From NCBI RefSeq assembly GCF_040024445.1, contig NZ_CP157276.1, positions 248,001 to 312,000 on the forward strand: a DNA stretch of 64,000 nucleotides, written 5' to 3'. Made by a program: the position numbers and the translations under genes. The stretch's first letter is position 1, and each line of letters opens with the position of its first letter. Origin of the DNA: Prescottella soli. GTDB lineage: Bacteria > Actinomycetota > Actinomycetes > Mycobacteriales > Mycobacteriaceae. A model generated the notes under the pieces. The model was not told where the DNA came from and made no database searches. It saw nothing but the letters and a program-made list of their open reading frames with translations. Positions 1 to 64,000 of the stretch are shown here, one piece after another.

Positions 1-362
<362 letters not shown>

Positions 363-491
363 AAGAAGCTACGCGTCCACTGTGCGGTATCTGAAACAAC
401 ACACAGATATCATTCACCCCCAACACCCCGGAGCCCTCGTGGCCGGCGGGTGGTTCGGGCGGGGGAATTGAATGTGTGACAGTTTCATAGA

Positions 492-610
492 GTTACGGCG
501 GCCATAGCGGAGGGGAAACGCCCGGTCCCATTCCGAACCCGGAAGCTAAGCCCTCCAGCGCCGATGGTACTGCACTCGACAGGGTGTGGGAGAGTAGGAC
601 ACCGCCGAAC
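492..610 (+). rRNA. rrf: 5S rRNA
   Basis: A roughly 118-nt 5S gene begins GTTACGGCGGCCATAGCGG, contains the conserved CCCATTCCGAACCCGGAAGC core, and closes with a strand complementary to the 5' end (GGACACCGCCGAAC). It sits directly after 23S in the usual 16S-23S-5S order and is followed by a strong hairpin terminator. Confidence 0.95.
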
Positions 611-622
611 ATCCGTTACCGA

Positions 623-655
623 AAGGGGACCCGATACATTGGGTCCCCTTTCGTG
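623..655 (+). terminator. Rho-independent terminator of the rRNA operon
   Basis: A perfect 10-bp stem (AAGGGGACCC / GGGTCCCCTT) with an 8-nt loop is followed by a T-rich run (TTTCGTGTTTTG). It lies 12 nt after the 5S gene and just upstream of the next coding region. Confidence 0.85.
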
Positions 656-676
656 TTTTGTATGAAAGGAATGGCT

Positions 677-1765
677 GTGTCGGAAAGCAGTGGTGAACGT
701 CGGAACTTCCGCGGAGACGGGACCCACCGTTCCGAAGGACACCGCGGCGGCCGACCGGAGGACCGTCGTGGTCCGCGCGACGAACGGCGTCGCGATTCGA
801 GCGGCGGCCAGGACCGCGCCGGCCGTCAGGGTCAGGGACAGGGGCGTGGCACCGGTCAGTGGCGGGAACGCGACGACCGCCGTGGCGACGACCGGCGCGA
901 CGATCGCCGAGGTGAAGAGCGGCGCGACGACAGGCGCGGCGAACGTCGTGGGGACGACCGGCGTCAATTCTCCGGCCGCGGTGACGATCGTCGCGGTGCC
1001 GGTGGTGCGCCTCGACGTCGCGGCGGCGAAGGCGGCTTCGGACCGGCTCGCGGCCGAGAGGCTGTCGGCCCGCAGCGCCGTGACGCCCGCCCGGACGAGC
1101 CGGACATCCCCGATGAGGTCGAGGCCGGCGAGCTCGATCCGACGGTTCGCCGCGATCTGCTGAGCCTGGACAAGAACAACGCGAACACCGTCGCACGCCA
1201 CCTGGTGATGGCGACTCGACTGATCGAGGACGATCCACGTCTCGCTCTCGCACATGCTCGGGCCGCGCGACAGCGCGCCGGTCGCATCGCGGTTGTGCGC
1301 GAGACCGCCGGCATCACGGCCTACCACGCCGGTGAATGGGCCGAAGCCCTCTCGGAACTGCGTGCCGCTCGCCGTATGTCCGGTGGCCCCGGCTTCCTCG
1401 CGGTGATGGCGGACTGCGAGCGCGGCCTCGGCCGTCCCGAGCGGGCCATCGAACTCGGTCGCAGCGACGAGGCACGTGCGCTGACCGGTGACGAGGCGAG
1501 CGAGCTGCGGATGGTCGTTGCCGGTGCCCGCATGGATCTGGGGCAGTTCGACCAGGCGGTCGTCACGCTGCAGACGTCTGATCTCGATGCCAAGCGCACG
1601 GGTTCCGCCGCGGCACGCCTGTTCTATGCCTACGCCGACGCGTTGGTTGCGGCGGGCCGGGTGGAGGACGGACTCAAGTGGTTCCTCAATTCAGCTGCCG
1701 CCGACCTCGACGGCGAGACGGACGCGGAGGAGCGTGTGGCCGAGCTGACCGGAGAAGGTCAGTGA
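677..1765 (+). CDS. TPR-like protein with Arg/Asp/Gly-rich disordered N-terminus
   Basis: This 362-residue protein has two parts. Residues 1 to about 140 are low complexity, dominated by DRR, RGD and DDRR runs. About 145-362 is an alpha-helical, tetratricopeptide-like region with repeated Ala/Leu helices. It corresponds by position and architecture to M. tuberculosis Rv1691, the first gene of the conserved tlyA-nadK-recN block. I chose GTG at 677 because GAAAGGA lies 6 nt upstream; in-frame ATGs at 662 and 671 are alternatives. The stop overlaps the next start by 4 nt, suggesting translational coupling. Molecular function is unknown. The charged N-terminus resembles RNA-binding or condensate-forming tails, which is an inference only. 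Confidence 0.8.
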   Translation: MSESSGERRNFRGDGTHRSEGHRGGRPEDRRGPRDERRRDSSGGQDRAGRQGQGQGRGTGQWRERDDRRGDDRRDDRRGEERRDDRRGERRGDDRRQFSGRGDDRRGAGGAPRRRGGEGGFGPARGREAVGPQRRDARPDEPDIPDEVEAGELDPTVRRDLLSLDKNNANTVARHLVMATRLIEDDPRLALAHARAARQRAGRIAVVRETAGITAYHAGEWAEALSELRAARRMSGGPGFLAVMADCERGLGRPERAIELGRSDEARALTGDEASELRMVVAGARMDLGQFDQAVVTLQTSDLDAKRTGSAAARLFYAYADALVAAGRVEDGLKWFLNSAAADLDGETDAEERVAELTGEGQ

Positions 1766-2787
1766 CGGAGCCCGTCATCGCCCCGCTGCGGGAAGCATTC
1801 GGCGTCCTGCTCCTCGATCTGGACGGAACCGTCTACCAGGGGCCCGAAGCGATCCCGGGCGCCCGGGAGGCACTGGCTGCCGGAGATCAACGCCGGCTGT
1901 ACGTCACCAACAACGCGAGCCGTAGCCCGGCGGCGGTCGCGGAGCACCTCCGCGAGCTCGGATTCGACGCAGCGGACCAGGACGTCGTCACGAGCTCGCA
2001 GTCGACGGCGCGTCTGCTGTCGGAGAAGCTCGAGCCGGGTGCGGTCGTCCTCGTCGTCGGTACCGATGCCCTCGCGGCGGAGATCGAGAATGTCGGTCTG
2101 CGACCGGTCCGTCGGTTCGAGGACGGACCGGTGGCGGTGGTGCAGGGACACTCGCCGGAGACCGGCTGGGCCATCCTCGCCGAGGCGACGCTCGCGATCC
2201 GGGCCGGCGCGTTGTGGGTCGCGGCGAACGTCGACTCGACTCTCCCGACGGAACGCGGTCTGGTGCTGGGCAACGGGTCGATGGTCGCCGCGCTGCGGAC
2301 CGCGACGGGGCGGGAGCCGATCGTCGCGGGCAAGCCGGCGGCGCCGTTGATGGAGGATGCGCTCGAGCGGGCGGGCGAAGCGAGGCCGCTGGTCGTCGGC
2401 GATCGGCTCGACACCGACATTGCCGGGGCGAACGCGGTCGGCGCCGAGTCGCTGCTCGTCCTCACCGGTGTGAGCACGACGGCTGATCTTCTGCGGGCCG
2501 ACGCGATGCACCGTCCGACGTACGTCGCGAAGTCGCTCGACGCACTCAATCGTCCGGCAGCGGTGTCGGCGGTCACCTGCCATCCCGGGTGGCGTGTCGA
2601 GTTCGTCTCAGGTGACCTCGTCGTCCATTCGGACGATCCGGAGTCAGCCGACGGTGCACCTGCCGATCGGGCCGGTGCATTCCTGTCGGTTCTCGACGCG
2701 GCCTGGCGGCATCCCGAGTTCGTCCGCGTGCGCGCGGCCGACGATGACGCGCGGGCAGCGGTCTCCTTCCTGCTCGGCGAGATGTGA
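1762..2787 (+). CDS. HAD-IIA phosphatase, probable glycerol-3-phosphate phosphatase (Rv1692-like)
   Basis: This 341-residue haloacid dehalogenase superfamily phosphatase carries motif I DLDGTVY near residue 16, a Thr-Asn-Asn motif II segment (YVTNNASR), and motifs III/IV in the AGKPAAP and VVGDRLDTDIAGA segments. The fold is the NagD/AraL type with a C2 cap, plus an extra C-terminal region of about 80 residues. The M. tuberculosis counterpart in the same position, Rv1692, is known as a glycerol-3-phosphate phosphatase in polar lipid recycling; the same substrate is inferred here. The GTG start overlaps the upstream stop (GTGA). Confidence 0.88.
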   Translation: MTEPVIAPLREAFGVLLLDLDGTVYQGPEAIPGAREALAAGDQRRLYVTNNASRSPAAVAEHLRELGFDAADQDVVTSSQSTARLLSEKLEPGAVVLVVGTDALAAEIENVGLRPVRRFEDGPVAVVQGHSPETGWAILAEATLAIRAGALWVAANVDSTLPTERGLVLGNGSMVAALRTATGREPIVAGKPAAPLMEDALERAGEARPLVVGDRLDTDIAGANAVGAESLLVLTGVSTTADLLRADAMHRPTYVAKSLDALNRPAAVSAVTCHPGWRVEFVSGDLVVHSDDPESADGAPADRAGAFLSVLDAAWRHPEFVRVRAADDDARAAVSFLLGEM

Positions 2788-2864
2788 CCGAGCAGGGCAA
2801 CTGTCTGTCCCACTGGGCCGTCGTCGGTGGTCGGCTACCGGGCGAATGGGCTAGGTTTGCACCG

Positions 2865-3083
2865 ATGAGCACGTCAGTACCACTTCCAGGCCAGCACCTC
2901 CCCGGATCCGGTGGCGGTGTCGATCCGGCGGATGTTGACCAGCGTGTCGACGCCCTGCTCGAACGGTTGAACGACGCTGGTGGCGGCGCAGAGGACGCCC
3001 GAGCCCTCGGGCAGCAGGCACAGATTCTCGAACGGGCTCACGATGTTCTCGTTGAGTCCCTGGCAGCAGTGGACAAGGTCTGA
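2865..3083 (+). CDS. Small conserved hypothetical protein (Rv1693-like)
   Basis: This is a 72-residue acidic, helical protein with the pattern DVDQRVDALLERL...ALGQQAQILERAHDVLVESL, probably a short coiled coil. It occupies the position of M. tuberculosis Rv1693 between the HAD phosphatase and tlyA. The stop lies 1 nt before the tlyA GTG, so it is probably cotranscribed and coupled. No catalytic motif is visible and its function is unknown. Confidence 0.75.
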   Translation: MSTSVPLPGQHLPGSGGGVDPADVDQRVDALLERLNDAGGGAEDARALGQQAQILERAHDVLVESLAAVDKV

Positions 3084-3084
3084 G

Positions 3085-3924
3085 GTGGCACGTCGAGCAA
3101 GGGTCGATGCGGAACTGGTGCGGCGGGGTCTCGCCCGCTCGCGTGAGCAGGCGGTGGAGTTGATCTCGGCCGGCCGGGTTCTGATCGCGGGAACCGTCGC
3201 GACCAAGCCGGCAACCGCCATCGAGGCGGGAACCCCGCTTCTGGTCACGGACGTCGACGAGGAGATCTCGTGGGCCTCGCGGGGAGCGCACAAGCTCCTC
3301 GGAGCTCTGGACGCGTTCACGCCGGAAGGCTTGACCGTCGAGGGGCGCCGATGCCTGGACGCCGGCGCCTCGACGGGAGGATTCACGGACGTCCTGCTGC
3401 ACAACGGTGCGCGCGAGGTGGTCGCGGTGGACGTTGGGTACGGCCAGTTGGTGTGGCGGCTGCAATCGGACGATCGGGTGCACGTCGTCGATCGCACCAA
3501 TGTCCGCTCGATCGACGCCGAAACGATCGGCGGTCGGGTCGACCTGGTCGTGGCGGATCTGTCGTTCATCTCGCTCAAACTGGTGCTTCCGGCCCTCGTC
3601 GCCTGCGTGAACGACGGCGCCGATCTGGTCCCGATGGTCAAGCCGCAGTTCGAGGTCGGCAAGGAACGCGTCGGGTCGGGTGGTGTGGTCCGCGACCCTG
3701 AGTTGCGGGCGAGCGCCGTCATCGAGGTCGCCGAGGCCGCTGCCGAACTGGGTCTGCGCACCGTCGGCGCCGTCGCGAGTCCGCTGCCGGGTCCGTCCGG
3801 AAACGTCGAGTACTTCCTGTGGCTGCGCAAGGACGGCGCGGAGGCAGAGGCGGTGTCCGACACCGGCGAGAGCCCGTCGGTGGAGGAGCTGATCCGCCGG
3901 GCCGTCGCCGAGGGGCCCCAGTGA
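3085..3924 (+). CDS. tlyA: TlyA family rRNA 2'-O-methyltransferase
   Basis: This 279-residue protein has an N-terminal S4 RNA-binding domain (about 1-60, [20 protein letters not shown]) followed by an FtsJ/RrmJ-like SAM-dependent methyltransferase. The SAM motif [14 protein letters not shown] is at about 93-106, and the Asp/Lys catalytic segments are VVADLSF and MVKPQFE. In mycobacteria TlyA methylates 2'-O of cytidines in 16S and 23S rRNA and thereby confers capreomycin susceptibility; the older haemolysin label is historical. The start is GTG 1 nt after the upstream stop. The 3' end overlaps nadK by 4 nt. Confidence 0.95.
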
Positions 3925-4874
3925 CCGAGGCGACGGCATCAGCGGCTCCGCTGCGTGTGCCGGAACGCCAGATCCTCCTGGTGGCGCATACCGGCCGCGC
4001 CGAGATCACCGAGACGGCCCGCCGCGTCGCCGAGATCTGTGCCCGCGCGGGTATCGCGTTGCGGCTGCTCGAGAACGAGGTCGACGTCGACCGGGTCGAG
4101 TCTTTCGCCGGAGGACCGGACAGGCCCGTGGTCAGCGTCGTTCCGGAAGGGCCCGGGGCGGCGTCGGACTGCGAGATGGTCATCGTGCTCGGTGGCGACG
4201 GGAGCTTCCTGCGCGCCGCGGAGCTCGCCCAGTCCGCCGATGTCCCCGTGCTCGGGATCAATCTCGGCCGGATCGGGTTCCTCGCGGAGGCCGAAGCGGA
4301 GCATCTCGAGAAGGCCATGGACCAGGTGGTTCGGCGCGAGTACCGCATCGAGTACCGGATGACCCTCGATGTGCTGGTTCGCGTCGAGGATCGGATCGTG
4401 CAGCGCGGATGGGCGCTCAACGAGGCCAGCATCGAGAACCGTTCGCGTCTGGGCGTGCTCGAGGTGGTGCTCGAGGTCGACGGCCGGCCGGTGTCCGCGT
4501 TCGGCTGCGACGGCGTGCTCATCGCGACGCCGACGGGATCCACCGCCTACGCTTTCTCGGCCGGCGGACCTGTCGTGTGGCCGGAACTCGAAGCGCTGCT
4601 GGTGATTCCGAGCAACGCGCACGCGCTCTTCGCGCGTCCGCTGGTCACGAGCCCGGAGTCGATCATCGCGGTCGAGACGGTCGCGGACAGTCACGATGGC
4701 CTCGTATTCTGCGATGGGCGCCGCACGCTGGAGCTCCCCGCGGGCGGGCGCGTCGAAGTGGTGCGGGGCAAGGACCCGATCCGCTGGGTGCGGCTCGATT
4801 CGGCGCCGTTCGCGGACCGGATGGTGCGCAAGTTCGAACTTCCGGTGACGGGGTGGCGAGGGAGGAAACGGTAG
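3921..4874 (+). CDS. nadK: NAD kinase
   Basis: This 317-residue ATP (or polyphosphate)-dependent NAD kinase makes NADP. Diagnostic motifs are [13 protein letters not shown] (the GGDG ATP-grip), the NE motif in [14 protein letters not shown], and the Gly-rich [15 protein letters not shown]. The GTG start overlaps the tlyA stop, as in M. tuberculosis Rv1694-Rv1695. recN starts 1 nt downstream, so the gene is embedded in a cotranscribed block. Confidence 0.96.
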
Positions 4875-4875
4875 C

Positions 4876-6654
4876 GTGCTGGCGGAGATTCGGATCGACA
4901 ACCTCGGGGCCATCTCGTCGGCCTGCGCGCAGTTCCACGCGGGTCTCACGGTCCTGACCGGTGAGACCGGCGCAGGCAAGACGATGGTCGTGACCAGCCT
5001 CCACCTGCTGAGCGGCGCCCGCGCCGACGCCGGCCGGGTCCGGGTCGGAGCCGCACGAGCCGTCGTCGAGGGACGATTCAACGTCGAGGAGTCCGCGCCG
5101 CAGATCGACCGCGAGGTGACGAGGCTGCTCGAATCCTGTGGCGCCGACCGCGACGAGGACGGCAGCATCATCGCGGTGCGGACCGTCGGCGGTGACGGCC
5201 GTTCGCGGGCCCACCTGGGTGGACGGAGCGTTCCGGCGGGTGTGCTGTCCGAGTTCACCGATCCGCTGCTCACCGTCCACGGTCAGAACGACCAACTGCG
5301 GCTGCTCCGGCCGGACCAGCAGCGCGGCGCACTCGACCGCTTCGCGGACAAGACCATCGGGCCACTGCTCGCGCGGTACCGCAAGCACCGGGGCGAGTGG
5401 GTCGAGGCGCGTGCGGAGCTGATCGAACGCACCAGCCGCGCACGCGAACTCGTCCAGGAAGCCGATCAGCTGACCTTCGCGCTCGAGGAGATCGACCGGA
5501 TCGCGCCGACACCGGGCGAGGACGCCGGGATCGTCGACGAGGTCCGCCGTCTGGGCGACCTCGATTCGCTCCGCACGGCCGCGGAGGGTGCGCAGGCCGC
5601 GCTCGCCGGACTCGACGACGGCGGCATCGGCGACGCCGCCGGGGCCCTCGACCTGCTCGGCGAGGCCCGCGCACGAATCGAGTCGTCCGACGATCCCGCC
5701 CTGTCCGGACTCGGTCCGCGGCTGGGGGAGGCGATCGCGGTGGTCGCCGATGTCGCGGGCGAGCTGTCCGGCTACCTGTCGGGGCTGCCCAGCGATCCGG
5801 GTGCGCTCGACACGCTGCTGACCCGTCAGGCCGAACTCAAGACGTTGACCCGCAAATACGCCGCCGACATCGACGGCGTGCTCGAATGGGCCGATTCGGC
5901 CCGTGAACGTCTCGCACGGATCGACACGTCCTCCGATGCCCTGGCCGCGCTCTCGGCCCGCGTGGACCAGTCGGCGAAGCTCACCGCCGAGGCCGCGGTG
6001 AAGCTGTCCGCGGCGCGGGCGAAGGCCGCGACGAAGCTCGCGAAGGCCGTCAGCGACGAACTGGCCGGGCTGGCGATGGGCCGCGCGGCGCTGGACGTGT
6101 CGGTCAGGCTGCGCGAAGCGGGTCCCAACGATTCGGCACCGCTCCGCGTCGACGGCCGCGAATTGCACGCCGGCACTTCCGGGGTCGACGAGGTGGAGTT
6201 CCGCCTCGCCGCGCACAGCGGCGCGCAGGCGCTCCCCATCAGCAAGAGCGCGTCGGGCGGCGAGCTGTCCCGCGTCATGCTCGCGCTCGAGGTCGTGCTC
6301 GCCGGATCCGACCGGGGCGCGACGATGGTGTTCGACGAGGTGGACGCCGGCGTCGGCGGCCGCGCCGCCGTCGAGATCGGGCGTCGGCTGGCCCGGTTGG
6401 CGCGCACCCACCAGGTCATCGTCGTCACGCACCTGCCGCAGGTCGCGGCGTTCGCGGACACGCACCTGGTGGTCGACAAGACCGACGACGTGCGCAGCGG
6501 CGTCGACAGTGGCGTCCGGACGCTGACGGAGGAGGAGCGGGTCGTCGAGCTGGCGCGGATGCTCGCGGGGCTCGACGACACCGAGACCGGACGCGCGCAC
6601 GCCGAGGAGTTGCTCTCGATCGCCGGACAGGAGCGCAGCACCGCGTCCGCGTGA
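4876..6654 (+). CDS. recN: DNA repair protein RecN
   Basis: This 592-residue SMC-like ATPase acts in double-strand break repair. Walker A is LTGETGAGKTMV near residue 30. The ABC signature is SKSASGGELSRVMLALE, and Walker B is MVFDEVDAGVGG followed by the H-loop VVTHLPQVAAFAD. A central coiled-coil region (about 160-400) separates the two ATPase halves. Length and layout are normal for the family. The GTG start lies 1 nt after nadK. Confidence 0.96.
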   Translation: MLAEIRIDNLGAISSACAQFHAGLTVLTGETGAGKTMVVTSLHLLSGARADAGRVRVGAARAVVEGRFNVEESAPQIDREVTRLLESCGADRDEDGSIIAVRTVGGDGRSRAHLGGRSVPAGVLSEFTDPLLTVHGQNDQLRLLRPDQQRGALDRFADKTIGPLLARYRKHRGEWVEARAELIERTSRARELVQEADQLTFALEEIDRIAPTPGEDAGIVDEVRRLGDLDSLRTAAEGAQAALAGLDDGGIGDAAGALDLLGEARARIESSDDPALSGLGPRLGEAIAVVADVAGELSGYLSGLPSDPGALDTLLTRQAELKTLTRKYAADIDGVLEWADSARERLARIDTSSDALAALSARVDQSAKLTAEAAVKLSAARAKAATKLAKAVSDELAGLAMGRAALDVSVRLREAGPNDSAPLRVDGRELHAGTSGVDEVEFRLAAHSGAQALPISKSASGGELSRVMLALEVVLAGSDRGATMVFDEVDAGVGGRAAVEIGRRLARLARTHQVIVVTHLPQVAAFADTHLVVDKTDDVRSGVDSGVRTLTEEERVVELARMLAGLDDTETGRAHAEELLSIAGQERSTASA

Positions 6655-6757
6655 CCTCGTGAAACCGACTTTTTGGTTGGTGAAGCTGTGACGGGTGTGG
6701 TATTTGGTACGGCGCGCCTCCGTGAACATCCGTTTCCGGCGGGCGATCATCGAGGTC

Positions 6758-7942
6758 ATGAAGATGCCGGCGCTGCTCTCCCGTAAGACCGAATCCCTCC
6801 CAGGAATCAGTGGCATCGCTCGGGTCGACCGCGACACCGGCAAGCTGCTGCGCCGCGTCGGGCACGGTGACGTCGTCGTGCTCGACGAAATCGACCTGGA
6901 CCGGGTCACCGCGGACGCTCTCGTGGCGGCCGGCGTGCTGGCCGTGGTCAACGCGTCGCCGTCGATCACCGGCCGCTACCCGAACCTCGGCCCGGAGGTC
7001 CTGGTCGCGAACGGGATCGTGCTGATCGACTCGGCCGGCACCGAGATCTTCAAGACGATCAAGGACGGGTCGAAGGTCCGTCTGCACGAAGGCGGCGTGT
7101 ACGCGGGCGAGCGCCGGCTGGCCGAGGGACAGGAGCAGTCCGAGGCCGAGATCTCCGATCGGATGATCGAGGCCAAGACCGGTCTCGTCGACCACCTCGA
7201 GGCGTTCTCGGGCAACACGATCGAGTTCATCCGATCGGAGAGTCCGCTGCTGATCGACGGCGTCGGAGTCCCGGACATCGACGTCGACCTGAAGGACCGG
7301 CACGTCGTGGTCGTGGCGGACGGCCCCGATCACCAGGCCGATCTGAAGGCACTCAAGCCGTTCATCAAGGAGTACTCGCCGATCCTCGTCGGTGTCGGCG
7401 TGGGCGCGGACACGCTGACGAAGGCGGGCTACCGTCCCGACCTCATCGTCGGCGACCCGGACGAGATCACCAGCGAGACCCTCAAGTGCGGTGCCGAGGT
7501 CGTGCTGCCGGCCGACCCGGACGGTCACGCACAGGGCCTGTCCCGCATCCAGGACCTCGGCATCGGCGCCATGACGTTCCCGGCGTCGGCCTCCCCGTCC
7601 GACCTGGCGCTGTTGCTGGCCGACCACCACGGGGCGTCGCTGATCGTCACGGTCGGCAGCACGGTCTCGCTCGACGAGTTCTTCGACCGCGGACGCCGTG
7701 ACACCAACCCGGCGGCGTTCATGACCCGCCTCAAAGTGGGGCCGAAGCTGGTGGACGCCAAGGCCGTCGCGACGCTGTACCGCAGCCGGGTGTCCGGTGC
7801 GGCGATCGCGCTGCTCGTGCTCGCGGCGTTGACCGCGGTGATCGTCGCGCTCGTCGTCTCGAACATCGGCGGCGAGGCAGTGGACTGGGCAATCGATACG
7901 TGGAACAGCTTCGCGCTGTGGGTACAGGGGCTCTTCAAGTGA
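6758..7942 (+). CDS. steA: Cell separation protein SteA (Rv1697-like)
   Basis: This 394-residue protein has a large cytoplasmic thiamin pyrophosphokinase-like domain (about 150-330, GVGVGADTLTKAGYRPDLIVGDPD) and one C-terminal membrane helix (about 350-375). It matches M. tuberculosis Rv1697 and Corynebacterium SteA, known for cell separation with SteB in the RipC-FtsEX pathway. I chose ATG at 6758 (MKMPALLSR) because the family starts that way; the ATG at 6764 fits the GAGG spacing slightly better. The TGA overlaps the next gene by 4 nt, consistent with a coupled partner pair. Confidence 0.88.
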   Translation: MKMPALLSRKTESLPGISGIARVDRDTGKLLRRVGHGDVVVLDEIDLDRVTADALVAAGVLAVVNASPSITGRYPNLGPEVLVANGIVLIDSAGTEIFKTIKDGSKVRLHEGGVYAGERRLAEGQEQSEAEISDRMIEAKTGLVDHLEAFSGNTIEFIRSESPLLIDGVGVPDIDVDLKDRHVVVVADGPDHQADLKALKPFIKEYSPILVGVGVGADTLTKAGYRPDLIVGDPDEITSETLKCGAEVVLPADPDGHAQGLSRIQDLGIGAMTFPASASPSDLALLLADHHGASLIVTVGSTVSLDEFFDRGRRDTNPAAFMTRLKVGPKLVDAKAVATLYRSRVSGAAIALLVLAALTAVIVALVVSNIGGEAVDWAIDTWNSFALWVQGLFK

Positions 7943-8883
7943 TTTCCATGCGTCAACACGCCATCTCCATAGCGGCGATCTTCCTGGCCCTCGCGATCGG
8001 CGTGGTGCTCGGATCCGGCCTGCTCTCGAACGGCATGCTGTCGGGACTGCGGGACGACAAGGCCGAACTGCAGAACCAGATCGAGAACCTCAACGAGAAG
8101 AACAACCAGCTCGGCGAGCAGCTCACCGCGGCCGACGGATTCGATTCGGCCGTCGCCGACCGGATCCTCCACGACACCCTCGCCCAGCGTTCGGTGATCG
8201 TGATCACCACCCCGGACGCCGATCCGGGCGACATCGAAGGCGTGCAGCGGTCGGTGGCGCAGGCGGGCGGTTCGGTCACCGGTCGGGTGTCGCTCACCCC
8301 GTCGTTCGTCGACTCCGTCAACGGCGACCAGTTGCGGACGACAGTGACGAACGTCATCCCCGCCGGTATCCAGCTCCGGACCGGCGCCGTCGACCAGGGC
8401 AGCCTGGCCGGTGACCTGCTCGGTTCGGTGCTGCTGCTGAACCCGCAGACGGCCCAGCCGCAGACCACGCCGGAGGAGCGGACGCTGGCGCTGGAAACGC
8501 TGCGCGGCGGCGGCTTCATCGACTACGACGGCAACGTCCAGCCCGCTCAGCTGGCGGTCGTCCTCACCGGCAGCGGCGACCCCGGGAACACCAGCGGCAA
8601 TCGTGGCGCGGTGATCGCCCGCTTCGCCGGGGCGCTCGACGGCCGCGGCGCGGGCACCGTGCTAGCCGGACCGCCGTCGGCCGCCGAGGGCAACGGCCCG
8701 ATCGCGGTCGCGCGCGCCGACGGCGCGGTGGCGTCGGTGCTGACGACGGTCGACAACGTGGACCGCGAGTCGGGTCGGATCACGACCGTCCTCGCACTCC
8801 AGGAGCAGCTGGGAGGCGGTTCCGGGCGTTACGGGACGGGCCCCGGCGCCGCCGCGGTCACGGTGGGTGCGCCGAAGCCGTAG
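7939..8883 (+). CDS. steB: Cell separation/copper-homeostasis membrane protein SteB (MctB, Rv1698-like)
   Basis: This 314-residue protein has an N-terminal hydrophobic helix (about 6-35), a predicted coiled coil (DDKAELQNQIENLNEKNNQL, about 45-65) and an extracytoplasmic domain. The M. tuberculosis homologue Rv1698 was described as MctB, a protein needed for low intracellular copper. The Corynebacterium homologue is SteB, partner of SteA in cell separation. Overlap with steA (GTGA) supports the second role, but both functions are compatible with the sequence. No metal-binding Cys or His cluster is evident. Confidence 0.85.
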   Translation: MISMRQHAISIAAIFLALAIGVVLGSGLLSNGMLSGLRDDKAELQNQIENLNEKNNQLGEQLTAADGFDSAVADRILHDTLAQRSVIVITTPDADPGDIEGVQRSVAQAGGSVTGRVSLTPSFVDSVNGDQLRTTVTNVIPAGIQLRTGAVDQGSLAGDLLGSVLLLNPQTAQPQTTPEERTLALETLRGGGFIDYDGNVQPAQLAVVLTGSGDPGNTSGNRGAVIARFAGALDGRGAGTVLAGPPSAAEGNGPIAVARADGAVASVLTTVDNVDRESGRITTVLALQEQLGGGSGRYGTGPGAAAVTVGAPKP

Positions 8884-9029
8884 CACGGATGTGACGCCTG
8901 TCGCTCGGAAACCGGGAGCGTCGTGCACGGTTCTCGGGCGACAGGTGTTACCGTGAAGTCCCGTGGGTCGGCAGGCCCCAGCATGCTTCATCTCAGACCA
9001 AGTCCTGCACAGTCGTCACGGGAGCCCCT

Positions 9030-10760
<1,731 letters not shown>

Positions 10761-10769
10761 CGGTCGCTG

Positions 10770-11420
10770 ATGAGCCTGCCGGGGGAGCACGAGTTCCACA
10801 CCGTCGCGTCGCGCGACGTGTACAGCGGCGCCATCGTCGCGCTGCGGGTGGACCGGGTCGCCATGCCCGGTGGGCGAGAAGCTGATCGGGAGGTCGTCGA
10901 GCATCACGGCGCGGTTGCCGTCGCGGTGCTCGACGACGCCGATCGGCTGGTCCTCATCCGGCAGTACCGGCATCCCCTCGGACGACGCCTGTGGGAGTTG
11001 CCGGCCGGACTGCTCGACGAACCGGGCGAGGATCCGCTCGATGCCGCCCGCCGGGAGCTCGTGGAGGAGACGGGGCTGGCGGCGGACAACTGGTCCGTGC
11101 TCGTCGACATCGCGCTCTCCCCGGGCTTCACGGACGAGTCGGTGCGGGTGTTCCTGGCGACCGGCCTGCGTGAGGTCGGCCGTCCCGACGCCCACGACGA
11201 GGAGGCGGACCTCGAGATCGACCGCGTTCCGCTCGACGACGCGGTGGCGATGGCGCTGCGCGGCGAGATCGTCAACGCCACTGCCGTGTCCGGCATTCTC
11301 GCGCTCGCCGCGGCCCGCGCTCGGGGCGACGGCCTGCGGGACCCGGGTGCGGACTGGATCGATCGGCCCGACACGTTCGCGCGACGCAAGCACGGTCGGA
11401 CCGACAGCGAATCCGCATGA
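10770..11420 (+). CDS. NUDIX hydrolase, probable ADP-ribose pyrophosphatase
   Basis: This 216-residue protein has the NUDIX box [24 protein letters not shown] and an upstream beta-rich segment ([20 protein letters not shown]) typical of ADP-ribose pyrophosphatases. It corresponds to M. tuberculosis Rv1700 between pyrG and xerD. The likely reaction is ADP-ribose to AMP plus ribose-5-phosphate. It starts 9 nt after pyrG and overlaps xerD by 4 nt. Substrate is inferred from family and position. Confidence 0.9.
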
Positions 11421-12346
11421 CCGTGCTGGGCGGCCAGATCAACACGTATCTGGACCACCTGGCCGTCGAGCGCGGCGCCGCGCGCAACACGCTGAGCTCG
11501 TACCGTCGTGACCTCGATCGGTACGCGCGGTTCCTGTCCGACCGGCAGATCGACGACCTCCGGGCGGTCACCGAGTCCGACGTCACCGAGTTCGTCGTCG
11601 CGCTGCGGCGCGGCGACCCGGACTCGGGGACGGTCGCGCTCGCTCCCAGTTCCGCGGCGCGGGCGCTGATCGCGGTGCGCGGACTGCACCGATTCGCCGC
11701 GGCGGAAGGCGTGACGCCGGCGGATGTCGCGCGGGCCGTGAAGCCCCCGACCCCGGGCCGGCGCCTGCCGAAGTCCCTGCCCCTCGACAACGTCCTCTCG
11801 ATCCTCGACGCCGCCGGCGGCGACGGGGCGTCCGACAATCCGCGGACGCTCCGGGACCGGGCCCTGCTCGAACTGTTGTACTCGACAGGCGCACGCATCT
11901 CGGAGGCCGTCGGCCTCGACCTCGACGACCTCGACACCGAGTCGCGTTCGGTGCTGCTGCGCGGCAAGGGCGGCAAGGAACGTGTCGTGCCCGTCGGCCG
12001 TCCCGCGATCGCGGCCATCGACAACTATCTGGTCCGCGGCCGTCCCGGCCTGGTCGGCCGCGGCACGCCGGCGCTGTTCCTCAACGCCCGCGGCGGCCGA
12101 CTGTCGCGGCAGAGCGCGTGGCAGGTCCTCCACGACGCCGCGGAGAAGGCGGGGATCACGGTCGCGGTGTCGCCGCACACGCTGCGGCACTCGTTCGCGA
12201 CGCACCTGCTCGACGGCGGTGCGGACGTGCGCGTCGTCCAGGAGTTGCTCGGGCATTCGTCGGTGACGACGACGCAGATCTACACGATGGTGACCGTGAG
12301 CGCCCTGCGCGAGGTGTGGGCGCAGGCGCACCCGCGGGCCCGCTGA
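11417..12346 (+). CDS. xerD: Tyrosine recombinase XerD
   Basis: This 309-residue tyrosine recombinase resolves chromosome dimers at dif. It has the N-terminal SAM-like core-binding domain (about 1-95) and the catalytic domain with Arg in [12 protein letters not shown], the active Lys in [23 protein letters not shown], the GHSSV His and the nucleophile Tyr in TQIYTMV. Its fixed position before the ParA-like/scpAB genes supports housekeeping XerD rather than a phage integrase. The ATG overlaps the upstream stop. Confidence 0.95.
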
Positions 12347-12445
12347 GCCGGTGCGTGTTGGCCGTCGTTTGAGGTCACGAAGCGGTAGCGTTACGAAATC
12401 AGCTGGAAGACAGGACGGGATCGACAGGACAGGGGACATCGGACC

Positions 12446-13375
12446 GTGGTGACACCGCAGCCGCAGCACGCGGAGCCCGCGCACCCGTTTTCCGGGGATG
12501 CGCTGTCATATGCAAGAGACGTCGAGTGCAGGGACGTGGTACCGCTCGGGCCCACCGGCCGGCCGTTGCGCGCGGTGCCGGAACCCGGCCCGGTCGTCGG
12601 TCACGGTCCCGCCCGGATCATCGCGATGTGCAACCAGAAGGGCGGTGTGGGAAAGACCACATCCACGATCAACCTGGGTGCCTCGCTCGCCGAGCACGGT
12701 CGCCGGGTGTTGCTCGTCGACCTCGATCCGCAGGGCGCCCTGTCCGCGGGACTCGGTGTCGCGCACCATGATCTGGATTTGACCGTCCACAACCTTCTCG
12801 TCGAGCGCACGTCGATCGACGACGTGCTGATGCGGACCCGGATCGAGGGCCTCGATCTGCTGCCCAGCAATATCGACCTCTCGGCGGCCGAGATCCAACT
12901 CGTCACCGAGGTGGGACGCGAGCAGACGCTGGGCCGCGTGCTGCACCCGGTGCTCGACCGCTACGACTACGTGCTGATCGACTGCCAGCCGTCGCTGGGC
13001 CTGCTCACCGTCAACGCGCTCGCCTGCGCCGACAGTGTGATCATCCCGATGGAGTGCGAGTTCTTCTCGCTGCGCGGGCTCGCTCTGCTCAACGACACCG
13101 TCGACAAGGTCCGTGACCGCCTCAATCCGCGGCTGTCGCTCGAGGGCATCGTCGTGACGATGTTCGACGCCCGCACCCTCCACGCCCGTGAGGTGATGTC
13201 GCGGGTCGTCGAGGTGTTCGGCGACCTCGTGTACGACACCGTCATCAACCGCACCGTTCGCTTCCCGGAGACCAGCGTCGCGGGAGAACCGATCACCACG
13301 TGGGCGCCCAAGTCCGGGGGCGCCGAGGCCTACCGGGCCCTCGCCCGCGAGGTCATCCACCGCTGCGCCCGGTGA
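12446..13375 (+). CDS. ParA/Soj-family ATPase upstream of scpAB
   Basis: This 309-residue deviant-Walker ATPase carries the KGGVGKTTSTINLG P-loop near residue 67, LLVDLDPQGALSAGLG (Walker A'/B region) and the YVLIDCQPSLGLLTVNAL switch. A 50-residue proline-rich leader precedes the ATPase. It corresponds to M. tuberculosis Rv1708, not the oriC-proximal ParA. Linkage to scpA and scpB (4-nt overlap) suggests a role in chromosome organisation or segregation, with an unknown partner. The GTG start is at 12446 after a 99-nt gap. Confidence 0.9.
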   Translation: MVTPQPQHAEPAHPFSGDALSYARDVECRDVVPLGPTGRPLRAVPEPGPVVGHGPARIIAMCNQKGGVGKTTSTINLGASLAEHGRRVLLVDLDPQGALSAGLGVAHHDLDLTVHNLLVERTSIDDVLMRTRIEGLDLLPSNIDLSAAEIQLVTEVGREQTLGRVLHPVLDRYDYVLIDCQPSLGLLTVNALACADSVIIPMECEFFSLRGLALLNDTVDKVRDRLNPRLSLEGIVVTMFDARTLHAREVMSRVVEVFGDLVYDTVINRTVRFPETSVAGEPITTWAPKSGGAEAYRALAREVIHRCAR

Positions 13376-14211
13376 GCACGGACGTCGCGTCGGGGGCCGA
13401 GACAGCGCATACAGGGGTAGAAGGTGGGGACGGCCGGGGTTTCCGGGTGCGTCTGCACAACTTCGAGGGTCCGTTCGATCTGCTGCTGACGCTCATCAGC
13501 CAGCACCAGCTGGACGTCACCGAGGTCGCGTTGCACCAGGTGACTGACGAGTTCATCTCCTACACGCGCCGCCTCGGCAGCGAGCTGGGCCTGGATCAGA
13601 CCACCGAATTCCTGGTGGTGGCGGCGACTCTGCTCGACCTGAAGGCCGCGCGTCTGTTGCCCGCCGGTGAGGTGGACGACGACGAGGACCTGGCGCTGCT
13701 CGAGGCGCGCGACCTGCTGTTCGCGCGGCTGCTGCAGTACCGGGCCTACAAGCAGGTGGCGCAGCTGTTCGGTGAGCTGGAGGCGGCGGCGCTGCGGCGG
13801 TATCCGCGGTCGGTGTCGGTCGAGGACCGGTACGTCGACCTGCTTCCGGAGGTGCTGCTCGGGGTCGATCCGCGCCAGTTCGCCGAGATCGCCGCGACCG
13901 CCTTCCGGCCCCGACCGGTCGCCGAGGTGGGACTGGATCACCTCCATGTCCCGACCGTCTCGGTTCCGGAGCAGGCGGCGCGGATCCTCGAACTGCTCCG
14001 GGAGCGTGGTGCCGGCGTGTGGGCGCCCTTCGGTGAGCTGATCGCCGAGTGCGAGGTCCCCGTGCAGATCGTGGCCCGTTTCCTGGCGCTGCTCGAGCTG
14101 TATCGGGAGCGGTCGGTGCTGTTCGAGCAGCCCGAACCGCTGGGGGATCTGCTGGTGTGCTGGACCGGCGAGGCCGCGGCCGCGCCCGCGAGCGAGGAGG
14201 ACTACGGATGA
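13372..14211 (+). CDS. scpA: Segregation and condensation protein ScpA
   Basis: This 279-residue kleisin bridges the heads of SMC dimers. The diagnostic N-terminal segment FEGPFDLLLTLISQHQLDVTE begins at about residue 28, and the C-terminal winged-helix part binds SMC. The GTG start overlaps the ParA-like gene and the stop overlaps scpB (ATGA), giving an intact condensin accessory module. Confidence 0.95.
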   Translation: MSTDVASGAETAHTGVEGGDGRGFRVRLHNFEGPFDLLLTLISQHQLDVTEVALHQVTDEFISYTRRLGSELGLDQTTEFLVVAATLLDLKAARLLPAGEVDDDEDLALLEARDLLFARLLQYRAYKQVAQLFGELEAAALRRYPRSVSVEDRYVDLLPEVLLGVDPRQFAEIAATAFRPRPVAEVGLDHLHVPTVSVPEQAARILELLRERGAGVWAPFGELIAECEVPVQIVARFLALLELYRERSVLFEQPEPLGDLLVCWTGEAAAAPASEEDYG

Positions 14212-14906
14212 CGTCCGTCGACACCGAGGACCTGAGCCCGTTCGAGGACGAGTTCGCGGAGATGACCGACGACCGCCTGGCGGGCGCGCTCGAGTCGATG
14301 CTGCTGGTGGTCGACTCGCCGGCGTCGTCGGCGATGCTCGCCGACGCGCTGGGCGAGTCCGAGGCGAGGGTCGAGACGATGCTGCGCACGATGTCCGACG
14401 GCCTCACCGCCCGTGGCAGCGGCATCGACCTGCGGTTCGCGGGGGACGGGTGGCGCTTCTACACGCGCACCGAGTACGCACCGTACGTCGAGCGTTTGCT
14501 GCTCGACGGCGCCCGATCGAAGCTGACCCGCGCAGCGCTCGAGACGCTCGCGGTGATCGCCTACCGGCAGCCACTCACCCGGGCGCGGATCAGCGCCGTT
14601 CGCGGCGTCAACGTCGACGGCGTCATCCGCACCCTGCTGGCCCGCGGACTGATCACCGAGGCCGGCCCGGACCCGGAGACCAACGCGACCACGTATGCGA
14701 CCACCGAGATGTTCCTCGAACGCCTCGGACTGGCGTCACTTGCGGATCTGCCGCCCCTCGCGCCCCTGCTTCCCGACGTAGATGTGATCGATGACATCAC
14801 CGAGAGTCTCGAAGCCGATCCGCGATTTGCGAGAATGGACAGGACGAGTTCGTCAATGGGATCCGGAGCAAAGGCCTCCGACCCCGAGCTCGACATCGAA
14901 AACTGA
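14208..14906 (+). CDS. scpB: Segregation and condensation protein ScpB
   Basis: This 232-residue protein has tandem winged-helix domains that bind ScpA. Recognisable segments are LAGALESMLLVVDSPAS, LTRAALETLAVIAYRQPLTRA and ISAVRGVNVDGVIRTLLARGL. It overlaps scpA by 4 nt and is followed after 15 nt by the pseudouridine synthase gene, an actinobacterial order shared with Rv1709-Rv1711. Confidence 0.95.
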   Translation: MTSVDTEDLSPFEDEFAEMTDDRLAGALESMLLVVDSPASSAMLADALGESEARVETMLRTMSDGLTARGSGIDLRFAGDGWRFYTRTEYAPYVERLLLDGARSKLTRAALETLAVIAYRQPLTRARISAVRGVNVDGVIRTLLARGLITEAGPDPETNATTYATTEMFLERLGLASLADLPPLAPLLPDVDVIDDITESLEADPRFARMDRTSSSMGSGAKASDPELDIEN

Positions 14907-14921
14907 CAGGGATCCAAAAAA

Positions 14922-15884
14922 GTGAACAAGCCCGCTCGCCGTGATGGCACACCGGACCGTAAGAAGAAGCAGCCCGCCAAGGGTGCTGCACGCTCGACCG
15001 CTGCGAACAAGCAGCTGAACAAGCGGGGCAAGCCGAAGTCGGCCAAGCCCCAGCGCGCCCAGACCCAGGCGCAGACTCCCAAGATCAGCAACGCGAAGCC
15101 CGCGAAGCACCAGTACGCCGACATCGACCGCGACCTCGCGCCCATGAAGGGCGACGGCGTGCGGTTGCAGAAGGTCCTCGCACAGGCCGGAGTCGCCTCC
15201 CGACGCGCCGCCGAGGAACTCATCGACCAGGGCCGCGTCGAGGTCGACGGCCGCATCGTCCTCGAGCAGGGCCTGCGGGTCGACCCCGAGAACGCGGTCG
15301 TCCGCGTCGACGGTATCCGCGTCGTCGTGAAGAAGGATCTGGTCCACATCGCACTGAACAAGCCGCGGGGCTGGCAGTCCACGATGTCCGACGACCTCGG
15401 ACGCCCGTGCATCGGCGACATCGTCTCCGAACGCGTCTCCGCCGGTCAGCGCCTCTTCCACGTCGGTCGTCTCGACGCCGACACCGAGGGACTGATCCTG
15501 CTGACCAACGACGGTGACCTCGCGCACCGGCTGATGCACCCGTCGTACGAGGTGCCGAAGACGTACCTGGCCACCGTGCAGGGTGTCGTCGACCGCAGCG
15601 TCGGCAAGACCCTCAAGGCCGGCGTCGAGCTCGACGACGGGCCGGCGAAGGTCGACGCGTTCCAGCTCCTCGACATCAACGGTGGCAAGTCGCTGGTCAA
15701 GATCGTCCTGCACGAGGGCCGCAAGCACATCGTGCGCCGCCTCCTCGACGCCGTCGGACACCCGGTGGTGCGGCTGGTCCGCACCGACATCGGCAACGTC
15801 GCGCTCGGCGACGGCCGTCCCGGCACCCTGCGGGTCCTCGGCCGCGGCGAGGTCGGCGGCCTCTACGGGGCGGTGGGTCTGTGA
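14922..15884 (+). CDS. rluB: 23S rRNA pseudouridine synthase, RluB/RsuA family
   Basis: This 320-residue protein has a Lys/Ala/Gln-rich basic N-terminal tail (1 to about 75), an S4 domain ([21 protein letters not shown]) and an RsuA/RluB catalytic domain. The catalytic Asp is in [19 protein letters not shown]. It is predicted to isomerise uridine in the 23S peptidyl-transferase region. Start GTG 14922 follows AGGGATCC. It overlaps cmk by 4 nt. The long basic extension is common in actinobacterial members. Confidence 0.92.
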
Positions 15885-16573
15885 CCACACCGACCCCACT
15901 GGTCGTCGCGATCGACGGACCGTCGGGCACCGGTAAGTCCAGCGTGTCCCGCCGGGTGGCGAAGAGTCTGGGTGCGCGCTACCTCGACACCGGCGCGATG
16001 TACCGGATCGCGACGCTGCACGTGCTGCGCCGCGGCGTCGACATCGGTGATCCGGTAGCCGTCGCCGAGGCGACGTCGTCGCTGCCGCTGTCGATCGGCA
16101 CCGATCCCGACGCGGACGGCGTGCGACTGGCCGGCGAGGACGTCACCGACGAGATCCGCGGCGCGGCCGTCACGCAGGCCGTGTCGGCGGTGTCCGCGGT
16201 GCCAGACGTGCGGACGTTCCTGGTGGATCTGCAGCGGCGCATCGTGGAGCAGGCCGGGCGCATCGTCGTCGAGGGCCGCGACATCGGCACCGTCGTGCTG
16301 CCGGACGCCGACGTGAAGATCTTCCTGACGGCCTCCGCGGAGGCCCGGGCCATGCGGCGCAACGCCCAGAACATCGCGGAAGGACGCGGAGACGACTTCG
16401 CCGCAGTCCTCGCCGACGTGCAGCGCCGCGACCACCTCGATTCCACCCGCGCGGTATCTCCGTTGCGTCCGGCGGAGGATTCGGTGACGGTGGACACGAG
16501 CGAACTGGGTATCGAAGACGTGATCGGCAGGTTGCTGCTGGTGGTAGGCGACAGAACTGGAGCAGTGCAGTGA
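15881..16573 (+). CDS. cmk: Cytidylate kinase
   Basis: This 230-residue (d)CMP kinase has the P-loop [15 protein letters not shown] at about 10-24, the CMP-binding YLDTGAMYR segment and [11 protein letters not shown]. It phosphorylates CMP and dCMP with ATP. It overlaps rluB upstream and der downstream by 4 nt each, as in Rv1711-Rv1713. Confidence 0.96.
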
Positions 16574-18012
16574 CCGACGGTTATGTAGGAGATTCGACGG
16601 CGACCGAGTACGCCGGAGACGGAATCTGGAGCGAGGAGTCCGACTGGGACCTCGCCGATTTCCTCGACGGTGAGGACGCCGAGGAGCACCTCGCGGTACC
16701 GACACTCGCGGTGGTCGGACGGCCGAACGTCGGCAAGTCCACGCTCGTCAACCGCATCATCGGCCGTCGTGAGGCGGTCGTCGAGGACATCCCCGGTGTG
16801 ACGCGCGACCGCGTCTCGTACGACGCCAACTGGGCCGGACGCCGGTTCATGGTGCAGGACACCGGCGGCTGGGAGCCCGACGCCAAGGGCCTGCAGCAGT
16901 CAGTGGCGCGTCAGGCCGAACTGGCGATGAACACCGCGGACGCGATCCTGCTCGTGGTCGACGCCGTCGTCGGTGCCACGGGGACGGACGAGGCTGCCGT
17001 TCGGGTGCTGCGCCGGTCGAAGACACCGGTGATCCTCGTCGCGAACAAGGTCGACGACGCCCGTACCGAGGCGGAGGCTGCGGCCCTGTGGTCGCTCGGC
17101 CTGGGCGAGCCGTACATGGTCAGTGCCACGCACGGTCGCGGCACCGGTGATCTGCTCGACGAGGTCCTCCGGGTCCTTCCGGAGACCCCGCGCGAGGGCA
17201 CCGGCGGCACCGGCCCCCGCCGGGTGGCGCTCGTCGGCAAGCCGAACGTCGGCAAGTCGAGCCTGCTCAACAAGCTGTCCGGTGACGAGCGCTCGGTGGT
17301 CCACGACGTTGCGGGCACCACCGTCGACCCCGTCGACTCGCTCGTCGAGCTGGGCGGCAAGGTGTGGAAGTTCATCGACACCGCCGGCCTGCGCAAGAAG
17401 GTCAACCATGCCAGCGGTCACGAGTTCTATGCGTCGCTGCGGACCAAGGGCGCGATCGAGGCCGCCGAGGTCGCGATCCTCCTGATCGACGCGTCGAAGC
17501 CGATCACCGAGCAGGACCTGCGCGTCCTGAGCATGGTGGCCGAGACGGGTCGTGCGCTGGTGCTCGCCTTCAACAAGTGGGACCTGGTCGACGAGGACCG
17601 GCGTCTGATGCTCGAGAAGGAGATCGACCGCGAACTGGTCCGCGTGCCGTGGGCGCAGCGGGTCAACATCTCCGCGCACACCGGTCGGGCCGTCCAGAAG
17701 CTCGTTCCTGCGCTCGACACGGCGCTGGAGTCGTGGGACAAGCGCATCCCGACCGGACGCCTCAACAACTGGCTCAAGGAGGTCGTGGCGGCCACGCCGC
17801 CGCCGATGCGTGGTGGACGCCTGCCCCGCATCATGTTCGCGACCCAGGCCGGCACCCGTCCGCCGACATTCGTGTTGTTCACCACGGGCTTCCTCGAGGC
17901 CGGCTACCGCCGCTTCCTCGAGCGTCGCCTGCGTGAGGAGTTCGGCTTCGACGGCAGCCCCGTGCGCATCTCGGTGCGCGTGCGGGAGAAGCGGGACCGC
18001 CGCAGCCGCTGA
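16570..18012 (+). CDS. der: Ribosome-assembly GTPase Der (EngA)
   Basis: This 480-residue protein has two GTPase domains in tandem and a C-terminal KH-like domain. The first G1 is [15 protein letters not shown] (about 53) with DTGGW and NKVDD; the second G1 is [15 protein letters not shown] (about 220) with DTAGL and NKWDL. It acts in 50S subunit maturation. An acidic N-terminal extension of about 45 residues is typical of actinobacteria. The ATG/GTG overlap with cmk makes it the last gene of the block. Confidence 0.96.
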
Positions 18013-18195
18013 CCGACGGCGCTGTCGCACAGGTTGCCCAGAGCACACGGGAATTCGACGCGGATTCGGTGTGTGACGGTCGCAAAACCGGTGCGACAGC
18101 GCCTCAGTGGGGTCGTCCAGGGCTGCTGACCAGGCGATTCGCTTTCCCTGGCGACACTGTTGTAATCTTCTGAGGCGCCCGAACGAGGGCGTGGA

Positions 18196-18269
<74 letters not shown>

Positions 18270-18277
18270 CCGACGAG

Positions 18278-18310
18278 AACCCAGGTGAAGATCCTTTCAC
18301 CTGGGTTTCT
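18278..18310 (+). terminator. Terminator after tRNA-Pro
   Basis: A stem of about 12 bp (AACCCAGGTGAA / TTCACCTGGGTT) with a short loop is followed by TCTTGCTGTCC. It ends the tRNA transcript and faces the converging benzoylformate decarboxylase-like gene. Confidence 0.8.
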
Positions 18311-18392
18311 TGCTGTCCGGCGCCGGTTCCGGTCGGAGATCGACCGCACGTGAGCGGTGGCGGCGTGGGCGATACGCGGGTGCGCGCCGGAA

Positions 18393-20009
18393 TCAGCCCA
18401 GATGCGCCAACTCCGGTTCAGTCGGCACCACGATGACAGTGGGCCCATCGGCTTCGAGTGCGGAGGTGAACGCCTCGGCGAGCTTCTCGGTGGTGTCCAC
18501 GTTGACCGACCGGCACCCGAAACCCTCTGCGATGGAGGCGATGTCGAGGCCGGGCAAGTCCAGTCCGGGCACCCCCGGTGTCTTCTCCAGCAGGGCGAAC
18601 GCCTTGAGGATCGAATACTCCGCGTTGCGCAACACCACGAACACGACCGGCAGGCGGTGTTGGGCCGCCGTCCATATCGCCTGCACCGAGTATTGGAACG
18701 ATCCGTCGCCGATGGTCGCGACCACGGTGCGCTTCACCCCGCGGGCGCGGTCGCCGAGCGCGATGCCCACCGCCGCGGGTACGCCCCAGCCGATCCCACC
18801 GCTGGCGGTCGCGAAGAACGAACCGGTACGGGTCGTGGGCAGCCACCGGACCTGTTGGGCCATCGTGGATGTCGATTCCGTAACCAGCGGAGCGTCTGCC
18901 GGCTTCACGGTACCCAGCGTCGAGAACACCGCGGCCGGCGTCAGGGGCGAGGACTCGGCGTCGGCGATGTCGTGGCCACCCACCGACGTGGTCATGGCGG
19001 GCACGCTGCTCCGGTCATCAACCATGCCCGCGAGCTGCTCCAACGCCAACCGCGCGTCGCCGAGCACGCTGTCGCCGACCGGCGCGGCTCCGGCCATCGT
19101 CGGATCCGACGTGATCTGCAGCAGTTCGGTACCCGTGGGCAGGTACTCACCGGGCACGTAGGGGTAGTAGCGGAAGACCTGCGCTCCGATCACGAGGACC
19201 AGGTCGTGGCCCTGCAGAGCCTCGTTGACGCCCGCGATGGTCATCGGGAGCTGCCCCTGGTACAGGCTGTGATTCTCGGGAAAGGACACTCGGTCGGGAA
19301 GCGGGCCGCTGTACACCGGCGCCCCGAGTTTCTCGGCGAGGGCCACGCCGGCATCCCAGGCGTGGCTGCGATCAACCTCGGGCCCGAAGACCAGGAGTGG
19401 CCGCTGCGCGCGGTTGACGCGATCCGCGAATCCACGCAGGCGCTCGGCATCCGGGCTGATTCGATCGCTCACCGTCCTGACTACCGCGGACCCTTCGGCC
19501 GGCTTGTCCCAGTCGTCGAGCGGGATGGACAGAAACACCGGACCCGCCGGCGGCTGCAGAGCGACCGCGTAGGCGCGCATGAACGCGGCCGGCACGTCCT
19601 CTGCGCGCGCGGGTTGATAGGCCCACTTGACCCAGGGCATCGGCAGCAGGGTTTCGTCGCGGTTCGTCAGGTACGGGTCGCACAGGACCATCTCGCGCGT
19701 CTGCTGACCGGCCGTGACGATCAGTGGCGTGTTTCCCTTGGACGCGGCCACCAGGCTGCCCATCGCGTTCCCGGTTCCGGCGCCGGTATGCACGTTGACC
19801 AACGCCGGCCTGCCCGTGGACTGTGCGAACCCGTCGGCCATGGCCAGCACCGACGCTTCCTGCAACCCCAGCACGTAGGTGAAGTCGTCAGGGAAACGCT
19901 TCAGGAACGTCTGCTCGGTGGAGCCCGGGTTTCCGAATACGGTGGTCAATTCCAGCGAACGCAGCAGATCGTAGGTGACTTCTTGGACGGTTTTCTCATT
20001 CTTCGTCAT
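18393..20009 (-). CDS. mdlC: Thiamine-diphosphate enzyme, benzoylformate decarboxylase-like
   Basis: This 538-residue ThDP-dependent decarboxylase aligns over its whole length with Pseudomonas benzoylformate decarboxylase. Matching residues are Ser30 (VFGNPGSTEQ, Ser26 in MdlC), the ThDP-activating Glu51 (LGLQEAS), His74 (VNVHTGAGTGNAMG, His70) and the His in FPENHSLYQG (His281). The GDG...N cofactor motif is IGDGSFQYSV. Start ATG 20009 follows GGGAAAGGGA. The likely reaction is benzoylformate to benzaldehyde and CO2, but no mandelate dehydrogenase or benzaldehyde dehydrogenase lies nearby, so the natural 2-oxo acid substrate is uncertain. Confidence 0.85.
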   Translation of the reverse strand: MTKNEKTVQEVTYDLLRSLELTTVFGNPGSTEQTFLKRFPDDFTYVLGLQEASVLAMADGFAQSTGRPALVNVHTGAGTGNAMGSLVAASKGNTPLIVTAGQQTREMVLCDPYLTNRDETLLPMPWVKWAYQPARAEDVPAAFMRAYAVALQPPAGPVFLSIPLDDWDKPAEGSAVVRTVSDRISPDAERLRGFADRVNRAQRPLLVFGPEVDRSHAWDAGVALAEKLGAPVYSGPLPDRVSFPENHSLYQGQLPMTIAGVNEALQGHDLVLVIGAQVFRYYPYVPGEYLPTGTELLQITSDPTMAGAAPVGDSVLGDARLALEQLAGMVDDRSSVPAMTTSVGGHDIADAESSPLTPAAVFSTLGTVKPADAPLVTESTSTMAQQVRWLPTTRTGSFFATASGGIGWGVPAAVGIALGDRARGVKRTVVATIGDGSFQYSVQAIWTAAQHRLPVVFVVLRNAEYSILKAFALLEKTPGVPGLDLPGLDIASIAEGFGCRSVNVDTTEKLAEAFTSALEADGPTVIVVPTEPELAHLG

Positions 20010-20522
20010 CGTGGTGGTCCCTTTCCCGTTGACGAGTCTCAGGTGGCGGGTGATTCCTTTCCCTCTGCGTGAACGCCTTCGAGCAGGCGTGGCCGGACTT
20101 CGCTGATGGTCGGGAAGCAGGGCACCACGTGCCGGAGCGGTGGTTGGTGTCGCGCGCTCAGCCCGGCGGCACGAGTCCCGCCCGCGACGGTCTCTCGGAC
20201 CGGACCGGGCCGGCGCTGTCGACGGGGATGTCGTCGTCGGCCTGTCCGGGCATTGACAACTCCAGTCCGTATTGACTGATCGCGATGCAGGGCTGAACAC
20301 GTCTTCGATGAAATCGACGCCCGCCAGGTGGTGACTCTAATTGGCGTGGATGTTTGGGCAGGTGTCGAAAGTCCAACGAATTGGGTCCAGGCAGACGCCT
20401 GCCCGCCATCGCCAAAGATTGCACGTTCCGGTCATTGCGGACGAAATACTCGTAGTGATTCCGCCTGCAATGTCGACTGGATCATCAATTCGGAGCGCCG
20501 GCGTCATGCCTTCTTCGTGGGG
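20010..20522. other. Intergenic stretch, 513 nt, no credible gene
   Basis: This region lies between two minus-strand genes. Codon bias is absent in all frames, and the part from about 20260 to 20520 is visibly less GC-rich than the surroundings. It should hold the promoter of the decarboxylase gene and the 3' untranslated part of mqo. An inverted repeat (20356-20404) is the only clear structure; a weaker one, ACGCCT/AGGCGT, lies near 20078-20095. Confidence 0.6.
20356..20404 (-). repeat. Inverted repeat, possible mqo terminator
   Basis: The arms GGGCAGGTGTC and GACGCCTGCCC (11 bp with one G-T wobble) enclose a 27-nt loop. It lies about 120 nt downstream of the mqo stop on the minus strand. 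A terminator or processing hairpin is possible; a remnant of a mobile element cannot be excluded. Confidence 0.35.
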
Positions 20523-22013
20523 TCAGCCCGCGGCGGACGCGTCCGGGTCGGCCGCGCATTCTTCGGTGTCGACGGGCGCCGCCCCGAGGCCTGGCATCAA
20601 CCGCTGCAGGGTGGGCTGCCATCGCGCGTGCTCCTCGGGGAAGCACGCCGCGAGGAGGTCCGCCATCAGGGGCGGGGCGATGGACGCGCCGGGCGAGGCC
20701 CCGAGCAGGCCCGCGATCGTGCCGTCGGCGCCGGTGACGATCTCGGTGCCGAACGTCAGGACGCCCACCCTCCTCCGGTCGGGTTTGATCAGCTGCGCCC
20801 GCTGTCCCGCCTGGATCAGGTCCCAGTCGACCGGATCGGCGGTGGGGTAGAACCGCTCCAGTTCGGCGAACTTCCGTCGGCGGGAGGCGACCAACTGGCC
20901 GATCAGGTACCGCACCAGTCCCAGGTTCTGGATCCCCACGGCCATCAGCGGTGCGACGTTGTGGAAACGGATGGTGGTGAACAGGTCCCGCAGTCGGCCG
21001 TGCTTCAACAGCTTCGTGCTGAAGGTGGCGTAGGGCCCGAACATGAGCGCGGGACGCCCGTCGACGATCCGCCGATCGAGATGCGGCACCGACATCGGTG
21101 GCGCGCCGATCGCCGCCTGTCCGTACACCTTCGCGTCGTGCCGCTCGACCACGTCGGGGTGATCGGTACGGAGGAACTGGGCGCCCAGCGGGAAGACCGC
21201 GTACCCGCGGACCTCGGGGATCCGGGCCTTCTGTAGCAGCTTCAGGGCATATCCGCCGGCGCCGACGAACACGAACCTCGACCGGACGTAAAAGCGGCGC
21301 TTCTCGCGGCGGTCCCGTCCGCCGACGCTCCAGACCCCGTCCGCGGACCGGGACAGGGAGGTCACCTCGTGGTGCGTCCGCACTCGCGCGCCGCGAGCGG
21401 TCATCGTGTTCACCAGCGCGTGAGTCAACGCGCCGAAGTCGACGTCGGTGCCGGCCGTGTGGCGCGTCGCCGCCATCGGCTGGGCGGGATCGCGCCCCTC
21501 GGTGAGCAGCGGCGCCCAGGCCCTGATCGTCTCGGGATCCTCGCTGTACTCCATGTCCGCGAACAGGGGCAGCCGCCGCAGCGTCGCGAAACGCTCACGC
21601 AGATATGCGATGTCGCGTTCGCTGAAGACGACGTCCATGTGCGGTGTCGGATTGACGACGGACCGCGGACCGTCGATGTCACCGTTGTCGACGAGCGCAG
21701 CCCAGAACTGCTGTGAGAGCGCGTACTGGCGTCCGATGTCGGCGGCGCGGGCGGGATCACTCGGATCGGGCATGTAGTTGAGTTCACACAACCCGGCATG
21801 CCCGGTCCCGGCGTTGCTCCACGCGTTCGAACTCTCCTGGGCTGGGCCGTCGAGCCGTTCGAGCATCACGATCGACCAGTCCGGCTGCAGCGTGGACAGC
21901 AGCGCGCCGAGCGTCGCGGACATGATGCCGCCCCCGATGAGGACGACGTCCAGAATGTCCTCTGCGGCATCGCGCTCACCGCGCAGGGGCGCGAGCTGTT
22001 CGAGCGGACACAC
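20523..22013 (-). CDS. mqo: Malate:quinone oxidoreductase, 5' end abuts a LysR remnant
   Basis: This FAD-dependent, membrane-associated enzyme oxidises malate to oxaloacetate and reduces quinone. The FAD motif DVVLIGGGIMSATLGALL, the family segments DGPAQESSNAWSNAGTGHAG and VFVGAGGYALKLL, and the C-terminal LLGASPGASIAPPLM are all present. Homology to Mqo begins abruptly at the Asp codon 21950-21948. Upstream, the frame runs through the antisense of a LysR gene with no ATG and no Shine-Dalgarno sequence. The first usable start is GTG at 22013 (about 496 residues), which lies inside the LysR remnant. The usual native leader of roughly 10 residues appears lost. It may be expressed from the GTG or be defective. 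Confidence 0.8.
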   Translation of the reverse strand: MCPLEQLAPLRGERDAAEDILDVVLIGGGIMSATLGALLSTLQPDWSIVMLERLDGPAQESSNAWSNAGTGHAGLCELNYMPDPSDPARAADIGRQYALSQQFWAALVDNGDIDGPRSVVNPTPHMDVVFSERDIAYLRERFATLRRLPLFADMEYSEDPETIRAWAPLLTEGRDPAQPMAATRHTAGTDVDFGALTHALVNTMTARGARVRTHHEVTSLSRSADGVWSVGGRDRREKRRFYVRSRFVFVGAGGYALKLLQKARIPEVRGYAVFPLGAQFLRTDHPDVVERHDAKVYGQAAIGAPPMSVPHLDRRIVDGRPALMFGPYATFSTKLLKHGRLRDLFTTIRFHNVAPLMAVGIQNLGLVRYLIGQLVASRRRKFAELERFYPTADPVDWDLIQAGQRAQLIKPDRRRVGVLTFGTEIVTGADGTIAGLLGASPGASIAPPLMADLLAACFPEEHARWQPTLQRLMPGLGAAPVDTEECAADPDASAAG

Positions 22014-22697
22014 GGCCTGGTGGGTGCGCTCGACGACGCGCTCGGAGTCGTCCGGCGCAACGCCGATCCCGAGGGAGGCCTCGTGCGCTTCGGCTTTCCG
22101 CTCACGCTCGGGCCGGTGAGCATTCCGTCGGTGCTCGCGGAATTCCATGCAGCGGCGCCGCGGATCCGGCTCCATCTGGTCCAGGCGCACGGTGATGCGC
22201 TCGCCGGGATGGTGCGAGACGGCCGACTCGACCTGGCGGTGATGATCCCGCCGCCGGAAGACCTGCCCGTGGTCGTCCTCGGCCGTCAGGCGATCCACCT
22301 GCACGTCGCGGATACCCATCGATTCGCGGGCCGGGCGCAGGTCGACCTGGCCGAACTCGCGGACGAGGCGTTCATCGCGAACCCGCCGTCCTACCATCTG
22401 CGTCAGCTCGTCGACTCGTGGTGCGCCGAGGCGGGATTCACCCCGCGGGTGTCGTTCGAGATCACCGAGTTCGAGACGATCAGGGCGCTGGTCGGACACG
22501 GATTGGGCGTCGCGCTGCTGCCGACCGCGGAGACGCCGCACGGGGGCGTCGTGGCCGTCCCGCTCGAGGGTGCGCGCGAGCGCAGCATCGGGCTGGCGTC
22601 GGGACATCACCGGCCGACGCCGGCAGTGTCACGCCTGCGCGATCACCTCGTCGACCGCGCGTCCGCCTTCGCCGGCCGCCTGCAGGTCGGTGGGTGA
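21966..22697 (+). pseudogene. LysR-family regulator lacking its DNA-binding domain
   Basis: Recognisable LysR sequence starts at the tail of the helix-turn-helix domain (GIALTAQGRELFERTHGLV) and continues through the complete effector-binding domain (about 230 residues, including VRFGFPLTLGPVSIP and DLAVMIPPPEDLPVV) to a stop at 22697. The first 50-60 residues that normally hold the winged helix-turn-helix are absent: that DNA is occupied on the other strand by the conserved start of mqo. No start codon with a ribosome-binding site is evident. A deletion between about 21950 and 21966 is the simplest explanation. The remnant could at most make a free effector domain. Confidence 0.75.
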
Positions 22698-22943
22698 TGT
22701 GCCGCGCCCTGCACCGTGGACCGCACGTCGCACTCCGTCGATCGCGTCCGGCCACGTCCGAAATGCCTCGACCAGCGTGTAATTCGCGGAACCCGGGCAT
22801 CGCCACACGCCCCACTGGCCGGACTGTGCGCCGGTTCGGATCTTCCGAACCGCCCATCGAGCAGGGGAGCCGACCACGAGATCGGGCAGGCCGAGCAGTC
22901 GGCGCATGCGGTCGTAGGGGATAGGCTCGTTCAACGCCGACAC
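22629..22943 (-). CDS. Small hypothetical protein, doubtful
   Basis: This possible 104-residue protein starts at GTG 22943 (VSALNEPIPYDRMRRLLGLP), 7 nt after the stop of the DUF732 lipoprotein gene. It fills the gap between that gene and the LysR remnant, overlapping the remnant's 3' end by 69 nt in antisense. Codon third positions are moderately GC-rich, as in real genes here. There is no Shine-Dalgarno sequence and no recognised domain, so it may be noncoding. Confidence 0.3.
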   Translation of the reverse strand: MSALNEPIPYDRMRRLLGLPDLVVGSPARWAVRKIRTGAQSGQWGVWRCPGSANYTLVEAFRTWPDAIDGVRRAVHGAGRGTSPTDLQAAGEGGRAVDEVIAQA

Positions 22944-22950
22944 TGGTGCG

Positions 22951-23439
22951 TCAGGCGAACTCGGGGCAGTACGCGACCGTCGCGGCGCCCAGGACGTTGG
23001 CGACCTCGGCCCTGGTGTAGCGGCCGTCGCCCAGGTATTCGGCGGTGAGGTCGGGCTTGCTCTCACCGCGATACAGGGAGTTGCACATCGACAGGCCGAG
23101 CCTGATCTGGTCGCTCTCGGGCTTCTCCATGAGCGTGAATTCGGTGATGTACGACAGGAACAGCAGATCCTCGGGGCCGAGGGCGTCCATCGGCGCGGCG
23201 TCGGGGGTGACGCCGGGCGCCGGGGGAGTCGAGGTTTCGGTGACCACCGCTCGGGCGGGTGCCGACGTGGTCGGGACGTGACGCGGGGTCGCCGATACCC
23301 TGTGCGACGTCGTCGGATCCGGGGTCGTCCGGGCGATGACGACGGGTTCGCTGTCGGTGGGGGTGCTGCTGCACCCGGTGATGGCCAGAAGGGAGCCGGA
23401 GAGCGCGAGGAGGAGGCCGAGCCGGGTGGAGCGAGTCAC
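22951..23439 (-). CDS. DUF732 lipoprotein
   Basis: This is a 162-residue predicted lipoprotein. The signal peptide ends in the lipobox ITGC with Cys23 as lipid attachment site. A Thr/Pro-rich linker (about 25-85) follows, and the C-terminal DUF732 domain (about 95-162, FLSYITEFTL...TRAEVANVLGAATVAYCPEF) has its two conserved cysteines. DUF732 is common in mycobacteria and relatives, is exported and has no known function. The start is GTG 23439; an upstream extension of the frame lacks a signal peptide and was rejected. Confidence 0.8.
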   Translation of the reverse strand: MTRSTRLGLLLALSGSLLAITGCSSTPTDSEPVVIARTTPDPTTSHRVSATPRHVPTTSAPARAVVTETSTPPAPGVTPDAAPMDALGPEDLLFLSYITEFTLMEKPESDQIRLGLSMCNSLYRGESKPDLTAEYLGDGRYTRAEVANVLGAATVAYCPEFA

Positions 23440-23495
23440 GATGCGAGATCTTGCCCTACCAGGGCGACAAGATCGTTGGCGGGTCGGCGGTCGGA

Positions 23496-23960
23496 TCAGT
23501 TGGAGTCCGGGCGCACGACTGGCATGAACACCTCGGTCCGCGGTCGCGGCGTATCGGGGGCGTCGAGATAGGACTCCCAGGGCTCGCCCACGGTCGCGTA
23601 TCCGTGCTCGCTGATCCACTGTGTCAGAGCGACATACGCCGATTCGACGGTGTCATAGCCGCCGGCGTGAACCGTGCAGGCGCACGGCCCGGCCGGCAGC
23701 GACGCCGACTCGACCGGACCCGCCTCGACGAGGTCGCGCTCGAGCGGGAACCCGGCCTCGATGTTCCAGCGGTCGCCCGGCAGCGGCAGGAACCGTCCGA
23801 ACGGGGGGCCGACGATCTCGACGCCCTGATCCGTCGCGGCGCGGGCGACGGCGTCGAAGGCTGGCCCCAGGAAGGCGGGGATCGCCTCGACCGTGACGGC
23901 GCCCCGCACGATCGCGGCGGGCTGCTCCGGCAGATCGCGAATCCGGATGTCGTAGTTCAT
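23496..23960 (-). CDS. GyrI-like effector-binding domain protein
   Basis: This 154-residue single-domain GyrI/AraC-type effector-binding protein starts MNYDIRIRDLPEQPAAIVRG and contains WNIEAGFPLERDLVEAGPV and LPAGPCACTVHAGGYDTVESAYVAL, typical of the SOUL/GyrI-like fold that binds small hydrophobic ligands. There is no DNA-binding domain. The ATG overlaps the stop of the upstream secreted-protein gene by 4 nt, so the two are translated together and may share a pathway. Ligand is unknown. Confidence 0.82.
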   Translation of the reverse strand: MNYDIRIRDLPEQPAAIVRGAVTVEAIPAFLGPAFDAVARAATDQGVEIVGPPFGRFLPLPGDRWNIEAGFPLERDLVEAGPVESASLPAGPCACTVHAGGYDTVESAYVALTQWISEHGYATVGEPWESYLDAPDTPRPRTEVFMPVVRPDSN

Positions 23961-25222
23961 CGTCGGTCTCCCTCGAAACAGCCCGCGTAACCCCGCATCT
24001 CGACGGTCGCCGTCGAGCAGTACGTCACTTCGGGGTAGTAGGCACCCATCGTGGCCGCCGGATCGGTGCCGTCCGCCTGCGACGCCTGGATCGATGTGGG
24101 ATAGAACGCCGCCGTGGGCAGCATGTTCCGCAGGATGAGGAGCTTCTTCGGCACGTCCGTCGAGCCCCACGGCAGCACGGTCACCGTCGGATCCACGTTC
24201 GAGGGAACGTCGCCGGGGGCCGCCACGACGTACGTGTACCGGCCGTCGGCGCCCCGATCGGTCTGGAAGTCGGCCGCGCACGCCACCACCGGGTACGGCG
24301 AGACGAGGTCGTTCTGGCACATCGACCAGTAGCGCACCTGCTGTCCGGGCTCGGTGGGAGACGCACCGGCGCGTGTGTCCGGGAAAACGGGTGCCCGGCC
24401 CCGCACCACCGCGACCCGTCCCGGCTGATACGTCAGCACGGCTCCGATGTACTTGTTGTCGCCGTTGGGAAACAGGCCCGACGTGCTCGCGGGATTCACG
24501 AACGTGGCCTCGGGGGTGTCCGCGCGGAACGCGCCCGACGCGGCCCGCTCGATCGCGCGGTCGACGACCCACTGTCCGGCGTCGGCGACGGGGGCGGGCA
24601 GCGTGCGCGGATCGAACGGCTGGGCACATGGCTGGACGGGGGTCGTCGTCCCGCCGAGTCGGTAGGCGAACTGCGGGAGTGGGACACCGCCACTCGGCGA
24701 CGCGGGATCGTCCGGCACGTACACGCGGATGATCAGGAACCCGACGGGTGGGCCGCCGTCGCGCAGCGCGCGGATCTCGTTGCGCTCGTGGTCGGCCGGA
24801 CCGGTCACGAGGGTCGCGTGCCGCCGGCGCTGCTCCGGCGGGAGCACCTGTGCCGCGGGATCGGCGAAGGGGTTGCCGCTGCCGGAGTCGGGCAGGATCT
24901 GGTCGTCCCGCAGGGTGTCGGTGGTGTCGAGGTCGGTGCCGTAGGTGTTGAGCGAGAAGTACCGCGCCGACGGGTACGTGCCGGACACCTCGATCGAGTC
25001 GTTCGCCCCGAGGGCATATGGCAACACCCAGTAGGTCGCGTTCTCGTCGGGGAAGGCCACGTCGAGTACGTCGCCGTCGGACATGAATCGCCACGCGCAG
25101 GGCGTCGGACCCGCAGGCTTGGCGGCGGCCGCGTCGACGACGACGGCCGCGGGCACGGCGGCGACGACACACAGGAGGACGCGCGACAGGCGGCGGACGA
25201 TCGATCGCGGTGACGTGCGCAT
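23957..25222 (-). CDS. Secreted protein of unknown function, 421 aa
   Basis: An N-terminal signal peptide (RRLSRVLLCVVAAVPAAVVV, then an Ala-rich stretch around residues 30-35) predicts export. The mature part has features of surface or periplasmic proteins of the DUF1254/DUF1214 type (YWVLPYALGANDSIEVSGTYPSARYFSLNTYG and NDLVSPYPVVACAAD), with several Cys that could form disulfides. No catalytic motif is certain. It overlaps the GyrI-like gene by 4 nt and is divergent from the NUDIX gene (92-nt shared promoter region). Confidence 0.7.
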   Translation of the reverse strand: MRTSPRSIVRRLSRVLLCVVAAVPAAVVVDAAAAKPAGPTPCAWRFMSDGDVLDVAFPDENATYWVLPYALGANDSIEVSGTYPSARYFSLNTYGTDLDTTDTLRDDQILPDSGSGNPFADPAAQVLPPEQRRRHATLVTGPADHERNEIRALRDGGPPVGFLIIRVYVPDDPASPSGGVPLPQFAYRLGGTTTPVQPCAQPFDPRTLPAPVADAGQWVVDRAIERAASGAFRADTPEATFVNPASTSGLFPNGDNKYIGAVLTYQPGRVAVVRGRAPVFPDTRAGASPTEPGQQVRYWSMCQNDLVSPYPVVACAADFQTDRGADGRYTYVVAAPGDVPSNVDPTVTVLPWGSTDVPKKLLILRNMLPTAAFYPTSIQASQADGTDPAATMGAYYPEVTYCSTATVEMRGYAGCFEGDRR

Positions 25223-25314
25223 CTGGGCCCCAATCGCAGGCTCCCACGATAACGAGACCGCTGTCCCGGTGGGGCATGATCGGTCGAACGACGGTCGGGG
25301 TGCAGGAGGCGGAC

Positions 25315-25932
25315 ATGACGAACACGGCGAAGCTCACCCGCGCGGACATCGAATCGCGATTGCGGGCCTTCGACGCCCGGACGGAGCCGCTGGAAGACCG
25401 GCGCGCGGCAGCCGTCGTGATCGCGGTGATGGCCGGCGACGACGGCGTCCCAGTGTTCCCGCTGACCCTGCGGCCGTCGAAGATGCGGGCCCACGCAGGA
25501 CAGTTCGCGCTGCCGGGCGGCCGCCTCGACGACGGCGAGACGGCCCGCGACGCGGCGCTGCGGGAACTGCGTGAGGAACTCGGCATCGGCGTCGGCCCCG
25601 ACGACGTGCTGGGGCGCCTCGACGACTACGTGACCCGCTCGGGCTACGTCATGACACCGTTCGTGGTGTGGTCGAAGGATTCGGTGGACGCCCTCGTGCC
25701 GAACCCCGACGAGGTGGCGCACGTGTTCGCGGTTCCGTTGGGGGAGCTCGACGTGCCGACCCGGTTCGTCGAGATCCCCGGATCACCGGAACCGGTCGCG
25801 TGCTGGCCGTTCCGCGGCGAACACATCCACGCACCGACGGGGGCGGTGATCCACCAGTTCTGCGAGGTCGTCCTGCACGGCCGCCCGACCCGGGTCGGGG
25901 ATCTGGCGCAGCCGAGCTTCGCGTGGCGCTGA
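25315..25932 (+). CDS. NUDIX hydrolase, CoA pyrophosphatase type
   Basis: This 205-residue NUDIX hydrolase has GGRLDDGETARDAALRELREELGI as the NUDIX box and the preceding LTLRPSKMRAHAGQFALPGG segment typical of the coenzyme A diphosphatase subgroup. Expected products are 4'-phosphopantetheine and 3',5'-ADP. ATG 25315 has a perfect AGGAGG 7 nt upstream, which fixes the start and rejects longer in-frame starts. Confidence 0.88.
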   Translation: MTNTAKLTRADIESRLRAFDARTEPLEDRRAAAVVIAVMAGDDGVPVFPLTLRPSKMRAHAGQFALPGGRLDDGETARDAALRELREELGIGVGPDDVLGRLDDYVTRSGYVMTPFVVWSKDSVDALVPNPDEVAHVFAVPLGELDVPTRFVEIPGSPEPVACWPFRGEHIHAPTGAVIHQFCEVVLHGRPTRVGDLAQPSFAWR

Positions 25933-25974
25933 AATCCCGGGCGGAGGGCCCCGCCCGCGACTAGCGTCGAGGCC

Positions 25975-27006
25975 GTGACGATCCTCCGATCGGTCCTGCA
26001 CGCCGTCGACCGCACCGGCATCGAACCGGTCGCGTGGCGGCCGCCGCCTGCCCCGGCCGAGACGGGACTGTTCGCACCGAGTCGGGAACTCGACGCCGCG
26101 CAGCAGTGGAAGCTGCCCACCGGACGCGGCCCCGAGGACGTCGCGGTCGACGGCGACGGGCGCGTGATCACCGGCGGCGACGACGGGAGGATCTGGCGGT
26201 TCGACGCCGACGGCCGTGCCACCGAACTCGCCCACACCGGCGGGCGTCCGCTCGGTGTCGAGGTGCTGGACGACGGGCGCTTCCTCGTCTGCGACAGCCG
26301 ACGGGGCGTGCTGCGGGTGGACGAGACCGGGCGTGTGGAGGTACTCGCCGACGAGGCGCTCGGTCGACCGCTGTTGGCGTGCAACAACTCCGCCGTCACG
26401 CGCGACGGCGTCGTCTACTTCACCGACTCGTCGTCACGGTTCACGGTCGAGGACCACCGACTCGACATGCTCGAGCACAGCGGCACCGGCCGGCTGCTGC
26501 GCTTCGACCCGCGCACGGGGGAGATGGATCTGCTTGCGGACGGCCTCCAGTTCGCGAACGGGGTCGGTCTCGCTCGCGACGAGTCGTACGTGGTCGTCGC
26601 GGAGACCGGCTCGTACCGGATCCAGCGCGTCGAGCTGACCGGACCGCGCACGGGGACCGTGTCGGTGTGGGCGGACAATCTGCCCGGGATCCCCGACAAC
26701 GTCACCTCGCAGACCGCCGACGGCATCTTCTGGGTCGCGCTCTACAGCCCGCGGATGCGACTGCTGGACGGGATGGCGCCGTATCCGGGACTGCGGGTGC
26801 TCGCCGCGAACCTGCCGAGCGTCGTGCAACCGGATCCGGAACGCCGGGCGTGGGTACTCGGTCTCGACGACGGCGGGCGCGTGGTCCTAAGTCTGCAGGG
26901 CGCGAAGGGCAGCTACTCGCCGGTGACTGGTGTGCGCGAGACACCCGACTGGATCTACCTCGGCAGCATCACCGCCGGATCCATCGCGCGGGTGCCGCGG
27001 ACCTGA
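25975..27006 (+). CDS. SMP-30/strictosidine synthase-like beta-propeller protein
   Basis: This 343-residue protein is of the six-bladed beta-propeller type. Blade-like repeats (EDVAVDGDGRVITGGDDGRIWRFD) precede the strictosidine synthase-like core VVVAETGSYRIQRVELTGP and WADNLPGIPDNVTSQTADG. Relatives are lactonases or hydrolases of plant, animal and bacterial origin; the substrate cannot be predicted. There is no signal peptide. The start is GTG 25975, 42 nt after the NUDIX gene, so cotranscription is likely. Confidence 0.8.
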   Translation: MTILRSVLHAVDRTGIEPVAWRPPPAPAETGLFAPSRELDAAQQWKLPTGRGPEDVAVDGDGRVITGGDDGRIWRFDADGRATELAHTGGRPLGVEVLDDGRFLVCDSRRGVLRVDETGRVEVLADEALGRPLLACNNSAVTRDGVVYFTDSSSRFTVEDHRLDMLEHSGTGRLLRFDPRTGEMDLLADGLQFANGVGLARDESYVVVAETGSYRIQRVELTGPRTGTVSVWADNLPGIPDNVTSQTADGIFWVALYSPRMRLLDGMAPYPGLRVLAANLPSVVQPDPERRAWVLGLDDGGRVVLSLQGAKGSYSPVTGVRETPDWIYLGSITAGSIARVPRT

Positions 27007-27124
27007 CCGGTCCGCTGACTGGCAGGCCTGAGCAAAGTCGCCTCCGAACGGTCGGTTCCTGAAATGGGACACCGGGTGTGGAAAGCTGGCCACCGACAGC
27101 GGACGGGACCCGAGAGGATTGTTG

Positions 27125-27748
27125 GTGGACGCGGTAGGGCAGCAGAAGTCCGGCTCGAAGCAGGGCGAAGATCGCATCCTGACCGTCCCGAACCTCCTCA
27201 GCATGGTGAGGCTCGCCGGCGTGCCGCTGTTCCTGTACCTGCTGCTGGGCCCGCATGCGGACGGCTGGGCGCTCGCGATCCTCATACTCAGCGGCTTCAC
27301 CGACTGGGCCGACGGCAAGCTCGCCCGTCTGCTGAACCAGACGTCGCGACTCGGCGCGCTCCTGGACCCGTTCGTCGACCGGCTGTACGTGATCACGACG
27401 CTGATCGCGTTCGTCCTACGCGACATCATCCCGTGGTGGGTGGCCGCGATCCTGATCGGCCGCGACCTGATCCTGGCGTTGACGCTGCCGATCTACCGCC
27501 GTCGTGGACTCCCACCGCCCGAGGTCATCTACCTCGGCAAGGCCGCGACGTTCGCGCTGATGTTCGCGATGCCGCTGGTGCTGGCGGCACAGGGTGACTG
27601 GGGCATCGCGGGCGTGGCACACGCGTGGGGGTACGCGCTGCTGATCTGGGGGACCGTCCTCTACGTGTGGACCGGGGGCCTGTACATCGCCAAGGCCGTC
27701 GACGTCGCACGCACGGTGCCGCCGACGGTCGCACGGAGCGGCCCGTGA
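27125..27748 (+). CDS. pgsA: CDP-alcohol phosphatidyltransferase (PgsA2-like)
   Basis: This 207-residue integral membrane enzyme has the complete CDP-alcohol phosphotransferase signature DG-x2-AR-x8-G-x3-D-x3-D in DWADGKLARLLNQTSRLGAL followed by LDPFVD. About five membrane helices follow. It occupies the position of M. tuberculosis Rv1822 (pgsA2) ahead of the DUF881-Sbp-DUF881 genes. Substrate (glycerol-3-phosphate, phosphatidylglycerol or another alcohol) is not decided by sequence. I chose GTG 27125, 6 nt after AGAGGA; TTG 27119/27122 are alternatives. It overlaps the next gene by 4 nt. Confidence 0.88.
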   Translation: MDAVGQQKSGSKQGEDRILTVPNLLSMVRLAGVPLFLYLLLGPHADGWALAILILSGFTDWADGKLARLLNQTSRLGALLDPFVDRLYVITTLIAFVLRDIIPWWVAAILIGRDLILALTLPIYRRRGLPPPEVIYLGKAATFALMFAMPLVLAAQGDWGIAGVAHAWGYALLIWGTVLYVWTGGLYIAKAVDVARTVPPTVARSGP

Positions 27749-28611
27749 CGGGGACCCCGCGGCAGGTGCGGCGGAATCCGGTTCCGTCGCTGCTGAAGTC
27801 GCTCATGAACGATCACCTCGATCCCGGGTACGCGGGGGCCGCCGAGGACCGGGCGCAGGGGCACACGAAGCCGACGCGGGTCGGCGCCGTTTCCTGGATC
27901 GCCGTGGGTGCGGCGCTGGTCGGGCTGGTCTTCGGCGTCGCCTACGCGCAGGCGTCGTCCTCTGCGAGCGACGCCGACCAGACCCGGACCGAGATGCTGA
28001 CCAAGGTCCGGGCGGCCGAGGAACGCGGTCGCAGCCTCGCCGGGAACCGCGACGATCTCACCGTCCGGGTCGACGACCTGCGGGCGAGCGTCCTCGCAGG
28101 TGACGCGGAGGGTGCCGAGGTTCTCGACCAGCTGCACACCCTCGAGGCGGCCGCCGCCGGCGAACCGGTACACGGACCCGGACTGGTCGTCACCCTGACC
28201 GATCCTGCCGCGCGCCCCGACCTGTCCGACTCCTCGCAGCGGGTATCCGGATCGCCGCAGGCCGGCGTCCTGGACCGCGACCTGCAGTCCGTCGTGAACG
28301 CTCTGTGGGCGAGCGGCGCCGAGGCGGTCGCGGTCGGTGACGTGCGCGTCGGACCGGCCGTCACCATCCGCCAGGCAGGCGGCGCGATGCTGGTCGACAA
28401 CCAGCCCGTGCCGTCGCCGTACCGGGTGTCCGCGATCGGACCACCGGCGAAACTGCAGACCGGATTCGTCGTCAGCGACGCCTACCTGCGGATGTCGACC
28501 GTCCAACAGCTGTACGGCGTGGGTTTCACCATCGCCGAGTCCGACGACCTGCGGCTACCCGGCGCGGCAGGTCGCGAAACGAGGTTCGCACAGGAAACGG
28601 GGGCACCGTGA
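27745..28611 (+). CDS. DUF881 membrane-anchored protein (first copy)
   Basis: This 288-residue protein has a cytoplasmic tail of about 50 residues, one membrane helix (VSWIAVGAALVGLVFGVAYA), a coiled-coil segment and the extracytoplasmic DUF881 domain (GPGLVVTLTDPAA...VVNALWASGAEAVAVGDVRV...YRVSAIGPP). It corresponds to Rv1823. DUF881 proteins flank sbp across actinobacteria and firmicutes and are thought to act near the division or cell-wall machinery; the role is unproven. GTG 27745 overlaps the pgsA stop. Confidence 0.82.
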   Translation: MTGTPRQVRRNPVPSLLKSLMNDHLDPGYAGAAEDRAQGHTKPTRVGAVSWIAVGAALVGLVFGVAYAQASSSASDADQTRTEMLTKVRAAEERGRSLAGNRDDLTVRVDDLRASVLAGDAEGAEVLDQLHTLEAAAAGEPVHGPGLVVTLTDPAARPDLSDSSQRVSGSPQAGVLDRDLQSVVNALWASGAEAVAVGDVRVGPAVTIRQAGGAMLVDNQPVPSPYRVSAIGPPAKLQTGFVVSDAYLRMSTVQQLYGVGFTIAESDDLRLPGAAGRETRFAQETGAP

Positions 28612-28967
28612 AGACCGTCAAAGGCGGATACGCGCTCTATGGAGTGCTCGCGCTCGTCGCCGGCATCGTGGTCGGGATTCTGTTCAGCCCGCAGGTGCCC
28701 GACGCCGTCCAGCCCTATCTGCCGATCGCGGTGGTCGCGGCGCTCGACGCCGTGTTCGGGGGGCTGCGCGCCTACCTCGACGAGATCTTCGACTCGAAGG
28801 TCTTCGTCGTCTCGTTCGTGTTCAACGTCCTCGTCGCGGCCCTGATCGTGTGGCTCGGCGATCAGCTCGGCGTCGGAACTCAGCTGTCGACCGCGATCAT
28901 CGTCGTGCTCGGAATTCGGATCTTCGGCAACGCCGCAGCCCTGCGCCGGCGCCTGTTCGGGGCGTGA
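28608..28967 (+). CDS. sbp: Small basic membrane protein Sbp (DUF1290)
   Basis: This 119-residue protein with three hydrophobic helices contains the family signature LDAVFGGLRAYLDEIFDSKVF. It is the Rv1824 counterpart, enclosed between two DUF881 genes with 4-nt overlaps at both ends. Bacillus Sbp is encoded in the division cluster next to ftsAZ. Function is unknown; a complex with the DUF881 neighbours is inferred from gene order. Confidence 0.85.
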   Translation: MKTVKGGYALYGVLALVAGIVVGILFSPQVPDAVQPYLPIAVVAALDAVFGGLRAYLDEIFDSKVFVVSFVFNVLVAALIVWLGDQLGVGTQLSTAIIVVLGIRIFGNAAALRRRLFGA

Positions 28968-29767
28968 CGCGCATGCAGGACAACGAAGTACGCCCCGACG
29001 CACTCGCCGACGACACCGCGGAACAGCGCACGGAGGGCCGGCACGAGATGCCGCCGCCGGCGCCCACCCGCACCCGCCGCCGGTTCGGGTTCGGATTGCT
29101 GGCGGTGCTGCTCATGGCAGCCCTCGGCGTCGGGATCGCGACGCAGGTCAGCAGCACCGGATCGGGCGACAACCTCGACTCGGCGCGGCCCGCGGACCTG
29201 CTCGCAGTTCTGGGCAACCTCAACCAGCGCGAGGCCGCGCTGCGGCAGGAGGTCGCCGGTCTGGAACAGACGCTGTCGAAGCTCGAGGCCGGTGGTGGCA
29301 GTTCGAGCGCGGCCCTCGACGAGGCGAAGTCCCGGCTCGCGGCGCTGTCGATCCAGGTGGGGACCGTCGCCGCGACCGGCCCCGGCGTCGTGCTCACCAT
29401 CGCGGACCCGGGCAAGTCGGTCGGCTCGGAGGTGCTGCTCGACCTCGTCCAGGAATTGCGCGCCGCGGGTGCCGAGGCCATCGAGATCAGTGGCGCGGGA
29501 TCCGACCCGATCCGGATCGGCGTCGACTCCTGGGTGAGCGGCAGCGGCGGAAACGTCACCGTCGACGGGCGGAAGGTGTCGGCCCCGTTCCGTGTGGTCG
29601 CGATCGGCGATCCGCCGACGCTGGCGGCCGCGCTGAACATCCCCGGCGGAGTCGTCGACACCGTCGCACGCAGCGGCGGACAGCTCCGGATCGAGCAATC
29701 CCCGCAGGTCACGGTCACCGCCTTGCGGGAGATCAAACCGCGCCAATACGCTCAACCCGGAAACTGA
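28964..29767 (+). CDS. DUF881 membrane-anchored protein (second copy)
   Basis: This 267-residue paralogue of the gene two positions upstream has a proline-rich cytoplasmic tail, a membrane helix (FGFGLLAVLLMAALGVGIAT), a coiled coil (LNQREAALRQEVAGLEQTLS) and the DUF881 domain (GPGVVLTIADPGK...QELRAAGAEAIEISG). It is the Rv1825 counterpart. GTG 28964 overlaps the sbp stop; an in-frame ATG 9 nt later is a possible alternative start. Confidence 0.82.
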   Translation: MTRMQDNEVRPDALADDTAEQRTEGRHEMPPPAPTRTRRRFGFGLLAVLLMAALGVGIATQVSSTGSGDNLDSARPADLLAVLGNLNQREAALRQEVAGLEQTLSKLEAGGGSSSAALDEAKSRLAALSIQVGTVAATGPGVVLTIADPGKSVGSEVLLDLVQELRAAGAEAIEISGAGSDPIRIGVDSWVSGSGGNVTVDGRKVSAPFRVVAIGDPPTLAAALNIPGGVVDTVARSGGQLRIEQSPQVTVTALREIKPRQYAQPGN

Positions 29768-29810
29768 TCTTCGATCCGGTCGCCGGATCGTCCCCCGAAA
29801 GGAAGCCACC

Positions 29811-30215
29811 GTGAGTGAGCTCGCTACGCCTGCCGATCTGCGCTACACAGAGGAGCACGAATGGGTGCGGCGTACCGGTCCGACGACGGTGCGTGTGGGC
29901 ATCACCGATTTCGCGCAGTCGCAGCTCGGCGACGTGGTGTTCGTGCAGCTTCCCGCGGAGGGCGAGGACGTGGCCGCCGGCGACTCGTTCGGTGAGGTCG
30001 AGTCGACCAAGAGCGTGTCCGACATCTACGCGCCGCTCAGCGCGAAAGTCGTTGCGGTCAACGGTGAGCTGGACGCCAACCCCGAGCTGGTGAACAGCGA
30101 GCCCTACGCCGGTGGATGGCTCGTGGACCTCGAGGTGGCGTCCGAGGCGGCGCTGGACGAGGCGCTCGCCGGAACGCTGGATGCCGACGCGTACCTCGCG
30201 GTTTCCGGGAGCTGA
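29811..30215 (+). CDS. gcvH: Glycine cleavage system H protein
   Basis: This 134-residue lipoyl carrier shuttles the aminomethyl group between GcvP, GcvT and dihydrolipoamide dehydrogenase. Lipoylation occurs at Lys67 in GEVESTKSVSDIYAP. Length and fold segments (YTEEHEWVR, GITDFAQSQLGDVVFVQLP) are standard. GTG 29811 has GAAAGGAAG upstream. It is separated from gcvP by garA, two MerR genes and a nuclease gene, and no riboswitch precedes it here. Confidence 0.95.
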   Translation: MSELATPADLRYTEEHEWVRRTGPTTVRVGITDFAQSQLGDVVFVQLPAEGEDVAAGDSFGEVESTKSVSDIYAPLSAKVVAVNGELDANPELVNSEPYAGGWLVDLEVASEAALDEALAGTLDADAYLAVSGS

Positions 30216-30427
30216 TTTTCCGTCGGTTTCGCGGGTATTCGCCCGGCCTGTCCACCTACACGCACCGGCACTCTCAGGGTACGGTCAAGGTGAGCGCAGT
30301 GCCGTGTCGGTTGTTCATATCCGCATCGGAATGTGATCGTGGCCGAGATTCGTCTGGGCCGAGTTGTATCGCGTGACCTTGGGGCTCGGAAAGGGCTCCC
30401 GGGTCGTCGGACTGAGGAGGAGAAACG

Positions 30428-30925
30428 GTGAGCGAGAACGGCAACGATGCGGTTTACGGAGAGACGCCGGCCGAGACCACATCGGTTTTCCGTGCGGATT
30501 TTCTCAACGAGATGGACAGCTCGGCGTCGCAGACGGCCGAGGCACCTGTCTCCGGGGTCGAGGGTCTGCCCGCCGGGTCCGCGTTGCTCGTCGTCAAGAG
30601 GGGTCCGAATGCGGGCTCGCGCTTCCTGCTCGACCAGCCGACCACGTCGGCGGGCCGCCACCCCGACAGCGACATCTTCCTCGACGACGTCACGGTGAGT
30701 CGGCGGCACGCCGAGTTCCGCCAGGACGACGACGAGTTCCAGGTGGTCGATGTGGGCAGCCTCAACGGCACCTACGTCAACCGTGAACCGGTGGACTCCG
30801 CGGTGCTCGCGAACGGGGACGAGGTGCAGATCGGCAAGTTCCGCCTCGTCTTCCTGACCGGCCCGCGAGGAAACGCCGGCGGTTCGCAGATCGGTGAGTC
30901 CGCGGCTGGTGCGGGCAACCAATGA
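30428..30925 (+). CDS. garA: FHA-domain metabolic regulator GarA (OdhI)
   Basis: This 165-residue protein has an N-terminal phosphorylation motif ETTSVFRADF (Thr17 and Thr18) and a C-terminal forkhead-associated domain (about 50-140: SAGRHPDSDIFLDDVTVSRRHAEF, GSLNGTYVNREPV). In mycobacteria and corynebacteria the unphosphorylated form inhibits 2-oxoglutarate dehydrogenase and glutamate dehydrogenase and activates glutamate synthase; PknB/PknG phosphorylation of the ETTS motif closes the protein on its own FHA domain. The motif is intact, so the switch should operate. GTG 30428 follows GAGGAGG. It overlaps the MerR gene by 4 nt. Confidence 0.95.
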   Translation: MSENGNDAVYGETPAETTSVFRADFLNEMDSSASQTAEAPVSGVEGLPAGSALLVVKRGPNAGSRFLLDQPTTSAGRHPDSDIFLDDVTVSRRHAEFRQDDDEFQVVDVGSLNGTYVNREPVDSAVLANGDEVQIGKFRLVFLTGPRGNAGGSQIGESAAGAGNQ

Positions 30926-31659
30926 CGGCCGTTCGGCAGGAGACCGCCACGGGCATGTCCATCGGGACGGTGCTCGACCGGCTGCGTCCCGAGTTCCCGG
31001 ACGTGACGATCTCCAAGATCCGGTTCCTGGAATCGGAGGGGCTGATCAGTCCCGAGCGGACGCCGTCCGGCTATCGGCGGTTCTCGATCGCAGACGTTGA
31101 ACGTCTGCGCTACGTCCTCACGGCGCAGCGGGACCAGTACCTGCCGCTCAAGGTCATCAAGGAGCAGCTCGAGGCGATCGACAAGGGCGTGGCGACCGTG
31201 GGCGCCGTGGATTCGATGCCACGGCGCCCGCGCACGCTCGCGGTTGCGCCCGGCGAGGTGTCACCGGAGGAGTTCCGCACCGACCGTGAGGTGCGGGTCA
31301 GCCGGGACGATCTGATGGCCCGATCCGGCATCGACGACCGCTTCCTCAACGAGTTGCTCCGCAGCGGACTGGTGATCCCCGGCCCGGCCGGCTTCTTCGA
31401 CGAGGACGCGGTGACGCTCGCGCGCACCGCGAAGTCGATGTCGGAGTTCGGACTCGAGGTCCGGCACCTGCGCGCCTTCAAGCTCGCCGCGGACCGCGAG
31501 GCCGGACTGGTCGCGCAGATCGCCGGCCCCGTCGCGAAGGGGCGAGACGCCGGCGCGCGGGATCGCGCCGAGGAAATGGTCCGCGAACTGGCCGCGCTCT
31601 CCCTGACGCTCCACACCTGCCTCGTGAAGGCGGCGGTGCGCGGGGCGCTCGATCGCTGA
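30922..31659 (+). CDS. ftsR: MerR-family regulator FtsR (Rv1828-like)
   Basis: This 245-residue MerR-type regulator has an N-terminal winged helix (SIGTVLDRLRPEFPDVTISK, ESEGLISPERTPSGYRRFS, about 12-60), a linker, and a second helical domain (about 115-245). Corynebacterium FtsR, its homologue, activates ftsZ transcription. The link between garA and ftsR by overlap is conserved in Rv1827-Rv1828. No metal-binding Cys cluster is present, so it is not a metal sensor. Confidence 0.88.
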   Translation: MTAVRQETATGMSIGTVLDRLRPEFPDVTISKIRFLESEGLISPERTPSGYRRFSIADVERLRYVLTAQRDQYLPLKVIKEQLEAIDKGVATVGAVDSMPRRPRTLAVAPGEVSPEEFRTDREVRVSRDDLMARSGIDDRFLNELLRSGLVIPGPAGFFDEDAVTLARTAKSMSEFGLEVRHLRAFKLAADREAGLVAQIAGPVAKGRDAGARDRAEEMVRELAALSLTLHTCLVKAAVRGALDR

Positions 31660-31685
31660 CGGCCGCTGCGGGAACGAATAGAATC
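31657..31685 (+). promoter_or_regulatory. Possible promoter for the DUF151 gene
   Basis: A -10 element TAGAAT (31680-31685) is preceded by CTGACG (31657-31662) with a 17-nt spacer. The -35 half overlaps the end of ftsR. It lies about 70 nt upstream of the DUF151 start and would separate that gene from the garA-ftsR transcript. Based on pattern match only. Confidence 0.4.
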
Positions 31686-31757
31686 GGGGAGTACGTCAAA
31701 CGGGACTCGTTCGCCGTTCGAGGTGGACCCGGTCACCGGTACGAGGTGGAGGACGCG

Positions 31758-32231
31758 ATGAGTGAGATGCGTGTGATCGGAATCCGTGTCGAACAGCCGC
31801 AGAACCAGCCGGTGTTGCTTCTGCGTGAGAGCAATGGGGATCGCTATCTGCCGATCTGGATCGGGCAGACCGAGGCCACCGCGATCGCGTTGGAGCAGCA
31901 GGGGGTCGAACCCGCACGCCCACTCACACACGACCTCATCAAGGACCTGCTCGAGGCTTTCGGGCACACCCTGCGCGAGGTTCGGATCGTGGACCTGCAG
32001 GCCGGCACCTTCTACGCGGATCTGGTGTTCGAGGGGGACGTGAGGGTCTCGGCGCGACCGTCGGACTCGGTGGCGATCGCCCTGCGGATCGGAGTTCCGA
32101 TCTTCGTCGAGGAGGCTGTGCTCGCCGAGGCAGGCCTCGTGATGCCAGACGAACGTGAGGACGAGGTCGAGAAGTTCAAGGAATTCCTCGAGTCGGTTTC
32201 GCCGGATGATTTCAAGGCAACGGACGGTTGA
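31758..32231 (+). CDS. Bifunctional nuclease family protein (DUF151/BFN)
   Basis: This 157-residue single-domain protein matches the DUF151 family: QPVLLLRESNGDRYLPIWIG, ATAIALEQQGVEPARPLTHD and RPSDSVAIALRIGVPIFVEE. Plant BFN members have RNase and DNase activity; the bacterial role is not settled. It is the Rv1829 counterpart between two MerR genes. ATG 31758 is 5 nt after GGAGG, so the upstream GTG at 31746 was not used. Confidence 0.88.
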   Translation: MSEMRVIGIRVEQPQNQPVLLLRESNGDRYLPIWIGQTEATAIALEQQGVEPARPLTHDLIKDLLEAFGHTLREVRIVDLQAGTFYADLVFEGDVRVSARPSDSVAIALRIGVPIFVEEAVLAEAGLVMPDEREDEVEKFKEFLESVSPDDFKATDG

Positions 32232-32242
32232 TGCACCTTCAG

Positions 32243-32261
32243 CCTAAAGTTCAAGTTTAGG
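32243..32261. promoter_or_regulatory. 19-bp MerR-type palindrome
   Basis: CCTAAAGTTCAAGTTTAGG is a near-perfect palindrome (8 of 9 base pairs around a central base) with the length and A/T layout of MerR-family operators such as the SoxR box. It lies between the DUF151 gene and the second MerR gene, 214 nt upstream of that start. It may be an autoregulatory site of one of the two adjacent MerR regulators. Confidence 0.45.
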
Positions 32262-32284
32262 TTGAGACTTTGGGGTGTGTCGCG

Positions 32285-32313
32285 TTGACCCGGCTGCGCC
32301 GGGGTCATACCGT
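32285..32313 (+). promoter_or_regulatory. Possible promoter of the second MerR gene
   Basis: TTGACC (32285-32290) and TACCGT (32308-32313) are separated by 17 nt, resembling sigma-70-type -35 and -10 elements. It lies just downstream of the palindrome and about 160 nt upstream of the start. The -10 match is partial. Confidence 0.28.
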
Positions 32314-32474
32314 CTGTCTGTGAACGCCCGCCACGCCTTGTATCCAGGGCGTACGCTGAGTGGATCCACCATTCGGGTTTACTCGATGTGCACGAGTGGG
32401 TGACCAGTGGTAGTGGGGATGCTGATGTGCTTCCCCCTGACAGTTGCCCCTGAACATGCGAGAGGGAGTAGTCC

Positions 32475-33092
32475 GTGGGAGATCGGCCGCAGGAACACGA
32501 GTTGAACCTCTCCGGTGGGACGACCGTCGGGGCATCCAGCGTCGACGAGGACGTGCAGCCCGGGTTGTTCCCCGACGACTCCGTTCCCGACGAACTCGTC
32601 GGCTACCGGGTGCCGAGTGCGTGTCAGATCGCCGGCATCACCTACCGGCAGCTCGACTACTGGGCCCGCACCAATCTCGTCGTCCCCTCGATCCGAGGTG
32701 CCGCCGGATCGGGTAGCCAGCGCCTGTACTCGTTCAAGGACATCCTCGTTCTCAAGATCGTGAAGCGCCTGCTCGACACCGGCATCTCGCTCCAGAACAT
32801 CCGTGTCGCGGTCGATCACCTCCGTCAGCGTGGCGTGCGGGATCTCGCGCGGATCACCCTCTTCTCCGACGGCACCACGGTCTACGAGTGCACGTCCGCC
32901 GAGGAGGTCGTCGACCTGCTGCAGGGCGGTCAAGGTGTATTCGGTATCGCAGTGAGCGGCGCGATGCGCGAACTCACCGGCACCATCGCCGATTTCCCGG
33001 CGGAGCGTGCCGACGGCGGCGATGCGACCGAGCGGCCCGAGGACGAGTTGGCATCGCGCCGCAAGAACCGTGGCGACCGCAAGACCGGCTAG
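32475..33092 (+). CDS. MerR-family regulator (Rv1830/McdR-like)
   Basis: This 205-residue regulator has the MerR winged helix in the middle (about 44-115: YRVPSACQIAGITYRQLDYW, LYSFKDILVLKIVKRLLDTG) and flanking low-complexity tails. The mycobacterial counterpart Rv1830 has been linked to control of cell-division and metabolic genes. It precedes the glycine riboswitch-gcvP unit on the same strand. GTG 32475 is preceded by GAGAGGGAG at a longer than ideal distance. Confidence 0.82.
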   Translation: MGDRPQEHELNLSGGTTVGASSVDEDVQPGLFPDDSVPDELVGYRVPSACQIAGITYRQLDYWARTNLVVPSIRGAAGSGSQRLYSFKDILVLKIVKRLLDTGISLQNIRVAVDHLRQRGVRDLARITLFSDGTTVYECTSAEEVVDLLQGGQGVFGIAVSGAMRELTGTIADFPAERADGGDATERPEDELASRRKNRGDRKTG

Positions 33093-33151
33093 CTGTTCTG
33101 GGCTTTCGTCCAGGTGCCCGGCGGTGGCATAGACTGACGGGGCGTCGCCGT

Positions 33152-33404
33152 CGTACGGGAGAGTTCCGGGCAGGTCAGTAGACCTGCGCGGACGCCGAAG
33201 GAGCAACACCTCCCCGTCAATCTCTCAGGCACCGAGGACCGTACGGGCTCCGACGCCTCTGGAAAGCGGTGGGAGCACCCACCCGCCCACGGGGAAAGGC
33301 GCGCGTCGTCTTTGGATGTCCGGGGACGCATCGGACACCCACGGACAGCGCAGCGACCGAATCTCTCAGGCGCTCGGGATTCCCGAGCAGGCGACAGAGG
33401 GGGA
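33152..33404 (+). ncRNA. Tandem glycine riboswitch
   Basis: Two adjacent glycine aptamers are visible. Aptamer 1 (about 33152-33246) has CGGGAGAG, GCCGAAGGAGCAAC and ATCTCTCAGGCACCGAGGACCG, closed by CGTACGG/CCGTACG. Aptamer 2 (about 33255-33404) begins CCTCTGGAAAGCGG, contains ACGGGGAAAGGCG and ATCTCTCAGGCGC, and ends GCGACAGAGGGGGAGG. The linker and order are those of the actinobacterial gcvT-type element. It sits directly upstream of gcvP. A -10-like TAGACT at 33130-33135 may start the transcript. Glycine binding is expected to switch gcvP on. Confidence 0.93.
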
Positions 33405-33460
33405 GGACCGTTCCATTCGTGGAGCGCATCCTGCACCTGACGAACCGCCTGGGAGTTCAC

Positions 33461-36304
<2,844 letters not shown>

Positions 36305-36312
36305 TTCGCATC

Positions 36313-36351
36313 CGATGGCCCGGACGCTCGCATCGAGCGTCCGGGCCATCG
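36313..36351 (+). terminator. Hairpin terminator after gcvP
   Basis: A perfect 18-bp stem (CGATGGCCCGGACGCTCG and its complement) with a 3-nt loop CAT begins 8 nt after the gcvP stop. It lacks a T tract, as is common for actinobacterial hairpin terminators. It separates gcvP from the methyltransferase gene. Confidence 0.75.
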
Positions 36352-36559
36352 GCGTTCCGGCGAGCAATCGTCCAGCAGAAGTCTGTGTCATACGGAAGCA
36401 ATGGAATGTCGGAACCCTAGTGCGGCGCCGTGCGGAACACCGACGTTCCCGACATACGTGAACGTTCCGCCCGGGCTGGTCGAGATGTCATCGAGTCGGA
36501 GGGTGGCCGATACCCAATCGTCGTTGACCGTCGTTCATCGGCGGGCAGATGATCGGAAG

Positions 36560-37399
36560 ATGGTCGAAGCGCCGGACGCTGGGCGGTCCGAACGGATCGC
36601 GGAACTGTTCGATCTTGTCGTCGACAGCTACGACAATGTCGGTGTCTCCTTCTTCGGTCCCATCGCGGATCGACTGGTTGCCGCAGTGGATCCACAGCCA
36701 GGAGATCGGGTGCTCGACATCGGGTGTGGTCGTGGCGCCGTGCTGTTCCGGCTGGCCTCCGCGGTGGGGTCGACGGGGGAGGTGACCGGGATCGACCTGT
36801 CGCCGAAGATGGTTGCGACAACCGCGCACGAGGCCCGAGCTCGCGGACTCTCGAATGTGAACGTCCAGGTCATGGACGCGATGCAGCCGACGCTGAGGAA
36901 CGGCACGTTCAACGCGATCACGGCATCGTTCATGATCTTCTTCCTGCCGGACGCCGCCGCGGCGTTGACCCGTTGGCGTTCGCTGCTCGTGCCCCACGGA
37001 ACCGTGGGGGTGTCGACGTTCAGTGCGTGGGACCCGCGTTGGGCTCAGATGGAGGATCTCTTCGAGCCGTATCGGGAAGGTCAGTTCTTCAGCGTCGATC
37101 CGCGGGATCCGAACGGGTCCTTCGGGTCCGATGCCGCGGTCGAACGGCTGATGCGCTCCGCCGGCCTGGTGGACCCGCGCTCGACCAACTTCGATCTCGA
37201 TCTGCTCTTCGACGATGCCGACCAGTGGTACGCCTGGACACGGTCGCACGGACAGCGGTTGCTGTGGGATGCGATACCCGACGGCGAGCTGGAGCGCGTC
37301 CGGGACGCGGCCTTCGAACGGTTGGACGCGTGGCGCATCGACGACGGTCGGATCGCGTCCCGTCACCGAATCAGGTTGACGCTCGCGCAGCGGCCGTAG
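36560..37399 (+). CDS. SAM-dependent methyltransferase (UbiE/class I type)
   Basis: This protein of about 279 residues has a Rossmann methyltransferase fold: motif I VLDIGCGRGAVLFRLAS, GIDLSPKMV (motif II), VQVMDAMQPTLRNGTFNAIT and TASFMIFFLPD (motif IV region). The substrate is unknown; the UbiE/COQ5-like layout allows quinone, lipid or small-molecule methylation. The start is uncertain: ATG 36560 gives a normal N-terminus (MVEAPDAGRSERIAELFD), but the frame stays open to 36401 with ATG 36487 as an alternative. It stands alone after the gcvP terminator. Confidence 0.8.
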   Translation: MVEAPDAGRSERIAELFDLVVDSYDNVGVSFFGPIADRLVAAVDPQPGDRVLDIGCGRGAVLFRLASAVGSTGEVTGIDLSPKMVATTAHEARARGLSNVNVQVMDAMQPTLRNGTFNAITASFMIFFLPDAAAALTRWRSLLVPHGTVGVSTFSAWDPRWAQMEDLFEPYREGQFFSVDPRDPNGSFGSDAAVERLMRSAGLVDPRSTNFDLDLLFDDADQWYAWTRSHGQRLLWDAIPDGELERVRDAAFERLDAWRIDDGRIASRHRIRLTLAQRP

Positions 37400-37439
37400 T
37401 CACGACGCGGCGGCGAGAACGCCGGGAAGGGGGGAGACG

Positions 37440-37880
37440 GTGTCGCGCATTCTCGTTGCAGTCTTGGTTGTCGCGGCCGTGTTCGGTGTCGGATTCGCGA
37501 TCGCCCGGGGGATATCGGACCTGCCGAGCAAGAATGTACCTCGGTCCCTGGAGGACCGGTCGGTCGTGTTCGACGGCCGGACGGTGACGTGCGCGTCGCT
37601 CTTCGCGGAGGGGTGCGGCCCGGATCTGCAGCTCGCCTTCGATCGGTGGGGTGGACAGCTCGACGTCTTCGCCTCGAGGGACCTGGGCCCGTGGGGTAGG
37701 GGGCTGAGCCGGCCCGCGGCGGTGAAGCTGGGGCTCGAGGCCTGCGACACCGCGAGCATGCCGGGGAGGACGTTTCTGGAGTTCGTCGAGACCGCGCGAA
37801 TCGATCATCCGGATGCGTCCAGCCCCGAGTTGTTCCCGTTCTGGAACGAAGCAGGGCGCGCTCTCTGTCCGTCCGCGTAG
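37440..37880 (+). CDS. Small exported hypothetical protein
   Basis: This 146-residue protein has an N-terminal hydrophobic segment (ILVAVLVVAAVFGVGFAIA) that is a signal anchor or signal peptide. It is followed by a domain with four cysteines (TCASLFAEGCG, LEACDTAS, ALCPSA) that could pair in the periplasm. GTG 37440 has GGGGGGAGACG upstream. No family is recognised. It lies 40 nt after the methyltransferase and could be cotranscribed with it. Confidence 0.65.
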   Translation: MSRILVAVLVVAAVFGVGFAIARGISDLPSKNVPRSLEDRSVVFDGRTVTCASLFAEGCGPDLQLAFDRWGGQLDVFASRDLGPWGRGLSRPAAVKLGLEACDTASMPGRTFLEFVETARIDHPDASSPELFPFWNEAGRALCPSA

Positions 37881-37965
37881 GCGGTTCCGCCTCGTCACCG
37901 TGCGCACCGGTCAGAACTCGGTACGGGACGGAACATATGGGAAACCGGAAACCCGGGGCGGTGCG

Positions 37966-40578
37966 TTACCAACCAGACTCTCGTTCTCGAGGTATCGAGT
38001 CCGCATGATCTCTCATGGGGAGGAGCCCGAACTCGCGGGCGACGGCGAGCGCCTCCCGCCTCGAGTGCGCGCCGAGCTTGCGGTAGAGGGAGGTCCGCTG
38101 CGTTTTGACGGTGGAGAGCGAGACGAAGAGTTCCTGGGCGATGGCCGGGGCGCTGAGGCCATCGGCGAGCCTGTCGAGGACGGCCTTCTCGCGTTCTGTC
38201 AGCTCGGGGCGGTGCAGGGCCGACGGATACTGGTCGGTGAACTCCGAGGCGAGATAGTCGGCCGCCGTTTCCGACGGTACGGCCGCCGACTCCTCGAGCG
38301 CGATGACGAGATCGTGCGGGACACCGGCAAAAGCTGCTCGGATGCCGGTACGGTCGGCCAGTTCGCACGCGCGCCGCCACAGTTGGGTCGCGCGATCGAC
38401 TCTGCCGAGTGCGTGCTGGGCCGCGGTCTCGATGAGGAGCGCCTCGAGATGTGAACGGGTGAAGGGGGTGCCGAGCCAGTCGTACCGGCGGCAGGTGGTG
38501 ATCGCGGAATGGTGGTTACCGGTGATCAGGTGGGTCCGTGCCACCGCCACGACCGACCACGGGGTGTCGCTGGGTGTGCGTGCCGCGAGCAGACAGGCGC
38601 GACTGCCGGACCCCGCCGCGAGGTGCGCCTCGATCTCGACGGCGGTGAGCAGGGATCGGACGAATCCACTCTCGGCGCGTTGCCGCTTGTCGGCGACCGC
38701 GGCGAGAGTCGTGAGCGCGCGGGAGGGATGGCCGGCCGCGACGGCGTGGCGGCAGCGTGCGTACACGACGAAGGGCCACAGCTCGGCGACCACCGGGAGC
38801 GGGTCGAGCTGGTCGAGAGCGGCTTGTGCCGTTGCGAAGTCGAGTCGGTCGAGTGCGGTCAGCGCCCTGGCGGTGAGCCCACCGATCCGGATCAGCGGTT
38901 CCACGGCGTCGTCGGCCGGGGGATGCGCCCGCTCGAGGTCGAGCCATTCGCTGACGCGTTCCGGCTCGCCCGCCAGTGCCCAATTGAGGGCCGAGTTCCC
39001 GGCCGCGTTGCGGGCGATGTAGGCGAGTCGTCGGGCACTGCCCTGCAGGTAGGCCAGGCGCAGCACCTCAGTCGATTCGGTGAAATCGCCGGCCAACTGG
39101 AACGTCAGCCCCCATTGCATTCGGAGGAACGGGAGGATCTCGGAGAGATCGTCGGCGCGCGTCACCAGGACCTCGCTGACGACGCGGCGGATCTGCCGGG
39201 TCAGATCGGCCGAAGCGTCGTACCGTCCGGCGAGACGCAGCATCAGCGTCTGGTGCGTGACGATGCCGACCGTCTTACCGACGTCGTCGGCGGAGGCGAG
39301 CTGTCGCAGTTCTTCGAGATCGTGCGCCTGGGTGCCCGCCCGGACGTCACCGTCCAGGCTGGCGACGAGTTCCTGTGCTTCCCGGAATCCCGGGTTGGTG
39401 TCGAAGACGTGTTCGGGGAGCATGAGGAGCACGTCGCGGAGCAGGTCGAGATGCGCGCCGACGAGTCCGATCCAGTGTTCCTCGACGAGTTCGACGGTCA
39501 GGGGCCAGTTCTCGGCCTCCATCGCGCACCGAACCGCGGCGGCGTATTCCCTCCGGCCGCGGTGGTGCAGCGCGAGCCGTGTCGACCGGGCGGCGGGATC
39601 CATCCTCTCCGCGCGCTGGATCGAGCGAAGCTCACGCCGAGCGGCGCCCGGGATCTGCCACTGCGGACCGCTCGTGGTCTCGCGGTAGTCCGCGACGCCG
39701 GAAGCCTCGAGGGCCGCCAGATGGCGGGCTGCACCGGTCCCGGATCCCAGGAATTGCGCTGTCTCGACACTGATGGTGTGCGCGGTCGCGGTGCTGACGA
39801 GGAAGTCGCGGTGCGCGACGACGTCGGGTGCGGCGAGGACGGTGGTGCGCACGTGGTCGGAGATCGACTCGGCGAGCCGGCCTTCCAGGAGTGGTAGTCG
39901 GTCCACCGGCGACGGCAGGCCGTCGGTGACGGCGCGCGCGATCTCGACGAGCGACCACATCCCGCCGGTCAGGCGGTGGACGAGATCGAGTTCGTCCGAG
40001 TGCACGGTGATCCCGCCGGCCGCGAAGAGGCCGCGAAGTTCGGTACGCCGCAGGAGCAGATCGTCGCCGCCCAGCAGGTCGTGCGTCGGATCCAGTGCGA
40101 ACGGGTCACCGAAGAGCGTCCGACCGACGACCGTCACGACGACGCGGACCTGATCGCAGCACTCGACGAGGTCGAGGATCTGTTCCTCGATCCCCGGGTC
40201 TGTGACGTGATCGATCCGCTCGAGCGCCAGCCTGACGGGGGAGCCGGTCCGGATCAGGTCGTCCCGGATCGCGGGATACGTCGTGGCGTCGATCGGTGTG
40301 GTCGACAGTGCGCCGGCAGCCGCGAGACGTTCGGCGACCAGCCGCCAGAACCGCTCGGACCCGATTCCGGCGGGCGGCGGAGGGACCAGGACGCCGGTGT
40401 ACCCGGCCGCGTCGGCGGAGCGCACCCACTCGGCTGCGAGCGCCGACTTGCCGAAGCCGTGTGGCGACCGGATGACGGTGAACGGGTTGTCACGACCTAG
40501 TCGCGCGGACAGTCGTAAGGGGGGTCGTGCCGCCATCTGGGTGTGGCAGGACTCGAGGCCGCTTCGGGGCTCGATCAT
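37966..40578 (-). CDS. Large LuxR-family (LAL/MalT-type) regulator with degraded ATP site
   Basis: This 870-residue protein has an N-terminal STAND-type NTPase (about 1-330), a long helical repeat region (about 330-790) and a C-terminal LuxR helix-turn-helix (LTEREKAVLDRLADGLSAPA, VSLSTVKTQRTSLYRKLGAH). Walker A is SPHGFGKSALAAEWV, with GKS kept. The Walker B site, LVLDD in typical members, reads LALERIDHV, so the acidic pair is mostly lost. Residual nucleotide binding without hydrolysis is a possible consequence. ATG 40578 follows GAGGAGCG. Target genes are unknown; it may control its divergent or flanking genes. Confidence 0.82.
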   Translation of the reverse strand: MIEPRSGLESCHTQMAARPPLRLSARLGRDNPFTVIRSPHGFGKSALAAEWVRSADAAGYTGVLVPPPPAGIGSERFWRLVAERLAAAGALSTTPIDATTYPAIRDDLIRTGSPVRLALERIDHVTDPGIEEQILDLVECCDQVRVVVTVVGRTLFGDPFALDPTHDLLGGDDLLLRRTELRGLFAAGGITVHSDELDLVHRLTGGMWSLVEIARAVTDGLPSPVDRLPLLEGRLAESISDHVRTTVLAAPDVVAHRDFLVSTATAHTISVETAQFLGSGTGAARHLAALEASGVADYRETTSGPQWQIPGAARRELRSIQRAERMDPAARSTRLALHHRGRREYAAAVRCAMEAENWPLTVELVEEHWIGLVGAHLDLLRDVLLMLPEHVFDTNPGFREAQELVASLDGDVRAGTQAHDLEELRQLASADDVGKTVGIVTHQTLMLRLAGRYDASADLTRQIRRVVSEVLVTRADDLSEILPFLRMQWGLTFQLAGDFTESTEVLRLAYLQGSARRLAYIARNAAGNSALNWALAGEPERVSEWLDLERAHPPADDAVEPLIRIGGLTARALTALDRLDFATAQAALDQLDPLPVVAELWPFVVYARCRHAVAAGHPSRALTTLAAVADKRQRAESGFVRSLLTAVEIEAHLAAGSGSRACLLAARTPSDTPWSVVAVARTHLITGNHHSAITTCRRYDWLGTPFTRSHLEALLIETAAQHALGRVDRATQLWRRACELADRTGIRAAFAGVPHDLVIALEESAAVPSETAADYLASEFTDQYPSALHRPELTEREKAVLDRLADGLSAPAIAQELFVSLSTVKTQRTSLYRKLGAHSRREALAVAREFGLLPMRDHADSIPRERESGW

Positions 40579-40755
40579 CGCTCCTCAGGTACGCGGTGAG
40601 CGCGCGGCGACGGTCGGTCACGATCGCATGCTCGGATAGTCAAAGAATCAATTGCATATTCGATCCAAGCCGGGACGGACAGTGTTGGGCAACTTGTCGG
40701 TAAAACTTCACCCTCCATGTCACCCATCGCGCCGACGCGGCGGGCTCGCCCGGTG

Positions 40756-42504
40756 CTACCCGAGCACCCGTCCGAACGCATCACCGAGTGCCGGACCCTG
40801 TGTCGACGGCACCGCGACGAACGTCCCGCCGCTCTGGTCGGCCATCGACTGCAGGGTCGACTGGTCACTGTTCTCGCCGATCGAGATCACATCCACGCGC
40901 ACCGGGTGGGGAGAGTTGCTCAGGGCGCTCGTCAGTTGCCGTTTCGTGGTGGAGGTGTCGTCGTTGGGTCCGTCGGTGACGAGTAGGACCGAGTTGGGTC
41001 GCCCGTCGATGAAACCGTCGACCGCGCTCTTGTGCGCGGCGATCACCGACGCGTAGGTCGACGTCGCGGTGGCCGGGCGCAGCGACTGCAGCGCGGTGGC
41101 GATCCGCTGGCGGCGATCACCGTCGGACAGCGGTCCGGTCGGGACCTTCACCACGTAGGGCTTGGTGCCGTCGAGGCCGCGGCTGTACACCCACAGCCCG
41201 ACGTCGGAGGATTCCGGCAGCGCCGCGAGCCGCGCGGACAGGGCGTCGACGGTGTTGCTCAGCCGGGTGGCGGTGCCGTCGGTGTTGCCCATGGAACCGG
41301 AGATGTCGAGCAGGATCGTCGTGGCCTGCGGGACGGCGGGATTGGCGAACGTCTGCGCCAGACGGGCGGCCGCCGGCCCCGTCGCGGGGGCGAGCGTCCG
41401 CCCGAGTGGCGGAATCGGGGTGCGGTCGGTCGCGGGCGGGGTCTTGGAGTCCACCCGGAACCCCGCGTCGACGAGGTGTTGCGCCTGATCCGGTTGGCGC
41501 ACGAAGTCCACGAACTGGGCCGCCGCGCGGCTGAGGGTCTCGTCCACCCACGGCGTCGCGAGGATGGCCGCCGGGTGGTCGGCGACGGGCGTGACGCCGG
41601 CGGGGGCGAAGGCGGTGAGACCGGACGCCGCGTTCCCGGCCGCATAGATCTGCTGCTCGGTGGCCGGGACGGCGTGGAAGGAACCGGCCGACGGGCTCGT
41701 CTGACCCGCGAGCGCGCTGATGGCGTCGGCCGCGGATGCGGGTGCGCCGTCGATGGCCTTGTTGCCGGTCGCGAGCGCGGAGATCGCTGTGGTGACCGCC
41801 GGTGATGCCGCCTGTGCCTCGTCGAGCGGTCCGGTTCCGGCATCTGCGGTCGCCGCGGCGACGGCGTCGAGCGCCTGACCGGTGGGGGAGTCGGCCGGCA
41901 GCGCGAGCTTCAGGCTGCCCCAGCCGGTGAGCCCGAGTCCCTTCAGCGAATCCGGCGAGGACTGCAGCGTCGGCAGGCTCTGCCATCCGGTACTGGACGC
42001 GTCGAGAGCGAGGCCGAGTTCGGCCGGGACCGCGAGCACCACCGGGCTGGTCGCGATCGGCTTGGGCCGGCCGTCGATCACCCCGGGCACGGTCGAGAGG
42101 CGTTCGGTGGAGGCGCTGCTCGACGGGATCCACAGCGCGGGCGCCGGACCGAGGGTCTCGTTCCACGGTCCGCGGGGGGCGGCGGCGAGCGCCTCGGCGA
42201 TCGACCCGGACGCGCCGTCGGTGACGGTCGCCGTCACGCAGTGATCCCGCACGACCGGGTGCGTCTCGTTGAAGCGGGCCGCGAATTCCCGGACCTGCGG
42301 CGCGATGTCGGGGTCGGCGGTCACGTGCAGGACGGCGTCGCCCTCGACGCACGCCCCGGCGGCTGCGGTGCCCTCGCTGCTCGCGTGGTCCCGCAACTGG
42401 AACCAGCCGACGACGCCGAGCGCGAGAACGATCACGGACACCAACGCGATGATCGGTCCCTTGCTGACGCCGCGGGCGCGCCGATCACTGCGATGCTGAC
42501 CCAC
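40756..42504 (-). CDS. Membrane-anchored solute-binding/VWA chimera (Rv1836c-like)
   Basis: This 582-residue protein has a cytoplasmic tail, one membrane helix (ALVSVIVLALGVVGWFQL, about 20-38), an extracytoplasmic solute-binding-protein-like domain (about 50-390, CVEGDAVLHVTADPDIAPQV...SPVVLAVPAELG) and a C-terminal von Willebrand A domain (about 395-580). The MIDAS motif DISGSMG is intact, so metal-dependent ligand binding is likely. Rv1836c occupies the same place next to glcB in M. tuberculosis. Ligand and partner are unknown. Confidence 0.82.
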   Translation of the reverse strand: MGQHRSDRRARGVSKGPIIALVSVIVLALGVVGWFQLRDHASSEGTAAAGACVEGDAVLHVTADPDIAPQVREFAARFNETHPVVRDHCVTATVTDGASGSIAEALAAAPRGPWNETLGPAPALWIPSSSASTERLSTVPGVIDGRPKPIATSPVVLAVPAELGLALDASSTGWQSLPTLQSSPDSLKGLGLTGWGSLKLALPADSPTGQALDAVAAATADAGTGPLDEAQAASPAVTTAISALATGNKAIDGAPASAADAISALAGQTSPSAGSFHAVPATEQQIYAAGNAASGLTAFAPAGVTPVADHPAAILATPWVDETLSRAAAQFVDFVRQPDQAQHLVDAGFRVDSKTPPATDRTPIPPLGRTLAPATGPAAARLAQTFANPAVPQATTILLDISGSMGNTDGTATRLSNTVDALSARLAALPESSDVGLWVYSRGLDGTKPYVVKVPTGPLSDGDRRQRIATALQSLRPATATSTYASVIAAHKSAVDGFIDGRPNSVLLVTDGPNDDTSTTKRQLTSALSNSPHPVRVDVISIGENSDQSTLQSMADQSGGTFVAVPSTQGPALGDAFGRVLG

Positions 42505-42599
42505 GTGGAAACCGCCTTGCCTTCTACCCCGTCGGACCGGCGCCGGACCGGCCCTGACCCACGCAGTCTAGTGACGAATACGGACATCTCGACGCACGC

Positions 42600-42629
42600 G
42601 GCCCCGGCGCCTGTGACGGTGCCGGGGCC
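42600..42629 (-). terminator. Terminator of glcB
   Basis: The stem GGCCCCGGC / GCCGGGGCC, extended by GCC/GGT inside, lies about 19 nt downstream of the glcB stop on the minus strand. No T tract is visible. Confidence 0.6.
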
Positions 42630-42647
42630 GGGAGCGCAGCGCGAGGA

Positions 42648-44831
42648 TCAGGCGTTGGCGGCCTTGTACTCGCGACGACGGCGGTGCAGGATCGGCTCGG
42701 TGTAGCCGCTCGGCTGCTTGGTGCCCTCGAGGATCAGCTCCTTGGCCGCCTGGAAGGCGATGTTGGAGTCGAAGTTCGGGGCCATCGGGCGATACGTGGC
42801 GTCACCCTCGTTCTGGCGGTCGACGACCGGCGCCATCCGCTCGAGGCTCGCGACGATGTCGGCCTCGGACACGATGCCGTGGCGCATCCAGTTGGCCAGC
42901 AGCTGGCTCGAGATGCGCAGCGTCGCCCGGTCCTCCATGAGCGCGACGTCGTGGATGTCGGGCACCTTGGAGCAGCCGACGCCCGCGTCGATCCAACGCA
43001 CCACGTAGCCGAGGATCGACTGGCAGTTGTTGTCGAGTTCCTGCTGCTTCTCCGCGTCGGACCAGTCGGTGCTGGGGGCGAGCGGGATCGTGAGGATCTC
43101 GTCGATCGTCGCGCGCGGCTTGCCCTTCAGCTGGTCCTGGACCGCGAACACGTCCACCTGGTGGTAGTGGGTGGCGTGCAGGGTCGCGCCCGTCGGCGAC
43201 GGCACCCACGCGGTGTTGGCGCCCGACTTGGGGTGCCCGATCTTCTGTTCGAGCATGTCGGCCATCAGGTCGGTCATGGCCCACATGCCCTTGCCGATCT
43301 GCGCCTTGCCCTGCAGTCCCGTCGCGAGGCCGGTGTCGACGTTCCAGTCTTCGTACGCCGAGATCCACGTCTGCTTCTTCATGTCGGCCTTGCGGACCAT
43401 CGCGCCGGCCTCCATCGAGGTGTGGATCTCGTCGCCGGTGCGGTCGAGGAAGCCGGTGTTGATGAACACCACCCGCTGGTCCGCTTCCTTGATGCAGGCC
43501 GCGAGGTTGACGGTGGTGCGCCGCTCCTCGTCCATGATGCCGACCTTGAGGGTGTTCGCGGGCAGGCCGAGAACCTCCTCGACGCGGCCGAACAGCTCGG
43601 TCGTGAACGCGACCTCCTCGGGGCCGTGCTGCTTGGGCTTGACGATGTAGATCGAGCCGGTGCGCGAGTTGTTCAGCGGGCCGTGCTCGGCGTCGATGCT
43701 CAGGCCGTGGATCGCGCACGCGCTGGTGATCAGGGCGTCGAGGATGCCCTCGGGCAGCTCGTTGCCGTCGGCGTCGAGGATCGCCGGGTTGGTCATCAGG
43801 TGACCGACGTTGCGGACGAACAGCAGCGAGCGGCCGTGCAGCGACAGCTCGTCACCGTCCGGGGTGGTGTAGGTGCGGTCGCCGTTGAGCGTGCGGGTGA
43901 CGGTCTTGCCGCCCTTGGCGAACGACTCGGACAGGTCACCGCGGTTGAGGCCCAGCCAGTTGCGGTACCCGCCGACCTTGTCGTCCGCGTCGACCGCGGC
44001 GACGGAGTCCTCGAAGTCCATGATCGTGGTGATCGCGGACTCGAGCACGACGTCCTTGACGCCGGCGCCGTCGGTGCGGCCGATCGGCGAGCTGGGGTCG
44101 ATCTCGATCTCGATGTGCAGGCCGTGGTTGCGCAGCAGCACCGACGTCGGGGAGTCCTTGTCGCCGAGGTAGCCGACGAACTTCTCCGGTTGCGCGAGCC
44201 CGGTGACGACCTCACCGCCGAGTTCGACGGCCAGCTTGTCGTCGAACACGAAGTAGCGGGTGGCTTCCGCGTGCGAGCCCTTGGCCAGCGGTGCAGCGGT
44301 GTCGAGGAAGTTGCGGGCCCACGCGATGACCTTGTCGCCGCGAACCTTGTTGTAGCCCGTACCCTTCTCGGCTCCGCCTTCTTCGGAGATCGCGTCGGTG
44401 CCGTACAGCGCGTCGTACAGCGAGCCCCAGCGGGCGTTGGACGCGTTGAGCGCGAAGCGTGCGTTGAGGACCGGGACCACCAGCTGGGGCCCGGCGGTGG
44501 TGGCGATCTCGGCGTCGACGTTCTCGGTCGCGACCTGGAACGGAGCCGGCTCGGGGAGCAGGTAACCGATGTCCTGCAGGAACTGCTTGTACTCGGCGGC
44601 GTCGATCGGCTTGCCCGCACGCTCGCGATGCCAGGTGTCGATCTGCGCCTGCAGGTCGTCACGCTTGGCGAGGAGTGCCTTGTTCTTCGGGGCCAGGTCG
44701 GCGAAGACCTTGCCCGCACCCTCCCAGAAAGCCTCGGCGCTGACGCCGGTGCCCGGAAGAGCCTCATCGTTCACGAAGTCGTAGAGAACCTTGGCGACCT
44801 GAAGACCACCGACCTGCACGCGTTCAGTCAT
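42648..44831 (-). CDS. glcB: Malate synthase G
   Basis: This 727-residue glyoxylate-shunt enzyme condenses glyoxylate and acetyl-CoA to malate. It is the large monomeric G isoform: [20 protein letters not shown] at the start, [40 protein letters not shown] and the catalytic [17 protein letters not shown] region. It matches Rv1837c in order and size. ATG 44831 starts the family-typical MTERVQVGG. It lies in the same window as mqo, though 20 kb apart. Confidence 0.96.
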
Positions 44832-45360
44832 TGAACTGCCTCACTTTTCCGGTACCAGCGGCGCCTCGGGCCACGGCCACTGTCAGGGCACATGCGGGGA
44901 CGCCGAACGGGACGACAACAATGTTACCCGGCGGTAGCTTCCGGAGTAGATCAGTCCGGTGCGGCTGCCAGGGCATCGACGAATACAGCTTCAGGAGCTG
45001 AGGCGCGTGAGGTGGGCGCCGACTGCGGTGGGACGAACGGTGCGCGTCCGAATGCAGACTCGATCATGAAAGGCGAGTTGGCCGATCGTGCACAGATGAT
45101 ACTGGCCGGTCACTGTCGCCGTGCGACGGCATGTGCGCTTGCCGACGACGCCGCGACGAGCGGCGTCGGGTACGCGGTGAGCGGTGCGGTTATCCAAGCG
45201 GGTCTCGGGCGGCGTACTCGAACAGGCTGACCTGATCTAGCCGTTCGATGCGGTTCGGCAATTGTCTGCTCTGCGTCCTCTCGCGCTGCCTGGTTCGCCT
45301 TCAGCGCAACCAGCGGTTGAAATCTTGCTCGAGGTCGCGAATGCGACATAGCTTTTCGGA
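44832..45360. other. Intergenic stretch, 529 nt, no certain gene
   Basis: The region separates divergent glcB and the DUF1801 gene and should hold both promoters. An open frame from ATG 45066 to 45230 (54 residues, MKGELADRAQMILAGHC) has weak coding character and no known family. Longer overlapping frames have no bias. No repeat or RNA structure stands out. Confidence 0.5.
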
Positions 45361-45726
45361 ATGGTGCACAGTGCTGCGAACGATGTAGACGACTACCTGG
45401 CCGAGGTGCCCGATGAACGTAGAGCCGCCCTGGCTGAGCTGCGGCACCTGTGTGTCCAAGAGCTGACGGGCTTCACAGAGGTCATGGCATACGGAATGCC
45501 TACGTATGAGCGGGACGGTGTCGCGGAGATCGCCTTCGCCAGCCAGAAGCAGTACATCTCGTTCTATCTGATGCGCAGTGATGTGCGTGAGGCGTTCACC
45601 GAACAGCTGGCGGGACACAACATGGGCAAGGGGTGCCTGCGGTTCCGCAGGCCTCAGGCCATCGACTTCGGTCTGCTACGCGATCTGCTGCGAGCAACGG
45701 CGGCCCGGCCCGGGACGGTCTGCTGA
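45361..45726 (+). CDS. DUF1801 domain protein
   Basis: This 121-residue protein of the DUF1801 (YdhG-like) fold contains DVDDYLAEVPDERRAALAEL, EVMAYGMPTYERDG and KQYISFYLMRSDVREAF, which match the family. Members are small soluble proteins of unproven function, related to SRPBCC-neighbour proteins. It stands alone between the intergenic stretch and the VOC gene; its start ATG 45361 has no clear Shine-Dalgarno sequence. Confidence 0.75.
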   Translation: MVHSAANDVDDYLAEVPDERRAALAELRHLCVQELTGFTEVMAYGMPTYERDGVAEIAFASQKQYISFYLMRSDVREAFTEQLAGHNMGKGCLRFRRPQAIDFGLLRDLLRATAARPGTVC

Positions 45727-45868
45727 CACCCCGCCTGGCGGAGTCGTCACCCCGCGCGCTGCACGGTTCACCCGTGGTGTCGGGGCGACGCGAATGCCGT
45801 CGCTGTTGACGCGGCGTCGTCCGTGACGTTTCGTGTGAGGCGAAGTTGATCAAGTATAGGAGGTACAC

Positions 45869-46225
45869 GTGAGCGACTACGACGCCAAGATGATCATGCT
45901 GTCGGTCGAGAACCTGGACGAGGCCCTCGAGTTCTACACCGGGACCCTCGGAATGACGCTGAAGTTCCGGGACGGCGCGCACTTCGCCGCCCTCGACGGG
46001 GGATCGGTGACGATCGCGCTCGCGACGGCCGTCGACCACCCGATCCCTGGCAAGGTGGTCGTCGGCATCAAGACCGCCGACGTCGACGCCGCGGCGAAGG
46101 CGATCGAGGAGGGTGGCGGTGCCATCGTGAAGGGCCCGTACGACGACGCCCACGAGCGCCGCGCGGTGGTCTACGACAACAACGGCAACGGCCTGGTCTT
46201 CTACAGCCCGCTCGCCCGCAAGTGA
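45869..46225 (+). CDS. VOC/glyoxalase-family protein
   Basis: This 118-residue vicinal-oxygen-chelate protein has LSVENLDEALEFYTGTLGMT at the start and DDAHERRAVVYDNNGNGLVF at the end, the two halves of one glyoxalase-like module. Only one clear metal-ligand His is evident, so it may be a binding protein rather than an enzyme. GTG 45869 is preceded by a strong AGGAGG. Confidence 0.8.
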   Translation: MSDYDAKMIMLSVENLDEALEFYTGTLGMTLKFRDGAHFAALDGGSVTIALATAVDHPIPGKVVVGIKTADVDAAAKAIEEGGGAIVKGPYDDAHERRAVVYDNNGNGLVFYSPLARK

Positions 46226-46276
46226 TCGAGTGACGGTGACGGCCCGCGGCGTGCGACGCGGCGGGCCGCCACCGCG

Positions 46277-46753
46277 CTATCCCTGCTGCTGGGCTGCGGC
46301 CGCGGTGAGCTGCTCGGCCGCAGCGCCGAGGTCGACGCCGTCCTCGGCGAGGGCGGGCACCAGCAGATCCATGCACTTGCCCAGCAGCACCACCAGCAGC
46401 ACGCGCAGGGCACTGATGTCGGCTGCGACGCGGGCGCGGTCGGTGCTCACACACAACAGCCGTGAGTACGCCTGCTCGACCATCTGCCACTCGCCGAGCA
46501 GACCCTCGACCAGCAACTGCGCCCGGACGACCGGCGCGGCCGCCGGGTACAACGACTCCTCGGCGGCCTTGTGCCACGGACGCAGCGTGAACTCGGCGAA
46601 GTCGACGACAGCACGGTGCGCGGCCTCGAACTCGGCATCGCCGGCGCCGATAGTCCGGAACACGTCCCGCTCCAGTCCCGCGATGTGGCCGAGCAGGTCG
46701 AACATCGTCGCCTGCAGGTCTGCGACCGCGTCATGATTCGTCGTGCCGGTCAT
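46277..46753 (-). CDS. Hemerythrin-like helical protein
   Basis: This 158-residue all-helical protein resembles hemerythrin/HHE cation-binding proteins: an early His (LLGHIAGLERD) and a His-x3-Glu motif (RPWHKAAEESLYPAA). Only part of the full seven-ligand set is visible, so a single-metal or degenerate site is possible. It is divergent from the lipoate ligase gene with 109 nt between, which suggests a shared regulatory region. Confidence 0.6.
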   Translation of the reverse strand: MTGTTNHDAVADLQATMFDLLGHIAGLERDVFRTIGAGDAEFEAAHRAVVDFAEFTLRPWHKAAEESLYPAAAPVVRAQLLVEGLLGEWQMVEQAYSRLLCVSTDRARVAADISALRVLLVVLLGKCMDLLVPALAEDGVDLGAAAEQLTAAAAQQQG

Positions 46754-46862
46754 CGATTGCCCTCTCGTACTGCGGTTTCGGCGGATCCGCCGTCGGACTC
46801 ACCCTAGGGGCCGGGGGTTCCCGCACGGCGGCCGTGTCCCGGCCACCGATACGCTTGCCGTC

Positions 46863-47912
46863 GTGCGTGGTGAGTACAAGGTTCCCGGTGGCAAGCTCGT
46901 GATCGTCGACGTCGAGGTGGAGGACGCGCGCCTGTCGCGGGTGTCGCTGTCCGGTGACTTCTTCCTCGAACCGGACGACGCACTCGACGACATCACGGCC
47001 GCGGTGACCGGCATGCCGGCCACGGCCGAGGCCGCTCAGCTCGGCCGGGCGATCTCGGAGAAGATCGGCGACGAGGTCTCGATGATCGGCTTCACCCCCG
47101 AATCGGTCGGTATCGCGATTCGCCGCGCGCTCGGTCACGCGACCAGCTGGCACGACCACACCTTCGACGTCATCGAACCAGTGGTGCTCGACCCGGCGAT
47201 GCACGTCGCGCTGGACGAGGTGATCACCCGCGAGGTGGCCACCGGGGAGCGCCGCCCGACGCTGCGGTTCTGGGACTGGGATTCGCCGCTCGTGGTGCTC
47301 GGGTCGTTTCAGTCGGTGCGCAACGAGGTGGACGAGGAGGCGGCGGCCCGGCACGGGATCGGCGTCGTCCGGCGCATCTCCGGCGGCGGCGCGATGTTCA
47401 TGGAGCCCGGCAACTGCATCACCTACTCGCTGTCGGTGCCCACCTCGCTGGTCGACGGGCTGAGCTTCGAGCGTTCGTACGAGTTCCTGGACCAGTGGGT
47501 GATGGGCGCCCTCGCCGACGTCGGCATCAAGGCCCGCTACGTGCCGCTCAACGACATCGCCTCCGAGCAGGGCAAGATCGCCGGCGCCGCGCAGAAGCGG
47601 TTCGCTGCCGGCGCGGTGGTGCACCACGTGACGATGGCCTACGACATCGACGCCGACAAGATGACCGACGTGCTGCGCATCGGGCGGGAGAAGATCTCCG
47701 ACAAGGGCATCACCAGCTCCGGCAAGCGGGTCGACCCGATGCGCTCACAGACCGGCATGGCCCGCGCCGACATCATCGCCGCCTTCCTCGCGCACTTCCG
47801 CGCCCGCTACGACACCGTCACCAGTGCCTACACCGACGACGAACTGGTCGCCGCGCGCAAGCTGGTCGACACCAAGTTCGCCAACCCGGAGTGGACCTAC
47901 CGCGTGCCGTGA
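46863..47912 (+). CDS. lplA: Lipoate-protein ligase, accessory domain fused at N-terminus
   Basis: This 349-residue enzyme has an N-terminal domain (about 1-80: GEYKVPGGKLVIVDVEVEDA, GDFFLEPDDALDDI) resembling the C-terminal accessory domain of Escherichia coli LplA or Thermoplasma LplB. The catalytic biotin/lipoate ligase domain follows, with RRISGGGAMFMEPGNCITYSL and the lipoyl-AMP lysine in QGKIAGAAQKRF. Lipoate attachment supports GcvH (in this window) and the 2-oxoacid dehydrogenases. The order is permuted relative to E. coli. The start GTG 46863 is in a region with several in-frame options. Confidence 0.83.
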   Translation: MRGEYKVPGGKLVIVDVEVEDARLSRVSLSGDFFLEPDDALDDITAAVTGMPATAEAAQLGRAISEKIGDEVSMIGFTPESVGIAIRRALGHATSWHDHTFDVIEPVVLDPAMHVALDEVITREVATGERRPTLRFWDWDSPLVVLGSFQSVRNEVDEEAAARHGIGVVRRISGGGAMFMEPGNCITYSLSVPTSLVDGLSFERSYEFLDQWVMGALADVGIKARYVPLNDIASEQGKIAGAAQKRFAAGAVVHHVTMAYDIDADKMTDVLRIGREKISDKGITSSGKRVDPMRSQTGMARADIIAAFLAHFRARYDTVTSAYTDDELVAARKLVDTKFANPEWTYRVP

Positions 47913-47929
47913 CGGCAGTGCCGCCCGCA

Positions 47930-47973
47930 AAATGACCTCCCGCACGCGCAATCGCGTGTGCGGGAGGTCATTT
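47930..47973. terminator. Bidirectional terminator between lplA and the secreted-protein gene
   Basis: A 16-bp perfect stem AAATGACCTCCCGCAC / GTGCGGGAGGTCATTT continues inward with GCG/CGC. It lies between two converging genes (stops at 47912 and 47994). T-runs at the ends on both strands make it usable in both directions. Confidence 0.85.
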
Positions 47974-47993
47974 CGGGCGCGGGAGTGGTTCGA

Positions 47994-48512
47994 CTACGAC
48001 AGCGACCCGACGCGGCCTTCGGCGTTGTGCTGATGGGCGAGGTCGGCGCCTGCTTGGCGGCCGAGTTCGGCGCCCACGGAGCCGCCGGCGGCCATACCGA
48101 CGATCGTGGCGGCGGCCTCCCCACCGATCGCGGCGCCGAACATCACCGGGTTGAGGACGAGAGCCCCGGCTGTAATGGCGGTGGCCGGTAGGGCAGCCAA
48201 TGATCCGCCCACGGCGATGCCGGTGAGACCGCCGAAGTGCCGGCCCATGTTGCTGTAGTCGGCGATCCGCTGCTCGGGAGCGGGCGCGTAGCCCGGCGCG
48301 AGCGGCTTGTACGGCTGGACGCTCAGGTCGTACGGGTTCCACAGCGGCGGGACCTGGACCTGCGGGATGTCGGGCAGCCCCGGGATGTTCGCGGATCCGG
48401 TGTCCTGCGCGTGGGCGGTGCCGGTGGATGCGGCGGCGATCGCGATGGGCAGTGCGCCGGCGATGACGGCGCGTCGCGCCCAGTTGCTCTGCTTCGCAGC
48501 ATGGCGAGCCAT
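47994..48512 (-). CDS. Secreted protein with glycine-zipper-like C-terminus
   Basis: This 172-residue protein has a signal peptide (RRAVIAGALPIAIAAASTGTA, cleavage likely after AHA), a proline-rich stretch (DIPQVQVPPLWNPYDLSVQP) and a C-terminal Ala/Gly-rich region (TGIAVGGSLAALPATAITAG, AIGGEAAATIVGMAAGGSVG) that could form membrane helices or a glycine-zipper. ATG 48512 follows AGGGGG. No family is recognised with certainty. Confidence 0.68.
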   Translation of the reverse strand: MARHAAKQSNWARRAVIAGALPIAIAAASTGTAHAQDTGSANIPGLPDIPQVQVPPLWNPYDLSVQPYKPLAPGYAPAPEQRIADYSNMGRHFGGLTGIAVGGSLAALPATAITAGALVLNPVMFGAAIGGEAAATIVGMAAGGSVGAELGRQAGADLAHQHNAEGRVGSLS

Positions 48513-48688
48513 GGGAATTCCCCCTGAATTCGGTGCCGCGTGGGACGCGGCGATGGTGTGCATCGGCGTCCCGTGCGGGCGCCGCAGGCTGCGGTGACGC
48601 GCGAGATTTGCGTGAAATGTCCCCCCAGACCGGGGAGTACGTTAACGCGCCGACGCGCGAATCGTGAAATCGCCTGGTGCCGTGCGTA

Positions 48689-49558
48689 TCAGGCGGACAG
48701 CAAGGTTCGGCACCGCTCGAGCAGCAGTGCCCGCAGCTCCGCCGCCCGCTCCGACAGCGCCACCTGCTCGCGTACGTAGTCGGCGCGGCCCTGTGGGGTC
48801 TCGATCCGGACGGGTTCGTATCCGTAGTCGGCGAGGTCGTAGGGGCTGGCCTTCATGTCCAGCTCCCGGGCCCGCGTTGCCAGGCGGAAACAGTCGATGA
48901 CCAACTCGGATTCGACGAGCGGGCCGAGTTTGGTGGCCCACTTGTACAGGTCCATGCCCGTGTGCAGGCAGCCCGGCTGCTCGCGCGCGACCTGCTCGTC
49001 GCGCGAGAGCGGTGTCTCGTTGCGGGGGACCGCGTCCGGGGTGAAGAACCGGAAGGCGTCGAAGTGCGTGCAGCGCAACTGCATCGACTCGACCACCTCG
49101 TCGGTGCCCGCGTGCCCGAGCCGCAGCGCTACCTGCGAGTGCCGCACCGCCTCCTCGCCGCCGCGGTACACCATCGCCCACTCGTGCAGGCCGAAGCAGC
49201 TCAGGTGCGGGCGCCGGGACGCGGTCGCGGACAGCAGCGCCGCGACGAACTCGACCGTCGAGCGTCGGCGTTCGAGCACGTCGGGGGAGACGCTGACGCC
49301 GTCGGCGGTGGCGTGGTAGCCGGCGTACTTCAGGTAGTCCTTCGCGGCGGTGCCGGCCAGCGTGTTCCCGAAGCCGGGATGCCAGCGGCGCAGGAGGTTC
49401 GGCCGGACGCTGTAGTACGTGAACAGGAAGTCGTGCACCGGATGGCTGACCCCGGCCGCGCGGCGCTCCAGGTGGGGCCCGACGAGAGCCGCCACCGCAT
49501 CGCGGTGGCGGTCTCGTCGGGCAGTCCACACCTCTTCCGGCAGGACTGCCGAATTCAC
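48689..49558 (-). CDS. Conserved hypothetical protein, often labelled 3-methyladenine DNA glycosylase
   Basis: This 289-residue protein contains HPVHDFLFTYYSVRPNLLRR and WHPGFGNTL near the start and CFGLHEWAMVYRGG and RCTHFDAFRFFTPDAV in the middle. The family is common in actinobacteria and carries a database label of 3-methyladenine DNA glycosylase that I regard as unproven. There are no transmembrane segments. The stop is about 180 nt upstream of the secreted-protein gene on the same strand. Confidence 0.65.
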   Translation of the reverse strand: MNSAVLPEEVWTARRDRHRDAVAALVGPHLERRAAGVSHPVHDFLFTYYSVRPNLLRRWHPGFGNTLAGTAAKDYLKYAGYHATADGVSVSPDVLERRRSTVEFVAALLSATASRRPHLSCFGLHEWAMVYRGGEEAVRHSQVALRLGHAGTDEVVESMQLRCTHFDAFRFFTPDAVPRNETPLSRDEQVAREQPGCLHTGMDLYKWATKLGPLVESELVIDCFRLATRARELDMKASPYDLADYGYEPVRIETPQGRADYVREQVALSERAAELRALLLERCRTLLSA

Positions 49559-49563
49559 TACTC

Positions 49564-50652
49564 TCAGCTCGCCTTCTGACCGGGGACGACGTCGTCGATC
49601 CGGTGGGTGCCGTCGCGCACGGTGCCGACGAACTCCTCGACCAGATCCTCGAGCGCGACGATACCGATCACCGCGCCGGACGCGTCGACCACCGCCCCCA
49701 GATGGGAGCTGGCGCGGCGCAGACCCGCCAGGGCGTCGTCGAGCGGCAACGCGACCGAGATCCGCGGCAGGCGCCGGATGTCCGAGCGCGGGATCACCGT
49801 CTCGGGCCCCGCGGACTCGTCGGCCACCCGGTCCAGCACGTCCTTCAGGTGCAGGTAGCCGACCAGGGAGCCGTCGGCGTCCCGCACCGGGTACCGCGAG
49901 TAGCCGGTCTTGATGACCGCCTGCTCGACCGCTCCGAGTGTGGTGCCGGCGCCGGTGAGCGGCACGGTGCGCACCTTGTCCGACGGGATCATGACGTCGG
50001 CGACGGTGCGGCCCTCGGTCTCGAGCGCCTGGGTGAGGCGCCGGTGCTCCTCCTCGTCGATCAGGCCCTCCGTGTGGGATTCGCCGATCATCTCGGACAG
50101 CTCCAGCGCGGACACCGTCGCGTCCAGCTCGTCCTTGGGTTCGACGCGCAGCAGCCTGAGAATGCCGTTGGCGCTGAAGTTGTAGAACGAGATGAGCGGG
50201 CGGGCCAGCTTGATGAACGCCAGATGGGCCGGAACCAGCAGCATCGCGGACTTCTCCGGCCCGGCGATCGCGATGTTCTTCGGGACCATCTCACCGAGCA
50301 GGATGTGCAGCACCACGACCAGCGACAACGCGATCGTGAACGCGATCGGATGCAGTGCGCTGTCGGGGACGCCGAGCAGGTCCATCGGCTTCTCGATGAG
50401 GTGCGCGATCGCCGGCTCGCCGACCTTGCCGAGCAGGATCGAGCAGATCGTGATGCCCAACTGCGCGCCGGCCAGCATCAGCGACAGGTGCTCGCCCGCC
50501 TTGATGACGGTGGCGGCACGCTTCTTGCCCTGCGCGTGCAGCGCCTCGAGCCGGTCACGCCGCGCGGTGATGAGCGCGAATTCGGCGCCGACGAAGAATG
50601 CGTTACCCGCCAGCAGCACGACGGTGAGCAGCACACCGAACAGGTCACCCAC
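49564..50652 (-). CDS. CNNM/CorC-type membrane protein (Rv1841c-like)
   Basis: This 362-residue protein has a DUF21/CNNM transmembrane domain (about 1-190, VGAEFALITARRDRLEAL, LGEMVPKNIAIAG) followed by two CBS domains (about 200-350, ADVMIPSDKVRTVPL, YPVRDADGSLVGYLHLKDV). It has no long C-terminal CorC domain. CNNM-family proteins act in magnesium homeostasis. GTG 50652 overlaps the next gene upstream by 8 nt, so the two paralogues are coupled and may form a heterodimer. Confidence 0.85.
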   Translation of the reverse strand: MGDLFGVLLTVVLLAGNAFFVGAEFALITARRDRLEALHAQGKKRAATVIKAGEHLSLMLAGAQLGITICSILLGKVGEPAIAHLIEKPMDLLGVPDSALHPIAFTIALSLVVVLHILLGEMVPKNIAIAGPEKSAMLLVPAHLAFIKLARPLISFYNFSANGILRLLRVEPKDELDATVSALELSEMIGESHTEGLIDEEEHRRLTQALETEGRTVADVMIPSDKVRTVPLTGAGTTLGAVEQAVIKTGYSRYPVRDADGSLVGYLHLKDVLDRVADESAGPETVIPRSDIRRLPRISVALPLDDALAGLRRASSHLGAVVDASGAVIGIVALEDLVEEFVGTVRDGTHRIDDVVPGQKAS

Positions 50653-52015
50653 GGCCGGACTCCTCTCGGGTCGCGCCGATCGCCGGGACCGGGGTCAGCA
50701 ACACCCGGTCGATGCGGCGGCCGTCCATCGTCAGCACCCGGGCGATCCAGCCGCGGCCGTCGGGGCCCATCGGGTTGCCGTTCGCGTCGGGCAGGGGCAC
50801 CTCGTCGCCCTCGACCGGGATCCGACCCAGGCAGGTGAGGACCAGGCCGCCGAGCGTGTCGTACTCGCCCTCGGGGGCGGTGTAGCCGGTGGCCCGGGTG
50901 ATCTCGTCGGTGCGCAGCAGGCCCGAGCAGGACCAGCTGTGGCCCACCCGCTGGACGTCGATCTCGGGTTCGTCGTGCTCGTCGCGGACGTCGCCGAGGA
51001 TCTCCTCGATCAGGTCCTCCATCGTCACGATGCCGGCGGTGCCGCCGTACTCGTCGACGACGAGCGCGACCTGCATGCCGTCGGCACGCACCTGTTCCAT
51101 CACCGCGTCACCGTCGAGGGTCGACGGCACCACGGGCACCACCTGCGCGAGCGAGTCGAGCCGGGTGGTGGCCCGGCGTGCGGCCGGGACCGTGAACGCG
51201 TGCTTGATGTGCACGACGCCGAGCGTGTTGTCGAGATCGCCGTCGACGATCGGGAATCGGGAGAAGCCCGTGCGCGACGCCGCCTCCATCAGGTCGGTGA
51301 CGGTCGCGTCGGTGTCGAGCGATTCGATCTTCACCCGGGGGGTCATCAGTTCCTCGGCGCTCAGGTCGCCGAACCGCAGCGACCGGTTGACCAGCAGTGC
51401 GGTGCCCGCGTCGAGCGAGCCGCGCGCGGCGGACGTGGAGACCAGGGACCCGAGTTCCTGCGGGGACCGGGCCGAGCGCAGTTCCTCGGCCGGTTCGATG
51501 CCGAGGCGGCGGACCACCCAGTTCGCGGTGCCGTTGAGGCCGTTGATGGCCCACCTGAAGATCAGTGAGAAGCCGGCCTGCAGCCCGGCGGTGGCGCGGG
51601 CGGTGGGCAGCGGCTTGGAGATCGCCAGGTTCTTGGGGACCAGCTCACCGAAGATCATCGAGAACGACGTCGCGATGATCAGTGCCAACGCCAGCGAGAT
51701 GCCGGCGGCCGTCGAGTCGGAGAGCCCGATGCCGGTCAGGATCGGGGTGATGAATCGGGCCAGCACCGGTTCCGCGAGGTAACCGGTGATCAGCGTCGTG
51801 ATCGTGATGCCCAGCTGGGCGCCGGAGAGCTGGAAGGACAGCGTGCGGTGCGCGCGCTGGACCTGCCGCGCGCGCCGATCGCCGTCGCGCGCGTGGGCGT
51901 CGACGGTGCTGCGTTCGAGCGCGGTGAGGGAGAATTCTGCCGCCACGAAGAGGGCGGTGCCTGCGGTCAGGGCTACGAAGCCGACCAGGCTCAGGGCGGT
52001 CAGTGCGACGTTCAT
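50645..52015 (-). CDS. CNNM/CorC-type membrane protein with CorC domain (Rv1842c-like)
   Basis: This 456-residue protein has an N-terminal CNNM transmembrane domain (ALFVAAEFSLTALERSTVDA, FGELVPKNLAISKP), two CBS domains (about 205-330, DEYGGTAGIVTMEDLIEEIL) and a C-terminal CorC-type domain (GLLRTDEITRATGY). Together with the downstream shorter paralogue it resembles the Rv1842c-Rv1841c pair. ATG 52015 begins the hydrophobic stretch directly; an in-frame GTG at 52030 is a less likely start. Confidence 0.86.
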   Translation of the reverse strand: MNVALTALSLVGFVALTAGTALFVAAEFSLTALERSTVDAHARDGDRRARQVQRAHRTLSFQLSGAQLGITITTLITGYLAEPVLARFITPILTGIGLSDSTAAGISLALALIIATSFSMIFGELVPKNLAISKPLPTARATAGLQAGFSLIFRWAINGLNGTANWVVRRLGIEPAEELRSARSPQELGSLVSTSAARGSLDAGTALLVNRSLRFGDLSAEELMTPRVKIESLDTDATVTDLMEAASRTGFSRFPIVDGDLDNTLGVVHIKHAFTVPAARRATTRLDSLAQVVPVVPSTLDGDAVMEQVRADGMQVALVVDEYGGTAGIVTMEDLIEEILGDVRDEHDEPEIDVQRVGHSWSCSGLLRTDEITRATGYTAPEGEYDTLGGLVLTCLGRIPVEGDEVPLPDANGNPMGPDGRGWIARVLTMDGRRIDRVLLTPVPAIGATREESGRG

Positions 52016-52016
52016 G

Positions 52017-52202
52017 TCAGCACCACCCACCCTGGACTACGGGGCCGCCGGGTTTGTCGCCCGGCTCGGTAGAGGAACCCTCCGAGGTCTCGGCACCGGC
52101 GGATTCGGAATCCGATCCCGGGGAGGTCGCTGCAGGGGGTGCGTCGGGGGGTGTGTGTATGGGTGCCTCGGGCACCGGAGTCCTCTCTGTCTGGCGGCGC
52201 AT
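52017..52202 (-). CDS. Possible small proline/serine/glutamate-rich protein, 61 aa
   Basis: An open frame from ATG 52202 gives 61 residues, acidic and low complexity (PIHTPPDAPPAATSPGSDSE...SAGAETSEGSSTEPGDKPG) and ends QGGWC. Its stop is 1 nt before the CNNM start, so coupling is possible. The Shine-Dalgarno region is weak and no homologue is recognised. It could instead be untranslated leader. Confidence 0.3.
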   Translation of the reverse strand: MRRQTERTPVPEAPIHTPPDAPPAATSPGSDSESAGAETSEGSSTEPGDKPGGPVVQGGWC

Positions 52203-52309
52203 GTCTGTTCGTCCAACCGGAATTGCGCCGAGCGTATTTCCGGAAGGCGAGCCTCCACTGTACCGGCCGCCACCAAAACGGGATGAAACGGACATCCGGC
52301 GGGTGGCCG

Positions 52310-54842
<2,533 letters not shown>

Positions 54843-54922
54843 GATTCCTCCATGGCGTGTCGTTGAAAAATTGACTTCATTCTCGACCAGGGGAACGCCG
54901 GTGGGGTCGCCGGGCATTCCCG

Positions 54923-55798
54923 TCAGTCCGCGGCCGGTTCCGGCGCCGGGCGCCGCCCGGCCTGGTCGCGGGAGAGCGCGATGGTGGTGTAGACCATCAC
55001 CGCGAGCGCGACGCCGACGAGTGCCACGGCCGGTCCCGACACCTGCAGTCGCTCGTCGAGCACGGTCATCCCGAGGAAGATCGCGATCACCGGTTCGCCG
55101 ATCGTCATCGCCGGCAGCGACGCCGACAGCGGCCCCACCTGGAAGGCGCGCTGCTGCAGGTAGACGCCGACAATCCCGGCGGCGAGCAGCGCGTATGTCT
55201 GCCACGCGCCCAGCACCTCCGGCAGGCCCCGCTCGAACAGATCGGTGACGTACTTGGTGAACGCCACCGCGACGCCGTACAGTGCGCCGCTCGCCCCGCC
55301 GAGCAGCAGCGCCCGCCAACCGGCGTCGACCCGCTGCGACCACCCGATCAGCGTCGCGGCGACGGTGACGGCGACCACCGCGGTGAGCGGGATCGCCCAC
55401 GCGCTCCACGGCGCGTCGACATTGCCCGCGGTGGGGTTGCCGACGACGAGGAACACCGCGAGCGACACGGTCAGCGCCCCGGCCAGCAGCCACGCGCTGC
55501 GGGTGAACCGGTAGCCGGAGAAGCGCGCCGACAGTGGCAGCGCGAACAGCAGCGCGGTCACCAGCAGCGGCTGCACCACCAGCACCGAACCCAGCGCGAG
55601 GGCCGCCACCTGCATGAGGTAGCCGCCGCCGTCGCCGAGCAGGCCGGCCCACCAGCGCGGGCTGCGGATCAGCGACGCGATCAGCGCCTGGTCTTCCGGG
55701 ACCGCCGACGCGGCGCGCTGCTGCGCGACGGACGCGCACGCGAACAGGAACGCGGCGATCAGCGCGCACACGATCGAGGCGACGGGCAGCCCGGGCAT
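54923..55798 (-). CDS. DMT-family transporter
   Basis: This 291-residue membrane protein has about nine to ten hydrophobic helices and resembles EamA/NIPA-type drug/metabolite transporters (SIVCALIAAFLFACASVAQQ at the start, MTIGEPVIAIFLGMTVLDER near the end). The substrate is unknown. It starts 4 nt from the stop of the upstream DEAD-box helicase and could be cotranscribed with it. Confidence 0.8.
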   Translation of the reverse strand: MPGLPVASIVCALIAAFLFACASVAQQRAASAVPEDQALIASLIRSPRWWAGLLGDGGGYLMQVAALALGSVLVVQPLLVTALLFALPLSARFSGYRFTRSAWLLAGALTVSLAVFLVVGNPTAGNVDAPWSAWAIPLTAVVAVTVAATLIGWSQRVDAGWRALLLGGASGALYGVAVAFTKYVTDLFERGLPEVLGAWQTYALLAAGIVGVYLQQRAFQVGPLSASLPAMTIGEPVIAIFLGMTVLDERLQVSGPAVALVGVALAVMVYTTIALSRDQAGRRPAPEPAAD

Positions 55799-55802
55799 GG
55801 GC

Positions 55803-57146
55803 TCAGTGTCCTCCGCGCCGGCGCCTTCCGTGCCCCGAACCCGGTCCCGCCGAACGTGTGCGCCGCCCGGCGTCCTGCGCCCGGTATCCCGGACCGCGGC
55901 CGCGCGGACTGCGCGGCTGTTCGGTGCGCGGCGGTGGTGCCGTCTCGCGCACCGGCTCCGGTACCGGCATGCCGCTGGGCTCGCGTGCGCCGGTCACAGT
56001 CTCCCAGCGCCGGTCGCGGCCGCCGACGGTGAGCGGGTCGACGTCCACCCCGGCGGCGCGCATCACCTTCGCGGCGGGGCCGCGCTCGTCCTCGGTCACC
56101 ACCGTCACCACGACACCGGATTCCCCGGCGCGGGCGGTGCGTCCGGCACGGTGCAGGTACGCCTTCGGCTCGGTCGGCGGATCGACGTGCACGACGAGCG
56201 AGATGTCGTCGACGTGGATGCCGCGGGCCGCGACATCGGTCGCCACCAACACCGGCAGGGTGCCGTCGGAGAACTCGGCGAGCACCCGGGTGCGGTGACC
56301 CTGAGGCTTGTCGCCGTGCAGGCCGCCCGCCGCGATCCCGACCGCCCGCAACTCGTCGGTGAGCCGGTCCACGCCCGCCTTGGTGCGGACGAACAGCAGC
56401 GTCCGGCCCGCCCGGGCGGCGATCCGGGCGACAGTGTCGTACTTGATCTCTCGCGGCACGTGCAGCACGTGATGTTCCATCGAGTCGACGGCGGCGACGG
56501 CCTCAGCGGTCGCATGCGTGACGGGGTCGTGCAGGTAGCGCGCGACGAGCGTGTCGACCTCGCCGTCGAGGGTCGCGGAGAACAGCAGCCGCTGCGCCGA
56601 CGCGGGGGTGCGGTCCAGGATCTCGGTGACCTGCGGCAGGAACCCCAGCTCGGCCATGTGGTCGGCCTCGTCGACGGTGGTGACGCGGACGTCGTCGAGC
56701 GTGACGGTGCCCTGCGCCAGGTGATCGGCCAGCCGCCCCGGCGTCGCGATCACGACGTCCACGGTGCGCGCGAGCTTGGTGGCCTGCCCCTTGAACGGGA
56801 CACCGCCGACGATCGTCGCCGTGCGCAGCCCGAGCGCGAGCGCCGATTCGTCGAGTGCCTTCTCGATCTGGGCGGCCAGTTCGCGGGTGGGTGCCAGGAC
56901 CACCGCGCGCGGGCGGGAGGGCCGGCTCGCGCCGCCCTTGAGGCGCACGAGCAGCGGCAGGCCGAACGCGAGGGTCTTGCCGGACCCGGTGGGGCCCCGG
57001 CCGAGGACGTCGCGTCCGGCGAGAATGTCGGGAATCGTCGCGGCCTGGATCGGGAACGGCGCCGAGATGCCCTCACGGCCGAGGGAATGCACCAGTGTGG
57101 TGGGCAATCCGAGCTGCGCGAAGGTGGGAGCGGGACGGTCGGGCAT
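55803..57146 (-). CDS. DEAD-box RNA helicase
   Basis: This 447-residue DEAD-box ATP-dependent RNA helicase has Q motif PFPIQAATIP, motif I PTGSGKT, motif II DEADH, motif III SAT and motif VI HRAGRTARAGE. A short Arg/Gly-rich tail (about 415-447) follows the core. It is a second, distinct helicase from the long-tailed one at 59.4 kb. I chose ATG 57146; an in-frame GTG at 57197 would add 17 residues. It is divergent from the deaminase gene. Confidence 0.9.
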   Translation of the reverse strand: MPDRPAPTFAQLGLPTTLVHSLGREGISAPFPIQAATIPDILAGRDVLGRGPTGSGKTLAFGLPLLVRLKGGASRPSRPRAVVLAPTRELAAQIEKALDESALALGLRTATIVGGVPFKGQATKLARTVDVVIATPGRLADHLAQGTVTLDDVRVTTVDEADHMAELGFLPQVTEILDRTPASAQRLLFSATLDGEVDTLVARYLHDPVTHATAEAVAAVDSMEHHVLHVPREIKYDTVARIAARAGRTLLFVRTKAGVDRLTDELRAVGIAAGGLHGDKPQGHRTRVLAEFSDGTLPVLVATDVAARGIHVDDISLVVHVDPPTEPKAYLHRAGRTARAGESGVVVTVVTEDERGPAAKVMRAAGVDVDPLTVGGRDRRWETVTGAREPSGMPVPEPVRETAPPPRTEQPRSPRGRGPGYRAQDAGRRTRSAGPGSGHGRRRRGGH

Positions 57147-57228
57147 GAGGTCGGCGAGCCTTCCGGTTGTGAAGTCACAGGCTACCGCGGGTGACAATCA
57201 TGGCTGACGAGTGAAAGAGGAGGTATTC

Positions 57229-57732
57229 GTGTCCGAATCCGGGAGCACCGATCGATCGGTGACCGAGACCGAGTTCCGGCACCTGCGGCGCTGCGTCGAA
57301 CTGGCCGCCGAGGCACTGGCGGCTGGCGACGAGCCGTTCGGGTCGGTCCTGGCCACCGCGGACGGCACCGCCGTCGCGGAGGACCGCAACCGCATCGCCG
57401 ACGGTGACAGCACCCGGCATCCCGAGTTCGAACTGGCTCGCTGGGCCGCCGAGAACCTGAGCGCCGGGGAACGTGCCGGCGCGACGGTGTACACGTCGGG
57501 GGAGCACTGCCCGATGTGCGCGGCCGCGCACGCGTGGGTGGGACTGGGCCGGATCGTGTACGTCGCCTCCACCGCGCAGCTGGTGGCGTGGCTGGACGAG
57601 ATGGGGGTGCCGCCGGCGCCGGTCCGTCCGCTGCCGATCCAGGACGTCGCGCCGGGCGTGACCGTCGTGGGCCCGATCCCGGAACTGGTCGAGGACGTGC
57701 ACCTGCTGCACCGCCGGCTCCACGGGGCGTGA
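57229..57732 (+). CDS. Nucleoside/cytidine deaminase-like protein
   Basis: This 167-residue zinc deaminase fold has HPE in RHPEFELARWAAEN where most members have HAE, and the second ligand pair in SGEHCPMCAAAHAW. The catalytic Glu and both Cys are retained. The expected reaction is hydrolytic deamination of a base or nucleoside, possibly guanine or cytosine; specificity is open. GTG 57229 has AGGAGG 5 nt upstream. The gene converges on gnd with a terminator between. Confidence 0.83.
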   Translation: MSESGSTDRSVTETEFRHLRRCVELAAEALAAGDEPFGSVLATADGTAVAEDRNRIADGDSTRHPEFELARWAAENLSAGERAGATVYTSGEHCPMCAAAHAWVGLGRIVYVASTAQLVAWLDEMGVPPAPVRPLPIQDVAPGVTVVGPIPELVEDVHLLHRRLHGA

Positions 57733-57737
57733 CACAC

Positions 57738-57771
57738 GACGGGGGCGGACGCCGCTGCGTCCGCCCCCGTC
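57738..57771. terminator. Bidirectional terminator between deaminase and gnd
   Basis: A perfect 15-bp stem GACGGGGGCGGACGC / GCGTCCGCCCCCGTC with a 4-nt loop CGCT lies between the converging stops at 57732 and 57790. No T tract is present; the stem is fully GC-rich. Confidence 0.8.
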
Positions 57772-57789
57772 GCCGGTCCGGTTACCGGA

Positions 57790-59241
57790 TCAGGCCTCGA
57801 CCTCGGAGCGGTCACCGCTCCAGAGGGTGTGGAACTTGCCCGGCATGTCGACGCGCTCGTAGGTGTGGGCGCCGAAGAAGTCGCGCTGACCCTGGGTCAG
57901 CGCGGCCGGCAGGCGCTCGGCGCGCAGGCCGTCGTAGTACGACAGCGAGGACGCGAACGCGGGCACCGGGATGCCGAGCGTGGTCGCGGTGACGACGACC
58001 CGACGCCAGCTGTCGATCGCGTTCTCGATCGCCTCACGGAAGTACGGCTCGACGATCAGCGACGTCAGATCCGGGTTGGTGTCGTATGCCTCCTTGATCC
58101 GGTTCAGGAAGCGGGCACGGATGATGCAGCCGCCGCGCCAGATGGTCGCGAGATCGCCGGGGGTGAGATTCCAGCCGTACTCCTCGCTCCCGGCGCGGAT
58201 CTGGTCGAAGCCCTGCGCGTACGCGACGATCTTCGACGCGTACAGCGCGCGGCGGATGTCCTCGGTGAACTGCTCGACATCGGTCGGCTTGGCACCCAGC
58301 TCACCCGACGCCAGGTCACGGGCGGCCTTGCGCTGCTCACGCGAGCCGGACAGGGCGCGGGCGAAGACGGCCTCTGCGATGCCGGTGACCGGCACACCCA
58401 GGTCGAGCGCGGACTTGACCGTCCAGCGGCCGGTGCCCTTCTGCTCGGCGGCGTCGACGATCACGTCCACCAGTGCCTTGCCGGTCTTGGCGTCCTTCTG
58501 CCGCAGCACCTCCGCGGTGATCTCCACCAGGTAGCTCTCGAGGTCGCCGCCGTTCCACTCGGTGAACACGTCGGCGATCTTCTCGGCGTCGAAGCCGAGC
58601 GCGTCGCGGAACAGGTTGTACGCCTCGCCGATGAGCTGCATGTCGGCGTACTCGATGCCGTTGTGCACCATCTTCACGAAGTGGCCGGAGCCGTCCGGGC
58701 CGATGTGCGTGCAGCACGGGGTGCCGTCGACGTGCGCCGAGATCGACTCGAGCAGCGGGCCCAGCGCCTTGTACGACTCCTTGGGGCCGCCCGGCATGAT
58801 CGACGGGCCGTTGAGCGCGCCCTCCTCGCCGCCGGAGATCCCCGCGCCGACGAAGTGCAGTCCGCGCTCGCGCAGCGCCGCCTCGCGGCGGATCGTGTCG
58901 GTGTACAGCGCGTTGCCGCCGTCGATGATGATGTCGCCGGGCTCCATCGCGTCGGCGAGCTCCTCGATGACCGCGTCAGTAGCGTCGCCGGCCTTGACCA
59001 TGATCAGCACGCGTCGCGGCTTCTGCAGCGCGCCGACGAACTCCTCGATGGTCTCGGTGCGGACGAAGTCGCCCTCGTCGCCATGCTCGGCCAGGAGCGC
59101 GTCGGTCTTCGCGATGCTGCGGTTGTGCAGAGCCACCGTGTGTCCGTGGCGGGCGAAGTTGCGGGCGATGTTGGATCCCATAACGGCGAGCCCGGTGACG
59201 CCGATCTGGGCGCGGGCAGCCTCGGTGCTGTCGATGGTCAT
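57790..59241 (-). CDS. gnd: 6-phosphogluconate dehydrogenase, decarboxylating
   Basis: This 483-residue NADP-dependent enzyme of the pentose phosphate pathway has GVTGLAVMGSNIARNFARHG (Rossmann motif, GxAxMGxNLA), FVGAGISGGEEGALNGPSIM, and the catalytic Lys/Asn pair in GHFVKMVHNGIEY. Length fits the classical family. It corresponds to Rv1844c (gnd1). ATG 59241 (MTIDSTEAARAQIG) is preceded by GGGGGAAG at about 9 nt. An upstream in-frame extension to 59316 was rejected as it lacks conservation. Confidence 0.94.
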   Translation of the reverse strand: MTIDSTEAARAQIGVTGLAVMGSNIARNFARHGHTVALHNRSIAKTDALLAEHGDEGDFVRTETIEEFVGALQKPRRVLIMVKAGDATDAVIEELADAMEPGDIIIDGGNALYTDTIRREAALRERGLHFVGAGISGGEEGALNGPSIMPGGPKESYKALGPLLESISAHVDGTPCCTHIGPDGSGHFVKMVHNGIEYADMQLIGEAYNLFRDALGFDAEKIADVFTEWNGGDLESYLVEITAEVLRQKDAKTGKALVDVIVDAAEQKGTGRWTVKSALDLGVPVTGIAEAVFARALSGSREQRKAARDLASGELGAKPTDVEQFTEDIRRALYASKIVAYAQGFDQIRAGSEEYGWNLTPGDLATIWRGGCIIRARFLNRIKEAYDTNPDLTSLIVEPYFREAIENAIDSWRRVVVTATTLGIPVPAFASSLSYYDGLRAERLPAALTQGQRDFFGAHTYERVDMPGKFHTLWSGDRSEVEA

Positions 59242-59314
59242 GGTTACAGCTTCCCCCGTGGACCCCCGGTAATGCGAACCGGCCCCGCTGTTCGGGAAGT
59301 GACATCCGCGACGC

Positions 59315-59356
59315 ATTCGGCCCCGGCCGCCCTGGATGGGGCGACCGGGGCCGAAT
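59315..59356 (-). terminator. Terminator after the long-tailed helicase gene
   Basis: The stem ATTCGGCCCCGG / CCGGGGCCGAAT (12 bp) with further inner pairing CGCC/GGCG lies about 25 nt past the helicase stop and upstream of gnd on the same strand, so it separates the two transcripts. No T tract follows. Confidence 0.65.
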
Positions 59357-59380
59357 GTCTGTCAGCGACCAGGTTGTTCG

Positions 59381-61600
59381 CTACTGGTTACGATCCCGGC
59401 TCGGGCCGGTGAAGCCGTCGTAACTGCGACGCTCGGTGCGGCTGCGGAACCCGTTGGAACGCTGCTCGGGCTGCGCGCCACCCTGACGGCGGTCGCCGAA
59501 GCTGCGCTCGCCGCGGGTGTCGCCGTCCCGGCGGGGCGGACGACTGTCGAAGTCGCGGCGGGGACCGCGGCTGTCGCGGTTGTCGCGGTTGTCGAAGTCG
59601 CGGCGCGGACGGTCGTCCCGGTTGCCCCGGAAGTCCCGGCCGTCGCCGTCGCGGCGCGGGCCACGGTTGTCGAAGTCCCGACGCGGTCCGCGGTTCTCGA
59701 AGTCGCGGCGCGGCGCGCGATGGTCGTTGTCGCGACGCGGTCCACGATCGCGATCGCCGAAGCTGCGCTCGCCACGGTTCTCGCGGAAGCCGCCGCCGTC
59801 GTTGCGACGGTCACCGAAGTCCCGGCGCGGACGGTCGTCGCGGCTGTAGCCCGAACCGCGGTTGTCGCGGTCGCCGAAGTCGCGGCGCGGGCCACGATCG
59901 CGATCACCGAAGCTGCGATCGCCGCGGTCGTTGCGATCTCCGAACGAGCGGTTGCCGCGGTCCGCGAAGTCGCGGCGGGGACCGCGATCGTCGCGGTTGC
60001 CGCGGAAGCCGCCGCCGTCACCGTCGCGGCGCGGCGCCCGGTTGTCCCGATCGCCGAAGTCCCGGCGCGGGCCGTCGAAGTCGCGGCGCGGGCCGCGATC
60101 CCCGAAGCTGCGGTCACCCTGGTTGCGGTCACCGAAGTCGCGGCGCGGACGGTCGTCCCGGTTGCCCCGGAAACCGCCGCCGTCGCCGTCACGGCGCGGG
60201 CCACGGTCGCCGAAGTCCCGGCGGGGTCCGCGATCGTCGCGGTTGCTCGAGTGTCCTCGGAAGCCACCCTCGCGGCGAGGTCCGCGGTCGCCGAACGAAC
60301 GACGGTCGCCGCGGCCGTCGCGGTCGGGGCGGAAGTAGCTCTCGCGCACCGGCTCTCCGCTCGGCGCCTGAGCGCCGGTGATCGCGGCCAGCTCCTCGGA
60401 GCCGGGGAAGACCGGGACTGCGGTGGCGTCGACGCCCGCCATGCCGGTGAGGCGACGGAACTGGCGACGCTGGTTCGGCAGCACGATCGCGGCGACCACG
60501 CCGGCCTCGCCGGCGCGGGCGGTGCGACCCGCGCGGTGCAGGTAGTCCTTGTGGTCCTGCGGCGGATCGACGTGGACGACGAGGTCGATGCCGTCGACGT
60601 GGATGCCGCGGGCCGCGACGTCGGTCGCCACCAGCACCGGGGTGCGACCGTTCTTGAACCGCTCGAGCACGCGGGTGCGCTGGTTCTGTGCCTTGCCACC
60701 GTGCAGGGCCTCGGCCGCGACACCCTGCTCCCGCAGGCGTTCGACGACACCCTCGGTGCCCAGCTTGGTGCGCGCGAACATGATGGTCCGGCCGCCCTTG
60801 CGGGACGCGATCTCGGCGAGCACGGCGTCCTTCTGGCCGCGTTCGACGAGAAGCACGTAGTGGTCCATCGTGGTGACCGACGCGCGGCCGTCCTGCGTCG
60901 AATGCAGCTCGTGCTGGGGCAGGAATTCGCGGACCAGGGCCTGCACGTCGTTGTCGAGCGTCGCCGAGAACAGCAGTCGCTGGCTGTCGTCGGGGGTATC
61001 GCCGAGCAGTGACCGGACCTCGGGCAGGAAGCCCATGTCGGCCATCTGGTCGGCCTCGTCGAGCGCGGTCATCTCGATCTCGTCGAGCACGCACGTGTTC
61101 TGCCGCAGGTGGTCGCCGAGGCGTCCGGGGGTGGCGACGAGGATGTCGACGCCGCGCCGCAGCTGGTCGACCTGCTTCGTGAAGGGGGTGCCGCCCACCG
61201 CGGCGCGCACGTTCAGCCCGAGGCTGCCGGCGTACGGGGTGAGCGAGTCGACCACCTGGAACGCCAGCTCACGGGTGGGAACCAGCACCAGCGCGCGCGG
61301 GCGCTTCGGCGCCGGACGGTCGTCGTGGCGGGCCAGGCGCGCCAGCATCGGCAGGCCGAAGGCCAGGGTCTTGCCCGAGCCGGTCTGGGCGCGGCCGAGG
61401 ATGTTCTTGCCGGCGATCGCGTCCGGGATCGCCATCGCCTGGATCGGCGACGGCACGGTGATCGAGTTGCGGGCCAGCGCGGCCACGACGGGCTCGGGCA
61501 GGCCGATTTCGGCGAACGTGGCCTCGGGCGCGTCGGTGGACGGCGCCTCGAGCTCGGCGTTGTCGCCGTCGTTCAGGGGGTCAGGGGCAGCAGAAGTCAC
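59381..61600 (-). CDS. DEAD-box RNA helicase with long RDF/GDR-repeat tail
   Basis: This 739-residue protein has a helicase core (about 30-400) with Q motif PSPIQAMAIP, motif I QTGSGKT, motif II DEADQ (normally DEAD), motif III SAT and motif VI HRAGRTARAGE. From about residue 427 to the end it is a low-complexity tail with about eleven copies of RRDF, plus repeats of GDRGPRRD, GFRGNRDD and SFGDR. Such Arg/Asp/Gly tails in other helicases bind RNA and drive condensate formation. The start is GTG 61600 with GAGAGG upstream. A 237-nt leader precedes it. Confidence 0.9.
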   Translation of the reverse strand: MTSAAPDPLNDGDNAELEAPSTDAPEATFAEIGLPEPVVAALARNSITVPSPIQAMAIPDAIAGKNILGRAQTGSGKTLAFGLPMLARLARHDDRPAPKRPRALVLVPTRELAFQVVDSLTPYAGSLGLNVRAAVGGTPFTKQVDQLRRGVDILVATPGRLGDHLRQNTCVLDEIEMTALDEADQMADMGFLPEVRSLLGDTPDDSQRLLFSATLDNDVQALVREFLPQHELHSTQDGRASVTTMDHYVLLVERGQKDAVLAEIASRKGGRTIMFARTKLGTEGVVERLREQGVAAEALHGGKAQNQRTRVLERFKNGRTPVLVATDVAARGIHVDGIDLVVHVDPPQDHKDYLHRAGRTARAGEAGVVAAIVLPNQRRQFRRLTGMAGVDATAVPVFPGSEELAAITGAQAPSGEPVRESYFRPDRDGRGDRRSFGDRGPRREGGFRGHSSNRDDRGPRRDFGDRGPRRDGDGGGFRGNRDDRPRRDFGDRNQGDRSFGDRGPRRDFDGPRRDFGDRDNRAPRRDGDGGGFRGNRDDRGPRRDFADRGNRSFGDRNDRGDRSFGDRDRGPRRDFGDRDNRGSGYSRDDRPRRDFGDRRNDGGGFRENRGERSFGDRDRGPRRDNDHRAPRRDFENRGPRRDFDNRGPRRDGDGRDFRGNRDDRPRRDFDNRDNRDSRGPRRDFDSRPPRRDGDTRGERSFGDRRQGGAQPEQRSNGFRSRTERRSYDGFTGPSRDRNQ
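59400..60320 (-). repeat. Coding repeats of the helicase tail
   Basis: The DNA encodes an array of imperfect 15-45-nt units (products such as GPRRDFGDR and GGGFRGNRDD) that are recent enough to keep nucleotide similarity (recurrent CGGCGCGGACGGTCGTC and CGAAGTCGCGGCG on the plus strand). Repeat-slippage length variation between strains is expected. Confidence 0.8.
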
Positions 61601-61783
61601 GCGGATATACCTCTCCGGACGTCGGGCACGTCGCGGAGCGGGCTGTCACGCAGCCGCACGAAGAGACGAGCCAGGGCACAATTCACCTGGCCATCCGTGC
61701 GCTCTACGCGGGGGAGATGGGGCTGTGTGCCTCACATGAATGATCGGGCCCGTCAGCGGGCCGTCGTCGAGTGTACGCGATCC

Positions 61784-61812
61784 CGCCTCGTGCCGACGGC
61801 CCGGACGAGGCG
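61784..61812 (-). terminator. Terminator of the M56 peptidase-blaI operon
   Basis: The 8-bp stem CGCCTCGT / ACGAGGCG with a 13-nt loop lies 26 nt after the M56 stop on the minus strand. A second hairpin (GGCCCG / CGGGCC) follows at 61747-61762. Confidence 0.5.
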
Positions 61813-61837
61813 GTGTGACCCGCCTAACTGACGGCGA

Positions 61838-62812
61838 TCAGGGCTGCGCCGGCGAGAACAGGCGGCTCAGCTCCACCAGCCACGGCACCGCGACGGCGAT
61901 CGTCGGGACCACCAGGATCGCGGCCGCGGCGAAGTAGGCGGCCGCCGCGACCCGCACGTCCGCGCCGGCGCCGCTGAGACGCTGGACCCGAACCAGGGTG
62001 CTCGGCCCGCCGACCGCCATCGCGCCGCGGGGGGCGGTGGATCCGGCGCACGTGACCAGGGCGCGGGCGAGCGGACCCGGGCCGGTGACCTTGACGGCGG
62101 AGTCGTCGGCCAGCAGTTCGACGAGCAACTGCACCGACCCGAGAGCCGACTTGGACCGGACCACCCGCGGGAACGCCTGGTGCACGGCGGTGAACGCCTC
62201 GAGCACCAGGTCGTGGCGGGCGCGCAGGTGCGAGCGCTCGTGGGTGAGGATCGCGGTGACCTCGGCGTCGTTGAGCGAGTTCAGCGTCCCCTCGCTGAGG
62301 ACGACGCGCTGCCGCAGCCCCGGCAGGCAGTATGCGATCGGTTCGGCGGCGTCGAGGACACGGACGTCGGGGAGTCGCTTGAGCGTCGCCGAGAGGTCGA
62401 CGTCACCGCGGTCGAGCAGGTCGACGAGCATGCGGTGCCGTGCGCGACGGCGACGGGTGTGCACGGCCACCCGCACGATCGAGAAGATCAGCTTCCCGCC
62501 GATCAGCAGCGTGAGGCCGAAGACGACGACGTACAGAATCCACAGCGGCAGCCCGAGCGCGTCGATCTCGGCCATCGGCTCCGTCGTGGGACGGCCGTCC
62601 CGGCCGGGAACGAGGAGGCGGCTGGCGATCGCCAGTCCGGAACTGAATGCCGACAGCACCGCGGCCAACGCGATCGCCTGCCAGAGGACCAGGGCGGCGC
62701 GGGGCGAGCGGAACGGCCACTGCGCACGGCTCAGCAGCGCCGGCACGGGACCCGTCAGGAGGAGCGCGAGCACCCCGAATGCAAGCGCCGTGGGGGCGTT
62801 CATCGGTGACAT
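61838..62812 (-). CDS. M56 (BlaR1-type) membrane metallopeptidase (Rv1845c-like)
   Basis: This 324-residue membrane zinc peptidase has three N-terminal hydrophobic helices (about 8-28, 40-66, 88-115), the zinc motif HERSH at 191-195 and a C-terminal membrane helix. Unlike staphylococcal BlaR1 it has no penicillin-sensing domain. In M. tuberculosis, Rv1845c lies next to blaI (Rv1846c) and responds to beta-lactams or respiratory inhibition; cleavage of BlaI is the presumed action. It starts 19 nt after blaI, forming an operon. Confidence 0.85.
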   Translation of the reverse strand: MSPMNAPTALAFGVLALLLTGPVPALLSRAQWPFRSPRAALVLWQAIALAAVLSAFSSGLAIASRLLVPGRDGRPTTEPMAEIDALGLPLWILYVVVFGLTLLIGGKLIFSIVRVAVHTRRRRARHRMLVDLLDRGDVDLSATLKRLPDVRVLDAAEPIAYCLPGLRQRVVLSEGTLNSLNDAEVTAILTHERSHLRARHDLVLEAFTAVHQAFPRVVRSKSALGSVQLLVELLADDSAVKVTGPGPLARALVTCAGSTAPRGAMAVGGPSTLVRVQRLSGAGADVRVAAAAYFAAAAILVVPTIAVAVPWLVELSRLFSPAQP

Positions 62813-62831
62813 GTCATGGCGTCGAGGGGCC

Positions 62832-63290
62832 TCAGCTCGCCCGGCCGGTGCCCGGGTGCAGACCGGCGGTTCCCGGCGCGTGCATCGGGGTCGGCTGGGA
62901 AGCCTTCTGCGCCTTCTCGGCCTCGGACTCCTCGAGCGCGGCGAGCGCCTCACGCAGGGCAGCGGCCTCGTCGGCGCCGACCTGTCCGACGAAGTGGACG
63001 AGTGCGGCGGCGCGCTCACCGGAGGCGTCGGCCTGCTGCAGCGCGTCGACCATGAGGCTCGCGACCAGCTCGTCGCGGCCGTGTACCGGGACGTAGCGGT
63101 GGGCTCGGTCGTCGCGCTGCTGGATGACGAGATGCTTCTTCGCCAGCCGCTGCAGGACGGTCATCACCGTGGTGTACGCCAGCTCCCGTCGCGAAGCGAG
63201 GGCCTCGTGTACCTGCCGCACCGTCTGAGGTTCCGACATGGACCACAGGTGATCCATCACTGCACGTTCGAGCTCGCCGAGTCCAGCCAT
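62832..63290 (-). CDS. blaI: BlaI-family transcriptional repressor
   Basis: This 152-residue winged-helix repressor has GLGELERAVMDHLWSMSEPQ and TVRQVHEALASRRELAYTTV (about 1-65) as the DNA-binding domain and a helical dimerisation part. The operator is the palindrome at 63323-63343, 33 nt upstream of its start, covering the likely promoter. The Rv1846c homologue represses the M56 gene and genes of the beta-lactam and ATP-synthase response in M. tuberculosis. Cleavage by the M56 partner should release it. Confidence 0.9.
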   Translation of the reverse strand: MAGLGELERAVMDHLWSMSEPQTVRQVHEALASRRELAYTTVMTVLQRLAKKHLVIQQRDDRAHRYVPVHGRDELVASLMVDALQQADASGERAAALVHFVGQVGADEAAALREALAALEESEAEKAQKASQPTPMHAPGTAGLHPGTGRAS

Positions 63291-63322
63291 GCTGCAATTC
63301 TACGGACCGCCCGCTCCGAATG

Positions 63323-63343
63323 CTTACTACTGGTGGTAGTAAG
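63323..63343. promoter_or_regulatory. Probable BlaI operator, 21-bp perfect palindrome
   Basis: CTTACTAC-TGGTG-GTAGTAAG has 8-bp perfect arms around a 5-nt centre. It lies in the 136-nt gap between divergent blaI and the membrane-anchored gene at 63427. The half-sites TACTAC/GTAGTA resemble the operators reported for BlaI-type repressors. A TAGTAA -10-like element lies inside it on both strands, so it could shut both promoters. Confidence 0.7.
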
Positions 63344-63426
63344 TTTTCGGCGCGTCGTGTGGTAATGGCCGCACCACGGATCCGGCCGGTATACCGGTGG
63401 GGAAAACCCGTCACGCTGGAGGTTCG

Positions 63427-64000
63427 GTGTCGCAGTGGCTCGATCGTCTCTCGTTGGTCTCCGGGCCACTGCCTGTCCTCGTCGCGATCTGCGGCGTCGC
63501 CGGGGCCGGCTGGCTCGTCGCGAGTCGGCGCCGATGGTTCCTGCGGTGGGCGCTGCCGCTGTCGCTGATCACGGCGGCGGCGGCCACGCTCGTCCTCTAC
63601 GTCGTCGTCGAGCGCGTGTGGCGGCCGTTTCCGGACCCGATCGAGAAGTCGGTCTACGCGTGGATCGGCGTCGGGCTGTGGGCGGCACTGCTGCTGGTTC
63701 CCCGGGCGCTCGCCGGCCGCCGGTGGACGATCCCGGTGTCCGTCGTCGCAGTCGGGGCCGTCGTGCTCGCCGTCGGACTGCAGATCAACCAGATCTTCTA
63801 CGCCTACCCGACGGTCGGGACGGCGTTGGGGCTGCCGGATCCCGACCGGATCGACTTCGCGCAGGTCCCGCCCCCGACCGGCCCGGTCGTCACCGGGCGG
63901 CCCCTCGAGGAGGCGTGGGCGCCACAGGCGCCGAGTGACATGCCGTCCAGTGGGAAGTACGCGACAGTGCCGATCCCCGGCGAGAAGTCCGGCTACACCG
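63427..64000 (+). CDS. Membrane-anchored protein, probable alpha/beta-hydrolase-type esterase (partial)
   Basis: The gene runs off the window end; 191 codons are visible. The N-terminal part has four hydrophobic helices (PLPVLVAICGVAGAGWLVAS, ALPLSLITAAAATLVLYVVV, YAWIGVGLWAALLLVP and VSVVAVGAVVLAVGLQINQI) followed by an extracytoplasmic start (KYATVPIPGEKSGYT). The layout matches actinobacterial four-helix esterases with an antigen-85-like hydrolase domain, but that domain is not in view. GTG 63427 has GGAGG 4 nt upstream. It shares the BlaI palindrome with blaI. Confidence 0.6.
   Translation, partial: MSQWLDRLSLVSGPLPVLVAICGVAGAGWLVASRRRWFLRWALPLSLITAAAATLVLYVVVERVWRPFPDPIEKSVYAWIGVGLWAALLLVPRALAGRRWTIPVSVVAVGAVVLAVGLQINQIFYAYPTVGTALGLPDPDRIDFAQVPPPTGPVVTGRPLEEAWAPQAPSDMPSSGKYATVPIPGEKSGYT

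Follow-up and report, generated by a model that had tools for sequence, protein, structure and literature searches.

The lysR–mqo pair in relatives and in the window

The closest counterpart of the locus analysed here is the intact lysR–mqo pair of Prescottella, Rhodococcus and Nocardia, for example in P. agglutinans (L032) and P. defluvii (L034), where a gene for malate:quinone oxidoreductase (Mqo) lies divergently to a gene for a LysR-family regulator. A narrow literature search returned no report of such a LysR–mqo pair. Deletions between short direct repeats, which arise by slippage or microhomology end joining, are the second point of reference. The stretch of DNA under study, referred to as the window, comprises 64,000 nucleotides (G000:C1:248001-312000) of a 5.48 Mb genome assembled as a single contig. 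It has the gene pair and its divergent orientation in common with the intact loci; DNA identity to the two nearest relatives is 85–92%, and with these it has the flanks in common as well. Unlike the intact loci, it lacks about 317 bp that hold the 5' ends of both genes and the whole intergenic region.

The intact pair, which the initial annotation had proposed to look for by alignment with related genomes, was found in 9 of 13 relatives from the same genus (G001–G005, G007, G008, G010 and G011), where each gene has its 5' end. The remaining four (G006, G009, G012 and G013) carry only a second, conserved mqo paralogue. The accessory mqo is thus absent from 4 of 14 genus genomes and therefore dispensable in the genus. 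Surroundings of the pair were compared in five relatives. G003 and G001, the two nearest, have it at the chromosomal place where it lies in the window. In G002, G007 and G008 the 20-kb surroundings match the window in the two genes only, so the pair there lies elsewhere or in altered surroundings. In a wider sample, the gene for this LysR was found beside mqo in 69 of 80 named loci, these being the best 80 of 282 confirmed stretches; six of the nine genus loci with the pair are also among the 69. Every one of the 69 gave a helix-turn-helix match, although some matches cover only residues from about 23–27 on. The 11 named loci without such a LysR belong to Microbacterium (nine) and Frigoribacterium (one) or, in the case of L080, sit at a contig end. 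Two irregularities were noted in the relatives. The mqo of G003 is split into two frames, which is likely a sequencing error and not parallel decay, as the same assembly also breaks der, an essential gene; together the breaks in this assembly (L112, L023) suggest uncorrected sequencing indels. The mqo match of G005 contains a single TAG, which falls at codon 459, close to the C-terminus, and was read as the natural stop.

In the window, the 5'-truncated accessory mqo occupies 20523–21970 on the minus strand. Its frame is open down to the stop at 20523–20525, the first stop being codon 475 if the count starts at the Val that follows Asp 21950. Mqo homology begins at the Asp codon 21950–21948 (PF06039, E 1.3e-188, 20526–21947), which is where the initial annotation had set it. 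The protein passes the family cut-offs (PF06039 627.9 bits, cut-off 27; TIGR01320 601.6, cut-off 549.95), with most finer NCBIfam Mqo models remaining below their own cut-offs, e.g. NF003612 at 710.2 against 742. It is 89% identical to Mqo of G001 over query residues 1–457, and the most similar proteins among the named relatives (best 80 of 282) are those of P. agglutinans (86%) and of the record titled P. defluvii SampleD3_15 (CP121458.1, L057; 89%), which places the organism in the Prescottella cluster (Rhodococcus equi group). The other P. defluvii record, L034, reaches only 74%, and by these identities the title of CP121458.1 may be wrong. Neither a native start nor a ribosome-binding site of its own is found at the truncated gene, as had been claimed, yet the native-like codons A-A-E-D-I-L are retained upstream of Asp-Val-Val.

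The lysR remnant lies at 21964–22697 on the plus strand. Its effector-domain homology begins at about 21964–21969, in agreement with the position near 21966 given initially. The C-terminal effector domain is present (PF03466, 149.2 bits) and the remnant is 92% identical to residues 59–306 of the G003 protein. The domain profile search returned no HTH_1 match in the window LysR protein. The earlier view that the whole DNA-binding domain is missing was slightly too strong: HTH_1 spans residues 16–72 in the intact proteins of G003 and G001, and residues 1 to 62–64 are gone, i.e. most of the domain but not all of it. Frame breaks are absent from both remnants.

The deletion junction and the sequences removed

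The two genes are not separated by 15 nt, as first proposed, but overlap in a single 7-bp GCGGCAT at 21964–21970. In G003 this heptamer is present twice, 317 bp apart, at L023:3833 (mqo codons 12–14) and at 4150 (lysR codons 63–65), with no further copies in the 6-kb locus. The distance from the mqo Val codon to the LysR Ile codon is 339 bp in both G003 and G001 and 22 bp in the window, which is 317 bp fewer. The mqo-side match to G003 reaches 21970 while the lysR-side match starts at 21949, with identities of 92% and 91%, respectively. Flanking the repeat, 60 of 64 bases on the left and 62 of 64 on the right are identical to G003; extending either flank across the repeat drops the identity to 9/30 and 14/30. 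The repeat thus stands at both ends of the missing segment in G003 and as one copy at the window junction, the pattern of a deletion between short direct repeats. Enumeration of all 78,184 placements of deletions joining mqo and lysR in G003, with equivalent placements counted separately, gave microhomology of at least 7 bp in 57. By eye, no exact GCGGCAT was seen at either end of the G001 locus, and the presence of both copies in the window's own ancestor is for this reason inferred from G003 and the window. The junction itself was not found in any of the 9 genus loci with the pair or the 69 named loci (best 80 of 282). A single deletion joining two divergent genes, as had been suggested, is supported by the intact pair in 9 of 13 relatives, by the repeat and by the fact that 0 of the 69 named LysR genes lacks a helix-turn-helix match.

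Measured on G003, the mqo side lost its ATG, the first 11 codons and the GAGGGAGGG Shine-Dalgarno sequence, the lysR side lost about the first 62–64 of 306 residues including most of HTH_1, and the 89 bp between both start codons are gone. Aligning 23 loci (two of them, L031 and L050, from one and the same genome) revealed a conserved intergenic motif consisting of ATCCGTCCAATGA followed about 15 bases on by TATNATCCNNATATGGAT, the last part of which overlaps the lysR ATG. It is seen between lysR and mqo in L023–L031 and in named loci such as L033–L061. All pair-bearing relatives but G010, hence 8 of 9, have exactly one occurrence of the pattern ATCCGTCCAAYG-N14-24-ATCC, located between the two genes; counted over all 13 relatives, 8 have one occurrence. 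The window's genome has none, and the reversed pattern, used as a control, has no occurrence in any of the 14 genus genomes. Among the named loci with LysR, 46 of 69 contain ATCCGTCCAA somewhere (best 80 of 282 stretches). Counts depended on the regular expression used for the two-part motif: a stricter version matched 0 of 80 named loci (best 80 of 282) and 0 of 9 genus loci in spite of the motif in the alignment, whereas relaxing it gave matches in 41 of the 69 named loci (drawn from the same best 80 of 282) and 6 of the 9 genus loci. Judged from conservation and position, we infer that the motif is a candidate LysR operator. A TATNAT just 5' of the lysR ATG suggests by its spacing that the lysR transcript may be leaderless.

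Backup routes, decay and expression of the remnants

A search for a second mqo, proposed at the outset, identified the conserved paralogue in the window genome at C1:1000853-1002232. It belongs to the Mqo family like the truncated copy, to which it is 50% identical. Unlike that copy it has its 5' end, within an open frame of 560 aa that includes an upstream ATG, and its neighbours differ, being an alpha/beta-hydrolase-like gene and a chelatase-like gene, as we presume from the look of their sequences. The paralogue is present in 14 of 14 genus genomes at 49–51% identity. A malate dehydrogenase gene scoring above the TIGR01759 cut-off lies at C1:694292-695251. Malate oxidation thus likely retains two other predicted routes in this genome. 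No second copy of the mqo/lysR pair was found in the window genome by sequence search, nor was the operator-like pattern, and no other LysR comes closer than 39% identity.

The remnants were examined for decay in a three-way comparison of the window, G003 and G001. In mqo (453 codons) the ratio of replacement to silent codons was 9/21 on the window branch and 13/29 on the G003 branch (P 1.0), and in the lysR domain 6/8 and 4/13 (P 0.44). Near-invariant columns gave the same picture, the window deviating in 1 of 127 Mqo columns (82 relatives) and in 0 of 60 LysR columns (44 relatives). This test started from 83 loci; L057 (mqo) and L048 (LysR) were left out on account of split matches, and LysR rows below 55% identity were also excluded. 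Neither approach gave a signal of decay in mqo or in the lysR remnant, and as the remnants are without detectable decay the deletion is probably recent; the same absence of decay also fits an Mqo that still works. The species is represented by one genome, and it may be that only a single strain or culture carries the deletion.

Out of six comparison genes der alone differed between the branches, with 19/40 on the window branch against 3/39 on the G003 branch (P 0.003). The branch labels for der and cmk are not comparable, because both genes lie left of the tRNA, where G001 is the nearer relative. The first 15 or so residues of Der (16570–16620) are strongly unlike those of the two close relatives, between which there is agreement. 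Downstream of tRNA-Pro (18196–18271) a variable stretch spans 18196–20563 and contains a benzoylformate-decarboxylase-like gene on the minus strand (ORF 18393–20300; NF005485 645.6 bits, cut-off 493). The same spot holds about 5.4 kb in G003 and about 2.75 kb in G001, with no blastn match to that gene at E 1e-8, and looks like a tRNA-side variable spot. To its left (13756–18310) the window is 93% identical to P. agglutinans and 90% to G003, while to its right (20563–30216) the values are 88–89% and 92%. This switch of kinship suggests recombination.

We consider it likely that a recent, tolerated deletion of about 317 bp silenced the accessory mqo together with the neighbouring lysR. The deletion would have run between the two GCGGCAT copies, presumably by replication slippage or microhomology end joining, and would have fused the coding parts of the divergent pair, taking with it both start codons, the mqo Shine-Dalgarno sequence, the intergenic region that holds the operator-like motif, and the larger part of the LysR helix-turn-helix. 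LysR is most likely null because its DNA-binding part is lost, and mqo because neither the native promoter region nor the ribosome-binding site is left. The loss was probably tolerated since the window mqo is the accessory copy, with the conserved paralogue and malate dehydrogenase remaining. An ancestral, functional compact arrangement common to a clade has a negligible probability: nothing was found in its favour, and it was seen in 0 of 69 named loci (best 80 of 282) and 0 of 9 genus loci with the pair and is here private to one species. It is also improbable, though less extremely so, that the cell does contain the roughly 317 bp and that they were dropped from the deposited sequence. The evidence is the deposited assembly of one genome of the species; that assembly is a single contig, 99.99% complete with 1.61% contamination, and neither remnant contains frame breaks. 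A 7-bp repeat is too short for collapse in normal assemblies, and biological deletions typically join one repeat to the other; both points speak against an error.

Somewhat less unlikely than such an error, but still doubtful, is that the deletion is real and mqo works, free of its regulator, through transcripts reading in from a DUF732 gene, which lies upstream of mqo on the minus strand and ends at 22951. Translation would then start at GTG 22013 (22011–22013, minus strand), which is in the mqo frame as the initial annotation had placed it, or at a speculative in-frame CTG at 21951–21953 on the same strand, which follows AGAGGA. The GTG would add MCPLEQLAPLRGERDAAEDIL before DVVLIGGG, so that Asp-Val-Val would be preceded by 21 codons, compared with 18 in G003, and the N-terminus would be of near normal length; the Mqo residues are without decay, and the opposing lysR now lacks its promoter region. 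Shine-Dalgarno pairing is weak at the GTG (−2.5 kcal/mol) and better at the CTG (−5.9 kcal/mol), but both fall short of the native starts (−12.7 in G003 and −11.6 in G001). CTG is a rare start codon; a further CTG at 21986 and an ATT at 21956 are other non-standard start-like codons near the junction. Pairing is stronger at ATG 21923 (−8.6 kcal/mol), but this codon is disfavoured as a working start since it lies inside a glycine-rich motif that we take to be FAD-binding, and its product should consequently not work. Between 21900 and 23600 no terminator-like site (0.3 expected by chance) was found, which would favour read-through, and no promoter-like site (0.1 expected by chance, in a scan that excludes other promoter types), which would disfavour expression; both are weak points, because chance alone would give none. 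The fused frame, which joins antisense lysR and mqo into 695 aa (20523–22610, minus strand), is open, which favours this reading. It is a mechanical product of the fusion, and its openness means little because several intact relatives, too, have few stops in the antisense lysR frame (0–6 in the 8 counted). That a newborn Mqo N-terminus, read from the antisense of the former regulator and regulator-free, is naturally expressed is rated slightly lower again than a working mqo in general.

Comparison with known deletions

For annotation, the window mqo should be marked as truncated. On the preferred reading, the silencing of both genes, the locus would illustrate cleanly how a single small deletion spanning a divergent promoter region can remove an enzyme gene along with the regulator next to it while a paralogue remains. 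As a by-product, the survey brought out a widespread actinobacterial LysR–mqo pair with a common operator-like motif. With a second mqo copy open elsewhere in the genome, the case reads as ordinary gene loss caught early, and two freshly silenced genes at an accessory locus of patchy distribution in the genus are most likely just that. As in known deletions between short direct repeats, the window has lost one copy of the repeat along with the DNA between the copies. Set against those cases the deletion is not of an unusual kind, and that it beheaded two genes at once is incidental, a result of its having struck a divergent pair.
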